A stretch of 64,000 nucleotides of DNA from Arenicellales bacterium. Lineage in GTDB: Bacteria; Pseudomonadota; Gammaproteobacteria; Arenicellales; JAJDZL01. Location of the stretch: the NCBI GenBank assembly GCA_958295885.1, contig OY282380.1, positions 3,472,001 to 3,536,000 of the forward strand, written 5' to 3'. Shown here in pieces: positions 1 through 64,000 of the stretch (its first letter is position 1; every line of letters starts with the position of its first letter). A model generated the notes under the pieces. The model worked only from the letters and a program-made list of their open reading frames with translations, did not search any database and was not told the origin of the DNA. A program made the translations under genes and the position numbers.

Positions 1-877
1 CTGTATGCATTGTTTGTGCCATTTCCCTGGTATTTTCGACGCCAAAGTATTGATCCAGCCAGCCGATCAACGCAAATCCGGAAATACAGACTGCGCCGAG
101 TCCGAGCAGAATCACAATCCAGAACCACAGTTTTTCACCGCCGTTCGCCTTGCCGGCGCTTGGATGTGCTGAACCTACGATACCGCCGCCTTTCGCGAAC
201 CAAGCGATGTCCGTTCCGGTCGGTATGTTGTGCCGCAGCCAGCAGAAGAACATCAGAATGGGTCCAATTGCAAAGAATGGCCCCAGTGTGTTGTGTGCGT
301 TGATTGAGAAGCTGGCCCAAAAAGAAAATCCTGAAGGGCCTAGCAGAGGTATGAGGACAGCTCGTCCGAACAGCAGGCTCAAGCCGGTAATCGCAAGAAC
401 TACAAATAAGGTTGCAGTGTACCAGTGAAGGGTTCTTTCTAGGACTGTCCAGCGTGGAACACGTTTTCCAGATGGTTTTTTATCAAGGTCAATACGTCCC
501 CGCGATGCGAAGAAGGCTATTATCGCGACAACGACGACAAATAGAAACCAGCCACCGTAATTGCCGATGAGTCCATTGCGAACCTGTCGCCAATTTTGCC
601 CGGTGATGTTGTACAAAACGTTGGTTTCGATATTAGTATCGGACCCTGTGACTGAACTGTATCCAACACCGCCTTCTCGGACTACCCGCCAAAAATTGGA
701 TCGTTGATTTGTATCGCTAGCAGCTTGCTGTGCCTGAACTGTTGTTAGTGATTCCGGGAGCAGGTAACCTGTCATTGGCAAGATCATTGCACATGCGACG
801 ATGAGGACTAAGCTCCATGTCATCATGCGACGGCGTCTCGACCTTCCAGAATTCAAAATTCTATTTGGCGTGGCCAT
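1..877 (-). CDS. Formate dehydrogenase gamma subunit (cytochrome b), C-terminus outside window
   Basis: This is the membrane cytochrome b subunit that would take electrons from FdhB and pass them to quinone. The frame is open from the ATG at 875-877 to the window edge, 292 codons. It has an N-terminal hydrophobic segment, a periplasmic-looking stretch, then the family core with a WTVLERTLHWYTA segment (likely haem-ligand His) and further helices, including FFCWLRHNIPTG. It is the last gene seen in the minus-strand fdh operon, downstream of FdhA and FdhB. The N-terminal extension before the first core helix is typical of FdoI/FdnI relatives in DUF3305/3306 clusters. The family call is firm; the end is not visible. 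Confidence 0.9.
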   Translation of the reverse strand, partial: MATPNRILNSGRSRRRRMMTWSLVLIVACAMILPMTGYLLPESLTTVQAQQAASDTNQRSNFWRVVREGGVGYSSVTGSDTNIETNVLYNITGQNWRQVRNGLIGNYGGWFLFVVVVAIIAFFASRGRIDLDKKPSGKRVPRWTVLERTLHWYTATLFVVLAITGLSLLFGRAVLIPLLGPSGFSFWASFSINAHNTLGPFFAIGPILMFFCWLRHNIPTGTDIAWFAKGGGIVGSAHPSAGKANGGEKLWFWIVILLGLGAVCISGFALIGWLDQYFGVENTREMAQTMHT

Positions 878-992
878 ATGTATAACTCCTCGTTTCAGTA
901 TCAGCTATGTAGCCAATTGTTAATTTGTTTTTTACTCGTTAATTAATTCGTTCTGATGATGCGCCAGCGCAGGAGCATCTTTACTAGCCAAA

Positions 993-1181
993 TTACCGAT
1001 CAATCTGAACGGTTTGAAAACGTTCACCGAGCACACTCGACTGAGATCCTTTACTGAGCAGCGCATCGTCACTGCCCAAATAGACCCCCGGTTGATGTAA
1101 GACTACATCTGCGTCTTCAAGGCATCCGCTCAGCATGCCCAAGCTAGCAATTAGGATAAGAATCACAAATAGCTTTCTCAT
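993..1181 (-). CDS. Small lipoprotein of the formate dehydrogenase operon
   Basis: A 62-residue protein beginning MRKLFVILILIASL with a lipobox ending LSGC (Cys20), so it is probably lipidated and anchored in the envelope. The mature part is about 43 residues and carries an HQPGVYLGSDDALL segment. The ATG at 1179-1181 is chosen over an in-frame TTG nine bases upstream because a GGAG sequence lies at a suitable distance. It sits between fdhB and the cytochrome b gene in the same direction. The function is unknown; a role in assembly or stability of the FDH complex is inference from position only. Confidence 0.7.
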   Translation of the reverse strand: MRKLFVILILIASLGMLSGCLEDADVVLHQPGVYLGSDDALLSKGSQSSVLGERFQTVQIDR

Positions 1182-1247
1182 TTCACTCAAACCACTCCGG
1201 TTTAATCTACTGATTATTTCAAAAAATCAATTTATTTATCATGTAGG

Positions 1248-1277
1248 GAAAAGGAGGAAGTCTTCTTCCTCCTTTTC
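1248..1277 (-). promoter_or_regulatory. Intercistronic hairpin between fdhB and lipoprotein gene
   Basis: A perfect 13-bp inverted repeat (1248-1260 with 1265-1277) around a 4-nt loop. It lies 12 nt past the fdhB stop. The purine-rich arm GGAGGAAG pairs with CTTCCTCC. No U-tract follows on the minus strand, so it looks more like an mRNA processing or stability element that sets subunit ratios, or a partial terminator, than a full intrinsic terminator. Confidence 0.6.
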
Positions 1278-1289
1278 TCATACTTAATG

Positions 1290-1877
1290 CTATCCAGATG
1301 GATAAGCAGTTTCCCATCCCCAAGTTTGAGGACGACCACCACGCTGCAGAATGCGTTCGCGGTAAATGTCAGCGATTATGTCGCCGTCACCTGCAATGAG
1401 TGCTTTAGTCGCACACATTTCAGCGCATAACGGTAGTTTGCCTTCAGCAATTCGATTGCGTCCATACATTTCGTATTCCGCATCCGAATTGTCATCCAGC
1501 GGACCGCCGGCGCAGAAGGTGCACTTGTCCATTTTTCCACGTACGCCAAACGCCTGTTCCTGCGGGTACTGCGGTGCGCCAAAGGGGCACGCGTAGAAGC
1601 AATAGCCGCAGCCAATGCACAGGTCTTTGTCGTGCAGAACGATCCCATCATCCGTTGTATAGAAACAATCGACAGGACAGACTGCAGCACAAGGCGCGTC
1701 TGTGCAGTGCATGCAAGCGACCGAGATAGATTTTTCACCGGGATTGCCATCATCCAAGACGACGACGCGCCGACGATTGACGCCCCATGGGACCTCATTC
1801 TCGTTTTTACAGGCAGTAACACAACCGTTGCACTCGATACAGCGCTCGGCATCACATAGAAACTTCATTCTAGCCAT
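1290..1877 (-). CDS. Formate dehydrogenase beta subunit, four-cluster ferredoxin
   Basis: Electron-transfer subunit of the membrane formate dehydrogenase (FDH3 beta type), 195 residues. It carries several Cys motifs for [4Fe-4S] clusters: CxxCxxCxxxC at residues 13-23, CMHCTDAPCAAVCP, CIGCGYCFYACP, and a final CTFC...C...C set. It would pass electrons from FdhA to the cytochrome b subunit. There is no C-terminal membrane helix, unlike FdnH/FdoH, which fits the shorter FDH3 class. An AGGAGG sequence precedes the ATG at a good distance. It lies 12 nt downstream of fdhA in the same operon. Confidence 0.93.
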   Translation of the reverse strand: MARMKFLCDAERCIECNGCVTACKNENEVPWGVNRRRVVVLDDGNPGEKSISVACMHCTDAPCAAVCPVDCFYTTDDGIVLHDKDLCIGCGYCFYACPFGAPQYPQEQAFGVRGKMDKCTFCAGGPLDDNSDAEYEMYGRNRIAEGKLPLCAEMCATKALIAGDGDIIADIYRERILQRGGRPQTWGWETAYPSG

Positions 1878-1889
1878 ATCTCATACCTC

Positions 1890-4769
1890 CTAAGTTGTGA
1901 CCTTGCAGAGAGTGACTTTCGTCTCCTGCATTTGAGTTACTGAATCATATCCGTAGGTAAACGCCGTATTGCATGCCTCACCTCGGATGTAAGGTGCAGT
2001 CCCTTCGGGATATTTATCCACCAGGTCTTTACCCTGAAACCATCCACCGAAATGGAATGGCGTAAACACTACACCGGCATCGACTCGCTTCGTAACCATG
2101 GTCTTGACGCGGATCCTGGCTCCTTCCGGAGTCATGATCCATACCATCTGACCATCCCGAATGCTAAGATCATTGGCATCTTTCGGGTTGATTTCGACGA
2201 ACATGTCCTGCTGCAGCTCAGCCAACCACGGATTCGAACGCTGTTCTTCACCGCCGCCTTCATATTCGACCAGTCTGCCACTTGTCAAAATCAGCGGGTA
2301 TTCGCCGGAATGATCGTCAGCCTGAATGGAACCATAACGCGTCGGCAGACGATAAAATCGCTTGCGGTCCTCGTAAGTTGGATACCTTTCAGCCAATTCT
2401 CGGTCGGGCGTATACAGTGGTTCGCGATGAATCGGAACTGGGTCTGGAAAAGTCCAAACGACTGATCGGGCTTTTGCATTTCCAAATGGTGCGCAGCCAT
2501 GCGAGATTGCGACTCTTTGGATGCCGCCAGACAGGTCGGTTTTCCAGTTCTTGCCTTCGGCAGCAGCTTTTTCTTCATCGGTCAGATCGTCCCACCAGCC
2601 AAGCTGCTGTAACAGCTTAGCGGAGAATTCCGGATAACCATCCTTGATTTCAGATCCAACTGGATAAGAATTTTCTGCCAGCAGATTGACGCCGTTGCGC
2701 TCGGTGCCGAACCTCGCTCGGAAGCAAAGTCCACCTTCGGCAACAGGCAATTCCGTGTTGTAGAGAACTGGAGTGCCTGGGTGACCCATTTCTGGATTGC
2801 CCCAGCACGGCCAAGGCATTCCGTAATAATCACCATCCGCAGGACCGCCTTCGGCCTTCAGAGTGGTGGTATCGAAGGTGTGCTTGTTCGCCATGTGCAG
2901 CTTCAGTCTTTCAGGGCTTTGCCCGGTATATCCAATGGTCCACATGCCGCGGTTGATTTCACGCGTAATGTCTTCAACCCTTGGTTCGTCATCGTTGACT
3001 TCAATATTCATCGTGTACTGTTCGCCGAAACCAAGTTTCTTTGCGAACTTGTACAAAATAGTGTGGTCAGGTAATGACTCCCAAACCGGATCAATGATCT
3101 TGTCGCGCCATTGTATCGAGCGGTTTGACGCAGTGACAGATCCGTAGGTTTCGAACTGCGTCGCCGCCGGCAGCAGATAAATGCCATCGGTGCGGTCGTT
3201 CATTACGGCTGCGTGCGTTGGATGTGGATCCACAATGACCATAAGGTCCAGCATTTCCATTGCTTTTTTCATCTCTGGACCACGCGACTGACTGTTCACA
3301 GCGTGACCCATATAGATCATCGCTCGGACATTGTCTCTCTGACCGATGTTCTCTTTGTCTTCGAGAATGCCATCGATCCAACGTGATACTGGAATACCCT
3401 TATAGTTCATCGGGTGTGTAGGTTTGCCATTGTCCCCATCAACTTCGCCGGGGTCGAATTGGCTTTTTACCCAATCATAATCTAGATCCCAAACACGAGA
3501 CCAGTGTTTCCATGCACCGTTTGAAAGTCCATAATAACCTGGTAATGTGTGTGAGAGAACGCCGAGGTCGGTTGCGCCTTGGACATTGTCATGTCCACGA
3601 AAAATATTCGCACCACCACCGGACTTACCGATGTTACCCAATGCCAGCTGCAGCACGCAGTAGGCCCGCGTATTGTTGTTGCCGATCGTATGCTGAGTGC
3701 CGCCCATACACCAGACGATGGTTCCGGGTCGGTTTTCATGCATGATCTTCGCAGCCGTTTCGACTACTTCTGGTTTGGCACCGGTGACTCGTTCCACTTC
3801 TTCGGGAGTCCACTTTGCGATTTCTTCGCGAATCTCGTCCATACCGTAAACGCGCTGTTGGATGTATTCCTCATCTTCCCAGCCGTTTTCAAAAATATGC
3901 CACAGGACACCCCATATCAGTCCCACGTCAGATCCGGGTCGGAGCCGTACGAAGTGATCGGCGTGTGCGGCAGTACGGGTGAAACGAGGATCGCAGACAA
4001 TCATCTTGGATCCCAATTCTTTCGCTCTAAGGATATGCTGCATCGCAACCGGATGTGCTTCTGCGGCATTGCTGCCGATGAAGAACATTGCTTTTGAATT
4101 ATGCATATCGTTATATGAATTTGTCATGGCGCCGTAACCCCAGGTGTTTGCAACACCTGCGACGGTCGTTGAATGACAGATTCTTGCTTGATGGTCAACG
4201 TTGTTGGTTCCCCACATCGCTGCTATCTTACGGAACATATACGCTTGTTCATTGCTATGTTTCGCTGAACCGAGCCAGTAGACGGAATCAGGTCCGGATT
4301 GTGCGCGGATTTCCAGCAGTCGATCACCAATTTCATCAATTGCTGTATCCCAACTCAATCTTTTCCATTTTCCGCTGACCAGTTTCATCGGATAACGCAA
4401 GCGTTTTTCGCCCATTCCATGTTCGCGTACGGTTGCGCCTTTGGAGCAATGTGAACCGAGGTTAAACGGAGAGTCAAAATCTGGTTCTTGACCAGTCCAG
4501 ACTCCGTTTTGAACTTCAGCTACAACTCCGCAGCCGACCGAACAGTGCGTACAGACACTGCGACGAATCTCAGTCTGAACTCCAGCCATGGGTGAAAAGC
4601 CAGCTGCCGCTTGAGCTTTTTTCATCAACTGGGGAACAAACATTGAGGCCGCAGCACCGGCACCGAGGGCGACCCCAGAACGTTTCAAGAACGTTCTGCG
4701 GTTGATAGCTTCACCGACCGAGGCAAGGCCCGGAACAGTTCCGCTATCGCTGCTTCGAACTAATTTCAT
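1890..4769 (-). CDS. fdhA: Formate dehydrogenase alpha subunit, Cys-type molybdopterin enzyme
   Basis: Catalytic subunit oxidising formate to CO2, 959 residues. A twin-arginine signal (RRTFLKRSG, residues 24-32) indicates folded export by Tat. A [4Fe-4S] site follows at Cys73, Cys76, Cys80 and Cys108. The active-site segment reads QARICHSTTV with Cys198 followed by His199, so this is a cysteine enzyme with no in-frame UGA for selenocysteine. The C-terminal molybdopterin-binding domain (LTSGRLVEYEGGGEEQRSN) is complete. The AGGAGG site ahead of the ATG decides the start. It is preceded by the small Tat protein and followed by fdhB. Metal (Mo or W) cannot be told from sequence. Confidence 0.96.
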   Translation of the reverse strand: MKLVRSSDSGTVPGLASVGEAINRRTFLKRSGVALGAGAAASMFVPQLMKKAQAAAGFSPMAGVQTEIRRSVCTHCSVGCGVVAEVQNGVWTGQEPDFDSPFNLGSHCSKGATVREHGMGEKRLRYPMKLVSGKWKRLSWDTAIDEIGDRLLEIRAQSGPDSVYWLGSAKHSNEQAYMFRKIAAMWGTNNVDHQARICHSTTVAGVANTWGYGAMTNSYNDMHNSKAMFFIGSNAAEAHPVAMQHILRAKELGSKMIVCDPRFTRTAAHADHFVRLRPGSDVGLIWGVLWHIFENGWEDEEYIQQRVYGMDEIREEIAKWTPEEVERVTGAKPEVVETAAKIMHENRPGTIVWCMGGTQHTIGNNNTRAYCVLQLALGNIGKSGGGANIFRGHDNVQGATDLGVLSHTLPGYYGLSNGAWKHWSRVWDLDYDWVKSQFDPGEVDGDNGKPTHPMNYKGIPVSRWIDGILEDKENIGQRDNVRAMIYMGHAVNSQSRGPEMKKAMEMLDLMVIVDPHPTHAAVMNDRTDGIYLLPAATQFETYGSVTASNRSIQWRDKIIDPVWESLPDHTILYKFAKKLGFGEQYTMNIEVNDDEPRVEDITREINRGMWTIGYTGQSPERLKLHMANKHTFDTTTLKAEGGPADGDYYGMPWPCWGNPEMGHPGTPVLYNTELPVAEGGLCFRARFGTERNGVNLLAENSYPVGSEIKDGYPEFSAKLLQQLGWWDDLTDEEKAAAEGKNWKTDLSGGIQRVAISHGCAPFGNAKARSVVWTFPDPVPIHREPLYTPDRELAERYPTYEDRKRFYRLPTRYGSIQADDHSGEYPLILTSGRLVEYEGGGEEQRSNPWLAELQQDMFVEINPKDANDLSIRDGQMVWIMTPEGARIRVKTMVTKRVDAGVVFTPFHFGGWFQGKDLVDKYPEGTAPYIRGEACNTAFTYGYDSVTQMQETKVTLCKVTT

Positions 4770-4789
4770 AGATTTGCCTCCTGATGTTA

Positions 4790-4996
4790 CTAAAATCTTG
4801 CCCGCCGATAATACTCTCGTATATGAGCGGTTTCACGATAACCGAGATTCTTCGGTGCATCGCTCTCAACCTGGTCCGTTCCGACAGCTGCGCTGGAAAC
4901 AGTCGCAGTCGTCATTGCGGCAGCGCCGCTGATCAGCGCCAGGCCTTTGAGAGCGTTGCGCCGGGATTCCCGGTCAACTAATTTGCTATTGATCAT
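4790..4996 (-). CDS. Formate dehydrogenase region Tat-target small protein
   Basis: A 68-residue protein with a twin-arginine motif (SRRNALKGLAL) and the family ending YRETAHIREYYRRARF. It matches the small family known as formate dehydrogenase region Tat target, nearly always encoded just before FdhA. The ATG at 4996 is preferred to the one at 5011 because AGGAGAG lies just upstream of it. It lies 20 nt before fdhA. Its function is unknown; a role in FdhA export or assembly is plausible from context. Confidence 0.88.
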   Translation of the reverse strand: MINSKLVDRESRRNALKGLALISGAAAMTTATVSSAAVGTDQVESDAPKNLGYRETAHIREYYRRARF

Positions 4997-5080
4997 AGCT
5001 TCTCTCCTCATGTGTATGTTTTAAAAGTGACGTCACATACATACCTAGTGACCCCTTCCTTCTGGCTGAAAATTCAATCA

Positions 5081-5695
5081 TCAGGCTGGCATCTCGAGGT
5101 AATCGGTTTCAAAGTTCATGAATTCGACGCCGAATTCACCAACTTTTTGGTAAAAATCTGCTTTTCTAGCATTTACCATGTCTTTAAAAAATCTGCGCAC
5201 CCAAGGTTTCAGGTGCCGATTGAATAGGGTCTGCTGCGTCCTGAACTGGAATTCCGCACCAGAATCGATGATGATGCCCATTACATCAAACAGCGCGGAA
5301 ATGTGATCTTCAGGCTCGCGGTTGTTTTTCACCCGTTCAATTCCAAGCGCTTTCAAATCCTGCCGCAGCAGGCTCAACGGCTTGTCCATCATCATTCCAG
5401 TGATGTACCAGGAAGAATAGGGCACGAGTTCACCACGACCGATGCCGACAAAAAGATCGTGATATTCATCGTCCAACTGCTCCAGATCCTGCGGCTCGGC
5501 TGCGGATTGTGCCAACGCGTTTAAAGTGATCAAGAAGCGGTTGGAGGCGTCAGAAGCTGGAACGCCGTATAAAGCTGCTGCGCGAAGAGTTTCTTCGGTA
5601 GGAGGTTCGCATAACAGCTTCGAAAGTAGGTAGTAGTAGTGCGCGCGGAATTGATAATCGTCTACGACACTAGCAGCAACGCTATCTAGCTTCAT
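5081..5695 (-). CDS. TorD-family molecular chaperone for FDH assembly
   Basis: A 204-residue all-helical protein of the TorD/DmsD type. Recognisable features are the N-terminal YYYLLSKLLCEPPTEETL segment and the central YHDLFVGIGRGELVPYSSWYI segment, which matches the family LF-G-G-PYES region. These chaperones bind the Tat signal of a molybdoenzyme and assist cofactor insertion. It is the first gene of the fdhA block after the IS remnant that separates it from the ferredoxin gene. About 180 bp of AT-rich DNA upstream (5696-5877) would now have to supply a promoter. Confidence 0.88.
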   Translation of the reverse strand: MKLDSVAASVVDDYQFRAHYYYLLSKLLCEPPTEETLRAAALYGVPASDASNRFLITLNALAQSAAEPQDLEQLDDEYHDLFVGIGRGELVPYSSWYITGMMMDKPLSLLRQDLKALGIERVKNNREPEDHISALFDVMGIIIDSGAEFQFRTQQTLFNRHLKPWVRRFFKDMVNARKADFYQKVGEFGVEFMNFETDYLEMPA

Positions 5696-5877
5696 TTACT
5701 CTCCTTATATAGCTTCGTTAATTCTGAAACTAATTCAAACAACCATTTGTTATTATTTACTTTAATAAGTTCAGCATTCAGGCTGTTTAAAATTAAGTTT
5801 ACACTATCTTCAGCACTCGTGTCAAATCTAATTGATTTGAGGCAGTTGCGCCGTACAAGATTATCATGCACTTTTGT

Positions 5878-7640
5878 GAGTTGACTGAATCAAGAAACAT
5901 TGTCTGAATCTCTCGCCATCGTTCATTTGATGACTTATTTTACGAATTTCCAAGCATTTGCCCTGTCAATTGCAATCGAACCGAGGCGAATGCCCTTGAG
6001 CAGCTGGTAAAAACAGGTCGCTGCGGTAATTTTTCGGATTTCAGGCGCGCCGTGGTCTCGCCAGCGTCATGGGCGGCGATCCTTTTCCGGCGCCGGCCAG
6101 GCTGCTTTGGGCGAGCGTCAGGTTTTGACCAGTGAACGCATCTGATGTCTGCGGTCTGCCCGATGATGAGCCAGCGCCATTATGATGGCCATGGCAGTGC
6201 TGACGCGGGTTTCCATTTTCACCTTCCCGCGTATATAGTGCCGCTCGAAACGGCAGCCTTGGTCGAACCGCGAAAAGATTCGCTCCAGTGAGGTGCGCTG
6301 ACTGCAGTCCTTTTCCCAGGTGGCGGTGTGACGCGCGGCATAGGGGTGAAGATGCGACGGTTCCTGTCGAGCTTGACGCGCACCACGCGGCCGTAGTCGG
6401 AGACCTGCCCTCCGTGCTGCCGGTGACATCGCCGATAGTCCTTGCAGTCTAGATCGTAGACCGCGACCGGACAGCGGTACTTCAAGTGTCCTGCGATCTT
6501 TTCGAAACCACAGAACGCCATCTCCCGCTGTTCTTGGATCTCAGGACACAGACAATACACCTGACCGCACTCGTCATACACGATGCTGTCGGTTTGAACT
6601 TCGTCGTTGAGCAGGTGCGTGGTGGGCGCCGTTGGATCGTAGTTCTGATCCTGTTTTTCCTGTCGCCACATCATTTTGTGGTCAATCAGCGGACGGATCT
6701 CATGCTCATCATGCTAGCTGGCCTTGCGCTGCGAGCATTCAAGGCCGCGGTCGGCCAGCTCCGGCGATTGCTCGAACAGCTGCGGCAGCATTGAATCTCG
6801 CAGACAGGCAATTTCCGACCGCGAGGCTCTGCGCAGCTCCACGGCTGCTGGAATTTCTTACTGCGCGTCGGCGATCAGATGCACCCGGTAGCCGAAACAT
6901 TGCTTGATCTTTTCCCACCGCGCGCCATCTTGACGGCGGCTGCTGGTCTCGAGCCGGCCCCCGTCGGCATCGGGATCCGAGGTGCGGTCTTTGTCAGCGA
7001 GGATTCTGCCGGTTGAATGAGAAGACAATGCTTTGCCATCGTAGCCCAGACAACGACCGAAATCCGGCGCTTCTGCCATCAGCTGATGGCACAGCGTGCC
7101 GATCATCTCAGACACCAGGCCGGTGTCGGCCTCCAACTTGGACAGCTGTTTGAGAAAACGTGAAAAGTTCCATTCGCCAGGCAGTGAGGAACGAAGCGGT
7201 TGGATTTGTTCGTCGACCGCCTGCCCCTGACTCTGCTCATCGTATTGCAGCATTTGTTTCGGCGGGCTCTGCCGTGGCAGTGGGTTGAAGCCGCAAATCT
7301 GTGCCAGCTACAAGTTTTGAGCCAGTTCCTACAGCAGAGAATTCACCGAGTCATGCCCGAACGCGACGCCTGCGATCATGGTCCGGAACAGGGCTCGGAC
7401 CGGATAGTCGTTGCGGCCGCATCGAGACTCAAGTTATGCGACAATTTCTTGGTACGGCAGGTGCTCGAGAATCAGTATCAAGCGCTGCAGTTGCGGCATG
7501 TCATCGGTTTCCCAAGCAAAAAGATGTGGATTGTTTTCAGGTATATGTAGCTCCCTGCGGATGCCTGGATGCGGTGAACTTCGTTGCCCTGAATGATCCC
7601 AAAAACGCTAGTGATTATCAACCGTAACTTGTTGATAATA
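5878..7640 (-). mobile_element. Degenerate IS1182-like element inside the fdh operon
   Basis: A dead insertion sequence separating the ferredoxin gene from the TorD-like gene. Its 3' end is placed at 5878 because the sequence from here (GAGTTGACTGAATC on plus) matches, in inverted orientation, the end of a second remnant at 31645. The other end is uncertain and is placed after the last recognisable transposase sequence. No target duplication was identified. Confidence 0.7.
6118..7560 (-). pseudogene. IS1182-like DDE transposase pseudogene
   Basis: Translation on the minus strand gives ordered pieces of one transposase in shifting frames. The N-terminus reads MPQLQRLILILEHLPYQE and then NDYPVRALFRTMIAGV after an in-frame stop. 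The middle (to about 6860) contains CLGYDGKALSSH and the DPDADGG segment. The zinc-ribbon-like part holds several Cys residues. The end reads RTSLERIFSRFDQGCRFERH and KMETRV. Several stops and frameshifts mean it cannot encode a working transposase. Family assignment to the IS1182 or a nearby IS4-type DDE group is from motif order. Confidence 0.75.
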
Positions 7641-7850
7641 TATGGAATTGTAATAAAATACAGGCTGACTTCTGGTGCCCGGTGAAGTGCCTTTTGCCGA
7701 CTGGGTTAGAATTGGCTCGAAAACTGACAAAATGCTCAGAATAACGCAGAAAACAGCGTTATTTTGGGGTAAATCAATTTCCCACCCCTTGATTTACTCA
7801 ATAAAATCAAACCGCACCTAACTGTGCAACCGCCTCATTTTGTTGAACTA
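7641..7850. other. Intergenic stretch downstream of ferredoxin gene
   Basis: AT-rich sequence between the dead IS and the ferredoxin stop codon. It contains short palindromic pieces such as GTTGATAATATAT but no reading frame or RNA that I recognise. It may be the original fdh operon spacer plus the 5' margin of the IS remnant. Confidence 0.4.
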
Positions 7851-9545
7851 TCAGCTCTGGAATCGCTCCCGCTCGGTGATGAACATGTCTTGCACCCGAC
7901 AGTCTTCACACATTTCCAAACGAGCCAGCGCATCAGGTTTGGCAAACATCCAGTGATTCTTTAATTTGCTTTTCATATGATTCATCATTACATGAGTCGC
8001 AAATTGTTTTCCACATTTTGTGCAATGAAAAGGCGAGTCCTCATTCATAGTCCTGGAACGCAATCGGGCGTCTGCGCTAAAAACATATCGCTGGGTTCGT
8101 GAAATCGACGTTTCCGGACAGGCGGATTCACACAGTCCGCACTGCACACAGTTGTTTTCGATAAAGCTCAGTTTTGGGACATCTCCACCGGCTTCCAAGG
8201 CTGAGGCAGGGCAGACTGAGACACATCCCATGCAAAGGGTGCACGTGTCGACGTCAACATGAACTTCTCCAAACGGGGCGTGTGCCGGGAGGGATATGGA
8301 TTCGGGTTTGAGTGGGGACTCACTGTGCAGATGCTCAAGTGCGATTCGAATGTCTGTTCGTTTTATCCCGGATGGCATGAACTTCGCTGAGTCTATATTG
8401 AGAGCAGGTGGCGGCTGATGAGCCGTTTCAGTCAATTCCTGCAATGATTTTGACGAAATCAATTCAACTGGACTGCGATCAAAACCCAATCCTCTGATCA
8501 TTTCGTCCAAGATGACCAGCTGTGCGTTCAATTCTTTAATGACGGATTCAGCTGCATTTTCGCAAAGAATCACTGCACGGGAGGCGCCGTAGGACAACAT
8601 TCCGAACAGAACATCCAATCCAAGCGAGCCGACTTCTTCAACCTCTACCGGCAGAACATTTTCAGCCAGGGACGATGTGCATTCCTCAACGATTGGACGC
8701 CCCTGTTCCTGGTCGAAGAACAGAATGTGCGGGGCGGTTCCGCCGGCCTGTAAATATCTTAATATCAGCTGCCGCAAAATCTCCAAAAGATTTCGGGCAG
8801 GGGGATAGGCATAAGTGATGGCTCCTGTGGGACATGCCGTTGAACAGGCCCCGCCGCCTTGACACAGATAGGAATCGACTTGAATTTGTTCTCCAATCGA
8901 AATGATGGCGTCAGTGGGGCAGACATCAATGCAGCGCGTGCACGCTGTTATCCCACTTCGACCGTGTGCACAGATGTCGGGGTCGTAATTGTAGTACTTT
9001 GGTTTTTCGAAGTTGCCGATCAGACTGGGAATTTCCTGTAAAACCTCTTCCAAACGAGCCGAATCGGGCTGTTCTGAGTGAATCCAGTAATAACCGGGGG
9101 CTGGAATTTCCGCCTGCATTCCGGGGGCGCTTGAAAATTCGAGCACCAGGTCGAAGTGGTTTGAATCAGCTGAAATAACCTGTCCCAAGTCGAAGCTTCG
9201 ACCATCTTTTCGTACGGCAACCGAAAATGCACCTAAATGTCCCGATACTTCGTAACTGTCCGCCCGAAAGACATCTGGTTTTGTTCGTACGTCCCGCACC
9301 TGCAATTGCTTGGCGCTGTCTGAATTCACGAGGCAGATGCAGACTAATTCAGAAGAGGTCAGTTTCTCGATCACTGCCGATGCAGCATGTTCTGCGCCAG
9401 CAATCAACAAGCGCCCGCGGGAAGTGTAGGACACTAAGGAAGTGGGTTGAATATTGACCGGGCTGTCAGCCAATGATTGGATTGAAAGCTGTCGGGCGCG
9501 ACCGTTGGCTGTGGTCGCAGGAAGATGAATATGTTCAGCAAACAT
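7851..9545 (-). CDS. Multi-cluster 4Fe-4S protein of the FDH operon
   Basis: A 564-residue cytoplasmic iron-sulfur protein. Two ferredoxin-like regions are visible: one near the middle (CTRCIDVCPTDAI and CQGGGACSTACPTGAITY) and one near the C-terminus (CTLCMGCVSVCPASAL and CVQCGLCESACPETSI). A final CTKCGKQFAT with a later CEDCRVQD resembles a zinc or cluster site. Proteins of this architecture recur in DUF3305/DUF3306 formate dehydrogenase clusters and are thought to serve in electron transfer or maturation. The gene lies 16 nt after the DUF3306 gene. Its separation from the fdhA block by a dead IS is unusual. Confidence 0.85.
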   Translation of the reverse strand: MFAEHIHLPATTANGRARQLSIQSLADSPVNIQPTSLVSYTSRGRLLIAGAEHAASAVIEKLTSSELVCICLVNSDSAKQLQVRDVRTKPDVFRADSYEVSGHLGAFSVAVRKDGRSFDLGQVISADSNHFDLVLEFSSAPGMQAEIPAPGYYWIHSEQPDSARLEEVLQEIPSLIGNFEKPKYYNYDPDICAHGRSGITACTRCIDVCPTDAIISIGEQIQVDSYLCQGGGACSTACPTGAITYAYPPARNLLEILRQLILRYLQAGGTAPHILFFDQEQGRPIVEECTSSLAENVLPVEVEEVGSLGLDVLFGMLSYGASRAVILCENAAESVIKELNAQLVILDEMIRGLGFDRSPVELISSKSLQELTETAHQPPPALNIDSAKFMPSGIKRTDIRIALEHLHSESPLKPESISLPAHAPFGEVHVDVDTCTLCMGCVSVCPASALEAGGDVPKLSFIENNCVQCGLCESACPETSISRTQRYVFSADARLRSRTMNEDSPFHCTKCGKQFATHVMMNHMKSKLKNHWMFAKPDALARLEMCEDCRVQDMFITERERFQS

Positions 9546-9561
9546 TATCTAGCCAACGAAA

Positions 9562-10116
9562 TCAGGCAGTAGATTGATCTTCGCCTTGATCGAGTTCGTC
9601 GGCAGCTGCTTCGGTTTGATCTGTTTCTTCACCGGAATCGGATTCATCAGGTTCTGTCTCCTCGCTTGCCATGGTTTCGATCGGTTCTTGTTCTTCAGTC
9701 TGATTCTGTAATTTTTCTCTTTCAAGCTGTTCCTGTTCGGCTTGCTTACGCTCCTGATGAAATTTCATGTCGGAGGTAACGATGTCCCCGAGCGCTTCAA
9801 AGCTGGTGAAATCGTCATCGTAGTCGTTCAGTCCATCCAAAACGTTATAGAAAGGCGCCTTAAACAGTTTTCTCAATGCGATTTTTTTGAGCTGTTCGTC
9901 AACTTCGGGAGACATGAATGCGGAATAGTCGCTCTCGTCTCCCAGTGATTCCAGAGGCGGAAGTTCAACTTTTTCCTGCTCTTCGGATGTCTGTTCTTCA
10001 GCTGCGCCTTCTGGCTCTTCGGGAGTCTTTGAAGGTTCTATTTCCTGCAGTTCCGTCGTTTCCTGCTGCGTCTCAGCTTTTTTCTTTGACCAACGATGAA
10101 ATCTTGATTCAGTCAT
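9562..10116 (-). CDS. DUF3306 protein of the FDH operon
   Basis: A 184-residue, very acidic protein starting MTESRFHRWSKKK. The conserved part (SPEVDEQLKKIALRKLFK followed by FNVLDGLNDYDDDFTSFE-like sequence) is the DUF3306 signature; here it reads FYNVLDGLNDYDDDFTSFE. The flanks are low-complexity Glu/Asp/Gln/Ser repeats, probably disordered. DUF3306 genes accompany DUF3305 and FDH genes in many Proteobacteria, but their role is not known to me. It lies 12 nt downstream of the DUF3305 gene and 16 nt upstream of the ferredoxin gene. Confidence 0.88.
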   Translation of the reverse strand: MTESRFHRWSKKKAETQQETTELQEIEPSKTPEEPEGAAEEQTSEEQEKVELPPLESLGDESDYSAFMSPEVDEQLKKIALRKLFKAPFYNVLDGLNDYDDDFTSFEALGDIVTSDMKFHQERKQAEQEQLEREKLQNQTEEQEPIETMASEETEPDESDSGEETDQTEAAADELDQGEDQSTA

Positions 10117-10128
10117 AATTTTTCTTTA

Positions 10129-10653
10129 CTATCGATCCAGGCCAGGTTTGCTGCGCACCGAATCTCGGAACCAGTTTTTTCTCTTTCTTTTCCTTTTTAC
10201 ATGCGGAACATAGTTGTTTACGACAAACTGTTCAATCTTTTCTCGAATATCCGCTGGCAATGGGGCAGACAATACCAGACCGTCTGTTTCAAGATGGGCG
10301 CCTGCTTCATCCTGCGAAGCGGTGATCAGATAAGGCATTGGCACTGCATCTTCGTCATTATCATCGGTTTCACAAATAACGAAGGCATACGGTTCGTCAG
10401 AGAGCAGATTGTACCAGTAGCCTTCGGCTGCATCGTGATACAGCTGCAGCCGGAGTCCTTTCCACAAATATTGCGCTTTTGAGCGGTCTTTTCGAATTAA
10501 GACTGGTCCTTCGAGCGAGCTTGGTCCGTTTGAATCGGAAAGTATAGCTGAGAGCTTCCATTGTCGAGATGACCACCGATTTACGATTTTATCGTGGCAT
10601 TCCATCACCACAGATAAAGTGAAAGCAGGTCGAGGTTTTGTTGCCGATTCCAA
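10129..10653 (-). CDS. DUF3305 protein, first gene of the FDH operon
   Basis: A 174-residue protein with the DUF3305 core: FTLSVVMECHDKIVNRWSS, then a KWKLSAIL-like stretch (here QWKLSAIL) and GLRLQLYHDAAEGYWYNL. The C-terminus is basic (KRKRKRKNWFRD). The start is given as TTG at 10653; no ATG lies upstream in frame before the intergenic region. It is the first gene of the minus-strand operon, so the promoter should lie in 10654-10830, where an 18-bp palindrome is found. The function is unknown. Confidence 0.85.
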   Translation of the reverse strand: MESATKPRPAFTLSVVMECHDKIVNRWSSRQWKLSAILSDSNGPSSLEGPVLIRKDRSKAQYLWKGLRLQLYHDAAEGYWYNLLSDEPYAFVICETDDNDEDAVPMPYLITASQDEAGAHLETDGLVLSAPLPADIREKIEQFVVNNYVPHVKRKRKRKNWFRDSVRSKPGLDR

Positions 10654-10758
10654 TTGAGCTCGCTAAAGTTTGTTGGTCTACTTTAAGTATATGCAGAAAT
10701 TCAAGCAATTGGTTATTATGGTTACTACCACAGAGCTTATTTCCGTTATTTTATTGTG

Positions 10759-10776
10759 TAGGTCAAAGTTGACCTA
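10759..10776. promoter_or_regulatory. Palindromic operator candidate upstream of FDH operon
   Basis: TAGGTCAA and TTGACCTA form a perfect 8-bp inverted repeat around two bases, 106 bp upstream of the first fdh-operon codon. The symmetry fits a dimeric transcription factor site. The regulator is not identifiable from the sequence. Confidence 0.5.
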
Positions 10777-10830
10777 TTTGTGGCAATTTAATGACGATTT
10801 GGGTGGTTGAGCCACAAGGTCGCGATGGTA

Positions 10831-10866
10831 AGCCTGCGCGCTGTTGAACTTGGAGGCGCGCAGGCT
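10831..10866. other. GC-rich hairpin in intergenic region
   Basis: AGCCTGCGCGC at 10831-10841 pairs with its reverse complement at 10856-10866 across a 14-nt loop. No T-tract follows on either strand, so it is not a standard intrinsic terminator. It lies at the border between the fdh promoter region and the accessory block. Confidence 0.5.
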
Positions 10867-10898
10867 GGCATGCAACAGCACTCATTTATACCGAAGTT

Positions 10899-11037
10899 CC
10901 AGCTCCGACAAATCCATCTCTCACCGATTCAGTTCAACTCTTAATGGTTGAACTTATATATGAATCGATGACAAATGTTCAGATTCGAACGCAAATTAAT
11001 TCATATCAAGCAGCTCGCTTCACTAAAAATTAGACCT
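10899..11037 (-). repeat. Direct repeat copy 1: truncated 5' end of a DUF4338/DruA-like gene
   Basis: About 139 bp closely matching 60580-60717 in the same orientation, with scattered substitutions. On the minus strand it holds the upstream region and only the first six codons (MDLSEL, from 10917) of a gene whose longer remnant is at 60413-60598; the frame then diverges and stops. It marks the left edge of the accessory block. Confidence 0.8.
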
Positions 11038-11243
11038 GTGTACCATATACAGGTACTTGATCAACTACCACTGTTATACATAATGAATAATACTTGGTTT
11101 CGCTTCTGTTGATAATATCTGGAGAGAGAATGAAGGAAATACTGATTTCAATTCACGCGCCGAACCAACAGCGTGGGAAATCGTAAATTTGCATTCGCGA
11201 ATATACACTCACCATAGTAAATTCAGTTTTACGGACAAACAGC

Positions 11244-11463
11244 ATGAATAGACGATTTACTGCTATTGTCGAACGCGACGGCGATGTATATGTTGCTTTC
11301 TCTCAAGATGTGGATGTTGCCAGTCAAGGTGAAACAGTTACTGAAGCGCGCTAATCTTATCGAAGCACTAACTCTTTTTTTTGAGACTACCTCCGCAGGA
11401 GAAACCGACAAGCGTTTGAAAGGGGAGGTTTACATTACCAATATTGAAGTCGCCGTTGGTTAA
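11244..11463 (+). pseudogene. HicB-like antitoxin, frameshifted
   Basis: The first 37 codons (MNRRFTAIVERDGDVYVAFS) give the N-terminus of a HicB antitoxin, then a stop. The frame resumes one step over as NLIEALTLFFETTS and runs to GEVYITNIEVAVG. The break lies in a GCGCGC run, consistent with loss of one GC unit (expected sequence EARANLIEAL). HicB normally neutralises the HicA mRNase and represses the operon. The gene overlaps the following hicA remnant. Confidence 0.75.
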
Positions 11464-11632
11464 ACTTAGGGTACTTTCGGGTCGAGATGTTTGTCACATA
11501 CAGGCGTTGCACGGAATTGTGGAGGTAAGGCGACGGGGTAGCCACATCGTAATGCAAAAGTCGGACAGTGTTAGCACAATTTCCGTGCCTGAGTCTGATC
11601 ATAGGGAAATTCGCCGCGGCACTCTGATGTGA
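11444..11632 (+). pseudogene. HicA-like toxin, C-terminus cut by nonsense codon
   Basis: A 62-residue HicA-type dsRNA-binding-fold protein. The segment EVRRRGSHIVMQ contains the catalytic-type His, followed by ISVPESDHREIRRGTL. The normal family continues with an IIR helix. Here a TGA follows GTLM, and the bases just after it still encode IIRLS, so the C-terminal helix was lost by a point mutation. HicB in front of it is also broken, so the pair is probably dead. Orientation and overlap with hicB are conserved. Confidence 0.7.
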
Positions 11633-11715
11633 ATCATCCGACTATCCGACCCACCACGTTCGATATTCGAGAGTTGAATTACAAGGTAATATCACTAACG
11701 AATTTTCAACAATAT

Positions 11716-12012
11716 AACCCACCGCGCTCTGATGCGCTGATTCAGCGAACTTTATATTGGTCCATTTAAAGAGATGACCGCAAACGGTATCGCAGACAAG
11801 TTGGGGGGGGGGGGATGGCTCGCAGTACGTTTGTTCGGTTGTTGAAAGGTAAGTCTGGCATTTCTCCGGAATTGTCTGTTCGGCTTTCCACAGTGCTTGG
11901 CGGCTCGCCTGAAAGTTGGCGGTCTTTACAAAGAAGTTTTGATCTACAAAAAGCACGTCAGATGGTTGACGCAAGCGCATTGAAACGTATTGACTTCAGT
12001 CAGGTGGCGTGA
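11716..12012 (+). pseudogene. HigA-like XRE antitoxin, frameshifted with a G12 tract
   Basis: The downstream part (MARSTFVRLLKGKSGISPEL, 11815-12012) is the recognition helix and C-terminus of a HigA addiction-module antidote, ending SFDLQKARQ. The upstream part (ALIQRT, then GPFKEMTANGIADKLG) lies in other frames. A run of 12 G at 11803-11812 and beyond to 11814 sits exactly where the family has a short G-L-G-V turn. At least two frameshifts separate the pieces. No higB partner is recognisable next to it. Confidence 0.65.
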
Positions 12013-12060
12013 AAACGGCACAGGGAACGACACAACAAATCCTGAAAGTTTCTGTATTTG

Positions 12061-12486
12061 CTATTCGCTTCCAGTAAATGGATTGAGTAGTCGAACACTT
12101 TTATCTTTGAAATGAGAGGTATTTCTTGTAACCACGCATAGATCATGTGTCAGCGCTGTAGCAGCGATTTGCCTGTCGTGTGAATTCTGATGATGAGGTA
12201 CACGCAGACAGCTCCACGCCTGTGCTTCGAGTTCAGTGAAAGAAAAGACGTGATTTCGATACTTTGTCGTAACTTCCTCAAGCCATGTTTCCAGCAGGTT
12301 TGCTTGCTCATGATCGCCACGATGCCGGATCATTTCAACGCCGCGTCTCAACTCACCAATTGTTATGACGCTCAGATAGATTTGGTGGTTGTCTTTCGTC
12401 GTCTCTGACAAAAACGCCTGAACTCCTCTTTTGACGTTCGACTTTTTTCGAAACTCACTAACGATATTGGTGTCAAGTAAATACAC
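12061..12486 (-). CDS. VapC/FitB-like PIN-domain toxin
   Basis: A PIN-domain ribonuclease of about 141 residues. It begins VYLLDTNIVSEFRK, with the first catalytic Asp in LLDTN; later acidic positions are in GELRRGVE and the HDRQIAATAL segment. The GTG at 12486 is preferred because it gives the family N-terminus and a 14-nt overlap with the antitoxin; a longer frame extends upstream to 12564 but only duplicates antitoxin coding sequence. It would cleave specific RNAs when released from the antitoxin. The frame is intact. Confidence 0.85.
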   Translation of the reverse strand: MYLLDTNIVSEFRKKSNVKRGVQAFLSETTKDNHQIYLSVITIGELRRGVEMIRHRGDHEQANLLETWLEEVTTKYRNHVFSFTELEAQAWSCLRVPHHQNSHDRQIAATALTHDLCVVTRNTSHFKDKSVRLLNPFTGSE

Positions 12487-12706
12487 GGCTTGGCGGGTTG
12501 TCTTGCCTGGGTGAAAAATCGTCATCATGACCCACTGGAGGGATCGATTGAATGACTTCCGCAAAACTTTTTCTTTGAGGAGTCAACAGCACATCTGCCA
12601 ACAAATTTCGATGTTCGGCTTCCGCGCTAATGCCTTTCCTGCCGGCTCGAGATTTCAAAGCTCTTACAATTTCGTCATCAACGTTTCGTACGATTAAATT
12701 TGCCAT
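12473..12706 (-). CDS. VapB/FitA-like ribbon-helix-helix antitoxin
   Basis: A 77-residue antitoxin with the FitA/StbC N-terminus (MANLIVRNVDDEIVRALKSR), a ribbon-helix-helix DNA-binding fold, and a C-terminal toxin-binding tail ending SRVFT. The RAGRKGISAEAEHRNLLADVL stretch is typical of the family. It overlaps vapC by 14 nt, so the two are translationally coupled and the antitoxin probably represses the pair. Confidence 0.87.
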   Translation of the reverse strand: MANLIVRNVDDEIVRALKSRAGRKGISAEAEHRNLLADVLLTPQRKSFAEVIQSIPPVGHDDDFSPRQDNPPSRVFT

Positions 12707-12811
12707 CTATGCCTCCGCATGCATTGGGAATTGAGTTTCCCGAATCCGAAATTAGGAGTGAAAACATAGAAAAAATCCTTGTACAATTAAAGCTTTAAAC
12801 AACCCTTCAGG

Positions 12812-13683
12812 ATCACCCAATGGGTGATGACTGAAATAACCCAAATGAATACAAGGCTTATGAACATTCTACCCTACAAATCAGCTGACAGCAATCGCAA
12901 CTTGACCGCCCGCGCCGGTTTGGTAGTGCTTGCGGATTTATTCCAATGCTTGGGATTGAACCAACTCGTCGATGCAGGCTTTGGTCAAGATCAACAAGCG
13001 CCTGCTGTCTGCGGGTCTGCACCACTGCAGGCGGGTTACGCTGGACATTGATGCGACGGTGACCGAATGCAGCAGGAAAGACACCAAATTCAACTACAAA
13101 GGTACAAAAGGCTATACGCCGATGTCGGTCACATCGCTGAAACTGAGCAGGTGATCGAAGTTGATTTTCGGGAAGGCAATGCGCAGCCGAACGAAGAAAA
13201 CCTGGGGTTCATCAGAAAATGTGAGGCGGCGTTGCCGGCGGGGGTTTCGGTGCGTCGTCTGCGAGCCGACGCTGCACTTACCAGGCCGGAGTGATCAATT
13301 ATTGCGAAGCCAACGACATTCGCTTTGTGATCCGCGCCAAGATGGATTCTGCAATGAAAGAATCGATATCGGCCAGCAAGCCGTCAGACTGGGTGCCGTT
13401 GATCAAGCGCGATGGCAGCGCTTCGGACACCGAACATGTGGCTGACACCTTGCATGTGATGGGCGCCACGCCGCAAGCCTTTTATCTGGTCGTGCAGCGC
13501 CAGCTGATCGATGAGGAGGAGCCGGCTTCACATCTGGAACTGCTGCCTGATCTGTTTGTCGATCAAGATGATAAAAGCACCCGCAAAGGGCGCTACCTGT
13601 ATCGTGCGTTGGCCACCAAATTGGATTTGCAGAGTTTTTCTCATGAGATATGTACAAATGCAATGCGTTACAGGGGTTGAAAA
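12812..13683 (+). pseudogene. IS1380-family transposase remnant
   Basis: Pieces of an IS1380 transposase in three frames. Visible in order: the N-terminal part (LTARAGLVVLADLFQCLGLN), VTLDIDATVTEC with the first catalytic Asp region, NYKGTKGYTPM, VDFREGNAQPNEENLGFI, RADAAL, INYCEANDIRFVIRAKMD and YLYRALATK. A large deletion removes the part between the N-terminus and the VTLDID motif, and the C-terminus is missing. A small hairpin with ATCACCC/GGGTGAT at 12812-12830 may be its terminal region. Confidence 0.75.
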
Positions 13684-13703
13684 AAGGAAAAATCACCTTC
13701 AGT

Positions 13704-14792
13704 TCATTTTTCTTTCCATTGATAGCGTACTTTCAACCCATTTAGGTGCGACCAAGGCAAGTGACCTTCGTGTTGGAGCATGCCAACCACGATGCCAGGA
13801 GCTATTTTTTCCTGGCTGGCAAACTTTTGAACAGATTTAGCACTCTTTGGAGATTTCGCCAAAAATTTATTCCATGAGCTTTTGTTAACAAGTGCATTGC
13901 TTGCCCAGGCATTGGCTTCTGATTCTAAATGGGTTAATTTACCGACAGTTTCATCAATATAGATTTTCTTCTTACTATGAAGAATTATGTGAGCTGCTTC
14001 GTGGAAAAAACTAAACCACAGATGGTCGTCGGATTTATGTCGTGCACTCAACTGAATCACAGCTTTATGGGATGAACACCACCAAGCGGCACCACTAATT
14101 GCCGTTTTTGGTAACGGCGGTACCAACGCAAATGCAACTCCCGCTTGATTGCACAATGTACATGTTTCTTTCAAAGCTTCTGTAATTGGTTTACGCGTAA
14201 GTTTCCGAATTTCAACAGTTGCTTGTTTGAACTTTCTTTCGTTATATTTTTTACAAATTTGACGCTCAGCTTCAAGTTCACCAAGCCGTAACCAAACAGT
14301 CAATGCCGCTTCGTTGCTCTTGTGACTTGGGGAATGACGCCAGTAAAAATCCGCAGGCTTGTATCGTTCGGACCAAGCATTGACTGAACCAGTACCAAAA
14401 AATTCCAACAACTTTATTACCGAGTCTGAAGCTGAATTTGGATTCTGAAAGCACTCTCGATTCACTAGTTCCTGAATTGGAAAGGCTTTTGTCCACTCTA
14501 TATTGGCAGCCGCGTTCTCTTCCTCAATCTTTCGTGCTCTGTGAATTTGGTAAATTGAATCGATTCCAATCCAAATGCTAGCGTCAACGCCAAGCACTTT
14601 TTCGAACTGAAGTGCGGTTTGCGGTTCAATCCTTGCTTTGCCTGCAATGATCTCACTAATTAGTTTAGCAGAACGCCCACATCGTCGAGCAAACTCGGCC
14701 TGAGAAATCCCCTGTACTTCCAATCGTTCTTTAAGCACAGACCCTGGTGCTACTGTATAGTCTGGCTTGAATTGGTGATTTGCTGCCACCAT
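13704..14792 (-). CDS. XRE-ImmA/IrrE fusion, HigA-like antitoxin
   Basis: A 362-residue protein with an N-terminal Cro/C1 helix-turn-helix (residues about 15-70, ISQAEFARRCGRSAKLISEI) and a C-terminal ImmA/IrrE metallopeptidase domain with the zinc motif in FFHEAAHIILH. It lies 12 nt downstream of a HigB-like toxin gene. In this arrangement the HTH protein is the antitoxin and repressor; the peptidase-like domain may sense or process a partner. Catalytic His and Glu are present. The frame is intact. It lies next to the 3' end of an IS1380 remnant. Confidence 0.85.
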   Translation of the reverse strand: MVAANHQFKPDYTVAPGSVLKERLEVQGISQAEFARRCGRSAKLISEIIAGKARIEPQTALQFEKVLGVDASIWIGIDSIYQIHRARKIEEENAAANIEWTKAFPIQELVNRECFQNPNSASDSVIKLLEFFGTGSVNAWSERYKPADFYWRHSPSHKSNEAALTVWLRLGELEAERQICKKYNERKFKQATVEIRKLTRKPITEALKETCTLCNQAGVAFALVPPLPKTAISGAAWWCSSHKAVIQLSARHKSDDHLWFSFFHEAAHIILHSKKKIYIDETVGKLTHLESEANAWASNALVNKSSWNKFLAKSPKSAKSVQKFASQEKIAPGIVVGMLQHEGHLPWSHLNGLKVRYQWKEK

Positions 14793-14804
14793 TTATCTTT
14801 CCTC

Positions 14805-15140
14805 TTAGTGATAGTCGATTACGTCTAAGATTGTTATCGCCTCAACGCGCTGCCGATCTATTCCACCATCATTTTTACGTGGGAGCGGTTCGTGATTTGG
14901 TTTAAAAACAAGCCGAAATGGGTGAACGAGATCAACGGCAAATAGTTCATTTAATTTTCCGGTCAGCTGATGCATCCTCTCGGGTGGAGTGGTTGGCACC
15001 AGTGCCAAATTACCGGCTGCATTTAGAACTGCCATTCTTTTAGCAATTACATTTTTCATTCTGTCCCCAAAGTTCCGAATTAATGCCTTTTCTGTGTTGA
15101 AAGTTTTTTCTTGCCTGCGGGTTGAGAAAGTAATGTGCAA
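14805..15140 (-). CDS. HigB/RelE-superfamily toxin
   Basis: A 111-residue toxin of the killer-protein type, with LIRNFGDRMKNVIAKRMAVL, the MHQLTGKLNELFAVDLVHPF core and a C-terminus ITILDVIDYH. Such proteins degrade mRNA on the ribosome. The start is TTG at 15140. Toxin-first order with an XRE-ImmA antitoxin is typical of HigBA. A TTACGTA repeat just upstream is the likely autoregulatory operator. Confidence 0.83.
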   Translation of the reverse strand: MHITFSTRRQEKTFNTEKALIRNFGDRMKNVIAKRMAVLNAAGNLALVPTTPPERMHQLTGKLNELFAVDLVHPFRLVFKPNHEPLPRKNDGGIDRQRVEAITILDVIDYH

Positions 15141-15157
15141 ATTGACTACTCAAAAAT

Positions 15158-15173
15158 ATTACGTATTACGTAA
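15158..15173. promoter_or_regulatory. Operator candidate for the HigB/XRE-ImmA pair
   Basis: TTACGTA occurs twice in tandem, the second extended to the palindrome TTACGTAA (15166-15173), about 20 bp upstream of the toxin start. Placement and symmetry suit binding of the XRE antitoxin. Confidence 0.45.
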
Positions 15174-15524
15174 CATTTTAACAGAAATTATTTAAATTAG
15201 GCATGCAGTCACATACTAAATAAGGTCTGTTCGAATTCAAAAAATAGGTTGTGGTGCCATTAGTGCCCAAGATGAATCACAACCCTGGAGACAAAGGTGG
15301 AGATGGTGGCGTAGAGGAGTGCTCAATCTTCGACTATTTTGACGACTTGACGAAATGCTGAAGAGACAAGCCGCTGTGAGTGCGGGGATTGCTACGTTTG
15401 CTGAAGAGTTGATGCTTCTCAGGAGAATCTTGATTGAACACGCTTCAATGGCTGAAATTTTCCAATGACTCAGTGGGCGTATCGACAGATACGCATATGT
15501 TTGACACCACCATGAACATTATGG
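15174..15524. other. Intergenic stretch without a recognisable gene
   Basis: About 350 bp between the toxin promoter and the hairpins behind the binding-protein gene. No reading frame on either strand resembles a known family. Short frames are present but have no ribosome-binding site. Confidence 0.4.
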
Positions 15525-15596
15525 ATGCTTGGCGGGTATCTTCCCCGCCAAGCATGCCTGAAATTACAAGCCAATCTGATTGGCTTGTAATTTCAG
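15525..15596 (-). terminator. Tandem hairpins behind the substrate-binding protein gene
   Basis: Two adjacent perfect inverted repeats. The first met by the minus-strand transcript is an 18-bp stem with a 3-nt loop (15558-15575 with 15579-15596), starting 5 nt after the stop codon at 15602. The second is a 12-bp stem with a 7-nt loop (15525-15536 with 15544-15555). There is no U-tract, so they may act as a 3' end stabiliser or a Rho-independent pause rather than a textbook terminator. Confidence 0.65.
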
Positions 15597-15601
15597 CTGA
15601 A

Positions 15602-17188
15602 TCAAGCCGGAGTGAAATACCGAAGCAACGGGAGCCCGTCAGGACGAAATGCCGGATTGACGGTATTTCGGTAAATTACAGGCGTCGCCTCATGCGTGAT
15701 GAATCGGTACGCTCCGCTTTCCTCCATCAGGTCCTGCAGTCTCTGATACATTTCACCCCGTTTCACTGTATCAGTTTCAGCTTTCGCCATCGCTTCAAGA
15801 CTATCAAACTCATCGTTGCTGAATCGTTCCCAATTCCAGATTCCTTTCTGGCTGCTAACGAACCACGCGGTCGCATAGGATGGATCCGGTCCCATCGAAT
15901 ATCGATTCAGAATCAACTGAATGTTTTTGTATTGCTCGCCAGCGTTTTGATCTCCAAGTGACCAGAACGCGCCCGACTCGTGAAGGTTGACTTCAACGTC
16001 AATACCTGCTTGAGCACACGTTGCCTGAATGACCTGAGCCGTAGTCACATTGGCTGCCTTGTTCAGAATATCCAACGTAACACTGGCGCCTCCTTCCATT
16101 CCAGCCATCGCGAGCAGTTCCCTCGCTTTCTCAATGTTCGCCTGCGGAGGCACCATGCTTTGCGGACGATGTCCCAACAGACCGGGAGCAATAATGCCGG
16201 TTGCCGCTTCAGCAACACCGAAATAGGAGGCCTCAAGAATGGACGGAACGTCAATACAATGCTGAATGGCTTTTCTCAGGTTTTCATTCGTCATCGCTTC
16301 ATTTTCAATGTTCATGCCTACCCATACGTAGTAAAGCGACGGATATTCAGAGACTATGGAGTTGGCCGGTGGTGATTCCTTTAGACTCGCGACAGAACTC
16401 AGTGATACTCTCGTGTAGTCGATATCGCCGGACTCGAATGCAATCTGAGCGGTATTTTCATCATCAATCGGCAAAATATGAATTTCATCGAAAGGAGCGT
16501 GCCCGCCGTGCCAATCAGGATTGCGAACAAGTATGGTCTTCTGTTTCGGCTGCCATTCGTGATGACTGTATGGTCCCGAACCACACGGCGTTGTTGTCTC
16601 CACTTTGCCACCCATCTCTTCCCAAGCCTTTTTACTGACAATATTTCCGACGATGTACGGCATGGCAATTGTCCACGCAGGCGGGTAAGGTTCATCGAAT
16701 ACGATAGTTCCTTCATACTTGCCTTCTACAATGACTTCCTTCAAGGTTCCCCAATCAGGAGTGTTGGTAGATGCCACGTCTGGATCAAGTATTCGCTCAT
16801 ATGAATACTTCACATCCTCTGCGGTCATTTCGCCATAACCGTTTGTGAACATAACTCCTGGTTTCAGCTTGAAAGCAATGTGCGTATCGTCAACTTGAGT
16901 GATCGATTCAGCCGCATCCAGTTGCCATCCCCACTCGCGTCCTGGCTTGTATTGGATCAGTTTGCTGTAAATACTGCTATGAATTTCCTCGTCCACAACA
17001 CCGACGGAGTGCGCTGGGTCCAGACTCCTTATGTCAGAGTATGCGCGGACCTTGAGAATGGTTTTGTCCTGAGCATAGACTACCTGACTCATGCTGCCAG
17101 CAAAACTGGCAATCCCTATAGCGCCGGCTGTTTTTAGAAAGTCCCTTCTGCTAAGCGCACTGTGAAAGGCATTTTTTTTCATTTTCAA
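15602..17188 (-). CDS. Peptide ABC transporter substrate-binding protein (family 5)
   Basis: A 528-residue solute-binding protein of the DppA/OppA family. The N-terminus has a twin-arginine motif (SRRDFLKTAG) and an AQ cleavage region, so it is exported by Tat. The family segment YSDIRSLDPAHSVG and the FKLKPGVMFTNGYGEMTAEDVKYS region are present. It would capture peptides or peptide-like ligands for the DppBCDF-like transporter encoded divergently at 19.4-23.1 kb. It shares the minus strand with a CocE-type hydrolase upstream. The frame is intact and of normal length. Confidence 0.92.
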   Translation of the reverse strand: MKMKKNAFHSALSRRDFLKTAGAIGIASFAGSMSQVVYAQDKTILKVRAYSDIRSLDPAHSVGVVDEEIHSSIYSKLIQYKPGREWGWQLDAAESITQVDDTHIAFKLKPGVMFTNGYGEMTAEDVKYSYERILDPDVASTNTPDWGTLKEVIVEGKYEGTIVFDEPYPPAWTIAMPYIVGNIVSKKAWEEMGGKVETTTPCGSGPYSHHEWQPKQKTILVRNPDWHGGHAPFDEIHILPIDDENTAQIAFESGDIDYTRVSLSSVASLKESPPANSIVSEYPSLYYVWVGMNIENEAMTNENLRKAIQHCIDVPSILEASYFGVAEAATGIIAPGLLGHRPQSMVPPQANIEKARELLAMAGMEGGASVTLDILNKAANVTTAQVIQATCAQAGIDVEVNLHESGAFWSLGDQNAGEQYKNIQLILNRYSMGPDPSYATAWFVSSQKGIWNWERFSNDEFDSLEAMAKAETDTVKRGEMYQRLQDLMEESGAYRFITHEATPVIYRNTVNPAFRPDGLPLLRYFTPA

Positions 17189-17327
17189 TTCTCCGATTTC
17201 CAGTTAGTGAGCAACAATTAGTTTATACAGCATAAATTCAAGCCACGATAGTTGAATGTTATCAAAGCAGGGGAATACACCAATCGCCCGTGACTAATAT
17301 TACCATCGCAAAACCCCATCTAGATGA

Positions 17328-19340
17328 CTAGCCATCTGTGCGTGGTATTTCTGGATTCCATATTCGCAAAAAGATCGCTTCTCCGTTTTCCTTAACCTCT
17401 AGAGAACCCCGCAACCGATAAAGCTCTTCGGTTGAGGATAATTCAGCCTTGCCGATGATTTCTACAACCCAGTCGTCTTGACAGAATTGCAAGCGATGTG
17501 TAAATGCGCTTCGTGCACTCGTGAGATCGTTTGTACAAATTGTGTGACACGCGTCGGTTTCGACACCAAAGTCCAGATTCATAGCCGGAAACCGCACAAC
17601 TTTTTTCGGCTGCTTCCAGCTGTCTGTCCGAATTTGACCATTCGGGGCGATATCAATCCGCCTTTCAAGAATAGGGTTCGCAATGACAACAAAAGTGTCA
17701 GATGAAGAGCGATTTGATTCTGATTCCGGAAGATTGCAGTCGACCCCGTAATCTCGCGGATAAAGTGGAATACGCAAGAAGCAATTCGCGGTACTCAAGC
17801 TCAGTTTCGAGAATCTTGGTGACGGCCAGATGAGCGGCCAGTACGAACCGGATATTGAGAGCCTTAATCGGTGACCTGCTTCAAATCGATAAGCTTTGTT
17901 CGGGAAATTGATTGCATACGTAGAAGCGATGTTCTGACGCAATGTGACCGGCGACTTCAGGTCATCGCTCAACGCTAGGTTCCGCACTGCAAGGCTCACC
18001 TGCGCAATGCTGCCGTTCGGCGCCACATCGCAGATCCGTGCGGCAATTTGCGCATTTTTTTGATCTGCAGCGATAGACAGATTGAGATGTGCTGAACCTA
18101 GCATGTCAATCGCTTCTGCGATGGGTGCCGTTTCGAAAACAAGCGACCGTTCATCGTCTGCCCGCTGATCCAATGGCAACCCTCCGACGCGCCCAAAGTA
18201 ACCACTATCACCTGCGGAACAGCCAACTGCAGGATCAACGGGGATTATTTTGTTTGAATCAATCGCATTTGGTTCAGTCTGCAATGATTGATCACAGAAA
18301 AACAATGTTTCTGATTCGGTCTGTCCACAAGGCCACTTCTGCAGTGTTGTCCAGAACCCAGTACGTCGGTCAATTTTGTCCCGTGGCTCATCGAAACTGC
18401 CCATCCATACAGTTAATTTAGGGTCATTAGGAGCGTCGTTCTCAATGTCGTTCAACCAGTGGTTCCACCACCTCACAGCAACTCTTTGAAATGAGATGCC
18501 GGGACCGGGACTGGCTTGATCTGGATAGTGATGTCCCCAAGGCCCGATGATTCCCCAACAATTGACCGGATCGCGACTCAGGCAGTTGATTATCGTGTTG
18601 CTGTATCGATCACACCAGCCACCGATCAGCAAAACGGGACAATCAAATGCTTTGTTCACCTGGCCTACTGAACCCTGACCCCAGTAGTCATCAAATTTTT
18701 GATGTGCAATCCAGTTTTCAACAGGAAATGTGGATTTTTCCAGACGCCGCATCCAAATGTCTCTCCATCCTTCACCAAGATTTTGCGGGTCTGGAGGAGA
18801 TGCTAGGATGGCAGGCAAGGTCGCCGCCCATTCGATGGTGTCAGTCGTCACACATCCACCAATGTAGTGAATATCGTCTTCGAAACGATTGTCGGTCGCG
18901 CATACCGCAATCACGGCCTTCAATTCGGTTGGTTTTGCCATCGCCATTTGCAGACTGCTGGTGCCACCCCAGGATGTGCCCATCATACCAACGCGCCCGT
19001 TACACCAGGGTTGTGCCGCAGTCCATTCGATAACTTCCTCGGCATCGGATAGCTCGCGTGTGCCGTACATGTCTTCCATATTCCCTTCGGAATCCCCTGA
19101 ACCGCGCATGTCAACTCGAATCGAAACAAAGTCATGTTGAGAGAAATAGACATGATTGCGTTCGTCGCGAGCTCGAACCAAGTCTCGTTTTCGATACGGG
19201 ATATATTCAAGAATCGCTGCTTTGGGAGCAGTTTCGGCATCACTTGGCAGCCAGATGCGCGCAGAGAGCCGGGTGCCGTCCGACATCTCTATCGGAGCGT
19301 GTTCAATGTTTGTTGTGTTGTAAAAGCAATCTGTATTCAC
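17328..19340 (-). CDS. CocE/NonD family serine hydrolase (X-Pro dipeptidase-like), copy 1
   Basis: A 670-residue alpha/beta hydrolase of the CocE/NonD (peptidase S15) family. The oxyanion region EYIPYRKRDLV and VDMRGSGDSEG are conserved. The nucleophile is Ser123 in GTSWGG. A later WCDRYSNT segment carries the likely catalytic Asp, and GPWGHHYPD the His. A C-terminal jelly-roll domain follows. No signal peptide is visible, so it is probably cytoplasmic and acts on imported acylated or proline-containing peptides. It starts 80 bp from the divergent permease gene, so both sides likely share a regulatory region. A paralogue ends the opposite operon. Confidence 0.9.
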   Translation of the reverse strand: MNTDCFYNTTNIEHAPIEMSDGTRLSARIWLPSDAETAPKAAILEYIPYRKRDLVRARDERNHVYFSQHDFVSIRVDMRGSGDSEGNMEDMYGTRELSDAEEVIEWTAAQPWCNGRVGMMGTSWGGTSSLQMAMAKPTELKAVIAVCATDNRFEDDIHYIGGCVTTDTIEWAATLPAILASPPDPQNLGEGWRDIWMRRLEKSTFPVENWIAHQKFDDYWGQGSVGQVNKAFDCPVLLIGGWCDRYSNTIINCLSRDPVNCWGIIGPWGHHYPDQASPGPGISFQRVAVRWWNHWLNDIENDAPNDPKLTVWMGSFDEPRDKIDRRTGFWTTLQKWPCGQTESETLFFCDQSLQTEPNAIDSNKIIPVDPAVGCSAGDSGYFGRVGGLPLDQRADDERSLVFETAPIAEAIDMLGSAHLNLSIAADQKNAQIAARICDVAPNGSIAQVSLAVRNLALSDDLKSPVTLRQNIASTYAINFPNKAYRFEAGHRLRLSISGSYWPLIWPSPRFSKLSLSTANCFLRIPLYPRDYGVDCNLPESESNRSSSDTFVVIANPILERRIDIAPNGQIRTDSWKQPKKVVRFPAMNLDFGVETDACHTICTNDLTSARSAFTHRLQFCQDDWVVEIIGKAELSSTEELYRLRGSLEVKENGEAIFLRIWNPEIPRTDG

Positions 19341-19420
19341 ATTGACTTGTGGGATTGATATTATATTCCTGCACTAAAATTTTCTGTTCAATTCATCACC
19401 GGAAATACAGAGAGGCCTCT
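19341..19420. promoter_or_regulatory. Divergent promoter region of the peptide-uptake cluster
   Basis: The only gap between the minus-strand hydrolase/binding-protein genes and the plus-strand dpp operon. Both promoters must lie here or extend into coding sequence. It is AT-rich; no clear sigma-70 boxes or operator stand out. Confidence 0.4.
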
Positions 19421-20365
19421 TTGCTTCTGTACATAATCAAACGCACTGCCTTGGGAGTCATTATCGTCCTGCTGGCAGTGGCGTTGCTTTTCTGTATGAT
19501 ACATTTGATACCTGGTGATCCGGCGCGAATACTCTTGGGACCGAGAGCCACACCAGAGCTGATCGCTGCCATGTCTGCGCGGCTTGGCTTGGATTTACCG
19601 TTTCCGGTACAAATCGGGCGCTTTTTCATGAATCTGCTGCGTGGCGACCTTGGGATGGATGTCATCACCAATCGTCCAGTTGTGGAAATCGTCGTCGGAC
19701 AGTTGCCGTACACCTTGTGGCTGATCTTTTTTGCAATTTTTTTTGCGGGACTGATCGGCGTTCCGCTGGGATGCTACTCGGCAATTCATCGAAATTCTCT
19801 ATTTGACCGCATCAGCGGTTTTATCTCCGTTTCGTTCATCACGACGCCGTCTTTCGTAGTCGCACTGTACGCGTTATTGATATTCGCAGTGGCGCTTCAA
19901 TGGTTTCCGGCAGTTGGTGCCGGCGACAAAGGCGATCTGTTGGATCAGGCAGTACATCTCGTTCTGCCAGTAATCTCTATTGGCCTGGCATGGGTGGGCT
20001 ATCTCGCGCGATTGGTGCGCGCCTCAATGCTCGAAGTCATGGAGGAAAGTCATATTCGAACAGCGCGTGCATTTGGTCTCTCTGAACGGAGAATCATCTA
20101 TCACTACGCTTTGAAATTAGCGATATTGCCGACGGTTTCGGTTATAGGAGTCGGCATGGGATTTCTTTTGTCGTCGGCCCTTCTTACCGAAATAGTTTTC
20201 GCCCGCCCCGGCATCGGTAAATTGATCTATGATTCAGTCATCACAAGAAATTATCCTGTAGTAATGGGATCAGTGCTGGCCAGCACGATCCTCTTTGTTG
20301 TCAGTACGACGATGTCTGATCTGATCAATGCCTGGCTGGACCCAAGGACCCGGGCGACGCTGTGA
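19421..20365 (+). CDS. Peptide ABC transporter permease, DppB-like
   Basis: A membrane permease of about 314 residues beginning LLLYIIKRTALGVIIVLLAV, with six predicted helices. The family segments HLIPGDPAR, the LRGDLG motif and a C-terminal EAA-type loop (EVMEESHIRTARAFGLSERRI) contact the ATPases. TTG at 19421 is chosen because a GAGAGG site precedes it and it gives the family N-terminus; an ATG at 19349 would add 24 unrelated residues. The stop overlaps the start of the next permease (GTGA). Confidence 0.92.
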   Translation: MLLYIIKRTALGVIIVLLAVALLFCMIHLIPGDPARILLGPRATPELIAAMSARLGLDLPFPVQIGRFFMNLLRGDLGMDVITNRPVVEIVVGQLPYTLWLIFFAIFFAGLIGVPLGCYSAIHRNSLFDRISGFISVSFITTPSFVVALYALLIFAVALQWFPAVGAGDKGDLLDQAVHLVLPVISIGLAWVGYLARLVRASMLEVMEESHIRTARAFGLSERRIIYHYALKLAILPTVSVIGVGMGFLLSSALLTEIVFARPGIGKLIYDSVITRNYPVVMGSVLASTILFVVSTTMSDLINAWLDPRTRATL

Positions 20366-21198
20366 TTGCTGTAATTCGTCGGGTAATCAAAGAACCGACC
20401 GGCTTGTTCGGACTGTTGCTGGTTACGTTTATTGTTAGCAGCGCGCTCTTAGCCGGAATAATCGCTCCGTACGACCCGATCGCACTAAATATTGCAGATC
20501 GCTTGCAATCGCCGTCTCAAAGCCATCTGCTTGGTACCGACCAGCTGGGACGCGACCTCTTTTCCCGAGTGTTATTTGGGGGGCGAGTGGCACTGGGTGT
20601 TGCTTTGGCAGCAATCGGTGTGGCATTAGTCTGTGGTATCGTGCTCGGCATGCTGGCAGGATTTGGCCCACCTTGGTTGGATAAGGCTATTTTGCTGTTT
20701 TTTGATACGATCCGCTCTTTTCCGACTGTGATGTTCGCGCTCGCTGCAGTTGCCCTCGTCGGGCCATCTCTTCAGACTGTCATCGTTGTCATAATAGTGA
20801 CCACGATTCCAGTCTACGGCCGCGTCGTACGAACGCAGACACTATCCATCAAATCCAACGAATTCATCAAAGCTGAACAGGTGATGGGCGCAAAAACAAC
20901 TCGCATACTCGGTATGCACGTACTGCCAAACATCGTCGGGCCGCTGATGATACTCGCATCAATGGATATTCCCACAGTCATCGCACTGGAAGCAGGTTTG
21001 AGTTTCCTGGGAATGGGAGTGAAGCCACCAACCCCGTCCTGGGGCAGCATACTCAATGACGGTTTCGCACTGATACGCGTGACTCCTTGGCCGATAATCG
21101 CTGGCAGCCTGCCGCTGATATTGATTACGCTTGGTTTTACGTTTCTTGGAGAGTCGCTCAGAGATTTTATCGATCCAAAGTTGAGAAAAAGCTTTTGA
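20362..21198 (+). CDS. Peptide ABC transporter permease, DppC-like
   Basis: A 278-residue partner permease. It has the DppC N-terminal helix followed by LQSPSQSHLLGTDQLGRDLF, the hallmark of this subfamily, and the EAA loop FIKAEQVMGAKTTRILGMH. The GTG start overlaps the dppB stop, indicating translational coupling. It ends in a TTGA overlap with the first ATPase gene. Together with DppB it forms the transmembrane channel. Confidence 0.93.
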   Translation: MIAVIRRVIKEPTGLFGLLLVTFIVSSALLAGIIAPYDPIALNIADRLQSPSQSHLLGTDQLGRDLFSRVLFGGRVALGVALAAIGVALVCGIVLGMLAGFGPPWLDKAILLFFDTIRSFPTVMFALAAVALVGPSLQTVIVVIIVTTIPVYGRVVRTQTLSIKSNEFIKAEQVMGAKTTRILGMHVLPNIVGPLMILASMDIPTVIALEAGLSFLGMGVKPPTPSWGSILNDGFALIRVTPWPIIAGSLPLILITLGFTFLGESLRDFIDPKLRKSF

Positions 21199-22163
21199 CC
21201 GAACCTCTTCTCACCATCCGGAATTTGTCGGTCGACTATCGAATCGAAGCAGGCCGATTGCAGGCGTTGCGTCAAGTCAGTGTCGATGTGCCAAAAGCAT
21301 CGATTGTCGGAGTCGTCGGCGAAAGTGGTTGCGGCAAGTCGACGCTGATCTCATCAATTAGCCGACTGTTACCGCATAACGCATCGGTCAGCAATGGAAC
21401 AATCGAATTCGAGGGTGTCAATCTGCTTGATCTCAGCGAAAACGAAATGCGAGCAATGCGAGGAACCCGAATAAACATAGTATTTCAAGATCCTATGACC
21501 AGCCTTAATCCAGTGCTGTCAATTGAGCAGCAGATGACGCATATACAGTATCGCGACCAAACTTCCAGATCTGCAAAACTCAAAAAGTCCCTCGCTATGC
21601 TTGAAAGCGTGGGGATCGCAGATCCGCATAAGCGCATCGCGCAGTTTCCACATGAGTACTCGGGCGGCATGCTGCAGCGGATATCGATCGCGATGGCTTT
21701 GCAGGCGCGACCTTCACTACTGATTGCCGACGAGCCCACAACTGCTCTTGATGCGACACTGGAGGTGCAAATCATTCATCTGCTGAAGGATATTCAAGCA
21801 GAGGTCGGTTGTTCAATTTTATTCATCTCGCATCATTTGGGCGTAATCGCGGAGCTATGCGATTATGTGGTCGTCATGTATGCCGGAGAAGTGGTCGAAA
21901 AAGGAACGGTGAGGGATGTTTTCCACAATCCCGCTCACCCCTACACACAAAAACTGCTTGAATGTGATCCGGCCAACATCCAAACAAAAACGAGAATTTT
22001 ACCTGTCATTCCCGGTGAGATTCCAGATCTCGTTAACTTATCCGGCGGGTGCATTTTTAGCAGTCGCTGCCATTGCGTCCTGCCGGCTTGTGAAACTCAC
22101 GTGCCGCAAAGAAGGGAAGTTACATCTGGTCATTCAGCCAAGTGTCATCTGTTGCCAACATGA
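21195..22163 (+). CDS. Peptide ABC transporter ATPase, DppD-like
   Basis: A 322-residue ATPase with Walker A GESGCGKST, signature YSGGMLQR, Walker B LLIADEPTTALD and the switch His in ISHHLG. The C-terminal extension with spaced cysteines (CIFSSRCHC and CETH) is the oligopeptide-transporter C-terminal domain. The TTG at 21195 overlaps the dppC stop and gives the family N-terminus TEPLLTIRNLSVDY. An upstream ATG in frame would run back into the permease gene. Confidence 0.93.
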   Translation: MTEPLLTIRNLSVDYRIEAGRLQALRQVSVDVPKASIVGVVGESGCGKSTLISSISRLLPHNASVSNGTIEFEGVNLLDLSENEMRAMRGTRINIVFQDPMTSLNPVLSIEQQMTHIQYRDQTSRSAKLKKSLAMLESVGIADPHKRIAQFPHEYSGGMLQRISIAMALQARPSLLIADEPTTALDATLEVQIIHLLKDIQAEVGCSILFISHHLGVIAELCDYVVVMYAGEVVEKGTVRDVFHNPAHPYTQKLLECDPANIQTKTRILPVIPGEIPDLVNLSGGCIFSSRCHCVLPACETHVPQRREVTSGHSAKCHLLPT

Positions 22164-23134
22164 CAGCCATACTGCAACTTAAAAACGTGCGTGTTTGTTT
22201 CCGCGTCAAGTCTTCCATGCGCGCTTTATTCGATCGAACCAGCCCTGCGAGCTTTGACGCGGTGCGAGATGCCAGTTTTTCCTTACACGAAGGGCAAACG
22301 CTGGCACTGGTAGGAGAAAGCGGCGCCGGGAAATCAACTCTGGCGCTGGCGATAACCGGACTTGAGCGAATCGCAGAGGGCTCCATTCAGTTTGAGGGGC
22401 AGGAAGTTTCGCAGATGCAGGCACACGAGATCAGGGAATATCGACGTGGAATCGGCTATATGTGGCAGAACGCGATAGGGTCGCTCAGTCCCAGAATGAC
22501 TGTACGTTCATTGATTACAGAACCCGCGAGAATTCACAGGCTGCCAGATGTTGATCAACGCGCATTGAGCAGCAGACTTCTTAATCTAGTCGGCCTTGCG
22601 GAAGAATTTGGAGATCGGTATCCCCATCAGTTAAGCGGCGGGCAGGCGCGACGGGTTGGAGTGGCGCGTGCGCTGGCATTGAATCCTCGGCTGATCGTAG
22701 CAGATGAACCAACGGCCGGGCTGGATGTTTCTGTGCAGGGAGAAATTCTCAATCTATTGAACCAATTGCAGGATGAACTGAAAATCAGCATGCTGGTCAT
22801 TACCCATAACTTGAATGTTGTGCGACATACGTCCGACAAAATTGCGATTATGTATTTGGGGCGTATTGTAGAACAGGGTGATACTGCAGAAATATTCTCC
22901 AGACCGCGGCATCCATACACCTTGGCCTTGCTTTCAGCAAGTCCTAGCCCAGACCCTGACAAGCAAGCCGATAGAATCGAATTGAAAGGTGAGGTTCCCA
23001 GTCCGATCAATCGGCCGTCAGGGTGCGAATTTCATACAAGATGTCCATTTGCGGCAGATATCTGTGCTGAAATTCCTCCACCGTTTGAGGCGTTGAGTGA
23101 CAGCCAGGCATTGAGTTGCCATTTCCCCAGATGA
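22160..23134 (+). CDS. Peptide ABC transporter ATPase, DppF-like
   Basis: A 324-residue second ATPase. It has Walker A GESGAGKST, signature LSGGQARR, Walker B LIVADEPTAGLD and a C-terminal CEFHTRCPFA motif typical of this family. The ATG at 22160 overlaps the dppD stop (ATGA), so it is preferred over one 18 bases upstream. It is the last transporter gene before the second CocE-type hydrolase, 31 nt away. Confidence 0.92.
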   Translation: MTAILQLKNVRVCFRVKSSMRALFDRTSPASFDAVRDASFSLHEGQTLALVGESGAGKSTLALAITGLERIAEGSIQFEGQEVSQMQAHEIREYRRGIGYMWQNAIGSLSPRMTVRSLITEPARIHRLPDVDQRALSSRLLNLVGLAEEFGDRYPHQLSGGQARRVGVARALALNPRLIVADEPTAGLDVSVQGEILNLLNQLQDELKISMLVITHNLNVVRHTSDKIAIMYLGRIVEQGDTAEIFSRPRHPYTLALLSASPSPDPDKQADRIELKGEVPSPINRPSGCEFHTRCPFAADICAEIPPPFEALSDSQALSCHFPR

Positions 23135-23165
23135 CCAGTCAACCTTGGTACGTGTGAGAACAAAG

Positions 23166-25166
23166 ATGAATTTGCATGTAACGGATACCTGGATTCCGAT
23201 GCAAGACGGTGCGCGGCTTGGTGCACGAATATGGATGCCAGATCGCGGCAAGTCGCAAATGCTGCCGGCAGTACTTGAATACATTCCATATCGCAAGGAT
23301 GATTTTACGGCGATCAGAGATTCCACAACCATCGCGTGGTTTGCCAAGCAAGGCTATGTGAGTGTGCGTGTTGATATGCGTGGTTCGGGAAGTTCAGATG
23401 GCGTAATGTATGACGAATACTCCGATATCGAGATCAAGGACGGCATAGAAGTAGTCAATTGGTTGGCAAAACAACCTTGGTGTGACGGAAATGTCGGCAT
23501 GATCGGAATCTCCTGGGGAGGCGTGACAGGACTGCAGCTCGCAAGCCGCAATCCCGAACCTTTGAAAACAGTCATCGCAGTGGGGACTACTGAATTTCGA
23601 TATTACGATGACGGCGGTTACTATTTGGGGTGCATGATCGGCCAAACAATCGGTTGGGGCGCGATCATGTTCGGTTACAATACTCGCCCTCCAGATCCTG
23701 CATTGATCGGAGACCGATGGCGAGATTTGTGGCTGGAGCGCGTCCGCACCGCACCGCACTACCTTACCTATTGGTTGGAGCACCAGCGCGAAGACAGTTA
23801 TTGGCTGCGAGGCACGGTGGGTACCGATTATTCCGCCATCAAAATCCCGATTTATGCAGTTAGCGGTCATGCCGATTGCTGGCCGAACACCGTGAGCCGC
23901 TTACTGGAAAACTTACAGTGCAGCAAACGCGGATTACAGGGCCAATGGTGTCATCGGTACCCGCACTTGGGAATTCCAGGTCCGCAAGTCGGCTTTCTGC
24001 AAGATGCCAAGCGATGGTTCGACGAGTGGCTTAAAGGCGAGGACACTGGCATCATGCGAGAGGATGCCTATCAGGTCTACATGCAAGACAGTGTTCGTCC
24101 AAAGAAATACTATGACGTTCGGCCAGGGAGATGGGTGAGCGAGCCTGCCTGGCCGTCTCCTTTCGTGAAATCCGAGCGATTCCACCTAGGAAACGAAAGT
24201 CTTATGACCTCAAGTGCCGAGGCGGTGGAACTTTCAATCACATCACTGCAAACCGTCGGATTGGAATCAGGCGAATACATGCCATGGTTCGCATTTGGGG
24301 TTGCTGATGAACTGCCGGGTGATCAACAAGTCGAAGATCAAGGATCCCTTTGTTTTGATACCGACATTCTCGAAGAACCGTTGGAAATTCTGGGGAATCC
24401 AGAACTTAAGGTCAAGTTGACGTGTGATAAACCTGCGGCATTGCTGGCAGTTCGTCTTTGCGATGTCTGGCCGAATGGTGAAAGCACACTCATTACCCGT
24501 GGATTGCTGAATCTTTGCTATCGAGAGTCGAAAAGTAAACCGCAAGAATTGGCTGTAGATCAAAGTTACACAGTAACCATCAGCCTGAATCACACGGGTT
24601 ATGTCGTACCGGCCGGGCACAATCTACGCCTCGCCGTCTCCACAAGTTATTGGCCTATGGCATGGCCTGCTCCTTGGGCAGCAAAAGTCGTGATTGCGAC
24701 AGAAAACAGCCACTTGAGTCTTCCGTTGCGGCAAGAAAGCGGAGGCGTGAGAAATCTGACTGATTTTGCAGACCCGGTCGTTCGCGATGATCTGCCCACC
24801 AGCCAACTTAGAGAATTCAAGCAGGAGCGGGTGGTGGACGTAGACCCTGAAACACAGATGCATCAACTCAAGATATTCACTGATAACGGTAAAGTCAGGT
24901 TTGAAGACAATGAAGTTGAAATGGCATCGAGATGTTGGCAGACGTACGCGATCGATGCCGATGATCCACTATCGGCAAACGCAAAATACGAATGGGAATG
25001 GGAATTCGGTCGAGGTGAATCCTGGCAGGTGAGAACTCTGACAAGCACTAAGCTGTATTCGGACACGGAAAGTTTTTATCTTGAATCCGAGGTGACGGCT
25101 TGGGAACAGGAGAATCAGGTTTATCACAGGTCCGAACTTCAGAGATTCGACAGAGACCACTATTGA
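23166..25166 (+). CDS. CocE/NonD family serine hydrolase, copy 2
   Basis: A paralogue of the gene at 17328-19340, 666 residues from the ATG at 23166 (a TTG 21 bases upstream is an alternative). Conserved parts are EYIPYRKDDF, VDMRGSGSSDG and the nucleophile Ser116 in GISWGG. The Asp region reads GHADCWPN and the His region WCHRYPHLG. It ends the dpp operon. Two divergent paralogues on either side of one transporter suggest that peptides or acyl-peptides are imported and then hydrolysed, perhaps with different specificities. The frame is intact. Confidence 0.9.
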   Translation: MNLHVTDTWIPMQDGARLGARIWMPDRGKSQMLPAVLEYIPYRKDDFTAIRDSTTIAWFAKQGYVSVRVDMRGSGSSDGVMYDEYSDIEIKDGIEVVNWLAKQPWCDGNVGMIGISWGGVTGLQLASRNPEPLKTVIAVGTTEFRYYDDGGYYLGCMIGQTIGWGAIMFGYNTRPPDPALIGDRWRDLWLERVRTAPHYLTYWLEHQREDSYWLRGTVGTDYSAIKIPIYAVSGHADCWPNTVSRLLENLQCSKRGLQGQWCHRYPHLGIPGPQVGFLQDAKRWFDEWLKGEDTGIMREDAYQVYMQDSVRPKKYYDVRPGRWVSEPAWPSPFVKSERFHLGNESLMTSSAEAVELSITSLQTVGLESGEYMPWFAFGVADELPGDQQVEDQGSLCFDTDILEEPLEILGNPELKVKLTCDKPAALLAVRLCDVWPNGESTLITRGLLNLCYRESKSKPQELAVDQSYTVTISLNHTGYVVPAGHNLRLAVSTSYWPMAWPAPWAAKVVIATENSHLSLPLRQESGGVRNLTDFADPVVRDDLPTSQLREFKQERVVDVDPETQMHQLKIFTDNGKVRFEDNEVEMASRCWQTYAIDADDPLSANAKYEWEWEFGRGESWQVRTLTSTKLYSDTESFYLESEVTAWEQENQVYHRSELQRFDRDHY

Positions 25167-25579
25167 CGATCAGTTACGTTTGGCGTTTCCCGTCACCCTC
25201 ATTCTGTTTCCCGCCAGAGAGTGAGTGCCCTTTGAATCGGAATTGCAGTGCTGGAGTTTTCTAGACCCCGTGCGATGCGGTTAACTTTGAATTGAAACGT
25301 AATTCGTTTTGCTATCCTCAATTTACTGTGCGCCGTGTAAACGAGATTTTTTCAGTGGGTGCGAAACACACAACATCTGTCGTTCCGGTTGGCAGCAGCC
25401 AGGGCTGTTTATGGAGGCAACGACATGGAGTGAAGCAACCTGGTGCAAAAGGGTCGCGGTTCGAGCGACTTAGCGAACATTTGACAATTAGCGAATCTCA
25501 TTTCGAAGATACACCCCCGCAACGGTTCGAATTCTTCTGGGCTCACCAAGTCAATGCATAATCAAATCATATGCCTAAC
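25167..25579. other. Intergenic stretch, no supported gene
   Basis: About 410 bp between the hydrolase and the ParE stop. An open frame at 25292-25561 has no family resemblance or clear ribosome-binding site. No strong terminator is visible. Confidence 0.4.
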
Positions 25580-25885
25580 TCATTCAAAGTGCCGCAGTGG
25601 AGACATCCGTTGATGAAGAATACGAAGCACAGAAATACCATTTTCGGTGAGCCGACAATAGATTACGTGACGCGCAATTGGTAGACGGCGGTAGTTCTTG
25701 CGAATGTGATCACATTTTGTGCTAGGTTGTGGATTGTTGATGAGTTGATCAAAAGCAGTGCTGAATTTGTCAATATTTTTGTTGGCCTGTGATATCCCCC
25801 AGTTGCCATAGGTACAGACCCATATGTAATCCAAATCTCGCTCTGCTTCAGGAGATAATTGGCATTCAGCAAGATTATCCGGCAT
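25580..25885 (-). CDS. ParE-type toxin
   Basis: A 101-residue RelE/ParE-superfamily toxin: LSPEAERDLDYIWVCTYGNWG at the N-terminus and the C-terminal strand segment HVIYCRLTENGISVLRILHQRM. ParE proteins usually poison DNA gyrase. It overlaps the upstream antitoxin gene by 11 nt and is transcribed with it. The frame is intact. Confidence 0.88.
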   Translation of the reverse strand: MPDNLAECQLSPEAERDLDYIWVCTYGNWGISQANKNIDKFSTAFDQLINNPQPSTKCDHIRKNYRRLPIARHVIYCRLTENGISVLRILHQRMSPLRHFE

Positions 25886-26123
25886 GTTTAGCGGCCATAT
25901 TCGCTTTGAAATATTCGCTGTCGAACGAAACAGGGTTGCCGCTTTTTTCGCCCTTTATCAATTCACTGCGAATTGTTTCAATTTCCAGTAGCTGCGCTTG
26001 ATCGCGACGAACAAGGTCGCGAATATATTCGCTGTAGTTCGTGTAAATGCCTGATTCAATTTGTGCCTCCATCCACTCGTTTTGTTGTCTGGTGACAGTG
26101 TTTATCTTTCTGAATTTATCCAT
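25875..26123 (-). CDS. ParD-type antitoxin
   Basis: An 82-residue ribbon-helix-helix antitoxin: QQNEWMEAQIESGIYTNYSE, YIRDLVRRDQ and an acidic C-terminal tail. It precedes parE with an 11-nt overlap. A 7-bp inverted repeat lies 38 bp upstream and is the likely autoregulatory operator. Confidence 0.88.
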   Translation of the reverse strand: MDKFRKINTVTRQQNEWMEAQIESGIYTNYSEYIRDLVRRDQAQLLEIETIRSELIKGEKSGNPVSFDSEYFKANMAAKHAG

Positions 26124-26160
26124 GCCAGTTTATCTCGCACTGTTCTGTAATTACAAAAAT

Positions 26161-26180
26161 CATACTATTGATGTAGTATG
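26161..26180. promoter_or_regulatory. Operator candidate for parDE
   Basis: CATACTA and TAGTATG form a perfect 7-bp inverted repeat around 6 nt, just upstream of parD. A third half-like motif (CATACTGG) follows at once. The arrangement suits cooperative ParD binding. Confidence 0.55.
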
Positions 26181-26482
26181 GCATACTGGTTTTATGCCAA
26201 CTGTATAACAGCTCATTGAAGTGATTTGGAGACTTGAGTCGAACGGATGACCGTGTTCGTGACTACTCTTGGTACAACAGGCTCCGTTTCTGGCCCAGCC
26301 CCGCCAGCTTGGAATTTCAATCTTTAGTGACAGATTCTGCTGGCACAATTCGATCAAACCAGAGTTACCGGCGCTTGCCCAAGGCTGTTACAGAGACTCT
26401 GCAACATCGCACAACTGGTCTGTAACTCATGTACATGGGTTGTCCAATCAGTGATGCAGTTGATGGAGCTGGATTTGCTGGA

Positions 26483-26767
26483 CTAAGAGAGTTCGAGTCG
26501 CAGTTTACGACCGACGGCATTTGCAGCACGTACTAGGGCGCCGACTACAGCACTGTCGGTTTCAGGAACAAGCATGCGAGAAAGTTGCGACCGGCTAGTA
26601 CATCGGAACCTCACCATCTCCACTTTGAAAATTCCGTGCTTTTTCATCTCCTCAGAGAGTTGAAAGGCCAACACGCGCTTCACAGTCCGTTCAGCAGTTT
26701 GCTCATAATCGCCTTGCTCTTTGAGAAAGTCTTCAAAGTTCTGATCTGGATGTCTTTTTTTTGTCAT
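26483..26767 (-). CDS. XRE-family helix-turn-helix protein
   Basis: A 94-residue protein starting MTKKRHPDQNFEDFLKEQG. It resembles the small XRE antitoxin-like family with LAFQLSEEMKKHGI, an HTH core (CTSRSQLSRMLVPETDSAVV) and the ending AANAVGRKLRLELS. It may be the orphan antitoxin of a lost pair; the 150 bp upstream shows no intact toxin. A TTGACA box lies shortly before the start. The frame is intact. Confidence 0.75.
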   Translation of the reverse strand: MTKKRHPDQNFEDFLKEQGDYEQTAERTVKRVLAFQLSEEMKKHGIFKVEMVRFRCTSRSQLSRMLVPETDSAVVGALVRAANAVGRKLRLELS

Positions 26768-27151
26768 TTCAAACCTCTAATTCTCTTTTCTGTCAAGGTT
26801 CGAATGCGTTCCTGCCGCGCCCACTACCCGATCCAGCGAGAACTTCGTTCCGAGTTTGCTATAGTGACCCCAGGTGCACCAATTGCAAACCATCGCTTCC
26901 CACCGGACTAAAAATCAACACTGGGCCAGTGTTGCCGGGCGAATTGCTCGACACCGTAACTGGCTTAAGGGGCCAAAGGTTGTTCACTGTTTGTGCGTTC
27001 AATTTTGAAGCCTACTCCACACATTTATGAAAATGAATAAGACCAATCATGCAAAGTATCAGTTTGCACATCGAAAGCAATTTTCTTTCTTTCTCACGGG
27101 GTCGAGTCAAACCGGTCGTCACGATGACTTGAAAGTTCACAAAGCCGTACA
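26768..27151. other. Intergenic region between XRE gene and recQ
   Basis: About 380 bp with promoter function expected for both divergent genes. No gene is supported. A TTGACAGAAA sequence on the minus strand near 26790 could be the -35 box of the XRE gene. Confidence 0.4.
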
Positions 27152-29068
27152 ATGTCACTTTCTCCGAATGCCATACATGTTGAGAATCGCTCTATGCTGG
27201 ATAACTTGAAAAAGACTGACCAATTGGCGGAAGATAAATGCTTGCATCATCGTCATGGAAGCAAGCGCGAGATTCTGCGTGAGGTATTTGGGCACGATTC
27301 GTTCAGACCGAACCAGGAGGTTGTGATTGACACATTGAGTTCCGGTCGTAGTGTGCTAGCTGTGATGCCGACCGGTTCTGGAAAGTCACTTTGCTATCAG
27401 ATTCCGGCGCTGATGCACGAAGGACTCACCGTAGTGATCTCACCGCTGATTGCTCTGATGCGCGACCAAGTGAGCGCACTCAAGCTAGCCGGGGTTGACG
27501 CCGATACGATCAACTCATCGAGTGATCAATCAGCTAAGTACGCAGTATGGAAGCGTTTGAAAGGCGGTTCGCTGAAGCTGCTCTATCTTTCGCCTGAGAA
27601 ACTGATGACAGAGATGATGCTTGATACGCTCAAGAAGCAAAAGCTGACGCTGATCGCTGTTGATGAGGCGCATTGCATCTCTCAGTGGGGCCCCGCCTTT
27701 CGACCGGAGTACGCTGAACTTGCACAATTGAACAAAATTTTCCCGAAAATTCCAATCCTTGCGACTACGGCGACGGCGGACGAGGTGACTCGTTCGGAAA
27801 TTGTGAAACTTTTGTTCGCAGGTAATGCCGAAGTTCATGTGCAAGGGTTCGATCGACCCAACATCAAGCTGTCAGTCACTGCCAAAGTCGGGAATAAACG
27901 TCAATTGCTGGACTTCCTTACGCCACACAAAGGAACCAGTGGCATTGTCTACTGCTTGTCTCGGAAGAAAACCGAGGCAACGGCGACATTGCTTGAGAGT
28001 TGGGGCTTTCGTGCGCTTGCCTATCATGCCGGTATGAATAAAGATGAGCGTGATGCGAACCAGAACATTTTCATGACTGATCCTGGGGTTGTCATGGTGG
28101 CGACCATCGCTTTCGGTATGGGGATTGATAAGTCTGATATCCGATTTGTATTGCACGCGGATATGCCTGGGTCTATTGAGGCTTACTATCAGGAATTTGG
28201 TCGTGCCGGTCGTGATGGGGAACCTGCCGAAGCGCATATGCTGTTTGGGCTCGACGATATCCGTATGCGTCGTTTCTTCATTGACGAGGAAGATGTGGGT
28301 GAGGACCGACAGCGTCGACAGCGTCAACGATTGAATGCTCTGATTGGCTATTGCGAGTCTCCGACATGCCGCCGACGCGCCTTGCTCGCGTATTTCGGAG
28401 AATGGATTGATCCGTGTGGAAATTGCGATGTGTGTCTTGACCCTGCTGAACTTGCGGATGGGACGGAATACGGACGAATGGCGTTGTCTGCGATTTATCG
28501 TACCGGACAACGTTACGGTACTGTGCATATTATCGATGTTCTTCGAGGAAAGAAGACCAGGAAAGTCGCAAGCGCCGGCCATGATCACCTTCCGACCTTT
28601 GGAGTTGGGGAGGAGATAACAATCCAGGAGTGGCGTGCATTGATTCGCCAGCTTGTCAGCTCTGGATTTCTTATTCAGGATATTGCTGCGTATGGCGGCT
28701 TAAGGATTTCCGAAATTGGACGAGACCTGCTAAAGGGAAATTGCACCTTTGAATACTGCAGGCCAGTAAAGCTATCGCGTAGTCCAAAGACTCAGGAAGT
28801 GAACAAATTTTCGCAGTCAGCACACTTAAGTTCTGATGACAAATTACTGTTGGACAGACTTAAAGTGTTACGACTACAGCTAGCTAAAGAACGTGAAGTG
28901 CCTGCATATGTTATCTTTCACGATCGTTCACTTGAGTCAATGGCGCAAAGCCGTCCGGCAACGCGCAGAGAATTTGCTCAAGTTAATGGTGTCGGCGCGG
29001 CCAAATTACGTGATTTTGCTGACATCTTTCTTGCAGAGATCACAGGTAAGCCGGGAACCAGCTGTTGA
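27152..29068 (+). CDS. recQ: ATP-dependent DNA helicase RecQ
   Basis: A 638-residue superfamily 2 helicase that unwinds DNA 3' to 5' in recombination and repair. Motif I is PTGSGKSLCYQIP; motif II is VDEAHCISQWG; the aromatic-rich loop follows. Motif VI is EFGRAGRDG. Zinc-binding cysteines are in CESPTCRRRAL and CGNCDVC. A winged-helix domain and a C-terminal HRDC domain (LRLQLAKEREVPAYVIF) complete the family order. A start at 27194 (MLDNLKK) is an alternative. Length is close to that of E. coli RecQ, and the gene is intact. Confidence 0.95.
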   Translation: MSLSPNAIHVENRSMLDNLKKTDQLAEDKCLHHRHGSKREILREVFGHDSFRPNQEVVIDTLSSGRSVLAVMPTGSGKSLCYQIPALMHEGLTVVISPLIALMRDQVSALKLAGVDADTINSSSDQSAKYAVWKRLKGGSLKLLYLSPEKLMTEMMLDTLKKQKLTLIAVDEAHCISQWGPAFRPEYAELAQLNKIFPKIPILATTATADEVTRSEIVKLLFAGNAEVHVQGFDRPNIKLSVTAKVGNKRQLLDFLTPHKGTSGIVYCLSRKKTEATATLLESWGFRALAYHAGMNKDERDANQNIFMTDPGVVMVATIAFGMGIDKSDIRFVLHADMPGSIEAYYQEFGRAGRDGEPAEAHMLFGLDDIRMRRFFIDEEDVGEDRQRRQRQRLNALIGYCESPTCRRRALLAYFGEWIDPCGNCDVCLDPAELADGTEYGRMALSAIYRTGQRYGTVHIIDVLRGKKTRKVASAGHDHLPTFGVGEEITIQEWRALIRQLVSSGFLIQDIAAYGGLRISEIGRDLLKGNCTFEYCRPVKLSRSPKTQEVNKFSQSAHLSSDDKLLLDRLKVLRLQLAKEREVPAYVIFHDRSLESMAQSRPATRREFAQVNGVGAAKLRDFADIFLAEITGKPGTSC

Positions 29069-29233
29069 ATGTAAGGCGGAAGATTTGACCGAATTGAGAG
29101 TTGCGGTGAACAACTGTCAATCTAGCCTTACCCTAGTTTGGTAAAGACGTTACATTTGAGAGTCTCTTTTCATCCTTGTTTCAAAGGGATTTCGCAGATT
29201 TCACTTGAATATTCCAGACTCAATCTGACAGGT

Positions 29234-30710
29234 TCAAGTCCAGTTGGCATCTGCCAGCAAAGCATCAATGTCAAGAGCGCGCTCCAGTTCATAAGCCAGT
29301 TCATCCAGCGCCTGCTCGACCGATTCGAGATAGAGGAGCTCGGACGCCACCCCTTGCCGCAGCTGATTCAGCCATGCCGCACGAAATGAATCACTCCGGA
29401 ACAAGCCGTGCACGTAGCACCCCACAACATTGCCGTCGGCGCTGACCGCACCGTCCTCTCCGTCTGCAGTGCGAATGTATCGGCGCTGCGTATCGGCTCC
29501 AGTGGTCTTGCCCATGTGAATTTCGTAGCCGACCACTGGTTTGCGGTTATCTAGACATTCTCCGCTTAACGGACGCACCGTCTTGTCTGTCAGCATTTCA
29601 GTTTCAACATCCAGCAGACCCAGTCCGTCCACTTCTTCGGGCGGGCCCTCGACCCCATGCAGATCGCGGATTCTGCGACCCAGTATCTGGTAGCCGCCGC
29701 AAAGGCCGATCACCTTTCGTCCCGCCCGCGCATGGGCAATGATGTCATGGTCCCAGCCCTGTTCTCGCAGGAATCGAAGATCGCCCAACGTCGAATTTGT
29801 TCCCGGCAGTATGACAGCATCTGAATCCCGCGGAATGGGCGTACCGGGCGGCACGAAAACCAGCTCAACATTTCGTTCCATTCGCAGTGGGTCGTAATCG
29901 TCCGAGTTGGCGATGCGAGAAAGCATCGGCACGGCTATCTTCAAAATCTGCTCTTCGGTTTCCGGTGTTTCATTCGAAAGCTGCTCCACCACCACTGCGT
30001 CTTCCTGCGGCAGTCGACGAGCGGATTTCAGACACGGAATCACATCGCGCAGGGCCACGATGTTCGTTTCTCTATATCGCGCCTGCCATCGTCAAACAGC
30101 GTGATGTCGCCGCGGAACTTGTTGACAATAAAACTGCGTATCAGTGCGAATCAGCTTGCTCCAGCACTACTTTCGTACCAACGAGTGATGCAATGACGCC
30201 ACCTCGCTCAATGTCAGCCAGCAGGCAGACGGGCACCTTTGCCGCGCGGGCAAAACCCATGTTGGCAATGTCTCATTCGCGCAGATTTGTTTCTGCCGCG
30301 CTTCCCGCGCCTTCCACCAAAACGAGATCGAACGTTTCGGTCAGTTTCCTGAAACTTTGCATGACTGGCGTCATCAAGGCCAGTCGTTGAACGATATAGT
30401 CTCTCGCCCCAAGATTGGAAATCGCCCTGCCATGAACGATCACCTGTGCCACTTGGTCGGTTTGAGGTTTCAGTAGAACGGGATTTAAATCGACTGACAG
30501 TTCCACGCCAGCGGCCCGGGCCTGCAGCGCCTGGGCTCGGCCGACTTCACCACCGCCAGGACATGCGGCGGCATTGTTTGACATATTCTGTGGCTGGAAG
30601 GGTGCGACGCTGATGCCGCGGTGTCTGGCCACCCGACACAGTCCGGCAACAATAATGAATTTTCCGACGTCAGACCCAGTCCCTTGGATCATCAGCGCCG
30701 CGCGTTTCAT
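29234..30710 (-). pseudogene. cobQ: Cobyric acid synthase pseudogene
   Basis: CobQ amidates cobyrinic acid diamide at four carboxylates. The N-terminal part (30710-30273) has [12 protein letters not shown], where the usual Ser of the P-loop-like site is Phe, and the [11 protein letters not shown] motif, then a TGA inside [12 protein letters not shown]. The frame continues to LEQADS, shifts to give IRSFIVNKFRGDITLF, and shifts again into 29234-30058, which holds the glutaminase-like domain with VIGLCGGYQILG and the His of YVHGLFRS. One nonsense codon and two frameshifts make it dead as written. It lies 7 kb from the main cobalamin locus and on the opposite strand. Confidence 0.9.
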
Positions 30711-31129
30711 GGCTGCAGATTTCTCTTCGTATTCAGTGGCGTCGTTAACCGTTCCAAGCTCAAGTCATCAGATAAATTTTTGGATTGTTCGATCAGTTTC
30801 CAGACTCGCAGTCCGCAGTCTTAACTCCGTGCTGCCGCGGATTGAATTCCGATGGCACATTAAAATATATGCAATACCGCGAACTGAGTATGTCGCTGAT
30901 TGAAGTCACTGTCGCTGCGGGAATGCTGCGAATGAATCAAAACGATCACCCATTGATTGAAACACCGCGCAGATGAGGCAGCTGTGCTGTCAGAAGCAGT
31001 TTTCACTCCACCGGCGGAACCTTTGCTGGCAAAGACTGCACCTCGGACCCGAGGCCAGCTGGGGCGAACACGAGACCAGCGACCGCGGTCAAGATTGCGC
31101 GCAGTGCAAAAAGATCAAGAGTTGGTACG
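30711..31129. other. Intergenic stretch upstream of cobQ pseudogene
   Basis: About 420 bp with no supported gene. Fragments in several frames do not resemble known families. No cobalamin riboswitch is seen upstream of cobQ. Confidence 0.4.
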
Positions 31130-31645
31130 GCTAGTGGAGCGCGTCAGGCTCGACAAGAACCGTCGCATCTTCACCCCTATGCCGCGTCACACCGCCACCT
31201 AGCAAATGGGCTGCAGTCAGCGCACCTCGCCGGAGCGAATTTTTTCGATTCGACCAGGGCTGCCGTTTCGAGCGGGACTATATGCTTGTGAAGATGAAAA
31301 TGCAAACCCGCGTCAACATAGCCATCGCCATCATAATGGGGATGGCTTATTATCAGGCAGACTGGAAACATCAGATGCGCTCACTGGTCTAAACTTGGGG
31401 CCTGCTCTAAGTAGCCTAGCCGCCGCCTGATCGCAAAAGGATCATCGCCCATTACGCTGGCGAGGCCATGGCGCGCCTGAAATCCGAAAAATAAGTGCCA
31501 CCACCTGTTTTTACGAACTGCTCAAGGGCATTCGCGTCGGTTCGATTGAAATTGACCGGGCAAAAGCTTGGAAATTCGTAAAATAAGCCGTCAAATGAAT
31601 AATTGTGAGAGATTCAGAACATGTTTTTAAGAATTCAGTCAACTC
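31130..31645 (+). mobile_element. IS1182-like 3'-end remnant, second copy
   Basis: About 516 bp homologous in inverted orientation to 5878-6400. It encodes broken pieces of the same transposase C-terminus (VRLDKNRRIFTPMPR, then RTSPERIF, then METRV-like sequence) with stops and frameshifts. The match continues through the noncoding tail to TCAACTC at 31645, which defines the element end. The 5' part is missing or too diverged to see. Confidence 0.75.
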
Positions 31646-31710
31646 CAAATTGTCATGAAAACCTCTACAGCACAACTGCCTCTTTACTCTCAATCCAGAG
31701 AGGGGGAGAA

Positions 31711-32077
31711 GATGTACTTTACAATGCTCGCTTTGGACCTTGCAAAGAGCATTTTTCGTGATGTGATCATTTAAGTCCGCAATCAAGTAATCACGCAAGG
31801 GATATTAAGGCCAAATCAGCTGCTGAACCAGCTGTCGAATCTGGAAGTGGATCAGATCGCAATGGAAGCGGGTTCCACTTCCCACTATTGGAGTAGGAAG
31901 CTGCTGGAGCTGATTCCGCTACATGAAGCGAAACAATATGTAAAAAGTCAGAAATACGATTTGAATGATGCGCTCGCCATCACCGAAACAGTACCGCGGC
32001 AGGTGCTGAACGATTCAGTCCCGGAGCATAGATTACAAATGCGCAGGTCTCACCGTGTTTCAGCACTGGGGACATAG
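31711..32077 (+). pseudogene. IS110-family transposase N-terminal remnant
   Basis: Begins MYFTMLALDLAKSIFRDV, the RuvC-like first Asp region of an IS110 transposase, then an in-frame TAA. It continues LRPNQLLNQLSNLEVDQIAM, EAGSTSHYWSRKLLEL and YVKSQKYDLNDALAI. The conserved EA.G..HYW and K.D..DA motifs identify the family. The catalytic C-terminal half is absent. It is from a different subgroup than the intact IS110 at 58.7 kb. Confidence 0.75.
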
Positions 32078-32399
32078 AAAGTTGAAAGCATTCCTGCTCT
32101 CGTAGAATTTCAATTCAGAGCGAATCATCAATTTCAATTGAATGACCGAGCGAGCGATTCAATTTCGATTCCGTTCAAGCCGACATGGTGATTCTTTTAC
32201 AGCCTCCAATCTTGCAACTCGCTTGCCGCGGTGCAATTCGCACTCAACGTTGATGCAGTGGAAATGCTCGACCAATCCAAATAAAATCATTCAAAATTAA
32301 CATCTCCGAGAACTAGCTTGCCCAATTTGGGGCGAGTTGTTATTGCGTCAGGACAAGTCTTGGAATTGGGGAATGCTATGAAATAATGAAATAGTTGAA
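32078..32399. other. Intergenic stretch before the group II intron remnant
   Basis: About 320 bp of AT-rich DNA. No gene or RNA is supported. It may include the eroded 3' part of the IS110 copy and the 5' flank of the intron. Confidence 0.35.
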
Positions 32400-33895
32400 A
32401 CCACTCATCGCAACCCAACAGGTTCGACTCCTGTCCGGCAAAGGCACAGCCTGCCAGCCGGAAGCGAGTGTTGCATGGCAGTCGGCAACGGCTGTCGTGA
32501 AGCGTACACAGCGGGCGATGAAGCGTCCTATTGAGCCTCGAAGTCGCTATCGATGGCGCTTTCAGTGTTAACTAGCTGGGAGCAGCATCATCTGATTGAC
32601 ATCGACTGGATGCGTGAGGCGTATCGGCGCACGCGCAAGGACGGTGCTGCGGGCATTGACGGTGTAACGGCGGCAGACTACAAGGAGAACTTGGATTCCA
32701 ATTTGGAAGACTTGCTGAATCGGATGAAGTCAGGCCGTTATGTTGCGCCGCCGGTGCGCAGGCACTACCTACCAAGCCGATGGAACGAAGCGGCCGCTGG
32801 GCATACCTACGTTCGAGGACAAGGTAGCACAAAGGGCGGTGGTGATGCTTTTGGAGTCGATTTATGAGCAGGATTTCAAGTCATGCTCGTATGGCTTGAG
32901 GCCGGGACGGTCGTGCCACGATGCGCTGAATGCACTGCGTAAGGGCATCATGGCAGCGCGTCAGCAGTGGGTTTTAGACGCAGACTTGAGGAAGTATTTC
33001 GACAGTCTGAGTCATGCCCGACTGCGTGAGATTCTCGACCTGCGGATCAAGGACGGCGTAATCAGACGCATGATTGACAAATGGCTCAATGCCGGAATAA
33101 TGGATGACGGAGAATGGGTTCGCCCATCAGCGGGCTCGCCGCAAGGCGGGGTAATCTCTCCCTTAGTGTCAAATGTTGATCTGCACACGGTGCTGGATGA
33201 ATGGTTTGAGGAGGTGGTGTTGCCGCGCATGGGGTCGAGTTGTCGGCTGGTGAGATATGCGGACGAATTCGTCATGCTGTTGCGTGAAAAACGCGATGCG
33301 ATGCGAGTGCTGAAAGTGCTGGGCAAGCGGCTTGGGAAATACGGGCTTACGCTCCATGAGACCAAGACGCGCTTTATCGACTTTCGAGTACCGCAGGAGG
33401 CAGGGTTGCATAACAATGCCAGTTTCGACTTTCTCGGTTTCACCCATGTTTGGGGAACCTCGCGGAAAGGCAGCAAGGTGTTGCGGCAACTGACCTCGAA
33501 GTCGCGGTTTGCGCGAGCCGTGAAATCGGTCTCGCAGTGGTGCAGGGCGAACCGGCATCGGCCGCTTGCAGAACAGCACGCCCGTTTGGCGCGTGTTGTT
33601 CGCGGTCATTGTGCCTATTTATGGGATTACGGGGAATCGAAGACGTATACGGTGTTTACGGAATCAGGTTGAACGTGCATGGAAGACGGCGCTATTGCGC
33701 CGTAGCCGTGACGGTCGTCTGAACTGGATACGTATGGCGGCTGTTCTGCGTAACTTTCCGTTGCCTTCTGCGCGTGTTGTGCATTCGATTTATGCCGGTT
33801 GAGCGAACCTGTTGCAGGAGGAACCGAGTGCGTCAATCGCGCACGCTCGGGTCTGTGAGGAGCGGGGCCCGGTAAAGACCCCGCTTACTCGGCCC
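32400..33895 (+). mobile_element. Degenerate group II intron
   Basis: A retroelement with RNA parts around a reverse transcriptase. Upstream of the protein, structured sequence includes CAGCCGGAAGCGAGTGTTGC and GAAGCGTACAC, typical of bacterial group II introns. Downstream, 33825-33880 looks like domain V (CCGAGTGCG ... CGCACGCTCGG) followed by a domain VI-like hairpin (GCGGGG ... CCCCGC). The 5' boundary with a GTGYG start was not found, so the intron may be 5'-truncated. The encoded protein is frameshifted. Confidence 0.7.
32553..33802 (+). pseudogene. Group II intron reverse transcriptase/maturase, frameshifted
   Basis: The N-terminal part (32553-32867) has GAAGIDGVTAADYKENL and MKSGRYVAPPVRRHYLP. 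A frameshift follows, and the frame at 32740-33672 carries GTKRPLGIPTFEDKVAQRAV, the SYGLRPGRSCHDAL motif and SPQGGVISPL. The catalytic box reads YADEF, where the family has YADD; the second Asp is Glu. A T-run frameshift moves the end to GITGNRRRIRC and WIRMAAVLRNFPLPSARVV. Both frameshifts and the changed active site indicate that it is inactive. Confidence 0.85.
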
Positions 33896-33959
33896 TTTTA
33901 TGTAGAATATAATCGGTTGTTTTAAAGGCAATTCCATGAATTTCCAGTATTAGCAGAAA

Positions 33960-35144
33960 ATGGCTATGTCACACATTCCTGTAAATTCAGAAATACTTCG
34001 TTGGGCTCGGGAAGGGTTGAATTTTTCGCGTGTTGAAGTCGCAAAAAAAATGAATAAGCCGGAAGAACATATTGTTGCTTGGGAAACAGGAAATTCTGCA
34101 CCAACCTACGTTCAACTGGAACAGTTGGCCTCTGTTTATCATCGACCGGTTGCTTTGTTCTTCTTTCCAAACCCGCCTGATGAAGAATCAGTTGAAGAAA
34201 CATTTCGTACCCTGCCGTATCAGGAACTGGAAAGCATTTCCCCAAGAATTCGCCTGCTTATAAGAAAAGCGAGAATTCTACAGATTAATCTGGCGGAATT
34301 GTTTCAAGGTGTAATCGATCCCAGACGAAGAATCTTAGATGATTTGCAGATGGATGAAATGGACAATGTTGAAGAACGGGCCAATCAGGTTCGGTCTTAT
34401 CTGGAGATTGATTTAATCACCCAGAAAAGCTGGAATAATGTCAGAACTGCTTTCCAGCGTTGGCGCTCGTCTCTTGAATCGTGTGGAATTTTTGTATTTA
34501 AAGATTCCTTTAAAGAGCCAGGAGGAAGTAGAAGTCGTTATTCTGGTTTCTGTATCTATGATCAAAAGTTCCCGATTATCTTCATCAACAACAATGACAC
34601 ATATACTCGACAGGTTTTTACCTTGTTCCACGAATTAGCTCACTTGCTGATGAAGTCTAGCGAAATTGATATTCGAATGGATGAGTATGAACGTCACGAA
34701 ACCCAAGATAACAAAAATATTGAGGTCACATGCAATAAATTTGCAGGCGAATTTTTAGTTCCGAGGCGCGACTTTCAAAATTATCTGGACCGTGATCTCA
34801 TAAACTCGAATATTGATGATTTCATCGTAGAAATGGCTCGTAAGTATCACGTGAGTCGTGAGGCAGTTTTGAGGAAACTTGTGGATTGCGAAATTTCAAA
34901 TCCGAACGTCTACGACCGAAAAGTCAGCCAGTGGTCAAATCAAACAGGCAGTCAGCAAAGCGGAGGCGGAAATTACTACCTGACAAAAATTGCATATTTA
35001 GGAGATCGATACATATCTGCCGTCTTCTGGAACTACAGTCAAAGACGAATAACGATTGAGCAGGCAGCGGACTACTTGGACATGAAAGTGAAAAACGTGA
35101 CTGGCTTGGAAGACAGGTTCCTGAAACTTAGATTTTCTGGGTGA
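33960..35144 (+). CDS. XRE-ImmA/IrrE protein paired with a DUF4411 gene
   Basis: A 394-residue protein with an N-terminal HTH (NFSRVEVAKKMNKPEEHIVA) and a central ImmA/IrrE zinc peptidase domain, with the motif in LFHELAHLLM and a third ligand region in CNKFAGEFLVP. XRE-ImmA genes next to DUF4411 genes form a known type of toxin-antitoxin-like pair in which this is the presumed antitoxin. The frame is intact. The start ATG follows closely on the group II intron end. It differs clearly from the XRE-ImmA protein at 13.7 kb. Confidence 0.85.
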   Translation: MAMSHIPVNSEILRWAREGLNFSRVEVAKKMNKPEEHIVAWETGNSAPTYVQLEQLASVYHRPVALFFFPNPPDEESVEETFRTLPYQELESISPRIRLLIRKARILQINLAELFQGVIDPRRRILDDLQMDEMDNVEERANQVRSYLEIDLITQKSWNNVRTAFQRWRSSLESCGIFVFKDSFKEPGGSRSRYSGFCIYDQKFPIIFINNNDTYTRQVFTLFHELAHLLMKSSEIDIRMDEYERHETQDNKNIEVTCNKFAGEFLVPRRDFQNYLDRDLINSNIDDFIVEMARKYHVSREAVLRKLVDCEISNPNVYDRKVSQWSNQTGSQQSGGGNYYLTKIAYLGDRYISAVFWNYSQRRITIEQAADYLDMKVKNVTGLEDRFLKLRFSG

Positions 35145-35453
35145 TAAGCATGGGATTAAATGCAAGAGTAGCGAGGTCAGTTCGCAGAACAGTTCATTAT
35201 TGATTTCATACTGACGATTAAGCATATTGCCTGCAGCTTTTCACTTTGTCCTGTACATGCTAGGATGCATGATACTGCGCGGTTAATTCACTTCAAGAAG
35301 AGAATGAACTGATAAGGCCGCAATGAAAATCGTTAATTTGGGTCTCGGGATTTGAGGTAGTTCGAGCAAACATAGTAGGTTTGCTAAGTAAGAGTGTCTC
35401 GAAGACGTTCAAACTAAATGAAAAATTAAGTGTAAAGATTCACAAAGTTTCTA
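35145..35453. other. Intergenic stretch between XRE-ImmA and DUF4411 genes
   Basis: About 310 bp with no gene. In many related pairs the two genes are nearly contiguous, so this long gap may hold inserted DNA; nothing in it is recognisable. Confidence 0.4.
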
Positions 35454-35939
35454 ATGTCTAAAAATCCCAGATTCTACGTATTTGACACCGGGCCATTTAT
35501 AATTATGTTTCGATACTACTATCGTAGTATTTTCCCGTCTTTTTGGTCAGAGTTGGAACGTTTGATAGATGCTCGTCTTATAACTTCAACGCGGGAGGTG
35601 AAAAGAGAATTGGAACGAGGTGAAGATGAGGCAGAAAATTGGTGTAAGCAAAATCGAAGTTTATTTGTTACACCGTCGAATCAGGAACTTAATTTCGTTG
35701 CAGAAATTTTTAAGGTTCCGCATTTCCAAAATTTGATGAGTAGGAAAGACAGAAACTCCAAAAACCCAATAGCCGACCCGTTTGTAATCGCACGTTCCAA
35801 ATGTCTAAACAATAGTTGTGTTGTAACCACTGAGAGATTAAAGCCTAATGCATCAAGAATCCCCAATATTTGTAATTACTTTTGATATCGAGTGCATCAA
35901 TTTAAAACAGTTCATGGAATTTGAAAAGTTGAAATTTTA
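35454..35939 (+). pseudogene. DUF4411 PIN-like toxin candidate, C-terminus frameshifted
   Basis: The open part is 143 residues: MSKNPRFYVFDTGPFIIMFR, with the PIN-like first Asp in VFDTGPF, then STREVKRELERGED and ADPFVIARSK. After NICNYF it stops. One T fewer in the TTTT run at the stop would give DIECINLKQFMEFEKLKF, which is what the family C-terminus looks like. The protein is therefore 18 residues short through a single-base change in a homopolymer, or the sequence has an error there. All acidic candidate active-site residues are retained. Confidence 0.75.
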
Positions 35940-36355
35940 ATTGACAATCTGAATCTCAACCGTACTCCAGATCAATACACACTCTGATTTCTCAGGTTTC
36001 CAGGTTCATAAATGAATAGAAAATAGACTGGCAGATTTGACGAATGGCGCTTAGGGGGCGGTATCTAGTTCGTCGCCTTCGCTACAGGTCTGAATCAAAC
36101 GCCTGCAGTTAAATTTCTTCACTAACGCTAATCAAACCGGACATCAGTGCGAAACTCGATGACCTGAACGAGTTTCAAGTGTCGCGCAACTGATGAGTTA
36201 CACCGTTCCAGTAGCCTCGAAACATTCGTTCGATAAACGCCTTCGCTCCTCGATAATCGGATTTAGAATCTCAAAACTGGAAAATTCACTTAGATTTTGT
36301 GGGGGAAAGTATTTTTCGGAACTGAAACTCAGAACATAGATTCAATGTATCACTA
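35940..36355. other. Intergenic stretch, no supported gene
   Basis: About 415 bp. On the minus strand near 36180-36250 a short frame gives AFIERMFRGYWNGV, faintly like the end of an integrase-core transposase, but it is too short to assign. Confidence 0.35.
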
Positions 36356-36876
36356 TCAACGTAGTTCTCTCTGAGCTTCTTCCAATTTCTTCAAAAATAT
36401 TCTTTCTGGCTTTATGACTTTGGTATAGCCGACAGAGGTATGAATTTGTGCGCGGAGTGTCTCCAAGGGGTAATCTGCAATTATTCTTTCGACGAAATCT
36501 GTAAACCAGTCTGGGGAGTCCTTAAATTTAACCATGAACAATGCATTTTCCCCATACTCGATTTTCTTCGGATAGTTATCTCGTGTTGAACGAGTCAGTG
36601 TTTGAATTGAATGCTGCCTGTTCTTTTTTTATCTATACGCCAACCAATGCTATTTATAGTTACGGGTCGTTCCCCGAGATTCGTTACATCAAAATCCAAA
36701 CACTCTTCTGCAACGCCATTACCAATGAGTAGACGATGACCAACCCGAGCTTCCAGCTTAATTTTCTCGCTACGACGAGCCAGCCAAAGGGCAACGCCAA
36801 CGGCAGCGAATGTTCCGATTCCAGCGACCCAAGTTCCAAGCAATTCTAGAATTCTCATTGTTTGATCAAATGACAT
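36356..36876 (-). pseudogene. Small membrane protein, frameshifted
   Basis: Two adjacent frames form one gene. The first (36876-36595) starts MSFDQTMRILELLG, has one transmembrane helix (GTWVAGIGTFAAVGVALWLA), a basic RRSEKIKLEARVG stretch and the DVTNLGERPVTINSIGWRI motif of a family of hypothetical membrane proteins. The second resumes as NYPKKIEYGENALFMVKF and ends PERIFLKKLEEAQRELR. The family normally joins these. One shift near 36600 separates them. The function is unknown. Confidence 0.65.
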
Positions 36877-36989
36877 ATCAGTTTCTAGTCTTAGTTACAG
36901 GATTTTTTCAATTAAAACTTAATAATCTTAACCGAAGATGAAAGTGTAATTGCCTCCTTGAAAGCGAAGTCAGGTTAATTCAGCTGATC

Positions 36990-37239
36990 TTCAAGGAGGT
37001 TAGTGTTTGATGCGATAAGCCGAAAATTAACAACGCAGTTGGGTGACACCGTCATTGGAGACATCTTCATTGATCGGAAGTCGCGTGATAACATTCCGAC
37101 GGTGCTCCAAGGTATGCAATGGCGTTTACACTCACGAAGCCGGCGTAAACAGGTGTTCGAACTGATGCATAAAAGTTTGGCTGGGTTATGGCTTAACCCG
37201 AAACTGAATGGAATGATCGGTTGCAGAACGTATTTCTAG
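36990..37239 (+). pseudogene. ISNCY-like transposase N-terminal fragment
   Basis: About 250 bp encoding LTTQLGDTVIGDIFIDRKSR, DNIPTVLQGMQ and RRKQVFELMHKSL, which match the start of ISNCY-group transposases (RSRDDIP..LRGLQ). The rest of the transposase is missing. Start and end are approximate. Confidence 0.55.
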
Positions 37240-37412
37240 CTCAACTTCAACGAAATAAATATAGGCATGTGCATGAAGCGCAACTGACCGCCAACAGCCG
37301 CAACGCATCAAACTGTTGACGATAGATTCTAGCCGGGCGTCGAATGTCAAAAATTCGCGGACCGCAATTGCCTCGCAGATTCAATAAATTCCTGCCTGTC
37401 CCACCTTGTATA

Positions 37413-37418
37413 TATAAT
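37413..37418 (+). promoter_or_regulatory. Minus-10 box candidate for the TonB transcript
   Basis: A perfect TATAAT 12 bp upstream of the riboswitch 5' part, with a poor TTCCTG at about 18 bp upstream. The position fits transcription starting just before the cobalamin aptamer. Confidence 0.5.
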
Positions 37419-37429
37419 CGCTGACAGCA

Positions 37430-37597
37430 GTGGTTCCTATATTTGGGAAGCAATATGGAACAGGGTAAGGATTGACCGATGCCTTGGCTGCCCCCGCAAC
37501 TGTGTGCGGATAGCGACGGCTCAACAACGCCACTGGGAAACTGGGAAGGCCGAGCACAAGCAATAACCCGCAAGCCAGGAAACCTGCCACTGCCAGC
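37430..37597 (+). ncRNA. Cobalamin riboswitch 1 (upstream of tonB-like gene)
   Basis: Contains the conserved core in order: GGTTCC at the 5' arm, GGCTGCCCCCGCAACTGTG (B12 box partner), GCCACTGGG, GGGAAGGCC and the B12 box AAGCCAGGAAACCTGCC. Binding of a cobalamin would shut down the downstream TonB gene. Its sequence differs from riboswitches 2 and 3 outside the core. Confidence 0.93.
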
Positions 37598-37849
37598 GTT
37601 ACCCAACCATCGAACGGGGTGTTCTGGTGGGACGGGAACCCGTTATCGGTGGCGCGCCAGTTTGTAATTTAGAAAATTGCAATAGGACACCGTGATTTGG
37701 GTTTTTCTTCTTTCAGCGCTACGCAAAATGTTTCAGCAGGTCGGTTGAATTTTCTGGCCTCTTCAATTTTTATTGCGCCGTTCAGGCGGTGTTGCCCAGC
37801 CGCTCAAATTCTGCACGTCTGGCAATTTCCCAAATAATCTGCGAAGCCT
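37598..37849 (+). promoter_or_regulatory. Leader between riboswitch 1 and tonB-like gene
   Basis: About 250 bp, expected to hold the expression platform. GGGACGGGAACCCG-type short repeats near 37630 can form hairpins. No strong ribosome-binding site is visible right before the GTG at 37850. An earlier start is not excluded. Confidence 0.4.
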
Positions 37850-39931
37850 GTGAAACACCACCGAGCAAAAAATCTTTTTCTCTGCGTACTGCTGTCGCTC
37901 CTCGTGCATGCAGGAATCGCGGCGACTTTCGTCCACGCGGTCAGATTCAAGCCCGAGCCACTTCAGCTTGTCAGACCAATTCAGGTGACTTTGATCGAAG
38001 ATTATGCTGATGCAGTCGGAGACGGCGCGTCAGAATCCGACAGCGCCGGGCCTGGTCAGCAATATATTCAAATCCCGGCCAGAGAGGAGATTGAACAGAC
38101 TGAAAGCCCGCTCTTACAGGCCGGCAGCGGGGACCGCGGTTTCAATCGCATTGAATTTCCATTAATGGAAGAGGCAGCCAATGAACCCAAAACTGAATCA
38201 ATAGAGGCTGCCGAATTCCAGTCGGCGCGGACTGCTGAAGAAAAAGCAGAAGTCATGCGACCAACCCCGCTCGACGCAGTGAACGAAGCAGTCAGCAGCC
38301 TCTCGAAAAGCATCGGCTCGAAACCGGAGACGGCGCCGTCTCACGACGATAGTGCCTTGCACGATGAGATCAGCAGAGAAAATTCGACGACCGAGTCCGG
38401 TCAAAGCATCGACATTGACCCGTTACCGGCAGAGGCAGGCGCCTCAATTCCGGACGAATCAGAGTCCAGTATGCTGTCAGCGGAAGCGCCGAACGATTCG
38501 ACAGAACAATTTTCTGAACTGACACAGCATGCTGGCGCACAATCAGTTGAACTGGTCGCTGAGCCGACTGCAGCGCCAATGCAGGTCGCACCTGCTGCGC
38601 ACGCTGAACTGCCTGCCTCAGCAGAGCCCGAACTGGCGATCAATTCAATCGATCATCAATCTGACATGACTGCTCCTGCCGACAGATCGGTGAAGATTGA
38701 ATCTTCGCCGCCAAGTTCTGACTTGCATGATGCGCCTTCAGTCGGCAGTCTGCCTGTAGAGCCTGCATTCAAGTCCAGCAGCGATTGGGACCGACTGGCG
38801 ACCGCTTTGATTCCTGCAGCCGACGAAATTGAAGAGCCAGTTGAATCTGAATGGGAACTCACGCCAGAGCCAGTCACCCCGGCGGACCCCGCTGCTTTCA
38901 GGCAGTTGGAATCCTTCGTTTTCGATAGTGAGTTCGAACGTTTGACGCGAACCGAGCAGGAGCATGCTGCGAGTTTGGAAATGAAAACGTTGTCTGAACC
39001 CATGATCGCATCCGCCGCATACATTCCGGCGACAGCGGATGCCGACTGGATTGCAGGAATTCTGCCGAGTTCAGAGAACGTTCAGGATGCCTGGAAATTG
39101 AGAGAAAAACCGGCAGAAGAAGTCAACGCGGCAGAACCGGTACAAATCCGCCCCGATGCTCAGCTCGCAAGCATCTCTGACTTTGACGCCCAGGTTCAGC
39201 AGTTTGCACAGTCGGAATCGGACGCAGTCAATTCTATTGAGCCAGGAGGCGTCGAGAGTGAGTTGGCTCCAAGTCAGGTGACAATTTCAGGTTCTGATGA
39301 CTCGCGGACGCCGGCTGAAAAATCACAGGTCCGGACTGCTCCCCAGGACGCGAAACCCGACGAAGTCCTGCTGGCCAAGGCCGAAGCGCCGGATTCCGAA
39401 GCTGACGAATGGCAGAAGGCTTTGAAAAAACCGCTGCCGCCGGATCCGCCTGCTGCAGAGCGACGCTTGCCACGGCCTGCCGCCGCGGGTGATGCACCGC
39501 CGGATAGTGAACAGAAATCGAAGCGACAGGCCCAAGAGAATCAGGCTGCGCCAACCCAGCCCGAAATTGAAAAAATCTCGCCGGTTAAGCAGAAGACGAC
39601 CGGGAAATCCCGGCAGCAGGCATCGCTCGGCAGCGCTTCAGGTGAATCGAATCCCAGGTATGGAATCAGAGGACTGCCAAATCCTGCGCCGCGGTATCCA
39701 TTCAGGTCCCGCGCGAATGGAGAGCAGGGGAGAGTCATTCTGCAGGTCGTGGTTGACCGCAGGGGGCGAGCCGATGAAGTCACAGTCATCAAGTCCAGCG
39801 GCTATTCAAGACTGGATAAGGCAGCTAGGAAAGCAGTCAGCAAGTGGAGATTTCAGCCTGCGCAGAAAGACGGACGTTCGGCTCGAGGGACCGTGCAGGT
39901 GCCTATTTCTTTCGTGCTTGAAAATTCCTGA
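37850..39931 (+). CDS. Very long TonB-family energy transducer
   Basis: A 693-residue protein. The N-terminus is a signal anchor (LFLCVLLSLLVHAGIAATFV). About 560 residues of acidic, Ser/Ala/Glu-rich low-complexity sequence follow, with none of the Pro-Lys repeats of classic TonB. The C-terminal TonB domain is clear: NPAPRYPFRSRANGEQGRVI, VTVIKSSGYSRLDKAARKAV and KWRFQPA. It would couple the proton gradient to BtuB encoded 5.8 kb downstream. Classic TonB is about 240 residues. It follows riboswitch 1, so it is probably dedicated to cobalamin-type uptake. The start is GTG. Confidence 0.88.
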   Translation: MKHHRAKNLFLCVLLSLLVHAGIAATFVHAVRFKPEPLQLVRPIQVTLIEDYADAVGDGASESDSAGPGQQYIQIPAREEIEQTESPLLQAGSGDRGFNRIEFPLMEEAANEPKTESIEAAEFQSARTAEEKAEVMRPTPLDAVNEAVSSLSKSIGSKPETAPSHDDSALHDEISRENSTTESGQSIDIDPLPAEAGASIPDESESSMLSAEAPNDSTEQFSELTQHAGAQSVELVAEPTAAPMQVAPAAHAELPASAEPELAINSIDHQSDMTAPADRSVKIESSPPSSDLHDAPSVGSLPVEPAFKSSSDWDRLATALIPAADEIEEPVESEWELTPEPVTPADPAAFRQLESFVFDSEFERLTRTEQEHAASLEMKTLSEPMIASAAYIPATADADWIAGILPSSENVQDAWKLREKPAEEVNAAEPVQIRPDAQLASISDFDAQVQQFAQSESDAVNSIEPGGVESELAPSQVTISGSDDSRTPAEKSQVRTAPQDAKPDEVLLAKAEAPDSEADEWQKALKKPLPPDPPAAERRLPRPAAAGDAPPDSEQKSKRQAQENQAAPTQPEIEKISPVKQKTTGKSRQQASLGSASGESNPRYGIRGLPNPAPRYPFRSRANGEQGRVILQVVVDRRGRADEVTVIKSSGYSRLDKAARKAVSKWRFQPAQKDGRSARGTVQVPISFVLENS

Positions 39932-40029
39932 CCCACTGCAGCCTGCGGATTCGTTCAACCAAATTGTCAAACGATAATGAAAAATGCCAGGTAGCTGATA
40001 AAAAAATGTTTTAGAATAATCAACTGCTG

Positions 40030-40199
40030 TTTGAGGTGTTTGTTGCCGAATCGGTCCGAATTCAACGCAACACTTTAAATGGGAAGATTGGTGAACGAAG
40101 CCGGTGCATCGGATCTGTGCTTCGCAATTCCAACGCTGCCCCCGCAACGGTGATCAGCACCTGTGCTGTAAGTCCGGAACCAGCCTCCAGCAGGCCAGA
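40030..40199 (+). ncRNA. Cobalamin riboswitch 2 (upstream of cobN-like gene)
   Basis: Core elements: GCTGCCCCCGCAACGG, then CTGTGCTGTAAGTCCGGAACC and CCTCCAGCAGGCC, with GGGAAGATTGGTGAACGAAG earlier. It starts about 100 bp after the tonB-like stop, behind an AT-rich promoter-like region (TAGAATAAT at 40011-40019). It closely resembles riboswitch 3, including sequence beyond the aptamer. Confidence 0.93.
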
Positions 40200-40227
40200 A
40201 CGTATCGTTTTAGCGGAGGGCTTCAAC

Positions 40228-40353
40228 GTGGCAATTCAATCCACTCCCGAAATCCTCCTTCAACGCTGCTTCCAATTGGTTTTGAATGGATGGATCCTAT
40301 GCGTCACAATTTTGAAAATTTCGCCGCCCCCGCGCTGCCGCGGAATTTTCTGA
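40228..40353 (+). CDS. Candidate leader ORF after riboswitch 2
   Basis: A GTG-initiated frame of 41 codons (VAIQSTPEILLQRCF...) with a strong GGAGGG site 7 nt before the GTG. It overlaps the start of the CobN-like gene in another frame. The riboswitch 3 leader has the same GGAGGG-CTTCAAC-GTGGCAAT arrangement, which suggests that the start is used. Translation of this short ORF may relay riboswitch control to cobN. Its product need not be functional. Confidence 0.45.
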   Translation: MAIQSTPEILLQRCFQLVLNGWILCVTILKISPPPRCRGIF

Positions 40354-41996
40354 TCTTTGGTCCGGCACTCGTTTTCGTGCTGGCAGCTCTGGTTCCAAAC
40401 ACTGCCTTATCGGCTGCCATTGCTGCTGTCGTGTCCTCTCGTAATGCCGCAGACGTTGTAACAGGCGCCCATCAGTTTCTGCAGTCCTATCCTGCCAATC
40501 TGCTGAAACTTAAAACCAACGAACAGTTTTTGGAAATGTCGCAGCAGGCGCAGAAACAGTGGCTTGAATCTGCAGACATTGTTTTTGTCGGAGGTGTCTT
40601 TGCCGCAGCTGGAGAAAATATTCTGGCCGCTTCAAAAGCCGGATGGCTGCAGAACTTTATCGCAGTTCACTCGGACCGTCGATTGGTCGGCCTTTCTCGG
40701 CTGGCAGGAAAAGTGCTGCTGACTGACACCAGCCTTGATCAGCTCATGGTCGATCCGCCTGTCGATGGTGACTCCGAATTTTGGACTGCCAGGCTGCTCG
40801 AAGAGCATTCTGCGTACCGTCCGTGGCTCATGACAAGATTGTTCTGGAGCGGACGCAGTACCGAAAATATTACCAGTATGTTTGCGCACCTGGCCAATCT
40901 AGCGGGGGAAACCATCGCTGTTCCAGCACCCGTACCGTCGGCGCCAGTTCGGACGTACTATCGAGGTTCAGTCTACAGCGTTTCAAAACTGTCTGAACTG
41001 CTGAACAGAAAAGACAGACGCTGGGTGGTGATTCTCGACTATGAAACTGGCAGTCGGCTGGGTGCGGCGGATCTGCATCGGTCACTCTGCGGGCAGACGC
41101 AGAACGCCGATATCGACTGCGTTTCGCTGCTTGCAACCTGGGGTGATGCCAGTGTCGCAGCTGTCGATATGCTGCAGCAGAATCGCTCAAATGTTGCACT
41201 GATCGTTTCTCTCCAGAACTTCGTGACTGGCGGTGGAGAAGGACGGGCGGAAGTCAACTCAGCCCTCGCCAGACTTGGCGTACCGGTTCTCAAGGGAATC
41301 AGGTTGAGCGACAGAACTGAACAGATGCGGCGTCTGTCAGAAGACGGTGTGGCTTGGGACAGCGTTCACTATCGGGTTGCGATGTCGGAAATCCAGGGGA
41401 TTGCGGAACCAACCGTGCTATCTGTCAACACCGTACCCCGGATTGACGAACTGACTGGGATTCGAGTGACTCAGCAAAGACCCCTGGAAGACCAGACCAA
41501 GAGGTTTGTGCGCCGCATCAAGAAATGGATCGCTCTGCAGCGGAAGTCGAATGCCGAAAAGAAGATTGCGGTGATCTATTACAACCATCCGCCCGGGCGA
41601 CACAAAATCGGGGCCGATAATCTGAATGTTCCGTCAACAGTGTTCGAACTGCTGCATAAACTGAAATTTGAGGGCTACGAACTCGATTCACTGCCGGAAT
41701 CGGAAGCGGAGCTGCTGGATCTTCTGCAAGAACGCGCAGTCAATCTTCCTGATGACAGCGGCGGCAAAATCGCAAAACAATTGAGCAGGCGGGTCATCCA
41801 GGATCTGCGGCATGTCGTGGACGGCGCGGACCACCCGGCCCGCCAGCGTGTGCTGAACCTGATCGATCATCTTGATCAGGAGTTCGCAAAAAGTCTGAAA
41901 AATGTCCGCTGGGTGGACGCACAGAAATTAGTCGAAGCCATCGCCGCCAGCGGCATTGAAGGTTTGCGGGGATGGGGCCGCCGCCCGGACAGGTGA
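40290..41996 (+). CDS. CobN-like metal chelatase, N-terminal part with signal anchor
   Basis: The first of three overlapping frames that together make one CobN-like protein of roughly 1,400 residues. From the ATG at 40290 the N-terminus has a hydrophobic signal/anchor (FLIFGPALVFVLAALVPNTA), absent from cytoplasmic cobaltochelatase CobN, so the protein faces the periplasm. The body has IAVIYYNHPPGRHKIGADNL, the CobN hallmark near the middle of the family. It ends GLRGWGRRPDR, where the family reads GLRGWGPPPG; the frame is lost in a G-run. It lies behind riboswitch 2. Confidence 0.85.
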   Translation: MDPMRHNFENFAAPALPRNFLIFGPALVFVLAALVPNTALSAAIAAVVSSRNAADVVTGAHQFLQSYPANLLKLKTNEQFLEMSQQAQKQWLESADIVFVGGVFAAAGENILAASKAGWLQNFIAVHSDRRLVGLSRLAGKVLLTDTSLDQLMVDPPVDGDSEFWTARLLEEHSAYRPWLMTRLFWSGRSTENITSMFAHLANLAGETIAVPAPVPSAPVRTYYRGSVYSVSKLSELLNRKDRRWVVILDYETGSRLGAADLHRSLCGQTQNADIDCVSLLATWGDASVAAVDMLQQNRSNVALIVSLQNFVTGGGEGRAEVNSALARLGVPVLKGIRLSDRTEQMRRLSEDGVAWDSVHYRVAMSEIQGIAEPTVLSVNTVPRIDELTGIRVTQQRPLEDQTKRFVRRIKKWIALQRKSNAEKKIAVIYYNHPPGRHKIGADNLNVPSTVFELLHKLKFEGYELDSLPESEAELLDLLQERAVNLPDDSGGKIAKQLSRRVIQDLRHVVDGADHPARQRVLNLIDHLDQEFAKSLKNVRWVDAQKLVEAIAASGIEGLRGWGRRPDR

Positions 41997-43225
41997 TGGT
42001 TCACAACGGATCGATGGTTATTCCAGGAATTCAGTTTGGCAACGTTTTTGTCGGCCCGCATCCGCCGCGCGGGTGGGAGTTGGACGAGGAGCTGCTGCAT
42101 GCCAATCTGTTGCTTCCGCCACCTCATCAATACCTGGCATTTGATTTTTGGCTGCAAAATGAATTCAAGGCCGATGCAATCGTACACCTGTGCCGACATT
42201 CAACCTATGAATTCTTGCCGCGGCATCGGGTCGGACTCAGTGTGGAGGACTATCCGAACGCGGTTGTGGGAGAACTGCCCAGCATCTATCCCTACATCGT
42301 AGACGGCGTGGGCGAAGGAATCCAGGCGAAACGGCGCGGACTGGCGGTCATCATTGATCACCTGACGCCACCGCTGGACAGTACCGCCTTATACGACCGG
42401 CTGCTGGAATTGAGGCAGCTCGTCGAAAGCTACGAGACGGGTTCGCACGCCAACGAGGTCCTGCGAATGCGCACCGTGGATGAAATGAAAAGCCTGGTTG
42501 CCGAACTGAACCTGAAAAAAGAGCTGTTTGAAAGCATGTCGGGCGAACTGGAGGTTCGAGGGATCACCGAATTTTATCAGATCGACGATGAATTGCTGGT
42601 TCATGAAATCGGACACTATCTGACCGAACTTCAGGAACAGTTTATGTCGCTGGGGCTTCATACCTTTGGACGTGAATGGTCGAACGAGGCGTTGGACACG
42701 ATGGTGCGGTCAATGACGAAGGGAACCGAGCGGGAAGCTCCGCTGCCGACTGCCGAACGAATGGGTACGCAAATCGCTGAAAACTGGCGGGAGCTGCTCC
42801 GGCGTTCCCCGTCTGCGGAAGCCAGCGCTCTGCTGGCCGGCCTGGACGGAAAATACATCTCTCCCGGGAAAGGCAATGATCCCATACGAACACCGGAAGT
42901 ACTGCCGACGGGCCGAAATTTCTTTGCATTGGATGGCAGCCTGATCCCTTCGCCAGTTGGCTATCAGCTCGGCGTGGAAATGGCAGCAGCAGCGAGACTT
43001 AAACGTGCGGCCACACCACCCAGTAGTGAGAAAGTTCCCGATGCGAACGCGCTGGTGCTCTGGGCTTCCGATACGGTCCGCGATGAAGGAGCGATGATCG
43101 CCTTCGGTTTCGACATGCTGGGCCTGAAACCAGTCTGGAACAGCCGTGGGATTTTTAAGGGTCTGGAACGCCTGGACATCGCCGGAGTCGCTGAAGGCGG
43201 CAGCCCCGCAGAAGGCGCGACATGA
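41972..43225 (+). CDS. CobN-like chelatase, middle part (-1 frame)
   Basis: Continues the CobN sequence directly: MGPPPGQVMVHNGSMVIPGI, FGNVFVGPHPPRGWELDEE, HLCRHSTYEFLPR, then YPYIVDGVGEGIQAKRRG. The ATG at 41972 lies exactly at the junction and overlaps the preceding frame by 25 nt, so reinitiation could make a separate polypeptide. One extra G in the run at 41973-41976 would fuse both frames. The second half is helical and contains HEIGHYL. Conservation is strong throughout, arguing that the break is recent, programmed or a sequence error. Confidence 0.85.
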   Translation: MGPPPGQVMVHNGSMVIPGIQFGNVFVGPHPPRGWELDEELLHANLLLPPPHQYLAFDFWLQNEFKADAIVHLCRHSTYEFLPRHRVGLSVEDYPNAVVGELPSIYPYIVDGVGEGIQAKRRGLAVIIDHLTPPLDSTALYDRLLELRQLVESYETGSHANEVLRMRTVDEMKSLVAELNLKKELFESMSGELEVRGITEFYQIDDELLVHEIGHYLTELQEQFMSLGLHTFGREWSNEALDTMVRSMTKGTEREAPLPTAERMGTQIAENWRELLRRSPSAEASALLAGLDGKYISPGKGNDPIRTPEVLPTGRNFFALDGSLIPSPVGYQLGVEMAAAARLKRAATPPSSEKVPDANALVLWASDTVRDEGAMIAFGFDMLGLKPVWNSRGIFKGLERLDIAGVAEGGSPAEGAT

Positions 43226-44580
43226 TTTTTACGACATCCGGATTGTTTCGCGACCTATATGGCGCTCAGCTGGTTTGGCTGGAGCGTGCGGCATTGATGG
43301 CGCTGGATGCATCGGTCATTTATGTTCAGCAGAATTACCCGGCTCTGACGATTGCGCTGAATCATGCGCTGGAGCCGCTCGGAAATCTGCAGAATCCCGG
43401 TCGGGAGCCACTGTCAGTCAATCACGTGGCAGCCCGTTGGGTTGATGACGCACGCAAGTCGCTGGCCGAAGGCTCCTCTCCCATGCAAGCGGGCAAACGA
43501 ACCGCCTACCGGGTGTTTGGCGCGCCGCCGGGCGCCTATGGTGCGGGAGTCAATCGCATGGTCGAGCGCTCCGGCAGCTGGGAGCAGAGACAGGAAGTTG
43601 CACGGGTTTCCTTGAATCGGATGGGTCATGCCTACGGACCTGAACTTGCCGGAGAGCCTCGCCAGGCTGATTTCAGCGAGCGGTTGGCAACCGTTTCAAA
43701 CACTTATTTGGGAAGAGCCGGCAATTTATACGGGATACTGGATAACAATGACTCTTTCGATTACCTTGGCGGATTGAGCCTGGCAGTTGAAACCCAGCGA
43801 GGCGAAGCGCCGGACAACTACATTCTGCTACATGCGGACAGACACAACTATTCGGTTGAACCGCTGCAGAAAGCGCTGCTGCGCGAACTTCGAGGGCAGC
43901 ATCTCAATCCTCAGTGGCTGCAGCCGCTTATGGAAGAGGGATACGCCGGCGCGCGTACCATGGGCAGCGAATTTCTGGAGTACCTTTGGGGATGGCAGGT
44001 CACCAACCCGGGAATTGTCAAATCCTGGGTCTGGAATGAAGTCAAGAGCGTGTATTTGGACGACCGTCTGGGGCTGGGGCTCGATGAATTCCTTGAACAG
44101 GGACACAATGTCCACGTGTTGACCAACATGCTGGCGATCATGCTGGTTTCTGCCCAGAAAGAATTCTGGGAGGCCAGTCAGGAGACGATTGCCGAAGTTG
44201 CCGAACGGTTTGCCGAACTGGTCTTGGCCAACGGACTGCCTGGAAGCGGCGATACCAGTCCCTCTCACCTGCTATATGACTGGCTGGAAACTTATTTTCC
44301 GCCCGAAAAATATGCGCAGCTCAGGGCAGTCGTCACCGCAGCACAAGTCGATTATCAAATCGCCCAGGGCCCCGCGGAAATCTCTGAAATTGTAATGCAG
44401 CCTGAAGAACCTGCCAGCGTGGCCGATTCCACAGCGCGCCAGTCAATCGACGAGACAGCTGACGCCGTTCGCCAACAGCCATTGCCCGTACCGCCGGTTT
44501 ACATTCTGCTCGCCGCGTGCCTGGCGTTGATTGCATTGGGATGGATTCTTGGCACCAGGCGCCACGTAGTCACCGCTTAG
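43222..44580 (+). CDS. CobN-like chelatase, C-terminal part with membrane anchor
   Basis: The third piece, again in the -1 frame. It starts in an ATGA overlap with the previous stop: MIFTTSGLFRDLYGAQLVWL, the conserved CobN segment that normally follows RPRRD. It has YRVFGAPPGAYGAGVN, LDNNDSFDYLGGLSLAVE and GARTMGSEFLEYLWGWQVT. After the catalytic region, a Gln/Glu-rich linker leads to a C-terminal helix (VYILLAACLALIALGWILG) and a short basic tail. Such an anchor is seen in HmuS-type chelatases, not in CobN of B12 synthesis. The next gene follows 12 nt later. Confidence 0.87.
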   Translation: MIFTTSGLFRDLYGAQLVWLERAALMALDASVIYVQQNYPALTIALNHALEPLGNLQNPGREPLSVNHVAARWVDDARKSLAEGSSPMQAGKRTAYRVFGAPPGAYGAGVNRMVERSGSWEQRQEVARVSLNRMGHAYGPELAGEPRQADFSERLATVSNTYLGRAGNLYGILDNNDSFDYLGGLSLAVETQRGEAPDNYILLHADRHNYSVEPLQKALLRELRGQHLNPQWLQPLMEEGYAGARTMGSEFLEYLWGWQVTNPGIVKSWVWNEVKSVYLDDRLGLGLDEFLEQGHNVHVLTNMLAIMLVSAQKEFWEASQETIAEVAERFAELVLANGLPGSGDTSPSHLLYDWLETYFPPEKYAQLRAVVTAAQVDYQIAQGPAEISEIVMQPEEPASVADSTARQSIDETADAVRQQPLPVPPVYILLAACLALIALGWILGTRRHVVTA

Positions 44581-44592
44581 GGATGCAGGACA

Positions 44593-45051
44593 ATGTTTAG
44601 TGGATATACGATCGGGTTTCTTCATTCTGTCGTCAATTGGCTGCTGCATCCTGTCATCTGGACGCTGATGGCGGTGACTGTCTGGGCCTTGATCGAAGTC
44701 GGTGTTCTGCTGGCTGAATACTTTCGAACGCTGCCAGGGATGCGGTCAGATGGTGACATTTACGCAGTAGAGCACTTGGCAAAACGCAGAATCGACCACT
44801 GTGACTTTTTGGCCCGAATCGCACCAATGCTGGGATTGATGGGCACCCTGATTCCGTTGGGTCCGGGTCTGGCCGCATTGGGCGAGGGAGAATTGACCAT
44901 CCTGTCGACCGCAGTCAGCGTCGCTTTTGATACGACGGTGCTGGGCTTAATGGTTGGCATTGCAGGATTCGTCATGGGCAGACTTGGGCGCCGTTGGTAT
45001 GACGAGCTGTTGACTAGTCTGGAAGCCGAACAGATGGAACGCGGATCGTGA
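44593..45051 (+). CDS. MotA/TolQ/ExbB-like proton channel protein
   Basis: A 152-residue membrane protein. After an N-terminal helix (LHPVIWTLMAVTVWALIEVG) it shows the family core ARIAPMLGLMGTLIPLGPGL followed by STAVSVAFDTTVLGLMVG, two helices lining the proton channel of ExbB/TolQ/MotA proteins. It overlaps the DUF2149 gene by 4 nt (GTGA) and lies 12 nt after the CobN-like gene. The tight linkage suggests a proton-driven motor for the envelope chelatase rather than a general ExbB. Confidence 0.88.
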   Translation: MFSGYTIGFLHSVVNWLLHPVIWTLMAVTVWALIEVGVLLAEYFRTLPGMRSDGDIYAVEHLAKRRIDHCDFLARIAPMLGLMGTLIPLGPGLAALGEGELTILSTAVSVAFDTTVLGLMVGIAGFVMGRLGRRWYDELLTSLEAEQMERGS

Positions 45052-45341
45052 GCCGGCGCTGGGAACAGGGAAGATTTTCATCTTCCGATCAGGAAACCGT
45101 CGGCCCTTTGGCCAACCTGCTTGATCTGATGCTGGTTTTTGCGTGTGGACTGACTGTCGCACTCGTAGCAATGAGCTCTCAGTTGCAGGAATATTTTGCG
45201 GTTGCTCCACAACCGGTTGAACGGGGGCAGGAACTGGCTGAAATGCCGCAGGCCGGCGAAGAGGGAGGAGCGGGCATGGTTCCTGTCGGTCAGCTCTTTC
45301 AAGACCCTGAAACCGGACAGTTGATTTTGCTGAGACAATGA
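45048..45341 (+). CDS. DUF2149 protein, ExbD-like partner
   Basis: A 97-residue protein with one N-terminal helix after a short polar stretch: PLANLLDLMLVFACGLTVAL, where the Asp in LLDLMLVF recalls the channel Asp of ExbD/TolR. It ends QDPETGQLILLRQ, a signature of DUF2149. DUF2149 genes are found with MotA/TolQ/ExbB and CobN-like genes in bacteria and archaea. It would form the channel stator with the preceding protein. The start is GTG, coupled to the upstream stop. Confidence 0.87.
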   Translation: MSRRWEQGRFSSSDQETVGPLANLLDLMLVFACGLTVALVAMSSQLQEYFAVAPQPVERGQELAEMPQAGEEGGAGMVPVGQLFQDPETGQLILLRQ

Positions 45342-45513
45342 AAATGCGCCAGGTGGAGAACAGGAATTCGAACCGATCAGCCCGGTCCTGCAGCCGATTG
45401 CAGCGGCTGGTCAAGCTGGTTGTTTCGCATCTGAATTCCCGTGATCTTATTGAATTTCATTTCATCTGTTCGCGTCATTCAAAAAGACGTATTTTTTTGA
45501 TTATTCACTCTTT

Positions 45514-45682
45514 GTACGAGGTGCTTGTTGCCGGATCAGATCGAACTTCAGGCAACAGCATAATTGGGAAGCTTGGTGAGCAAAGCCTGATGCTTGGGTT
45601 TGTGCTTCGCAATCCCAGCGCTGCCCCCGCAACGGCGATCAGCGCCTGTGCTGTAAGTCCGGAACCGGCCTCCTGCAGACCA
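45514..45682 (+). ncRNA. Cobalamin riboswitch 3 (upstream of btuB)
   Basis: Core: GAGGTGCTTGTTGCCGG, GGGAAGCTTGGTGAGCAAAG, GCTGCCCCCGCAACGGC, CCTGTGCTGTAAGTCCGGA and ACCGGCCTCCTGCAGACC. Very similar to riboswitch 2, so the two probably arose by duplication. It would repress BtuB when cobalamin is plentiful. Confidence 0.94.
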
Positions 45683-45713
45683 GAACAATCTGTTTTAGCG
45701 GAGGGCTTCAACG

Positions 45714-45740
45714 GTGGCAATCTTAATTCCTGCCCCCTGA
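45714..45740 (+). CDS. Candidate 8-codon leader peptide after riboswitch 3
   Basis: GTG GCA ATC TTA ATT CCT GCC CCC TGA, preceded by GGAGGG as in the riboswitch 2 leader. The shared GGAGGG-CTTCAAC-(G)GTGGCAAT block lies beyond the aptamer, so it is likely part of the expression platform. It may couple sequestration of this site to downstream translation of btuB, whose own ATG lies 45 nt later. Confidence 0.4.
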   Translation: MAILIPAP

Positions 45741-45784
45741 TTTTCTCTTTTCACACCATTTTTTGCTTTTGATGAGGATATAAG

Positions 45785-47665
45785 ATGTACAGACACTTTC
45801 AAATTTACGCGTGTATTCTGTTGATGCTTGCAGCGCCGTTGTCGTCCGCACAGCAGCAGGAACAGGACGAAAACGCGCTCGACGAAATTGTAGTCACGGC
45901 TACGCGTGTGCCTACACCGCTAGCTGACACCTTGCCTTCAACCGCGATCATTACTTCCGAAGATATTGAACGGATTCAGCCCAAAGACCTCGGAACGCTG
46001 CTGTCCCTCAAAAGTGGAGTGAGATTCAGAGACAGCGGAGGCAGAGGTTCGATTGGAGGGCTTTTCGTTAGAGGTTCGGCATCCATCCAAGTTCTTGTTC
46101 TGATCGATGGCATACGTACCGCGAGCGCGACGAATGGTGCGACTGCGATTGAGCAGATTCCACTCGAATCGATCGAGCGCATCGAAATCATCAAAGGTCC
46201 GATGTCGGGGGTGTACGGGGCGGATGCCATTGGCGGAGTCATCCAGATATTTACCAAGAAGTACGAGCAGGAAGGCTCGTTCGCGACCATGAAAGCGACG
46301 GCTGGCAGCAATCAGCTGCGTCACTACGAAGCCCGAGCCGGCTACGGGCAGGAGACGTACAGCATCACAGCATCTTTGTCGAAAGAATCGACTGACGGCA
46401 TCGACAGCACGGAATTCAAAGGGGGTGGCAATGAAGACCGCGATGGATTTGAGCAAGCCTCGGAAAACGTTTCTTTTTCAACACTCCTGCAAGATGATCT
46501 GTCTTTGAGACTCAGTCATGTTCAAAGCAGGGTCAACGTGGATTACGACAATATCAGCAACTTTGGAAGTTCCTCGAAAGCCAACTTGGGTAAAAATTGG
46601 CATCAGCGCGCCAAGTTGAATACCACATCCGCACACGTTGATTATGACTATTCTGACAAATTGAGCATTTCAGGAATTTTTGGCGCGAGCAAAATTTTTC
46701 GGACGGATAACACGCCGGACAAATCGGTGCAGCGAACACACTTCAACACACGAAAAACAGATTCATTGATTCAGGCAAACTATATCCTGTCCTCGCAGAA
46801 CCAGCTCACTTTCGGTGTGGATTACCAGCGGGACAAGGTCGATTCTACTACCTCGTATGAGGCTGCACAGCGTACCAACAGAGGAATGTTTTTCCTGTGG
46901 CAGCGGGAAGGCGACCGCTCCAGTACCGTACTCAGCACCCGTCATGATAAAAATGACAGCTATGGCTCAGAATCGAATTACAGTCTGCAGCAGTCGTTTG
47001 ACCTGTCAGATCAATACCAGTTCGTCACCAGTTTCGGAACCGCGTTCAGAGCGCCAACGTTCAATGATTTATATTGGCCTGATTCAGGCAATCCAGATTT
47101 AAAACCCGAAGAGAGCAAATCGTTCGAGTTATCCTTACGGTCCAATCACAATGACTTATTTTGGCAGATTAATGGCTACCAGACAAAAGTTGATAACTTG
47201 ATCGATTGGGCACAGGTTACTCCTGGCATATGGAAACCTTCGAACATCAACAAGGCTACATTGAAAGGGATTGAAGTTGAGCTGACCAGGGAATGGAATG
47301 ATTACGTTCTCAATGCGAGCCTGGACTACTTGGATGCGAAAGACGACAACACTGGCAGATTCCTGGAAGACAGAGCGCGAGCTTCCGGTTCTTTTGAACT
47401 GGGAAAACAGATTGACAGGCTTTATGTCGGAGTTGATGCAATATTTGAACATTCTCGATTTGACAATCAAAGACCACAGCAGGCGCTGCCTGGCTATGCC
47501 CTCTGGGGGATCAGCGCCAAGTACGAATATTCAGATTCGCTGTTGATATCAGGCCATGTCGATAACCTGTTCGACAAGGAATATGTCACCAATCTGGCAG
47601 GGTCCAATAACGCTTACCAGAATGAAGGGCGAACGATTGAAGTCACACTTGAGTACAGATTTTAA
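45785..47665 (+). CDS. btuB: BtuB-type TonB-dependent outer membrane receptor
   Basis: A 626-residue receptor. A signal peptide ends near SSAQQ. The TonB box region reads DEIVVTATR, and the plug domain has TLPSTAIITSEDIERI and RIEIIKGPMSGVYGADAIGG. The beta-barrel ends in the terminal Phe (EVTLEYRF) needed for outer membrane insertion. It imports cobalamin or related corrinoids with energy from TonB. It follows riboswitch 3 and precedes the adenosyltransferase gene. The frame is intact. Ligand specificity is inferred from the riboswitch and neighbours. Confidence 0.93.
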   Translation: MYRHFQIYACILLMLAAPLSSAQQQEQDENALDEIVVTATRVPTPLADTLPSTAIITSEDIERIQPKDLGTLLSLKSGVRFRDSGGRGSIGGLFVRGSASIQVLVLIDGIRTASATNGATAIEQIPLESIERIEIIKGPMSGVYGADAIGGVIQIFTKKYEQEGSFATMKATAGSNQLRHYEARAGYGQETYSITASLSKESTDGIDSTEFKGGGNEDRDGFEQASENVSFSTLLQDDLSLRLSHVQSRVNVDYDNISNFGSSSKANLGKNWHQRAKLNTTSAHVDYDYSDKLSISGIFGASKIFRTDNTPDKSVQRTHFNTRKTDSLIQANYILSSQNQLTFGVDYQRDKVDSTTSYEAAQRTNRGMFFLWQREGDRSSTVLSTRHDKNDSYGSESNYSLQQSFDLSDQYQFVTSFGTAFRAPTFNDLYWPDSGNPDLKPEESKSFELSLRSNHNDLFWQINGYQTKVDNLIDWAQVTPGIWKPSNINKATLKGIEVELTREWNDYVLNASLDYLDAKDDNTGRFLEDRARASGSFELGKQIDRLYVGVDAIFEHSRFDNQRPQQALPGYALWGISAKYEYSDSLLISGHVDNLFDKEYVTNLAGSNNAYQNEGRTIEVTLEYRF

Positions 47666-47768
47666 CTGCGCATCTGTCAAAAAGTTTTGCGGCCGCGCGC
47701 CAATCTGAGAATCAAATGAAGACTCGCAGAGCATCCCATCAGTTCAGGACTAACGGAGTGAGCATGAT

Positions 47769-48377
47769 ATGAGTGATCCCAACATCAATGAAAGACACAG
47801 ACAAAAAATGCAAAAACTGAAGGAGAAGGTCGATGCGCGGGTGAAAAGGGCATCCATCGAACGCGGCGTGTTTGTTTTTTTGACCGGCAACGGCAAAGGA
47901 AAAAGCAGCTCTGCTTTCGGCATGGTTCTCAGAGCGATCGGCTACGGACAGAAAGTCGGTGTCGTGCAGTTCATCAAGGGTAACCGCATTACGGGCGAAT
48001 CTTTGTTTTTCGGCAGTGTGCATCCCGAAGTCGATCATTACCAGATGGGCACGGGTTTTACTTGGGACACCCAGGATCGAACCCGCGATATTGCAGCTGC
48101 CGAAAAGACCTGGCAGGTCGCCAGCAGGATGCTGGCGGACCAGACGTACGACCTGGTTGTGCTGGATGAATTGACTTACATGCTCGGGTACAAGTATCTG
48201 GATGCAGAAAAAGTCCTTGATGCCATCGCCAGCCGTCCGACCGAGCAGAGTGTCGTCGTTACCGGACGCGGGGGCGGAGGCGCACTCAGGAAACTGGCGG
48301 ATACGGTATCGGAAGTTAAAGAAATCAAGCACGCATTTAAGTCAGGAATCAAAGCGCGCCCCGGCGTCGACCTTTGA
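47769..48377 (+). CDS. cobO: Corrinoid adenosyltransferase, CobA/CobO type
   Basis: A 202-residue enzyme that adds the 5'-deoxyadenosyl group from ATP to cob(I)alamin or cobyrinic acid diamide. The P-loop is GNGKGKSSSAF at residues 40-50. VGVVQFIKG, VVLDELTYML and the ending FKSGIKARPGVDL are family features. It lies 103 nt after btuB, so imported corrinoids would be adenosylated. The gene is intact, unlike the salvage genes that follow. Confidence 0.94.
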   Translation: MSDPNINERHRQKMQKLKEKVDARVKRASIERGVFVFLTGNGKGKSSSAFGMVLRAIGYGQKVGVVQFIKGNRITGESLFFGSVHPEVDHYQMGTGFTWDTQDRTRDIAAAEKTWQVASRMLADQTYDLVVLDELTYMLGYKYLDAEKVLDAIASRPTEQSVVVTGRGGGGALRKLADTVSEVKEIKHAFKSGIKARPGVDL

Positions 48378-48555
48378 CTCGCTGGGGCTGGCCCGTCATG
48401 ACCTGCGGTTTGTCAATGCAGCGACGCGATCGATCAGACCTGAATTTTCGGATTCGACAGCGGCCAATCCTGCCTGATTCATTGGTTCAATTCATGCCAT
48501 TTTTTCCTAATTTAGCTAACGTCATGTTTGACTTCCCGAGTCCTGAAGCTGCCCA

Positions 48556-48960
48556 ATGCGACTGATGCTGCCTAAATCCTGTTTTGTTTTGTTGATCGTT
48601 TAATCGATTGCGGCCGGCATTGCTGGACTGCTGATCGGACCAGTTCAGGTTTCGCCTGCCGTTCTATTGGACATGCTGACGTCTGATGAACCCCAATCTC
48701 GAGACCAGATGATCATTCAGGCGATCAGACTGCCGCGCATGCTGCTGAGTTTTCTGATCGGCACCGTTTTGGCCAGTTGTGGAGCCGTTCTTCAAGGACT
48801 GTTCAGAACTCCCTGGCTGATCCATCCCTGATTGGCGTGTCGGCCATGCGTCAGCTGGGGCAAGTTTTGTCATTGTGTTCGGAACGCTTCTTTTTCCGTC
48901 TTCCGTATTGGGACTGCCCGCGGTTTCCCAGGGTCACCAAGAGGCGCTGGCTCTTATGAA
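48556..48960 (+). pseudogene. btuC: BtuC-like ABC permease pseudogene
   Basis: MRLMLPKSCFVLLIV then an in-frame TAA, then SIAAGIAGLLIGPVQVSPAV, IRLPRMLLSFLIGTVLASCG and AVLQGLFRTP, followed by a shift to LADPSLIGVSA and another to ASFVIVFGTLLFP. These are the first four helices of the BtuC/FecD family. The last two thirds are missing, and no BtuD ATPase is found nearby. Import of corrinoids across the inner membrane by BtuCDF therefore looks lost here. Confidence 0.85.
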
Positions 48961-49121
48961 CGCGGCTCCGCTGCTGAGCATTTGGCTGCGGCTGGGGGAA
49001 GGGAGCGGTGCGGCGGTTGTTTGTCCCATCTTGCAGTGTGCCTTGAAACTTCACGCCGAAATGGCTACCTTTGAGCAGGCGAGTGTCAGCAGCAAATCAA
49101 CCTGATCCGGTTTCGTGCACT
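48961..49121. other. Short stretch between btuC remnant and cobC-like gene
   Basis: Contains an open frame (LMNAAPLLSIWLRLGEG) contiguous with the btuC remnant but without family similarity. It probably marks a deletion joint that removed the rest of btuC and the ATPase gene. Confidence 0.4.
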
Positions 49122-49790
49122 ATGATCGACCTTCTCCGACATGGAGTCTGCGAGGGCGGTGAAATCTTGCGCGGATCAACCGATGTTGAACTGCTGCCGG
49201 AAGGCGTGGACCAGATGGACGCTGCTGTACGGCAGCATCTGGACTGGAAGAGGGTGATCAGCTCGCCGCTCAAACGCTGCCGCGCATATGCTGAACTCAT
49301 CGCCAGGCGCCGCAACATCGCGCTTCACATAGACGAACGCTGGCGGGAGATCGACTTCGGAGAATGGGACGGTCAGGAGATCGCGGTGATTTATCGGAAG
49401 CACCCGAAAGAAGCGCGTTTGTTTTACTCGCAGCCTGAAAGCTTTACGCCTCCTGCAGGAGAACCTCTTGCTGCAGCCAAGGACCGGGTGGCGGCGGCGT
49501 TCAGCGAATCGCTTGAACTGTACCGGGGCGAACGCCTGCTGGTCATTCAGCACGGCGGTACGGCCCGTCTGCTGCTGACTCACATATTGGGAATGCCGCT
49601 TTCACACGCCATTCGAATTGATGTCCCTTACGCATGCTTGACTCGAATTCGGGTTTATCACGAAAAGGATGAAATTTTCCCGGTGCTGATCTCACACAAT
49701 GCTGAATCCGCCGCCCATCTCACATCATTTTCAATCCTTCAGGGCGGCCGTGCAGTCTATGACGTGCCTGCCAGCAGGTTCCGCGGATGA
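49122..49790 (+). CDS. cobC: CobC-like histidine phosphatase (alpha-ribazole phosphatase)
   Basis: A 222-residue phosphatase of the phosphoglycerate-mutase-like family. The catalytic RHG is in IDLLRHGVCEGG, followed by SSPLKRCRAYAEL, the REIDFGEWDGQE region and the second His in VIQHGGTARLLL. In B12 assembly it removes phosphate from alpha-ribazole 5'-phosphate or adenosylcobalamin 5'-phosphate. The ATG at 49122 gives the family N-terminus. It overlaps the cobS start by 92 nt. The frame is intact, although its neighbours are broken. Confidence 0.85.
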   Translation: MIDLLRHGVCEGGEILRGSTDVELLPEGVDQMDAAVRQHLDWKRVISSPLKRCRAYAELIARRRNIALHIDERWREIDFGEWDGQEIAVIYRKHPKEARLFYSQPESFTPPAGEPLAAAKDRVAAAFSESLELYRGERLLVIQHGGTARLLLTHILGMPLSHAIRIDVPYACLTRIRVYHEKDEIFPVLISHNAESAAHLTSFSILQGGRAVYDVPASRFRG

Positions 49791-50056
49791 TGTGCCGGCG
49801 ACCGCGCGCAATAACATACTGTTTTGGTATCCAATGGTCGGAGTTGCGATCGGCTTCATTCTGATTCTGGGTGAATGGCTTGCTGCACCGCTGCCTGACT
49901 TTTTGCAGGCTGCGCTGCTGGTGACGCTTTGGGGTGACTATCACAGGCGGTCTTCATTTGGATGGGCTGGCGGACTGCGCCGATGCCTGGGTGGGAGGAC
50001 TGGGCAGTCGGGAAAGAACCTTAAAATAATGGAAGACCCCCGATGCGGAACTATGG
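49699..50056 (+). pseudogene. cobS: Cobalamin synthase pseudogene, 5' part
   Basis: CobS joins GDP-cobinamide and alpha-ribazole in the inner membrane. This part reads ARNNILFWYPMVGVAIGFIL, then one extra G shifts the frame; the next frame gives VTITGGLHLDGLADCADAWV, and one missing A shifts it back to TLKIMEDPRCGTM. The metal-binding GGLHLDGLADCADA motif is present. The two single-base changes compensate. The gene is then cut by an IS1182-family insertion at 50057 and resumes at 52074. Confidence 0.9.
50051..50056. repeat. Target-site duplication, left copy
   Basis: CTATGG directly left of the IS1182-family element; the same six bases lie directly right of it at 52074-52079. Confidence 0.85.
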
Positions 50057-52073
50057 AGGCTGTGTATTTATTGATTCCTTATCGAACCGACTCTGGCGAG
50101 TCTGATCAAATTGATGAATTTGAAGTGGCAATCAGTAAATCCTGCTCGTCTGATCCTCAATTTCTGAATCAAGCAGCCAAAAATGGGACTAAAAAGCCTC
50201 AAAATTGCTCCTCAAATCACCGTTTTTTTGTGTTTCAACCGCATTTCACCCTTATTTCCTAATTTTGGGCGCAATACGACATCAGAGCTTCGAATCCCAC
50301 TAGATTGAGCGCCCTTTTGAAGTTGTAACTCAGAGCCATCAGCGAAAATTCACCCTGACATTTGGGCAGGGTTCGCATCATGAAATGACGCATCTGCCAG
50401 TTGTGCTTGAAGGTGCCGAAGGGATGTTCCACGATTGAACCGCGTTCGCGGGCCTGAGCAGGATGCTCCTTGAGGCGCTGTCGATTGCGTTCTACTGAAG
50501 CTTCATGGATCGAGCGATGGATCGTTCGACATCGAGCCTTCGGCGACAGACACTGCTCACTCAGAGGGCAGGCCTGACACTGTGCCGTACTGGCGCGATA
50601 GATCACATACTGTTTGTTTTTATTGCGGAATGTTCCACCACGCTTTAGTGTTTCTTCGGCCGGACAGACATAGACATCGGCCTCGGCATCATAGTTGAAA
50701 TCGTCCCGACCAAAGCGTCCGCCGCGTCCTTTACGACTCGCATGCTGAGGCTCGGCCACCACCACTTCAAATCCCTTCTGCTCGCAGGCATCCAGCTGTT
50801 CCGCGCTGTGATACCCGCTATCGGCCAGACCCTTGAGCTCGTCATTACACAGCGTCTCGGCGGCGTCGGTCATCATCGGCTCCAACTGCTGCTTGTCGTT
50901 TCCGTCCTGAGTGACCTGTTCTGCCACGATTAATTTGTGTTTGTCATCAACGACAATCTGTACGTTGTAGCCGGGTGTCGTCTTCCCGTTTTTTTTCAGC
51001 AGACGCGCATCCGGATCCACCTCGCTGATCTGACTGTCACCACTGGCTTCGAGCTTCGCCTGCAATTCTTTTTTTTCTTTCTGACGCTCAAGCCAATAAT
51101 CCATTTTGGCTTTCAATTCAGATACTTCCGCCAACTCTTCGGCTTCAGCTTCGTCGGCATCGAATTCGTCCAACTGCCGATAATATTCCTCAATGCGCGC
51201 CTGCATCTGCTGCAGCTGACGCTGCAGCTGCCTGTCGGTATGGATGGTGCCGGCATTGGCATCGGCTTTCAAATAGGTGCCGTCAATCGCCACCAGCTGT
51301 CCGCCAAACAATTTCAACCCCTGGCACAGGCTGACAAACTCACGCTGCGCCGCTTTCAACGCATCAACGTTGTCTTTTCTGAAATCGGCAATCGTCTTGT
51401 AACACGGAGTCGCCTTCTGACACAGCCAGATCAACTCCAGATTGCGCCACAGCTCCGCTTCCAACCTGCGCGAACTGCGAATTCGATGCTGATAGCCATA
51501 CACGTATAACTTCAGCAGCATTTTCGGATGGTAAGCCGGCTGTCCGACACCGCTGCTGACTTGGCTCTGTTTGAAGCCGAGCTCCTGCAGTTGCAAGGAT
51601 TCCACCCAGGCGTCGATCACACGCACTGGATTATGTTCTTTTACATAGTCGTCCAAACACGCCGGCAGCCACGCCTGCTGGTCGCGGCTGAGCATGGGTT
51701 TATAACGTCTTTGATTCATTGAATGTATTTCATATCTTATTGATTTAGTGAAACTAATTATAGCATATTTCACTGCTCAAAGATCATTGAATGCGACCTC
51801 GATGGACTTTTTCAGTCGACTCGCCTGCGCCCGCTCAGCCAGCCTGCATGCAACCACCGTTTCCGCCTGTCTGCCTACAAATAAAGCATATTCCCGCCAT
51901 CACTCAGTATGCGACTGAGCTGCCGTCTTCAATCTTTTTCAGGCTGCTCAGCTGACAACAGCCCATTTTCACAGCTGCGCAGCTCATTTCAACGATTCCA
52001 GATGTTGTCACTCACAATTATGTCCGTTTTCATCCATTCGTAAATTTGCTGTCTAATAATACTTTCACAGCCT
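50057..52073 (-). mobile_element. Complete IS1182-family insertion sequence in cobS
   Basis: A 2,017-bp element. Its ends carry the inverted repeat AGGCTGTG followed by similar AT-rich sequence, and it is flanked by a 6-bp duplication CTATGG. Removing the element plus one duplication restores the cobS frame exactly (CGTM joined to AVIAVT). The transposase is intact, so this is a fairly recent insertion. Confidence 0.9.
50259..51719 (-). CDS. IS1182-family transposase
   Basis: A 486-residue DDE transposase from the ATG at 51719 (MNQRRYKPMLSRDQQAWLP). It has PAYHPKMLLKLYVYGYQHRI at the N-terminus and the first Asp in QLVAIDGTYLKADAN. A coiled-coil insert (QLQRQLQQMQARIEEYYRQL) follows, then GYNVQIVVDDKHKLIVAEQV, LADSGYHSAEQL with the second Asp, a Cys-rich CPAEETL...CQACPLSEQC stretch, and ERGSIVEHPFGTFKHNWQMR. 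The frame is intact, and the enzyme is presumably active. Confidence 0.93.
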   Translation of the reverse strand: MNQRRYKPMLSRDQQAWLPACLDDYVKEHNPVRVIDAWVESLQLQELGFKQSQVSSGVGQPAYHPKMLLKLYVYGYQHRIRSSRRLEAELWRNLELIWLCQKATPCYKTIADFRKDNVDALKAAQREFVSLCQGLKLFGGQLVAIDGTYLKADANAGTIHTDRQLQRQLQQMQARIEEYYRQLDEFDADEAEAEELAEVSELKAKMDYWLERQKEKKELQAKLEASGDSQISEVDPDARLLKKNGKTTPGYNVQIVVDDKHKLIVAEQVTQDGNDKQQLEPMMTDAAETLCNDELKGLADSGYHSAEQLDACEQKGFEVVVAEPQHASRKGRGGRFGRDDFNYDAEADVYVCPAEETLKRGGTFRNKNKQYVIYRASTAQCQACPLSEQCLSPKARCRTIHRSIHEASVERNRQRLKEHPAQARERGSIVEHPFGTFKHNWQMRHFMMRTLPKCQGEFSLMALSYNFKRALNLVGFEALMSYCAQN

Positions 52074-52498
52074 CTATGGCGGTCATAGCTGTCACGCTGA
52101 CGCTGATTCTGAAAACTGCAGCTCTGGCGGCGTTTCACAACTGGGTCATGCTGCTGCTGACTCCGACATTGGCGAGAATCATGATCCTTCCAGCGTTTTT
52201 GTGGCTGCCTTATGCAAAGGAATACGGGTTGGGCGGCGAAATTCAGCTGATTTTGGCAGATCAGAAAAGAACTTTTGCTATGTTGATCGTGGCGGTGGGT
52301 CTGCTTTCGCCTCTGCTGTTCGCAGGGCTGTGGCAGTGGCTGCTTCTGACCGCTGTTACGGCTGTCACATTCGTGCTGTGGAGATTCGCCATGAAGAGTC
52401 GACTGCAAGGCTTTACCGGTAATTGCATTGGTTTGCTGGTTGAACTGTCAGAGCTGGTACTGCTTTTGGTTTTCGTAACCTATGAGTTGGCGACTTGA
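52074..52498 (+). pseudogene. cobS: Cobalamin synthase pseudogene, 3' part
   Basis: The continuation of cobS after the IS: MAVIAVTLTLILKTAALAAF, RIMILPAFLWLPYAKEYGLG, then helices and RLQGFTGNCIGLLVELSELV, which is the conserved C-terminal GD.LGA..E..E-type motif (Asn-Cys here in place of Gly-Asp). It ends in a TTGA overlap with cbiB. The right copy of the IS target duplication is at 52074-52079. Confidence 0.9.
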
Positions 52499-53442
52499 CT
52501 GCGGCCTGCGTCATTGTTTCAGCGATCGCACTGGACTGGATTATCGGCGAACCCAGGCGGTTTCATCCACTGGTGTTATTTGGCTCCATCGCGGAACGCA
52601 GCGAGCGGATTGGCGAATCAGGCGCGTTTCAGCGAATTTCACCCTTCAATCGCGGTCTGATCTGTTGGTTTCTTCTTGTCATGCCGCCCACATTCGGTGT
52701 TTGGCTGCTGATCAGTTCGCTGCCTGCACCCTGGCAATGGGTCTTGGAGGGTCTGATTCTCTATTTCACGATCGGATGGAAGAGCATGCAGGAGCATGCA
52801 ATGGAGGTGCACAGACATCTGATCAAAAGCGACATGGACGAGGCGCGTCGCTCCGTCAGAAAAATCGTCAGTCGCGAAACTGAAGGACTGGGCGAACAGG
52901 GTATGGCAAAAGGTGCGGTCGAAGCAGTGCTCGAAAATGGCAGCGACTGCGTACTGTCGCCCATATTCTGGTATCTGCTGCTTGCTGCGCCCGGTGCGTT
53001 CATGTTTCGTCTTGCCAACACGTTGGACGCCATGTGGGGCAACAGGTCAGAGCGCTAATTTGACTTCGGACGGAGCGCGGCAAAAATAGATGATTTTCTG
53101 AATTGGATTCCTGCCCGACTGACAGCAGTTGGATACGCGATCTGCGGACGGTTTTTCAGCGCCTACTTTTGCATGAAACACCAAAAAGCGCCGTCGGAAG
53201 GACCCAATGCCGGGCTGGTGATGGCAGCGGGCGCTGGAGCATTGGAAATAAAGCTTGGCGGTGCGGTCGTTTATCACGGGCTGCTTGATCAACGCCCAGT
53301 TCTTGGCATCGGGCGCGAAGTCGAATCGCGAGACATCATTCGATCGATACGGCTGGTGTGGCGTACGATCGGAATTTGGATTCTGTTCACTACAATTGCA
53401 TTGGTGCTGTTATTTTTAGCAGACAGCTACTCTCGGATATGA
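52495..53442 (+). pseudogene. cbiB: Adenosylcobinamide-phosphate synthase with one internal stop
   Basis: CbiB attaches the aminopropanol arm to adenosylcobyric acid in the inner membrane. The N-terminus (AIALDWIIGEPRRFHPLVLF) and VSRETEGLGEQGMAKGAVEA, ENGSDCVLSPIFWYLLLAAP are conserved. A TAA at 53056 replaces the expected Tyr codon in NERYFDFG. The same frame then runs on as FDFGRSAAKIDDFLNWIPAR and NAGLVMAAGAGALEIKLGGA to 53442. With the stop read as Tyr the product is 315 residues, the normal length. Everything else in the gene is intact, so this is a single nonsense mutation. It overlaps btuF by ATGA. Confidence 0.9.
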
Positions 53443-54398
53443 ACCAGCATGTCAGCAAGTTCAGACTCCGCGGACTGAATGCCCAATTCGGTCAATCCTG
53501 GAATGAAACTCACCGCGAATCTCCCAGCCGATTCATCGCGGTTCTTCTTGACATTGCGGTGAACCTGTGCATTTCGGTAGCACTGGGCGCTCCGATTTCA
53601 GTAGTGGACGACGCAGGTGAGAAGATCGTCCTGGAAAAACCGGTGCAAAGAATCATTACGCTGGCACCCCATCTGACCGAGCAGGTTTTTACGGCGGGTG
53701 GCGGAGACCGAATCGTAGCAACCGTAAACTACAGCAACTTTCCTGAAGCTGCCAAACAGCTGCTAACAATTGGCAGTTACAAGAAACTCAGTTTTGAGAT
53801 GGTCGTTGGATTAGACCGGGACCTGATTTTTGCGTTTGGCGGCAATGGCTGGGAAATGATCAATCGTCTGCGAGACCTGAACTACACCGTTATATGTCGA
53901 TGAACCGCGCGAACTCAAAGATGTTGCATCAACATTGGCTCGTCTTGGAAAACTTCTTGGCACACGCGATGTCACCAAACCGAAAATACGCCTCTTCAAC
54001 CGTCGATTGAAGCAGCTGCAAAGTCTCTACCGCGACAGGGAAATCCTGCGAGTATTTTACGAAGTTTGGAACAAGCCGCTCGTGACCATTAACGGAAAAC
54101 ACTTGATTTCCAGTGTGATGCGTTTGTGCGGCGGGAAAAACATTTTTTCGGATGCGCTGCCGATGGCTCCGAGAATCAGTGTAGAAACGGTAGTGCGGCG
54201 GGACCCTCATGTGATAATCGCGAGCGGGCACGGTGATCAGAGGCCAGACTGGCTCGATGAATGGCATCAGTGGCCGTCCATAACGGCGGTAAAGCAAGGC
54301 CGTCTGTATTTCATACCGCCAGACCTACTGCAGCGCCATACGGTCAGAAATTTGGATGGTGCGGAACGGATGTGTGAGTTTCTGGATGCTGCAAAAAG
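53439..54398 (+). pseudogene. btuF: BtuF-like cobalamin-binding protein, frameshifted
   Basis: Periplasmic B12-binding component. The N-terminal part ends at 53903: ISVVDDAGEKIVLEKPVQRI, ITLAPHLTEQVFTAGGGDRI and ATVNYSNFPEAAK. One extra base in GTTATATGTC shifts the frame; the rest reads YVDEPRELKDVASTLARLGK, then GGKNIFSDALP and VETVVRRDPHVIIA. The C-terminus is intact up to CEFLDAAKS, where an IS1595 remnant begins. The N-terminal sequence before the mature start is long and only weakly hydrophobic. With btuC broken and btuD absent, it is probably dead. Confidence 0.85.
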
Positions 54399-55165
54399 TA
54401 TTTTAGTGTTAAAACTGGCACTCCAATGGCGAAATCAAAAATTCCATTGCAGAAATGGGCTATCGGGATATTCCTTTATACCACCAACCTAAAAGGAATT
54501 TCGTCCATGAAATTACACAGGGATTTAAAAATCACTCAAAGATCTGCCTGGTACATGTTGCATAGAATTCGTGAATCGTTTGCAGTTGAAGAAGAACTAT
54601 TGTCTGGAACAGTCGAAGTTGACGAAACCTTTGTGGGCGGACTGGAAAAGAACAAGCACAAAGATAAGAAATTGAATGCGGGCCGCGGTGGAACTGGCAA
54701 ATCAGTCGTAATCGGCGTTAAGGAACGAGGCTCCAAGCAGGTTAAGGCAAAAGTGATAAAAAAACACTAAAAAGGATCCTCTACACGATTTCATTAACGA
54801 CAGTGTAGAGTCTGGCTCAACTGTAAATACGGATGATTTTAAGGCGTATAAAAAATCTGAATGGATACAAGCACGATATTGTTAAACATTCAGTCGGTGA
54901 ATATGTAAGCGAACAAGCTCACATTAACGGGATTGAGTCCTTTTGGTCAATGCTGAAACGAGCGCATAAAGGTACGTTTCATAAAATCAGCAAGAAGCAT
55001 TTGAATCGCTATGTAAACGAGTTCGTAGTGCGTCATAACATTCGTGAAGAAGATACCATTAACCATATGGAAATTATTGTTGCTGGTATGATCGGACGGC
55101 AGATTATGTATAAGGATTTAGTGTCTGGCGAGGACGGCAGAATGAATTTTATTGAAAGTTCCTGA
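54398..55165 (+). pseudogene. IS1595-family transposase, 5'-truncated and frameshifted
   Basis: Starts at FSVKTGTPMAKSKIPLQKWA, the end of the N-terminal zinc ribbon of ISXO2/IS1595 transposases, so the 5' end is missing. It continues NLKGISSMKLHRDLKITQRS and SGTVEVDETFVGGLEKNKHK. After KVIKKH a stop and frame changes separate it from HSVGEYVSEQAHINGIESFW, the distal catalytic region, and VNEFVVRHNIRE. It is fused to the 3' end of btuF and opens an AT-rich segment. Confidence 0.85.
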
Positions 55166-55185
55166 AAACAAGTGAATGAATTACT

Positions 55186-55823
55186 ATGATTGATAAGATT
55201 GTACAGGTATATCAAGACAAAGTCTTGTACAAACAATGGTTGTTGGAAGAGGGATTTACCATTACATATGACAAGATCTTTGAATGGGATTCAGAGAAAG
55301 CAATAACCACCAAAACACTGATTTTCGTATGGTCAGCACTATTTTTTATGGAAATTTGCTTGAAATTAAAACTGACTATAAAAGCAAAGAGAAAAGAATA
55401 AGGGTAGTTGGGAAGGCAAAAGATGGCAAGGCGTATAGTTGTTTATATACAAAGAGAGGCGACAAATTGAGAATAATTACAGCTTGGCCTGCTGGTAGAA
55501 AAAGAGCCAGACAATTTGAAAATACTTATGGTGTTGAAAATATTAATGAGCAACTATTTGGAAAACAAAAAACTATTTACGAGAGGATTCAATCAATGAC
55601 TAAAGACATAGATGACCTTCCAATTGATAAGGAATTTTGGAGAAAGGAAATGCCAGCGTCAAAAAAACTATTTGCATATTCTTTTTTCAAACACGAACAT
55701 GATTTGAACTCCGATTTAGAAAAATTTGGAAGGAAAGAACTTTTTGAAATTTTAGAAAAAAAATATGGTTCAATAGATTTAGGTGATGGCGTAACAGCGG
55801 TTCATTACTATCCAGTCAAATGA
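55186..55823 (+). pseudogene. BrnT-like toxin gene with C-terminal extension, frameshifted
   Basis: The first frame has KIFEWDSEKAI, the BrnT N-terminus. A missing A in the AATAACC run shifts the frame, which resumes at 55284 as NHQNTDFRMVSTIFYG and RIRVVGKAKDGKAYSCLYTK, RGDKLRIITAWPAGRKRARQ: the BrnT core and its Arg-rich end. Unusually the frame does not stop there but goes on for about 80 residues (MTKDIDDLPIDKEFWRKEMP and beyond). The DDLPIDKEFW stretch resembles the start of BrnA antitoxins, but the rest does not. BrnT is an RNase of RelE fold. Leading codons before 55240 may not belong to it. Confidence 0.65.
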
Positions 55824-55872
55824 GACACAAATAGCAAAAAGTCTGTTTTGTCCAATTAAACTGCGGACGCAA

Positions 55873-55906
55873 GGGGGAGAAACTTATGTTTCTCTCCCAA
55901 TTTTTT
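55873..55906 (+). terminator. Intrinsic terminator after the BrnT-like gene
   Basis: GGGGGAGAAAC pairs with GTTTCTCTCCC (11 bp including one G-U pair) around a 4-nt loop, followed by AATTTTTTT. This is a good Rho-independent terminator. It overlaps the first codons of the next open frame. Confidence 0.75.
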
Positions 55907-56173
55907 TATGGTGTTTGGACTGTGAGTTTAGGCGCTATGGTTTTATTCGCCAATAAAGAATTGAACAGCGAATTACTTACTATCTATACTGGTTTATCAA
56001 CTTTAACTGCGTCCATTGTCAGCTTTTGGTTTGGCGGACGAGGTGCAAAAGCTACTATTTCTTCCCCTGATCGAAATGCTCACAATGATCCTGAGGCTCC
56101 GAAAGCCGTCCCAAGTCAATCGAATCAAAAATCGGGAGAGCAATCCAAGCCGAAAAAAGAATCAAAACTATAA
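55886..56173 (+). CDS. Small membrane protein of unknown function
   Basis: A 95-residue frame with two hydrophobic segments (FFYGVWTVSLGAMVLFANKE and LLTIYTGLSTLTASIVSFWF) and a polar, basic C-terminal tail. It resembles phage-type holin-like or membrane proteins in its layout, but no family is recognised. The ATG at 55886 is inside a terminator hairpin, so a downstream start such as 55937 (MVLFANKE) is possible. Confidence 0.45.
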   Translation: MFLSQFFYGVWTVSLGAMVLFANKELNSELLTIYTGLSTLTASIVSFWFGGRGAKATISSPDRNAHNDPEAPKAVPSQSNQKSGEQSKPKKESKL

Positions 56174-56317
56174 AACTAATGAAATAATATTCGTTCATTT
56201 TTAACTCCATTTTGTAAAATTACTCTTTACATGTATTTATTAAATCTTTGATTTTGAGTATTTTTTCTACAGTCGTGGTGTATTATTCGTATAAATACCT
56301 GTAAAAGCGTTGAGAAA

Positions 56318-56473
56318 ATGAACGAGCCAAAACAACCGACTTCCATACTAGAAAGACTGGTTAAGGAAAGTGGTTTCGGGGTATTTGAATCCAGCAATTA
56401 CTCTGAAAGTAAAACCAATCCACAATTGGTTGAAGAACAGAAAAAGAGACTTAAAAAGAAATTGAAATTATGA
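56318..56473 (+). CDS. Small basic protein, first of a coupled pair
   Basis: A 51-residue protein: MNEPKQPTSILERLVKESGF, then GVFESSNYSES and a basic end KKRLKKKLKL. The start is preceded by AAAAGCGTTGAGAAA. The stop overlaps the next start (ATGA). No family is recognised. AT-rich composition and small size suggest plasmid or phage origin. Confidence 0.5.
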   Translation: MNEPKQPTSILERLVKESGFGVFESSNYSESKTNPQLVEEQKKRLKKKLKL

Positions 56474-56619
56474 ACAAAAAATTATCCGCTAATAAAATTC
56501 CTGATGAAGTTCACCTTAAAGCAATGGTGACAACAAGAAGATTTATGGGGCTCCCACCTTTATCAGAAAAAGAATTGAAAAAAAGAGTGGATATGATTAT
56601 AAGGACTTCCAAGAAATGA
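56470..56619 (+). CDS. Small basic protein, second of a coupled pair
   Basis: A 49-residue protein: MNKKLSANKIPDEVHLKAMV, then TTRRFMGLPPLSEKELKKR and a basic tail. It overlaps the preceding gene by 4 nt, so it is likely translated by termination-reinitiation. No family is recognised. Confidence 0.5.
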   Translation: MNKKLSANKIPDEVHLKAMVTTRRFMGLPPLSEKELKKRVDMIIRTSKK

Positions 56620-57117
56620 TAATCATTATCATTTAAACCTTGTGTAGCCAACGATATAATTCCCTATTTTTGATTGTATGATGGTTTATACAAACTAAGA
56701 AGATTGCCTCGCGAGCTTACTTGAACAAAAAACCACCCCCGCTAGCGCGAAGATGACCTGATTCAATTTAGGTGCGATCATCCAAATGACATTAAGATGA
56801 CTTTTAAACATTGAACGCAAATCGGCTGATGTCATTAAAATACGACGAGTTGTGCTCTGAAAAACTAGTTAGTATAAAAATAAATTCGACAACTTTTAAT
56901 TTGTTCTAACCACGTCTCGTAACATTTGTGTACGCACGCCCAGTTATTGACAGTTTAAGCTGATCTTTGGCTCACTATTATCTGAATCAGATTCTTCAAT
57001 TCCATTTATTATCATTATATCAATATGTTACATGGTATAATTCAGAATCAGATTGACAGTCAACTAGTAAAGTAGAGCGATTCTGTTGACATTAACGATT
57101 AAAGCTGGTTTGACCTA
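56620..57117. other. AT-rich intergenic region
   Basis: About 500 bp, very AT-rich, without a supported gene. A TATAAT at 57035-57040 and TTGACA boxes near 57050 and 57085 are promoter-like and could serve the nucleotidyltransferase operon that follows. Confidence 0.45.
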
Positions 57118-57429
57118 ATGGCCGCCGCTCATGCACCTTTGACTACGCATCAGCTTGCGATACTTCACGAATTCGCCGGAAAATATATCTGGTGGGATTC
57201 TGCGGAGCAAGCTGTTGAACAACCTGTACGCGTTGTTGCACAAGTGATGGATATTGGTGTATTTGATGATTGTCGCATACTTGAGCGGACATTTGGTGTT
57301 GAGTTTCTACAGCATGTACTCAGTATCGCAGAACCTGGCTGGTTTCGAGGTCGATCCTGGAGCTGGTGGCATTATCGAGTTGGTTTAACAACACCACCTT
57401 TTCGGCGTACAAGAACAATACCAAAGTAG
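57118..57429 (+). CDS. Companion protein of the AbiEii-like nucleotidyltransferase
   Basis: A 103-residue protein: PLTTHQLAILHEFAGKYIWW, PVRVVAQVMDIGVFDDCRIL and PGWFRGRSWSWWHYRVGL. This combination (with AEPGWF and a WHYRLG-type end) recurs directly upstream of AbiEii-type nucleotidyltransferase genes. It is the likely antitoxin or antitoxin-like partner, though its mechanism is not known to me. It is separated from the next gene by 38 nt. The frame is intact. Confidence 0.7.
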   Translation: MAAAHAPLTTHQLAILHEFAGKYIWWDSAEQAVEQPVRVVAQVMDIGVFDDCRILERTFGVEFLQHVLSIAEPGWFRGRSWSWWHYRVGLTTPPFRRTRTIPK

Positions 57430-57467
57430 TTTGACAAAGATCTGCTTTGTGCAAAGACTGAGGAACT

Positions 57468-58130
57468 GTGGTGTTTGAACCTCATTTGGAAATTTTTAGC
57501 GCAGGACAGGCTGAACTTTGGCCTGATTTGAAACCCATAGGACGAATGGGATTCACACTTTATGGTGGAACCGCAATCGCTCTTCGATGCGCTCATCGCT
57601 GTTCGATTGACTTCGATTTCTTCACCGAACAGAAGCTTGATGTCAATTCATTGGCATCGGAACTACCTTTTATCGCTGGTGGACAGACGATTCGACAAGA
57701 TCCAAAAACATTGACCGTCAGAACTAGTGGTGGAGTACTGATTTCATTCTTTGGGGAATTGAAATTTGGACGAGTCGGTGTTCCAGACGTTACAGCTGAC
57801 ACGCAAGTGCCTGTAGCATCGTCAATTGACCTTTTAGCAACTAAGTTAAAGGTCATTTTGCGACGCGCGGAAATGAAAGACTACGCTGATATTGCGGCCC
57901 TTTTGAGGTCAGGACAGATTTTGACGCAGGGTTATGGTGCGGCTTTAGCGCTGTTCGGAAGAGCATTTCCAGTCATGGAATCACTACGAGCACTGACATG
58001 GTTTGAAGACGGCAATCTTGCCCGCGTTGAAGATTCCGACAGAGAATTGTTGAGAAGAGTATCAATTGGTGTCGTTGATGACCAAATCCCTACGATGCGA
58101 ATTGTCTCGAGAAGTTTGAACGCTGACTGA
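57468..58130 (+). CDS. AbiEii/AbiGii-type nucleotidyltransferase toxin
   Basis: A 220-residue nucleotidyltransferase. The active site reads LYGGTAIALRCAHRCSIDFD, with the GGTA and D-F-D signatures of the AbiEii/MenT class, and a later lysine-rich DLLATKLKVILRR helix followed by KDYADIAALL. Such proteins are toxins of type IV-like abortive infection systems that transfer nucleotides to RNA (tRNA in MenT). GTG at 57468 with a GAGG site upstream is the start. The frame is intact and paired with the gene before it. Confidence 0.85.
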   Translation: MVFEPHLEIFSAGQAELWPDLKPIGRMGFTLYGGTAIALRCAHRCSIDFDFFTEQKLDVNSLASELPFIAGGQTIRQDPKTLTVRTSGGVLISFFGELKFGRVGVPDVTADTQVPVASSIDLLATKLKVILRRAEMKDYADIAALLRSGQILTQGYGAALALFGRAFPVMESLRALTWFEDGNLARVEDSDRELLRRVSIGVVDDQIPTMRIVSRSLNAD

Positions 58131-58473
58131 GCACTAAACCCCCATAAAGTTCAAACGGACATGAACTATCGCCTAAGACGGCAGTGCTCGTACCAGCGAG
58201 CAACACATTGCACGTGTTAGGCCAGCGATGACGAATTTGGGTGTATGAGTTCTTCGATTCCACCTGCCACAGATCAAATTTTGATGGACTAATTCGTGAA
58301 TAAAACGCATGTGGTCAAAAAAAACTACGCTTGCAACAATTTCCAGCAACATTGACCATAATTTTGCTTATTCTTTCACAGTCTCAGGTGCCTTTGAAGC
58401 GCGCCGGATCGAAAAATATTTCCATCAGCAGCACCGGATGACCGAGTCAAAGCGGCCAGTCGCGCACCCAATG
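58131..58473. other. Intergenic region before the IS110 remnant
   Basis: About 340 bp. A minus-strand frame from the IS110 remnant runs into it, but no gene is supported. No terminator stands out after the nucleotidyltransferase. Confidence 0.4.
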
Positions 58474-58671
58474 GACTTCGTATGATTTTGTCAAGTCTAA
58501 AATCAGTAAGAATGTCCGATCCAATTGATTGACTCCAGGCGGCCTCTTCCAGACTGTGTGGGACTTGATATAAGGAATTGCTGCGAAGCATGGCGCAGAC
58601 TACGTTAAGTAGACGATCCCTCCACCGTTCGCAAGGCTTGCCCATGAGATTTCCCTCGCTGACGCAAGGCC
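58474..58671 (-). repeat. Truncated IS110 3'-end, older copy
   Basis: About 198 bp matching 58713-58908 in direct orientation, both beginning GGACTTCGTATGATTT. It encodes the last residues of the transposase (LLNVVCAMLRSNSLYQVPHS) with several differences from the intact copy. The match stops at GACGCAAGGCC. It is the leftover end of an earlier insertion at the same place. Confidence 0.8.
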
Positions 58672-58712
58672 AGCCCAGCCACTCGTCCCGAGCCCTGTTT
58701 TTCAGCGCAGCG

Positions 58713-60137
58713 GACTTCGTATGATTTGTCAAGTCTAAAACCAGTAAGAATGTCCGCTCCAATTGATTGACTCTAGGCGGCCTCTTGTAGACTGTCTGGG
58801 GCTTGATATAAGGAATTGCTGCGAAGCATGGCGCAGACTACGTTGAGCAAGCGATCGCCGACCGTTCGCAAGGCTTGTCCATGAGATTTCCCTCGCTGAC
58901 GCAAGGCCTTATATTTCTGCTTGCAGCGAGCATCGTGCAGACAGGCATTGGCCGTCCAGTGGTAAAGCGCGTTTTGGAGCAGCTGATTGACTGCGCGTCG
59001 CTGGCACACCACGAGTTTACGTCCGGAACGTTTGGTCACCGGCGCGACGCCACTGAGCGTGCGCAAAGCACTATAGTTTCTTTGTTTCAACGCCGGTTCT
59101 GCTTCTGAGAACAGCACCGCCATGGTGTTGATGCCGAGTCCGGGCACCGACTGTAAGATTTCAACATCACTGTATTGAGCGTCGGTGGCGCTGGCATCGT
59201 CGTCTTCGATCGGAGAATTCTGCTTGGTGTCAATGATGTCTTTGATCTTCCGATCGCAGGTTTCAAGCAGCTGGAGCAGCAGCCGAAACTGCTGCACCAG
59301 GTTGTTGACTTGAAGGGCTCGCGCCGGGGCGATCAGTTTGCTTCCTGGCAGCGGCGGCTGACGCAGCAGCTGCTGCAGGGTCGGGGCATCAATGCGACGA
59401 ATGCGATGCTGCTTGAGTAATTTTTTCAAAGTGCCAAGCTGCAGACGACGCGCCTGATCGGGGGTTGGAGCTTTGAGCAGAAGCTGCAGGAACCACTTTT
59501 GTGAGACATCTTTGACGGCCATTAAGGCGGCTGGAAAATAGGGCCATAGAAGTTCCTTCAACTGATTGCAATATTTGACTTTTTGCTTGACCAGCTGGTC
59601 TCTTTCATGAACCAAGGTGCGCAGCAGATGCTGCTGTTCGGTCAGTGCTGGAGCGAGTCGAAAAGCATCGCCGTCGGTCGCAAGCGCACGGGCGATGACG
59701 AACGCATCGCGGCGGTCATCTTTGGCACCGGCAGGCGAGAGTCGGTCGCGGAAGCGGTTGGACTGCAGCGGATTGATGGAGAACACTTCCAAGTCGTGCG
59801 CCTGCAAGGCTAAGACCAGCGGGCCATGTGGTACTTCGAGCCCTACCTTCAGCTGCTGCGCATCGCCGCCTGTGGTCTGCAGCAGCCATGGCGCCAGCTC
59901 AATGAGATGCTCAGAGGTGTGAACAAAGTTACGCCGAGCGAGGATTTGCAGATTTGCATCGAGCACACAGACTTCATGTCGAGTTCGTCCCCAGTCGATG
60001 CCGACATAACAGTTGGGTTGAGATTGCATGGTTAAGTTCCTCGGGGATGGGATTGAGTTATACTCAAAAACGGATGAGGCACAGACACCCAACGCCACGG
60101 AGCCTGTACTAGGGTTGCTAGAACTCTGACTTCGTAT
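58713..60137 (-). mobile_element. IS110-family insertion sequence
   Basis: A complete transposase with noncoding ends. GACTTCGTAT occurs at 58713-58722 beyond the transposase stop and again at 60128-60137 upstream of its start. Either these are the two borders, or the second lies inside a guide loop of the noncoding end. The upstream limit is therefore uncertain and could reach about 60300. Confidence 0.7.
58773..60029 (-). CDS. IS110-family transposase (recombinase)
   Basis: A 418-residue DEDD transposase from the ATG at 60029 (MQSQPNCYVGIDWGRTRHEV). The RuvC-like N-domain has YVGIDWG, GLEVPHGPLVLAL and AKDDRRDAFVIARAL. A long coiled linker leads to the C-terminal transposase_20 domain with LQSVPGLGINTMAVLFSE and LRTLSGVAPVTKRSGRK, which includes the catalytic Ser region. 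IS110 enzymes use a bridge RNA made from their noncoding end to choose targets. The gene is intact. Its extended upstream frame to 60098 is probably not translated. Confidence 0.92.
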   Translation of the reverse strand: MQSQPNCYVGIDWGRTRHEVCVLDANLQILARRNFVHTSEHLIELAPWLLQTTGGDAQQLKVGLEVPHGPLVLALQAHDLEVFSINPLQSNRFRDRLSPAGAKDDRRDAFVIARALATDGDAFRLAPALTEQQHLLRTLVHERDQLVKQKVKYCNQLKELLWPYFPAALMAVKDVSQKWFLQLLLKAPTPDQARRLQLGTLKKLLKQHRIRRIDAPTLQQLLRQPPLPGSKLIAPARALQVNNLVQQFRLLLQLLETCDRKIKDIIDTKQNSPIEDDDASATDAQYSDVEILQSVPGLGINTMAVLFSEAEPALKQRNYSALRTLSGVAPVTKRSGRKLVVCQRRAVNQLLQNALYHWTANACLHDARCKQKYKALRQRGKSHGQALRTVGDRLLNVVCAMLRSNSLYQAPDSLQEAA

Positions 60138-60155
60138 AGGTGATCATTGGGCGTT

Positions 60156-60227
60156 ACCCCATCTAGGCGCGAATCCGCTGCAGGTGTGCAAAGACACTGG
60201 CATAAAAAGGGCCGCTCTAGATGGGGT
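60156..60227. other. Long inverted repeat in the IS110 upstream noncoding region
   Basis: ACCCCATCTAG at 60156-60166 pairs with CTAGATGGGGT at 60217-60227, enclosing 50 nt that can fold further (GGCGC and GGGCC segments). It lies in the upstream side where IS110-group elements encode their bridge RNA. Confidence 0.45.
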
Positions 60228-60316
60228 GCCAAATCCGTTTGACAATGGCGATCATGCGCAAGTTCGTACCATCCCATATTCATCTTGTGCATCATCGCCG
60301 TGTCGAGAGAATCGTT

Positions 60317-60354
60317 TTCGCACAAAGTGGGATTTAAATCCCACTTTGTGCGAA
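60317..60354. repeat. Perfect 38-bp palindrome
   Basis: Each half is 19 bp (TTCGCACAAAGTGGGATTT followed by its exact reverse complement) with no spacer. No T-tract follows. It lies between the IS110 upstream region and a DUF4338 remnant. It could be a cruciform target, a terminator-like structure or a leftover element end. Confidence 0.8.
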
Positions 60355-60412
60355 GTATTACAGTAATTGATCTTTCATCATAAAACATGGCAGAATGTAT
60401 TCAAATTGGTTG

Positions 60413-60598
60413 TCAGTTAATGGTACAGGCATAAAATGAACTCAACGCAACCCATCGGCCTTGCAAAACTGCAGCATAAAACACACTTTCGCCTATCTTG
60501 TACGGCGCCACAAGATAGTGATGCTCGCGCATCAGCGCCAAAAGCTCCGACTCCTCGTCGCGTTTGACCGCTTCAATTGCCAGCTCCGACAAATCCAT
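60413..60598 (-). pseudogene. DUF4338/DruA-like gene remnant
   Basis: A 61-residue fragment: MDLSELAIEAVKRDEESELL, then LMREHHYLVAPYKIGESVFY and GRWVALSSFYA, which match the N-terminal part of DUF4338 proteins (HHYLG ... GE...Y ... G.W.AL..). Full proteins are about 250-400 residues. DUF4338 includes the DruA component of Druantia and many transposon-linked proteins. The rest of the gene is missing. Confidence 0.65.
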
Positions 60599-60717
60599 CT
60601 CTCACCGATTCAGTTCAACTCTTGATGGTTGAGATATATACAAATCGATGACAATTGTTCAGCTTCCAACGCAAATTTATTCATATCAAGGAGCTGGCTT
60701 GACTAAAAATTAGCCCT
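60580..60717 (-). repeat. Direct repeat copy 2
   Basis: Matches 10899-11037 in the same orientation with scattered substitutions. It covers the first codons and upstream region of the DUF4338-like remnant. The distance between the copies is 49,681 bp. Confidence 0.8.
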
Positions 60718-60927
60718 GCTGTAAAACGGTGTGCTGCTGCAATTTGTGAGATAATCGGATAAAGGCATTATCATGTACGGAAATGACATTTCAATTCATG
60801 AGTTGCCATATTGACTGGAACACTATGATGTCGTACGATGCTTATTCCTTCAAAAGTTTTAAAATCAGAAAGAAATCATGATTTGCCGACCTGACCTAAA
60901 GTAACGAATCAGAATTCGATCAGTCCA
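60718..60927 (+). promoter_or_regulatory. Upstream region of fdhD
   Basis: About 210 bp between the direct repeat and the GTG of fdhD. It must hold the fdhD-lpxK-kdsB promoter. No clear operator resembling the palindrome at 10759-10776 is found here. Confidence 0.4.
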
Positions 60928-61818
60928 GTGACAACGCTAAAAAATCCAAAACAAATACCTGTTCTATCCTCGTCAGGTCTTCACCCCACACATCCCGTTG
61001 AAGTCATCGATGAATTTGGTGGCAAGCGTGACATGCGCGTTGCCGGTGAGTTTCCGCTGACGATCAAAGTGGATGAAAAAGAAGTGGTCACGTTGATGAC
61101 TCTGGGCACCTATCCCGAACTGCTTGCGTTGGGTTATCTCAGAAATCAAAGACTGATTGAGTCCATTGACGAGGTTCGCTCCATTGAAGTGGAATGGGAG
61201 CGCGAAACCGCATGGGTCAGAACGCATCACGGCAATGGAATCATAGATTGGGAAAACAAGATGGCCAAACGTACCGTCACGACGGGGTGCGGGCAGGGTA
61301 CGGTCTTCAGCTGCACTCTTGACAAAATTTATGAAAATCCTCTGCCGAAAGCGTTTGTTCGTCAGTCCACCCTGTATGGATTGCTGCGAAATATTGCTCA
61401 GTTCAACGAAATCTATCGGCAGGCCGGCGCCGTGCACGGGTGTGCATTGTGCGAAGAAACCAAAATCGAACTGTTCGTGGAAGATGTGGGGAGGCACAAC
61501 GCTGCCGATACCATCGCAGGCCAAATGTGGATGGAGGACATCGCCGGAGGGAACAAGATTTTTTATACGACGGGTCGATTGACTTCTGAGATCGTCATGA
61601 AAGTGGCGCATATGGGTATTCCCATCCTGCTGTCGCGTTCCGGAGTTACCTACATGGGCCTGGAATTGGCACAAGATCTCTGTGTCACTATGATTGCACG
61701 CGCGAAAGGGAAGCATTTTTTGGTCTACAACGGAGTTGAGACGATTGAATATGATCAAATCCCCAAACGGCGCACCTCCGCTGCCAACAAACAATTTGCT
61801 GCTGTACGCAGAAGGTGA
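60928..61818 (+). CDS. fdhD: Formate dehydrogenase accessory sulfurtransferase FdhD
   Basis: FdhD moves sulfur from IscS to the molybdenum cofactor of formate dehydrogenase, making it active. The 296-residue protein has TTGCGQGTVFSCTL, with the cysteine region used in sulfur transfer, then HGCALCEETKIELFVEDVGR and the FVEDVGRHNAADT signature, and TTGRLTSEIVMKVAHMGIPI. It serves FdhA encoded 56 kb away. The start is GTG. It overlaps lpxK by 4 nt, an odd pairing with an LPS gene. Confidence 0.94.
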   Translation: MTTLKNPKQIPVLSSSGLHPTHPVEVIDEFGGKRDMRVAGEFPLTIKVDEKEVVTLMTLGTYPELLALGYLRNQRLIESIDEVRSIEVEWERETAWVRTHHGNGIIDWENKMAKRTVTTGCGQGTVFSCTLDKIYENPLPKAFVRQSTLYGLLRNIAQFNEIYRQAGAVHGCALCEETKIELFVEDVGRHNAADTIAGQMWMEDIAGGNKIFYTTGRLTSEIVMKVAHMGIPILLSRSGVTYMGLELAQDLCVTMIARAKGKHFLVYNGVETIEYDQIPKRRTSAANKQFAAVRRR

Positions 61819-62828
61819 CGATTCAACAGACTCTGCATTCCGTATGGAAAGATCGCAATGTGATCGCGTGGCTGCTTTGGCCGCTAAGTCTTCTGTACTG
61901 CTGCGTAGTTGAAATACGAAGATTTCTCTACTGGATCGGTCTTTTTCCTGTCACAAAATTTGACCAACCCGTGATTGTGGTGGGAAATCTGACGGTTGGT
62001 GGAACCGGTAAGACTCCCCTGACAATTTGGCTCGTCAAATTTTTGCGCGAGCGGGGATTTACACCGGGCGTGGTCAGCAGGGGGTATGGAAGAAGTGACG
62101 TGCTGACTACAGTTTTGGTGCAGCCGACAAGCGACGCTCGGGAAGTTGGAGACGAACCTGTTTTAATTGCACGTCGCACTCGGTCGCATGTTGCAGTGTC
62201 CAAACGTCGTGCTGACGCGATTCGATTGTTGCAGCAGCAGGCCCGCTGTAATATTTTTGTAAGTGATGACGGACTGCAGCATCTGGCGGTTCAGCGAGAT
62301 CTTTCAATTGCATTGATTGACGGAGAGGAGCGATTTGGAAACTCCTTTTGTCTGCCGGCGGGACCTTTGCGAGAGCCCGCGGCCCGACTGAAGTCCGTAG
62401 ATTTAACGCTTGTTCGGGGAACGGCTGCGGAAAATGAGTATTCCATGACAGACCGCATTGACTCAGCATATAAAATTTGTGATCCGAACCAGTCGAAAGA
62501 ACTTCAGTCGTTTGCGAATGAAAATGTCGTGGCTGTTGCGGGCATTCACAATCCGGAACGATTCTTTCGAGTGTTAAGTCAGTTTCAGATCAATTTCCAG
62601 AAGGTTGTCTTTCCAGATCATCATCAATACACATTGGCTGATTTTCAAGAGTTTGATCAGTCAGGCAAGACTTTGATCATGACTGAAAAGGATGCAGTGA
62701 AGTGCGAACGATTTGCAGGGAACCACTGGTGGTATCTAGCGATTGACCTGGTTCCGGAGCCTCGATTTGTATCAGCGCTTGAGAAACAGCTCGCAGAAAT
62801 CAGACCGAATCTTTTTTCCGTTCAATAA
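61815..62828 (+). CDS. lpxK: Tetraacyldisaccharide 4'-kinase LpxK
   Basis: An inner-membrane kinase that phosphorylates the 4' position of the lipid A precursor. It has an N-terminal hydrophobic helix (WLLWPLSLLYCCVVEIRRFL), Walker A in VVGNLTVGGTGKTP, SRGYGR, VGDEPVLIARR, SDDGLQHL and a C-terminal MTEKDAVKCERFA motif. It is 337 residues. The GTG start overlaps the fdhD stop. It is essential in most Gram-negative bacteria, and the frame is intact. Confidence 0.95.
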   Translation: MTIQQTLHSVWKDRNVIAWLLWPLSLLYCCVVEIRRFLYWIGLFPVTKFDQPVIVVGNLTVGGTGKTPLTIWLVKFLRERGFTPGVVSRGYGRSDVLTTVLVQPTSDAREVGDEPVLIARRTRSHVAVSKRRADAIRLLQQQARCNIFVSDDGLQHLAVQRDLSIALIDGEERFGNSFCLPAGPLREPAARLKSVDLTLVRGTAAENEYSMTDRIDSAYKICDPNQSKELQSFANENVVAVAGIHNPERFFRVLSQFQINFQKVVFPDHHQYTLADFQEFDQSGKTLIMTEKDAVKCERFAGNHWWYLAIDLVPEPRFVSALEKQLAEIRPNLFSVQ

Positions 62829-62841
62829 AACAGGCAGTCTT

Positions 62842-63600
62842 TTGAAAGCACCCTTTGACGTAGTAATTCCCGCACGTTACGAGTCCAGCAGACTGCCAGG
62901 AAAACTGCTTCTGGACATATGTGGGCGGTCCATGATTCATCGCGTCGTCGATGGCGCGTTCAGAAGTTCAGCTGAGCGCGTGATTGTCGCAGTGGATGAC
63001 GAAAGAATCGGTCGGGAAGTGGCCGCACATACAGATGCCATGGTCTGTTCAACGTCAGTTCACCATCCCTCCGGTACCGACCGCGTCGCCGAAACAGTGA
63101 CTCTGCTCAATCTCCCGCAGGACCGAATCGTCGTCAATTTGCAGGGTGATGAACCGCTGATTCGCGGGGAGTTGATCGATCAGGTTGCAATGAAACTGTA
63201 TCAGTCGGAATACGCTCAGGTTGCCACCGCGGCATCGCCTCTTCGCAGCAATGAGGATTTGACCGATCGCAATACGGTCAAATGTGTCGTTGATGAGCTG
63301 GACAATGCCCTTTACTTTTCGAGATCTCCGATTCCTTATGTTACCTCGGGCAAACTCCGACCATCGCTGCATTTGCAGCATATTGGAATTTATGCTTATC
63401 GCGCAGCGTACTTGCAGCTGCATGCCAAGAGAGAGGTCTGCGCGTTGGAAGCGGCAGAATCGCTTGAGCAGCTGAGAGTGCTCTATCACGGCGACAGGAT
63501 TGTCGTCCATATGGAAGATACGTACGAATCAATTGGAGTCGATACGGAAAAGGACTTGGAACGAGTGCGAGAGCTGATTCAGCAGCAGGACAATAATTGA
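62842..63600 (+). CDS. kdsB: CMP-KDO synthetase KdsB
   Basis: Activates KDO with CTP for LPS inner-core synthesis. The TTG at 62842 gives the family N-terminus KAPFDVVIPARYESSRLPGK with the CTP-binding loop. VVNLQGDEPLIRGELIDQVA, NTVKCVVDELDNALYFSRSP and IGIYAYRAAYLQL are conserved. It is 252 residues, lies 13 nt downstream of lpxK, and has a CAGGCAG site before the start. A longer in-frame ORF begins inside lpxK and is not used. Confidence 0.94.
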   Translation: MKAPFDVVIPARYESSRLPGKLLLDICGRSMIHRVVDGAFRSSAERVIVAVDDERIGREVAAHTDAMVCSTSVHHPSGTDRVAETVTLLNLPQDRIVVNLQGDEPLIRGELIDQVAMKLYQSEYAQVATAASPLRSNEDLTDRNTVKCVVDELDNALYFSRSPIPYVTSGKLRPSLHLQHIGIYAYRAAYLQLHAKREVCALEAAESLEQLRVLYHGDRIVVHMEDTYESIGVDTEKDLERVRELIQQQDNN

Positions 63601-63609
63601 CGAGGGAAA

Positions 63610-64000
63610 ATGATGAACCAGCAGACGAAACGAAAAAATGTCAGTGTCTTATTTGTATGTTTGGGAAACATCTGCAGATCTCCAACCTCTGAAGGTGTTT
63701 TTCGTCGGACCGCGGCTCGGGAACTCAAGGATATTGATGTCTACATCGATTCAGCAGGAACTGCAAGCTACCACACTGGGCAGGGCCCGGACCGGCGCGC
63801 AGTAAAAGCGGCGAAAAGGCGGGGAATTGACATCAGCAGGTTGAGAGCGCGGCGAGTGGGTCGGGAAGATTATGACGTTTTCGACTACATCATCGCCATG
63901 GACCGACAGAATTTAAGTGATCTTCTATATTGGGCGCCTCCAGATTATGAAGGGCAGATCGGCCTTTTTATGGATTATGCTTCTCATTATCGCGAAACCG
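63610..64000 (+). CDS. Low-molecular-weight protein tyrosine phosphatase, partial
   Basis: The window ends inside this gene. The N-terminus has the catalytic P-loop C-x5-R-S in LFVCLGNICRSPTSEGV, and later VYIDSAGTASYHTGQGPDRR and IAMDRQNL. The phosphatases of this family (Wzb/Ptp types) often act on tyrosine kinases of capsule synthesis; here it follows kdsB by 9 nt in a common gammaproteobacterial order. Two adjacent ATG codons at 63610 and 63613 are both possible. The distal DP.Y catalytic-acid motif is outside the window. Confidence 0.92.
   Translation, partial: MMNQQTKRKNVSVLFVCLGNICRSPTSEGVFRRTAARELKDIDVYIDSAGTASYHTGQGPDRRAVKAAKRRGIDISRLRARRVGREDYDVFDYIIAMDRQNLSDLLYWAPPDYEGQIGLFMDYASHYRET

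Follow-up and report, generated by a model that had tools for sequence, protein, structure and literature searches.

The window (the whole 64,000-nucleotide stretch of an Arenicellales genome that was analyzed) contains a cobalamin cluster in which matches to the Rfam model RF00174, all above the gathering score, precede several genes on the forward strand. These cobalamin riboswitches lie at 37414-37605 (99.7 bits), upstream of tonB, at 40017-40202 (52.6 bits), directly 5' of a CobN-like gene, and at 45502-45687 (47.1 bits), upstream of btuB, and the 4.42 Mb genome contains no others. Intact reading frames on the same strand encode a TonB of 693 residues (37850-39931; PF03544, E = 1.9e-25), a BtuB-like TonB-dependent receptor (45785-47665; PF00593 and PF07715) and a CobO/BtuR corrinoid adenosyltransferase (47769-48377; PF02572, E = 4.4e-58). 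The riboswitches and these three proteins had been named in the initial annotation of the locus, and all were recovered. Also intact are the genes of an ExbB/MotA/TolQ-like proton-channel protein (44593-45051, forward strand; PF01618, E = 1.3e-10) and of a DUF2149 protein (45048-45341, forward strand; PF09919, E = 5.8e-7), the latter with one membrane helix that carries a conserved, ExbD-like Asp.

The CobN-like gene (BtuS/HmuS-type; 40290-44580, forward strand) is broken. It is spread over three open reading frames (40104-41996, 41972-43225, and 43222-44580) that match successive parts of PF02514 and together span positions 3-1090 of the profile, apart from small gaps. Comparison with intact relatives of about 1450 residues (L012, L013, and L014) allowed the frame changes to be placed: a GGGG run one base short at 41974-41977 shifts frame 3 to frame 2 inside RGWG|PPPG, and a CCCC run one base short at 43204-43207 shifts frame 2 to frame 1 inside GGSP|RRRRD. 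In addition, an in-frame deletion of about 54 residues, with its junction at 41765-41800 (forward strand), has removed L013 residues 487-546, a segment that includes residues invariant in the A2 relatives. Intact relatives share 325 invariant residues, of which 20 are changed and 7 deleted in the window copy, whereas each of 11 held-out intact members had 0-5 of them changed. No single intact CobN-like frame was found in this genome. The initial annotation had described one CobN-like protein with an N-terminal signal or anchor and a C-terminal helix, encoded among overlapping genes. Both terminal segments are indeed present, and the overlap of the ExbB-like and DUF2149 genes is a normal one, but the single protein is divided among three frames whose overlaps are frameshifts. 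Since intact relatives are single open reading frames, a reading as separate overlapping genes was rejected. The CobN-like gene of the window is a pseudogene, which annotation of this genome would present as three 'CobN' genes.

Lesions also mark the surrounding genes. Downstream on the forward strand follow a btuC remnant of about the first third of the gene with a stop or frameshift (48619-48936; tblastn with the BtuC of L033/L034, PF01032 positions 3-69 only), a CobC-like histidine phosphatase (49071-49790; PF00300), and a cobS gene (cobamide synthase) interrupted after its 5' part (49699-50040; PF02654 positions 1-99) by an element with a reverse-strand transposase (50259-51773; PF01609/PF05598) and resuming in its 3' part (52046-52498; PF02654 positions 92-207). 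Beyond these lie a cbiB with an in-frame stop at 53056-53058, past which the alignment continues (52495-53412; PF03186), and a btuF-like gene split between frames +3 and +1 (53646-54405; tblastn with L034 BtuF). On the reverse strand, a cobQ at 29270-30710 (tblastn with the CobQ of L033/L037; PF07685 and PF01656) is interrupted by an in-frame stop and changes frame twice. A control comparison of the rpoB region with a congener gave 0 frameshifts over about 16,700 aligned residues; together with the nearby lesions that are not indels, this led to the rejection of sequencing error as the source of the frameshifts. Given the broken CobN-like gene, the damage to btuC, btuF, cobQ, cobS, and cbiB, and the clean rpoB region, the locus is the decaying remnant of a cobalamin-repressed corrinoid-salvage cluster. 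A periplasmic chelatase is thus unlikely to be made here, and because much of the salvage pathway is broken as well, the chelatase step has probably been lost from this genome, although BtuB, TonB, and CobO may continue to function in uptake.

The function of the protein was considered through 74 relatives, including 32 close ones, in a sample without Bacteroidota. The CobN-like clade was monophyletic (bootstrap 100) and separate from a group formed by CobN (9uk9) and cyanobacterial CobN (bootstrap 100), so that the gene falls outside the cytoplasmic CobN clade. A hydrophobic N-terminal segment and a C-terminal helix occurred in essentially all full-length members, whereas cyanobacterial CobN lacks these terminal segments. 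A cobalamin riboswitch lay just 5' of the gene or operon at 24 of the 28 informative loci, and exbB and DUF2149 genes followed the CobN-like gene at all 30 visible loci. Methylobacillus and Nitrospina loci contained btuB-cobO-cobB-cobN operons, but at many intact loci no btuB adjoined the chelatase gene. CobT was absent from this genome and from 28 of the 31 carriers, the other three having a CobT-family protein. CbiC was found in 0 of the 31 carrier genomes, compared with 21 of the 184 genomes that belong to the window's class, an outcome with a chance of about 0.02 if genomes were independent, which carriers are not; this baseline weakens the absence of CbiC as a strong proof of a salvage-only role. 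The intact clade is a group of predicted membrane-anchored, periplasmic CobN-like proteins of B12-importing, non-synthesizing bacteria. The envelope location proposed in the initial annotation is thus supported for the family and not for the window copy; cobalamin control, the missing CobT partner, and the association with DUF2149 were likewise borne out among relatives, while the expected adjoining btuB was often missing.

The active site points to the substrate. The position of His-1209, a metal ligand in HmuS, is occupied by His in HmuS and ChlH, enzymes of heme and Mg-porphyrin, and by Asp in CobN (9uk9, 9fpc, and 7c6o), in all of the about 30 clade members, and in the window gene. This signature comprises one position. 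In place of the HmuS motif LSLDHxxEFMGG, all clade members have DNNDxFDYLGG or DNNDxFDYMGG, and the HmuS residues His-1209, Glu-1212, Ser-1014, and Trp-1202 are replaced in every member by Asp, Asp, Ala, and Tyr, respectively. His-538 of HmuS (motif HFG(T/A)HG), common to the whole superfamily, is kept as the His of GRHSTYEFLP. The axial His-254 aligns with Glu, the alignment does not extend to the region of the other axial ligand, Met-79, and the Met-rich domain IV insertion is absent, with about 60 profile positions (780-842) opposite about 260 HmuS residues (634-896). The neighborhoods examined showed no hmuY. The Asp at the 1209 position favors a corrinoid over heme, and a corrinoid is probably the substrate of the family, in agreement with the initial proposal; BtuB would deliver it. 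A model of the body of an intact member (L024), compared with 7c6o, 4zhj, and 9d26, gave Z values of 37-50 and thus the CobN/ChlH/HmuS fold. It was not decisive between CobN and HmuS, as the aligner preferred CobN (7c6o; Z 49.7 versus 37.7 for HmuS), Foldseek ranked the two level, and whole-protein sequence scores favored HmuS.

The ExbB-like/DUF2149 pair had been suggested as a motor for the chelatase. In archaea without an outer membrane, the same pair adjoins a membrane-anchored CobN-like gene, which makes the chelatase, and not TonB, the probable partner that it drives. In the present genome, where TolR is the sole ExbD-family protein found, the pair may also power TonB. These archaea may synthesize corrinoids of their own, and their triad may then have a different role. 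DUF2149 was not upheld as a proven homologue of ExbD, because it belongs to PF09919 rather than to the ExbD family PF02472 and its match to ExbD, local to the Asp helix, is weak (E = 0.013).

From these comparisons we propose a core triad of a periplasmic CobN-like protein with both ends in the inner membrane, an ExbB-like proton channel, and DUF2149. A corrinoid would pass the B12 receptor into the periplasm and be held in the cleft of the chelatase, flanked by the superfamily His and the CobN-type Asp. Proton flow through ExbB/DUF2149 would then drive a change of shape in the chelatase, standing in for the ATP-driven CobS/CobT motor, which would be unable to work outside the cytoplasm. The outcome would be cobalt insertion, or metal exchange, in imported corrinoids that are incomplete or wrongly metallated, after which the importer, CobO, and the enzymes of loop assembly would receive the corrinoid. 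That the family is a proton-driven chelatase appears somewhat more probable than otherwise, and insertion or exchange instead of removal is an even call. In its most specific form, the proposal is an extracytoplasmic class I chelatase, driven by the proton motive force, in which ExbB-like/DUF2149 replaces the AAA+ ATPase CobS/CobT (ChlI/ChlD) for insertion or exchange of corrinoid metal in bacterial B12 importers, with an older form in methanogenic archaea; this we hold tentatively, at slightly under even chances. Taken as a whole, a decayed salvage cluster whose family is a periplasmic, motor-driven corrinoid chelatase triad is the likely explanation.

Alternatively, the intact enzyme could harvest metal, cobalt or some other, by stripping it from corrinoids or from tetrapyrroles related to them. 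This direction is that of its relative HmuS, and it would suit the exported CbiZ and nitrilase that follow the triad in Arenicella-type loci and the CbiM cobalt importer that adjoins one archaeal triad. However, repression by B12 fits the saving of corrinoids and not their destruction, the active site has the Asp that is found in CobN, which inserts cobalt, and corrin-bound cobalt is very inert, so that we regard metal removal as possible but rather doubtful. It is unlikely that ExbB/DUF2149 is instead the Ton motor of the B12 receptor, with the CobN-like protein working without it. TonB and BtuB share the cluster, TolR is the sole ExbD-family protein found in this genome, and a Ton motor is the published reading for HmuU/HmuV (PMC12583661) and for Geobacter lovleyi (PMC3403914); against this, the archaeal triads have neither outer membrane nor TonB, many bacterial triads have no adjoining tonB or btuB, and DUF2149, with its weak match at the Asp helix, lacks the periplasmic domain of ExbD. 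A non-catalytic corrinoid binder, or an energized relay to the inner-membrane importer, would agree with the cobalamin control, with carriers that only import corrinoids, and with the resemblance of the head and neck domains of class I chelatases to periplasmic binding proteins (PMC12583661), but the invariant catalytic residues of the cleft, unnecessary in a simple binder, make this reading distinctly improbable. A (former) heme de-chelatase of the HmuS kind with incidental riboswitches is very improbable: HmuS is the best solved match over the whole length and shares the membrane anchoring and the company of an ExbB-like and a small partner protein, yet its defining residues are replaced throughout the clade, Glu aligns with His-254, the Met-rich insertion is absent, and the surroundings hold cobalamin genes and riboswitches and no hmuY. 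Finally, we can all but dismiss a CobN-like gene that is functional here through sequencing errors, separate subunits, or programmed frameshifting that joins the frames. Single-base losses in short G/C runs are a common error type, start codons lie close to the junctions, and B. theta hmuS was once mis-assembled with a false frameshift (PMC12583661), but the rpoB region is clean, the neighboring stops, truncation, and transposon are not indel errors, the open parts have themselves lost invariant residues, and relatives with an intact gene have one frame.

If the proposed chelatase is correct, ExbB-type motors would power an enzyme in addition to transport, swimming, and maintenance of the cell envelope, and bacteria would have an extracytoplasmic means to repair or re-metallate the corrinoids that they scavenge. 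The proposal would also bear on why CobN/HmuS-like proteins occur in methanogens that neither take up heme nor make B12 by the aerobic route, a question left open in PMC12583661. The His/Asp position would offer a cheap sequence test of porphyrin versus corrin substrate for thousands of proteins annotated as 'CobN'. For the genome analyzed here the conclusion is narrower, namely one dead gene within a salvage cluster that is itself dying.

Among known systems, HmuS of Bacteroides thetaiotaomicron (PDB 9d26; PMC12583661) and BtuS1/BtuS2 of B. fragilis (PMC6460266) share with the clade the class I chelatase fold, the signal or N-terminal helix, the C-terminal membrane helix, His-538, and operons with an ExbB-like protein and a small membrane partner. 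HmuS removes metal, needs no ATP, and is active without the motor pair (PMC12583661). The clade differs from HmuS in lacking His-1209, Glu-1212, Ser-1014, Trp-1202, His-254, and the Met-rich insertion, and in having a cobalamin riboswitch and B12 genes in place of hmuY/hmuR. On the one hand, CobN of the aerobic CobNST complex (9uk9, 7c6o, and 9fpc) has the fold and the Asp of the clade; on the other hand, it is soluble and needs CobS/CobT, whereas the clade is predicted to be membrane-anchored, comes with ExbB/DUF2149, and occurs in genomes without corrin synthesis. Archaeal CobN-like proteins (e.g., Methanophagales L046), whose role has been stated as open (PMC12583661), resemble the clade in the ExbB-DUF2149-CobN-like triad, the Asp type, and the terminal membrane helices, but belong to single-membrane cells without BtuB/TonB and have longer N-terminal regions. 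The CobN-ExbB-type arrangement itself has already been described for Geobacter and Bacteroides. In Geobacter lovleyi, plasmid pSZ77 carries a cobN-exbB-exbD-tonB cluster beside cobalamin genes and without CobS/CobT, its function given as unknown and read as transport (PMC3403914); the gene order is similar to that of the window, and riboswitch, anchoring, and active-site type were left unanalyzed in that paper. In Bacteroides fragilis, an hmu-like, CobN-like operon lies under a cobalamin riboswitch, and action on cobalamin has been suggested (PMC10100974). That operon, likened here by description and not by sequence, belongs to Bacteroidota but has the same pairing of a cobalamin riboswitch with a CobN-like gene.

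The genome of the Arenicellales bacterium is a single contig of 4.42 Mb, of which the window covers positions 3472001-3536000. The only three cobalamin riboswitches of the genome lie in the window, 5' of tonB, the CobN-like gene and btuB, and open frames were found for TonB (693 aa), an ExbB/MotA-family protein, DUF2149, a TonB-dependent receptor and CobO. The initial annotation had described all of these elements correctly, but its single CobN-like protein did not hold, as three ORFs in three frames match consecutive parts of PF02514. Three intact relatives of ~1450 aa belonging to the bacterium's own taxonomic order (L012, L013, and L014) aligned over all three frames, and the frame changes exactly where a GGGG run and a CCCC run each lack one base; compared with these relatives, the first piece lacks ~54 residues. 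Among 325 positions invariant in 18 intact relatives, 20 were changed in the window copy and 7 more were lost by deletion (two further gaps reflect trimming at a junction), while 11 intact members kept out of this alignment had 0-5 changes each. Despite their open frames, the window ExbB (3 of 43 invariant positions changed) and DUF2149 (4 of 20) also departed from such positions more than almost all relatives. Nearby, cobQ changes frame twice and contains one in-frame stop, a TGA interrupts cbiB in frame, and btuF carries a frameshift; about one third of btuC remains, with a stop/frameshift, and a transposon divides cobS into two parts. No frameshift was detected in ~16,700 coding residues around rpoB aligned to a congener, so these lesions are local and not due to poor assembly. 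The CobN-like copy of the window is dead, and the entire cobalamin cluster is decaying.

A group II intron RNA (RF02005, window 32425-32639) adjoins a reverse-transcriptase-like ORF (32740-33672) in the stretch that separates the B12 locus from the cobQ remnant. ORFs named by eye resemble an ImmA/IrrE-type regulator with a PIN-like neighbour (33960-35885) and AbiEii-like nucleotidyltransferases (57118-58130).

The organism still uses B12: its genome encodes proteins of the methylmalonyl-CoA mutase type as well as several small corrinoid proteins, all named by reading their sequences. Three of the small corrinoid-binding proteins (~250-300 residues, MttC/MtaC-like by eye; positions 3114996, 667286, and 40987 of its contig, G000:C1) suggest corrinoid-dependent methyl transfer. 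Genes resembling btuFCD are located near 1.19 Mb and 1.58 Mb. DUF2149 was found in none of five congeners.

A scan of public genomes retrieved 74 CobN-like relatives, 32 of them close, including those of Methylophaga, Nitrosomonas, Aestuariicella, Pseudomaricurvus, Arenicella, Parahaliea, Stutzerimonas, Methylobacillus, Methylovorus, Nitrospina, and others. Genes for exbB and DUF2149 followed the CobN-like gene, forming a triad, in all 30 loci with enough sequence, and a cobalamin riboswitch lay immediately 5' of it or headed its btuB-containing operon in 24 of the 28 loci with a visible upstream region. At Methylobacillus and Nitrospina loci, the CobN-like gene sits among btuB, cobO, cobB, cobU, btuF, cobQ, and cbiB. 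At Arenicella-type loci, a riboswitch was mostly not detectable, and downstream of the triad lie genes for CbiZ, an adenosylcobinamide amidohydrolase, and for a carbon-nitrogen hydrolase, both with signal-peptide-like N-termini (L012:6158-8448, L013:5960-8064, L026:6795-8953), a possible periplasmic corrinoid-trimming pathway; a literature search retrieved no paper on exported CbiZ. Close to the triad, a cobalamin riboswitch recurred upstream of genes for a TonB-dependent receptor and a PepSY_TM protein (loci L020, L030, L038, L040, and L043). B12 operons of Methylobacillus/Methylovorus encode, immediately 3' of btuB, a ~190-residue multi-helix protein with no Pfam match (L035:5773-6342, L037:5762-6331, and relatives), possibly a BtuM-type B12 transporter. 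In one triad locus without a cobalamin riboswitch, a TPP riboswitch (L014:9347-9477) separates the DUF2149 gene from that of a TonB-dependent receptor.

CbiC/CobH was absent from all 31 carriers, including the window's genome, and therefore none makes the corrin ring by known routes. This absence is consistent with salvage rather than strong evidence for it, because only 21 of 184 genomes of the class encode CbiC. CobT-family (PF06213) matches occur in three CbiC-free genomes (G067, G069, and G070, carriers of L024, L026, and L027).

Maximum-likelihood trees placed the window copy inside a clade of membrane-anchored relatives (bootstrap 100), with archaeal membrane-anchored proteins adjacent (96). 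CobN and cyanobacterial CobN formed a separate group (100), and the window copy falls outside the cytoplasmic cobaltochelatases; the initial annotation had named placement among them as a refutation of its reading. Cyanobacterial CobN lacks the hydrophobic N-terminal segment and the C-terminal helix that full-length clade members carry. In HmuS, a cation is held between His-538 and His-1209 on opposite sides of the cleft, and the H538A variant is inactive (PMC12583661). All compared sequences have the equivalent of His-538. The 1209 position is His in the porphyrin enzymes HmuS and ChlH, whereas Asp occupies it in the window copy, in each of the ~30 clade members, in cyanobacterial CobN, and in three sequences of the corrin enzyme CobN. 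Among solved structures, CobN fragments gave the best matches to a 170-residue segment of this domain; HmuS ranked only slightly lower, and the ChlH match was far weaker. The predicted model of the body of L024, an intact relative, shows the fold of class I chelatases (mean pLDDT 79); this model alone does not tell CobN and HmuS apart.

Earlier work read the ExbB-like/DUF2149 pair as a Ton motor (PMC12583661, PMC3403914). In a Methanophagales archaeon, CbiM, an ABC ATPase, ExbB, DUF2149, and a membrane-anchored CobN-like protein are encoded consecutively. DUF2149 occurred in 48 of 148 sampled genomes of this archaeon's phylum, and ExbB was its neighbour at 34 of the 35 archaeal loci inspected; a CobN-like gene lay within 1.5 kb in nine of these loci, and extending the flank to 7 kb revealed one at 16 of 20 others. 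Archaea of this kind have neither an outer membrane nor TonB, and the partner of the archaeal pair is for this reason most likely the CobN-like protein. An Asp at the helix start of DUF2149 is kept in both domains of life, as in ExbD. Comparison of the two families gave only a weak indication of homology. The sole ExbD-family protein of the window's genome is TolR, found with tolQ-like and tolA-like genes, so there the pair may serve TonB too.

The best-supported mechanism is a periplasmic class I chelatase that acts on imported corrinoids and is energised by proton flow rather than ATP. Repression by B12 favours insertion or exchange of metal, as do the CobN-type Asp and the cobB-cobN-cobO neighbourhood, which mirrors the late aerobic pathway. 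The relative HmuS speaks for metal removal, and so do the exported CbiZ and nitrilase companions. The literature searched reported no experiment on any clade member.

The clade does not share the methionine-rich insertion, Ser-1014, Trp-1202, and His-254 of HmuS. A CobN-like gene with exbB, exbD, and tonB next to cobalamin genes was reported in Geobacter lovleyi with function given as unknown (PMC3403914), and B. fragilis was noted to have hmu-like operons controlled by a cobalamin riboswitch (PMC10100974). A third type related to CobN, BtuS, has also been described (PMC6460266, citing Rodionov 2003). Within the literature searched, what is new is the delimitation of the cobalamin-riboswitch clade, the His/Asp distinction at the 1209 position, the exported CbiZ/nitrilase companions of the triad, the loss of the window's CobN-like copy, and the widespread archaeal triad as an argument on what the motor drives.
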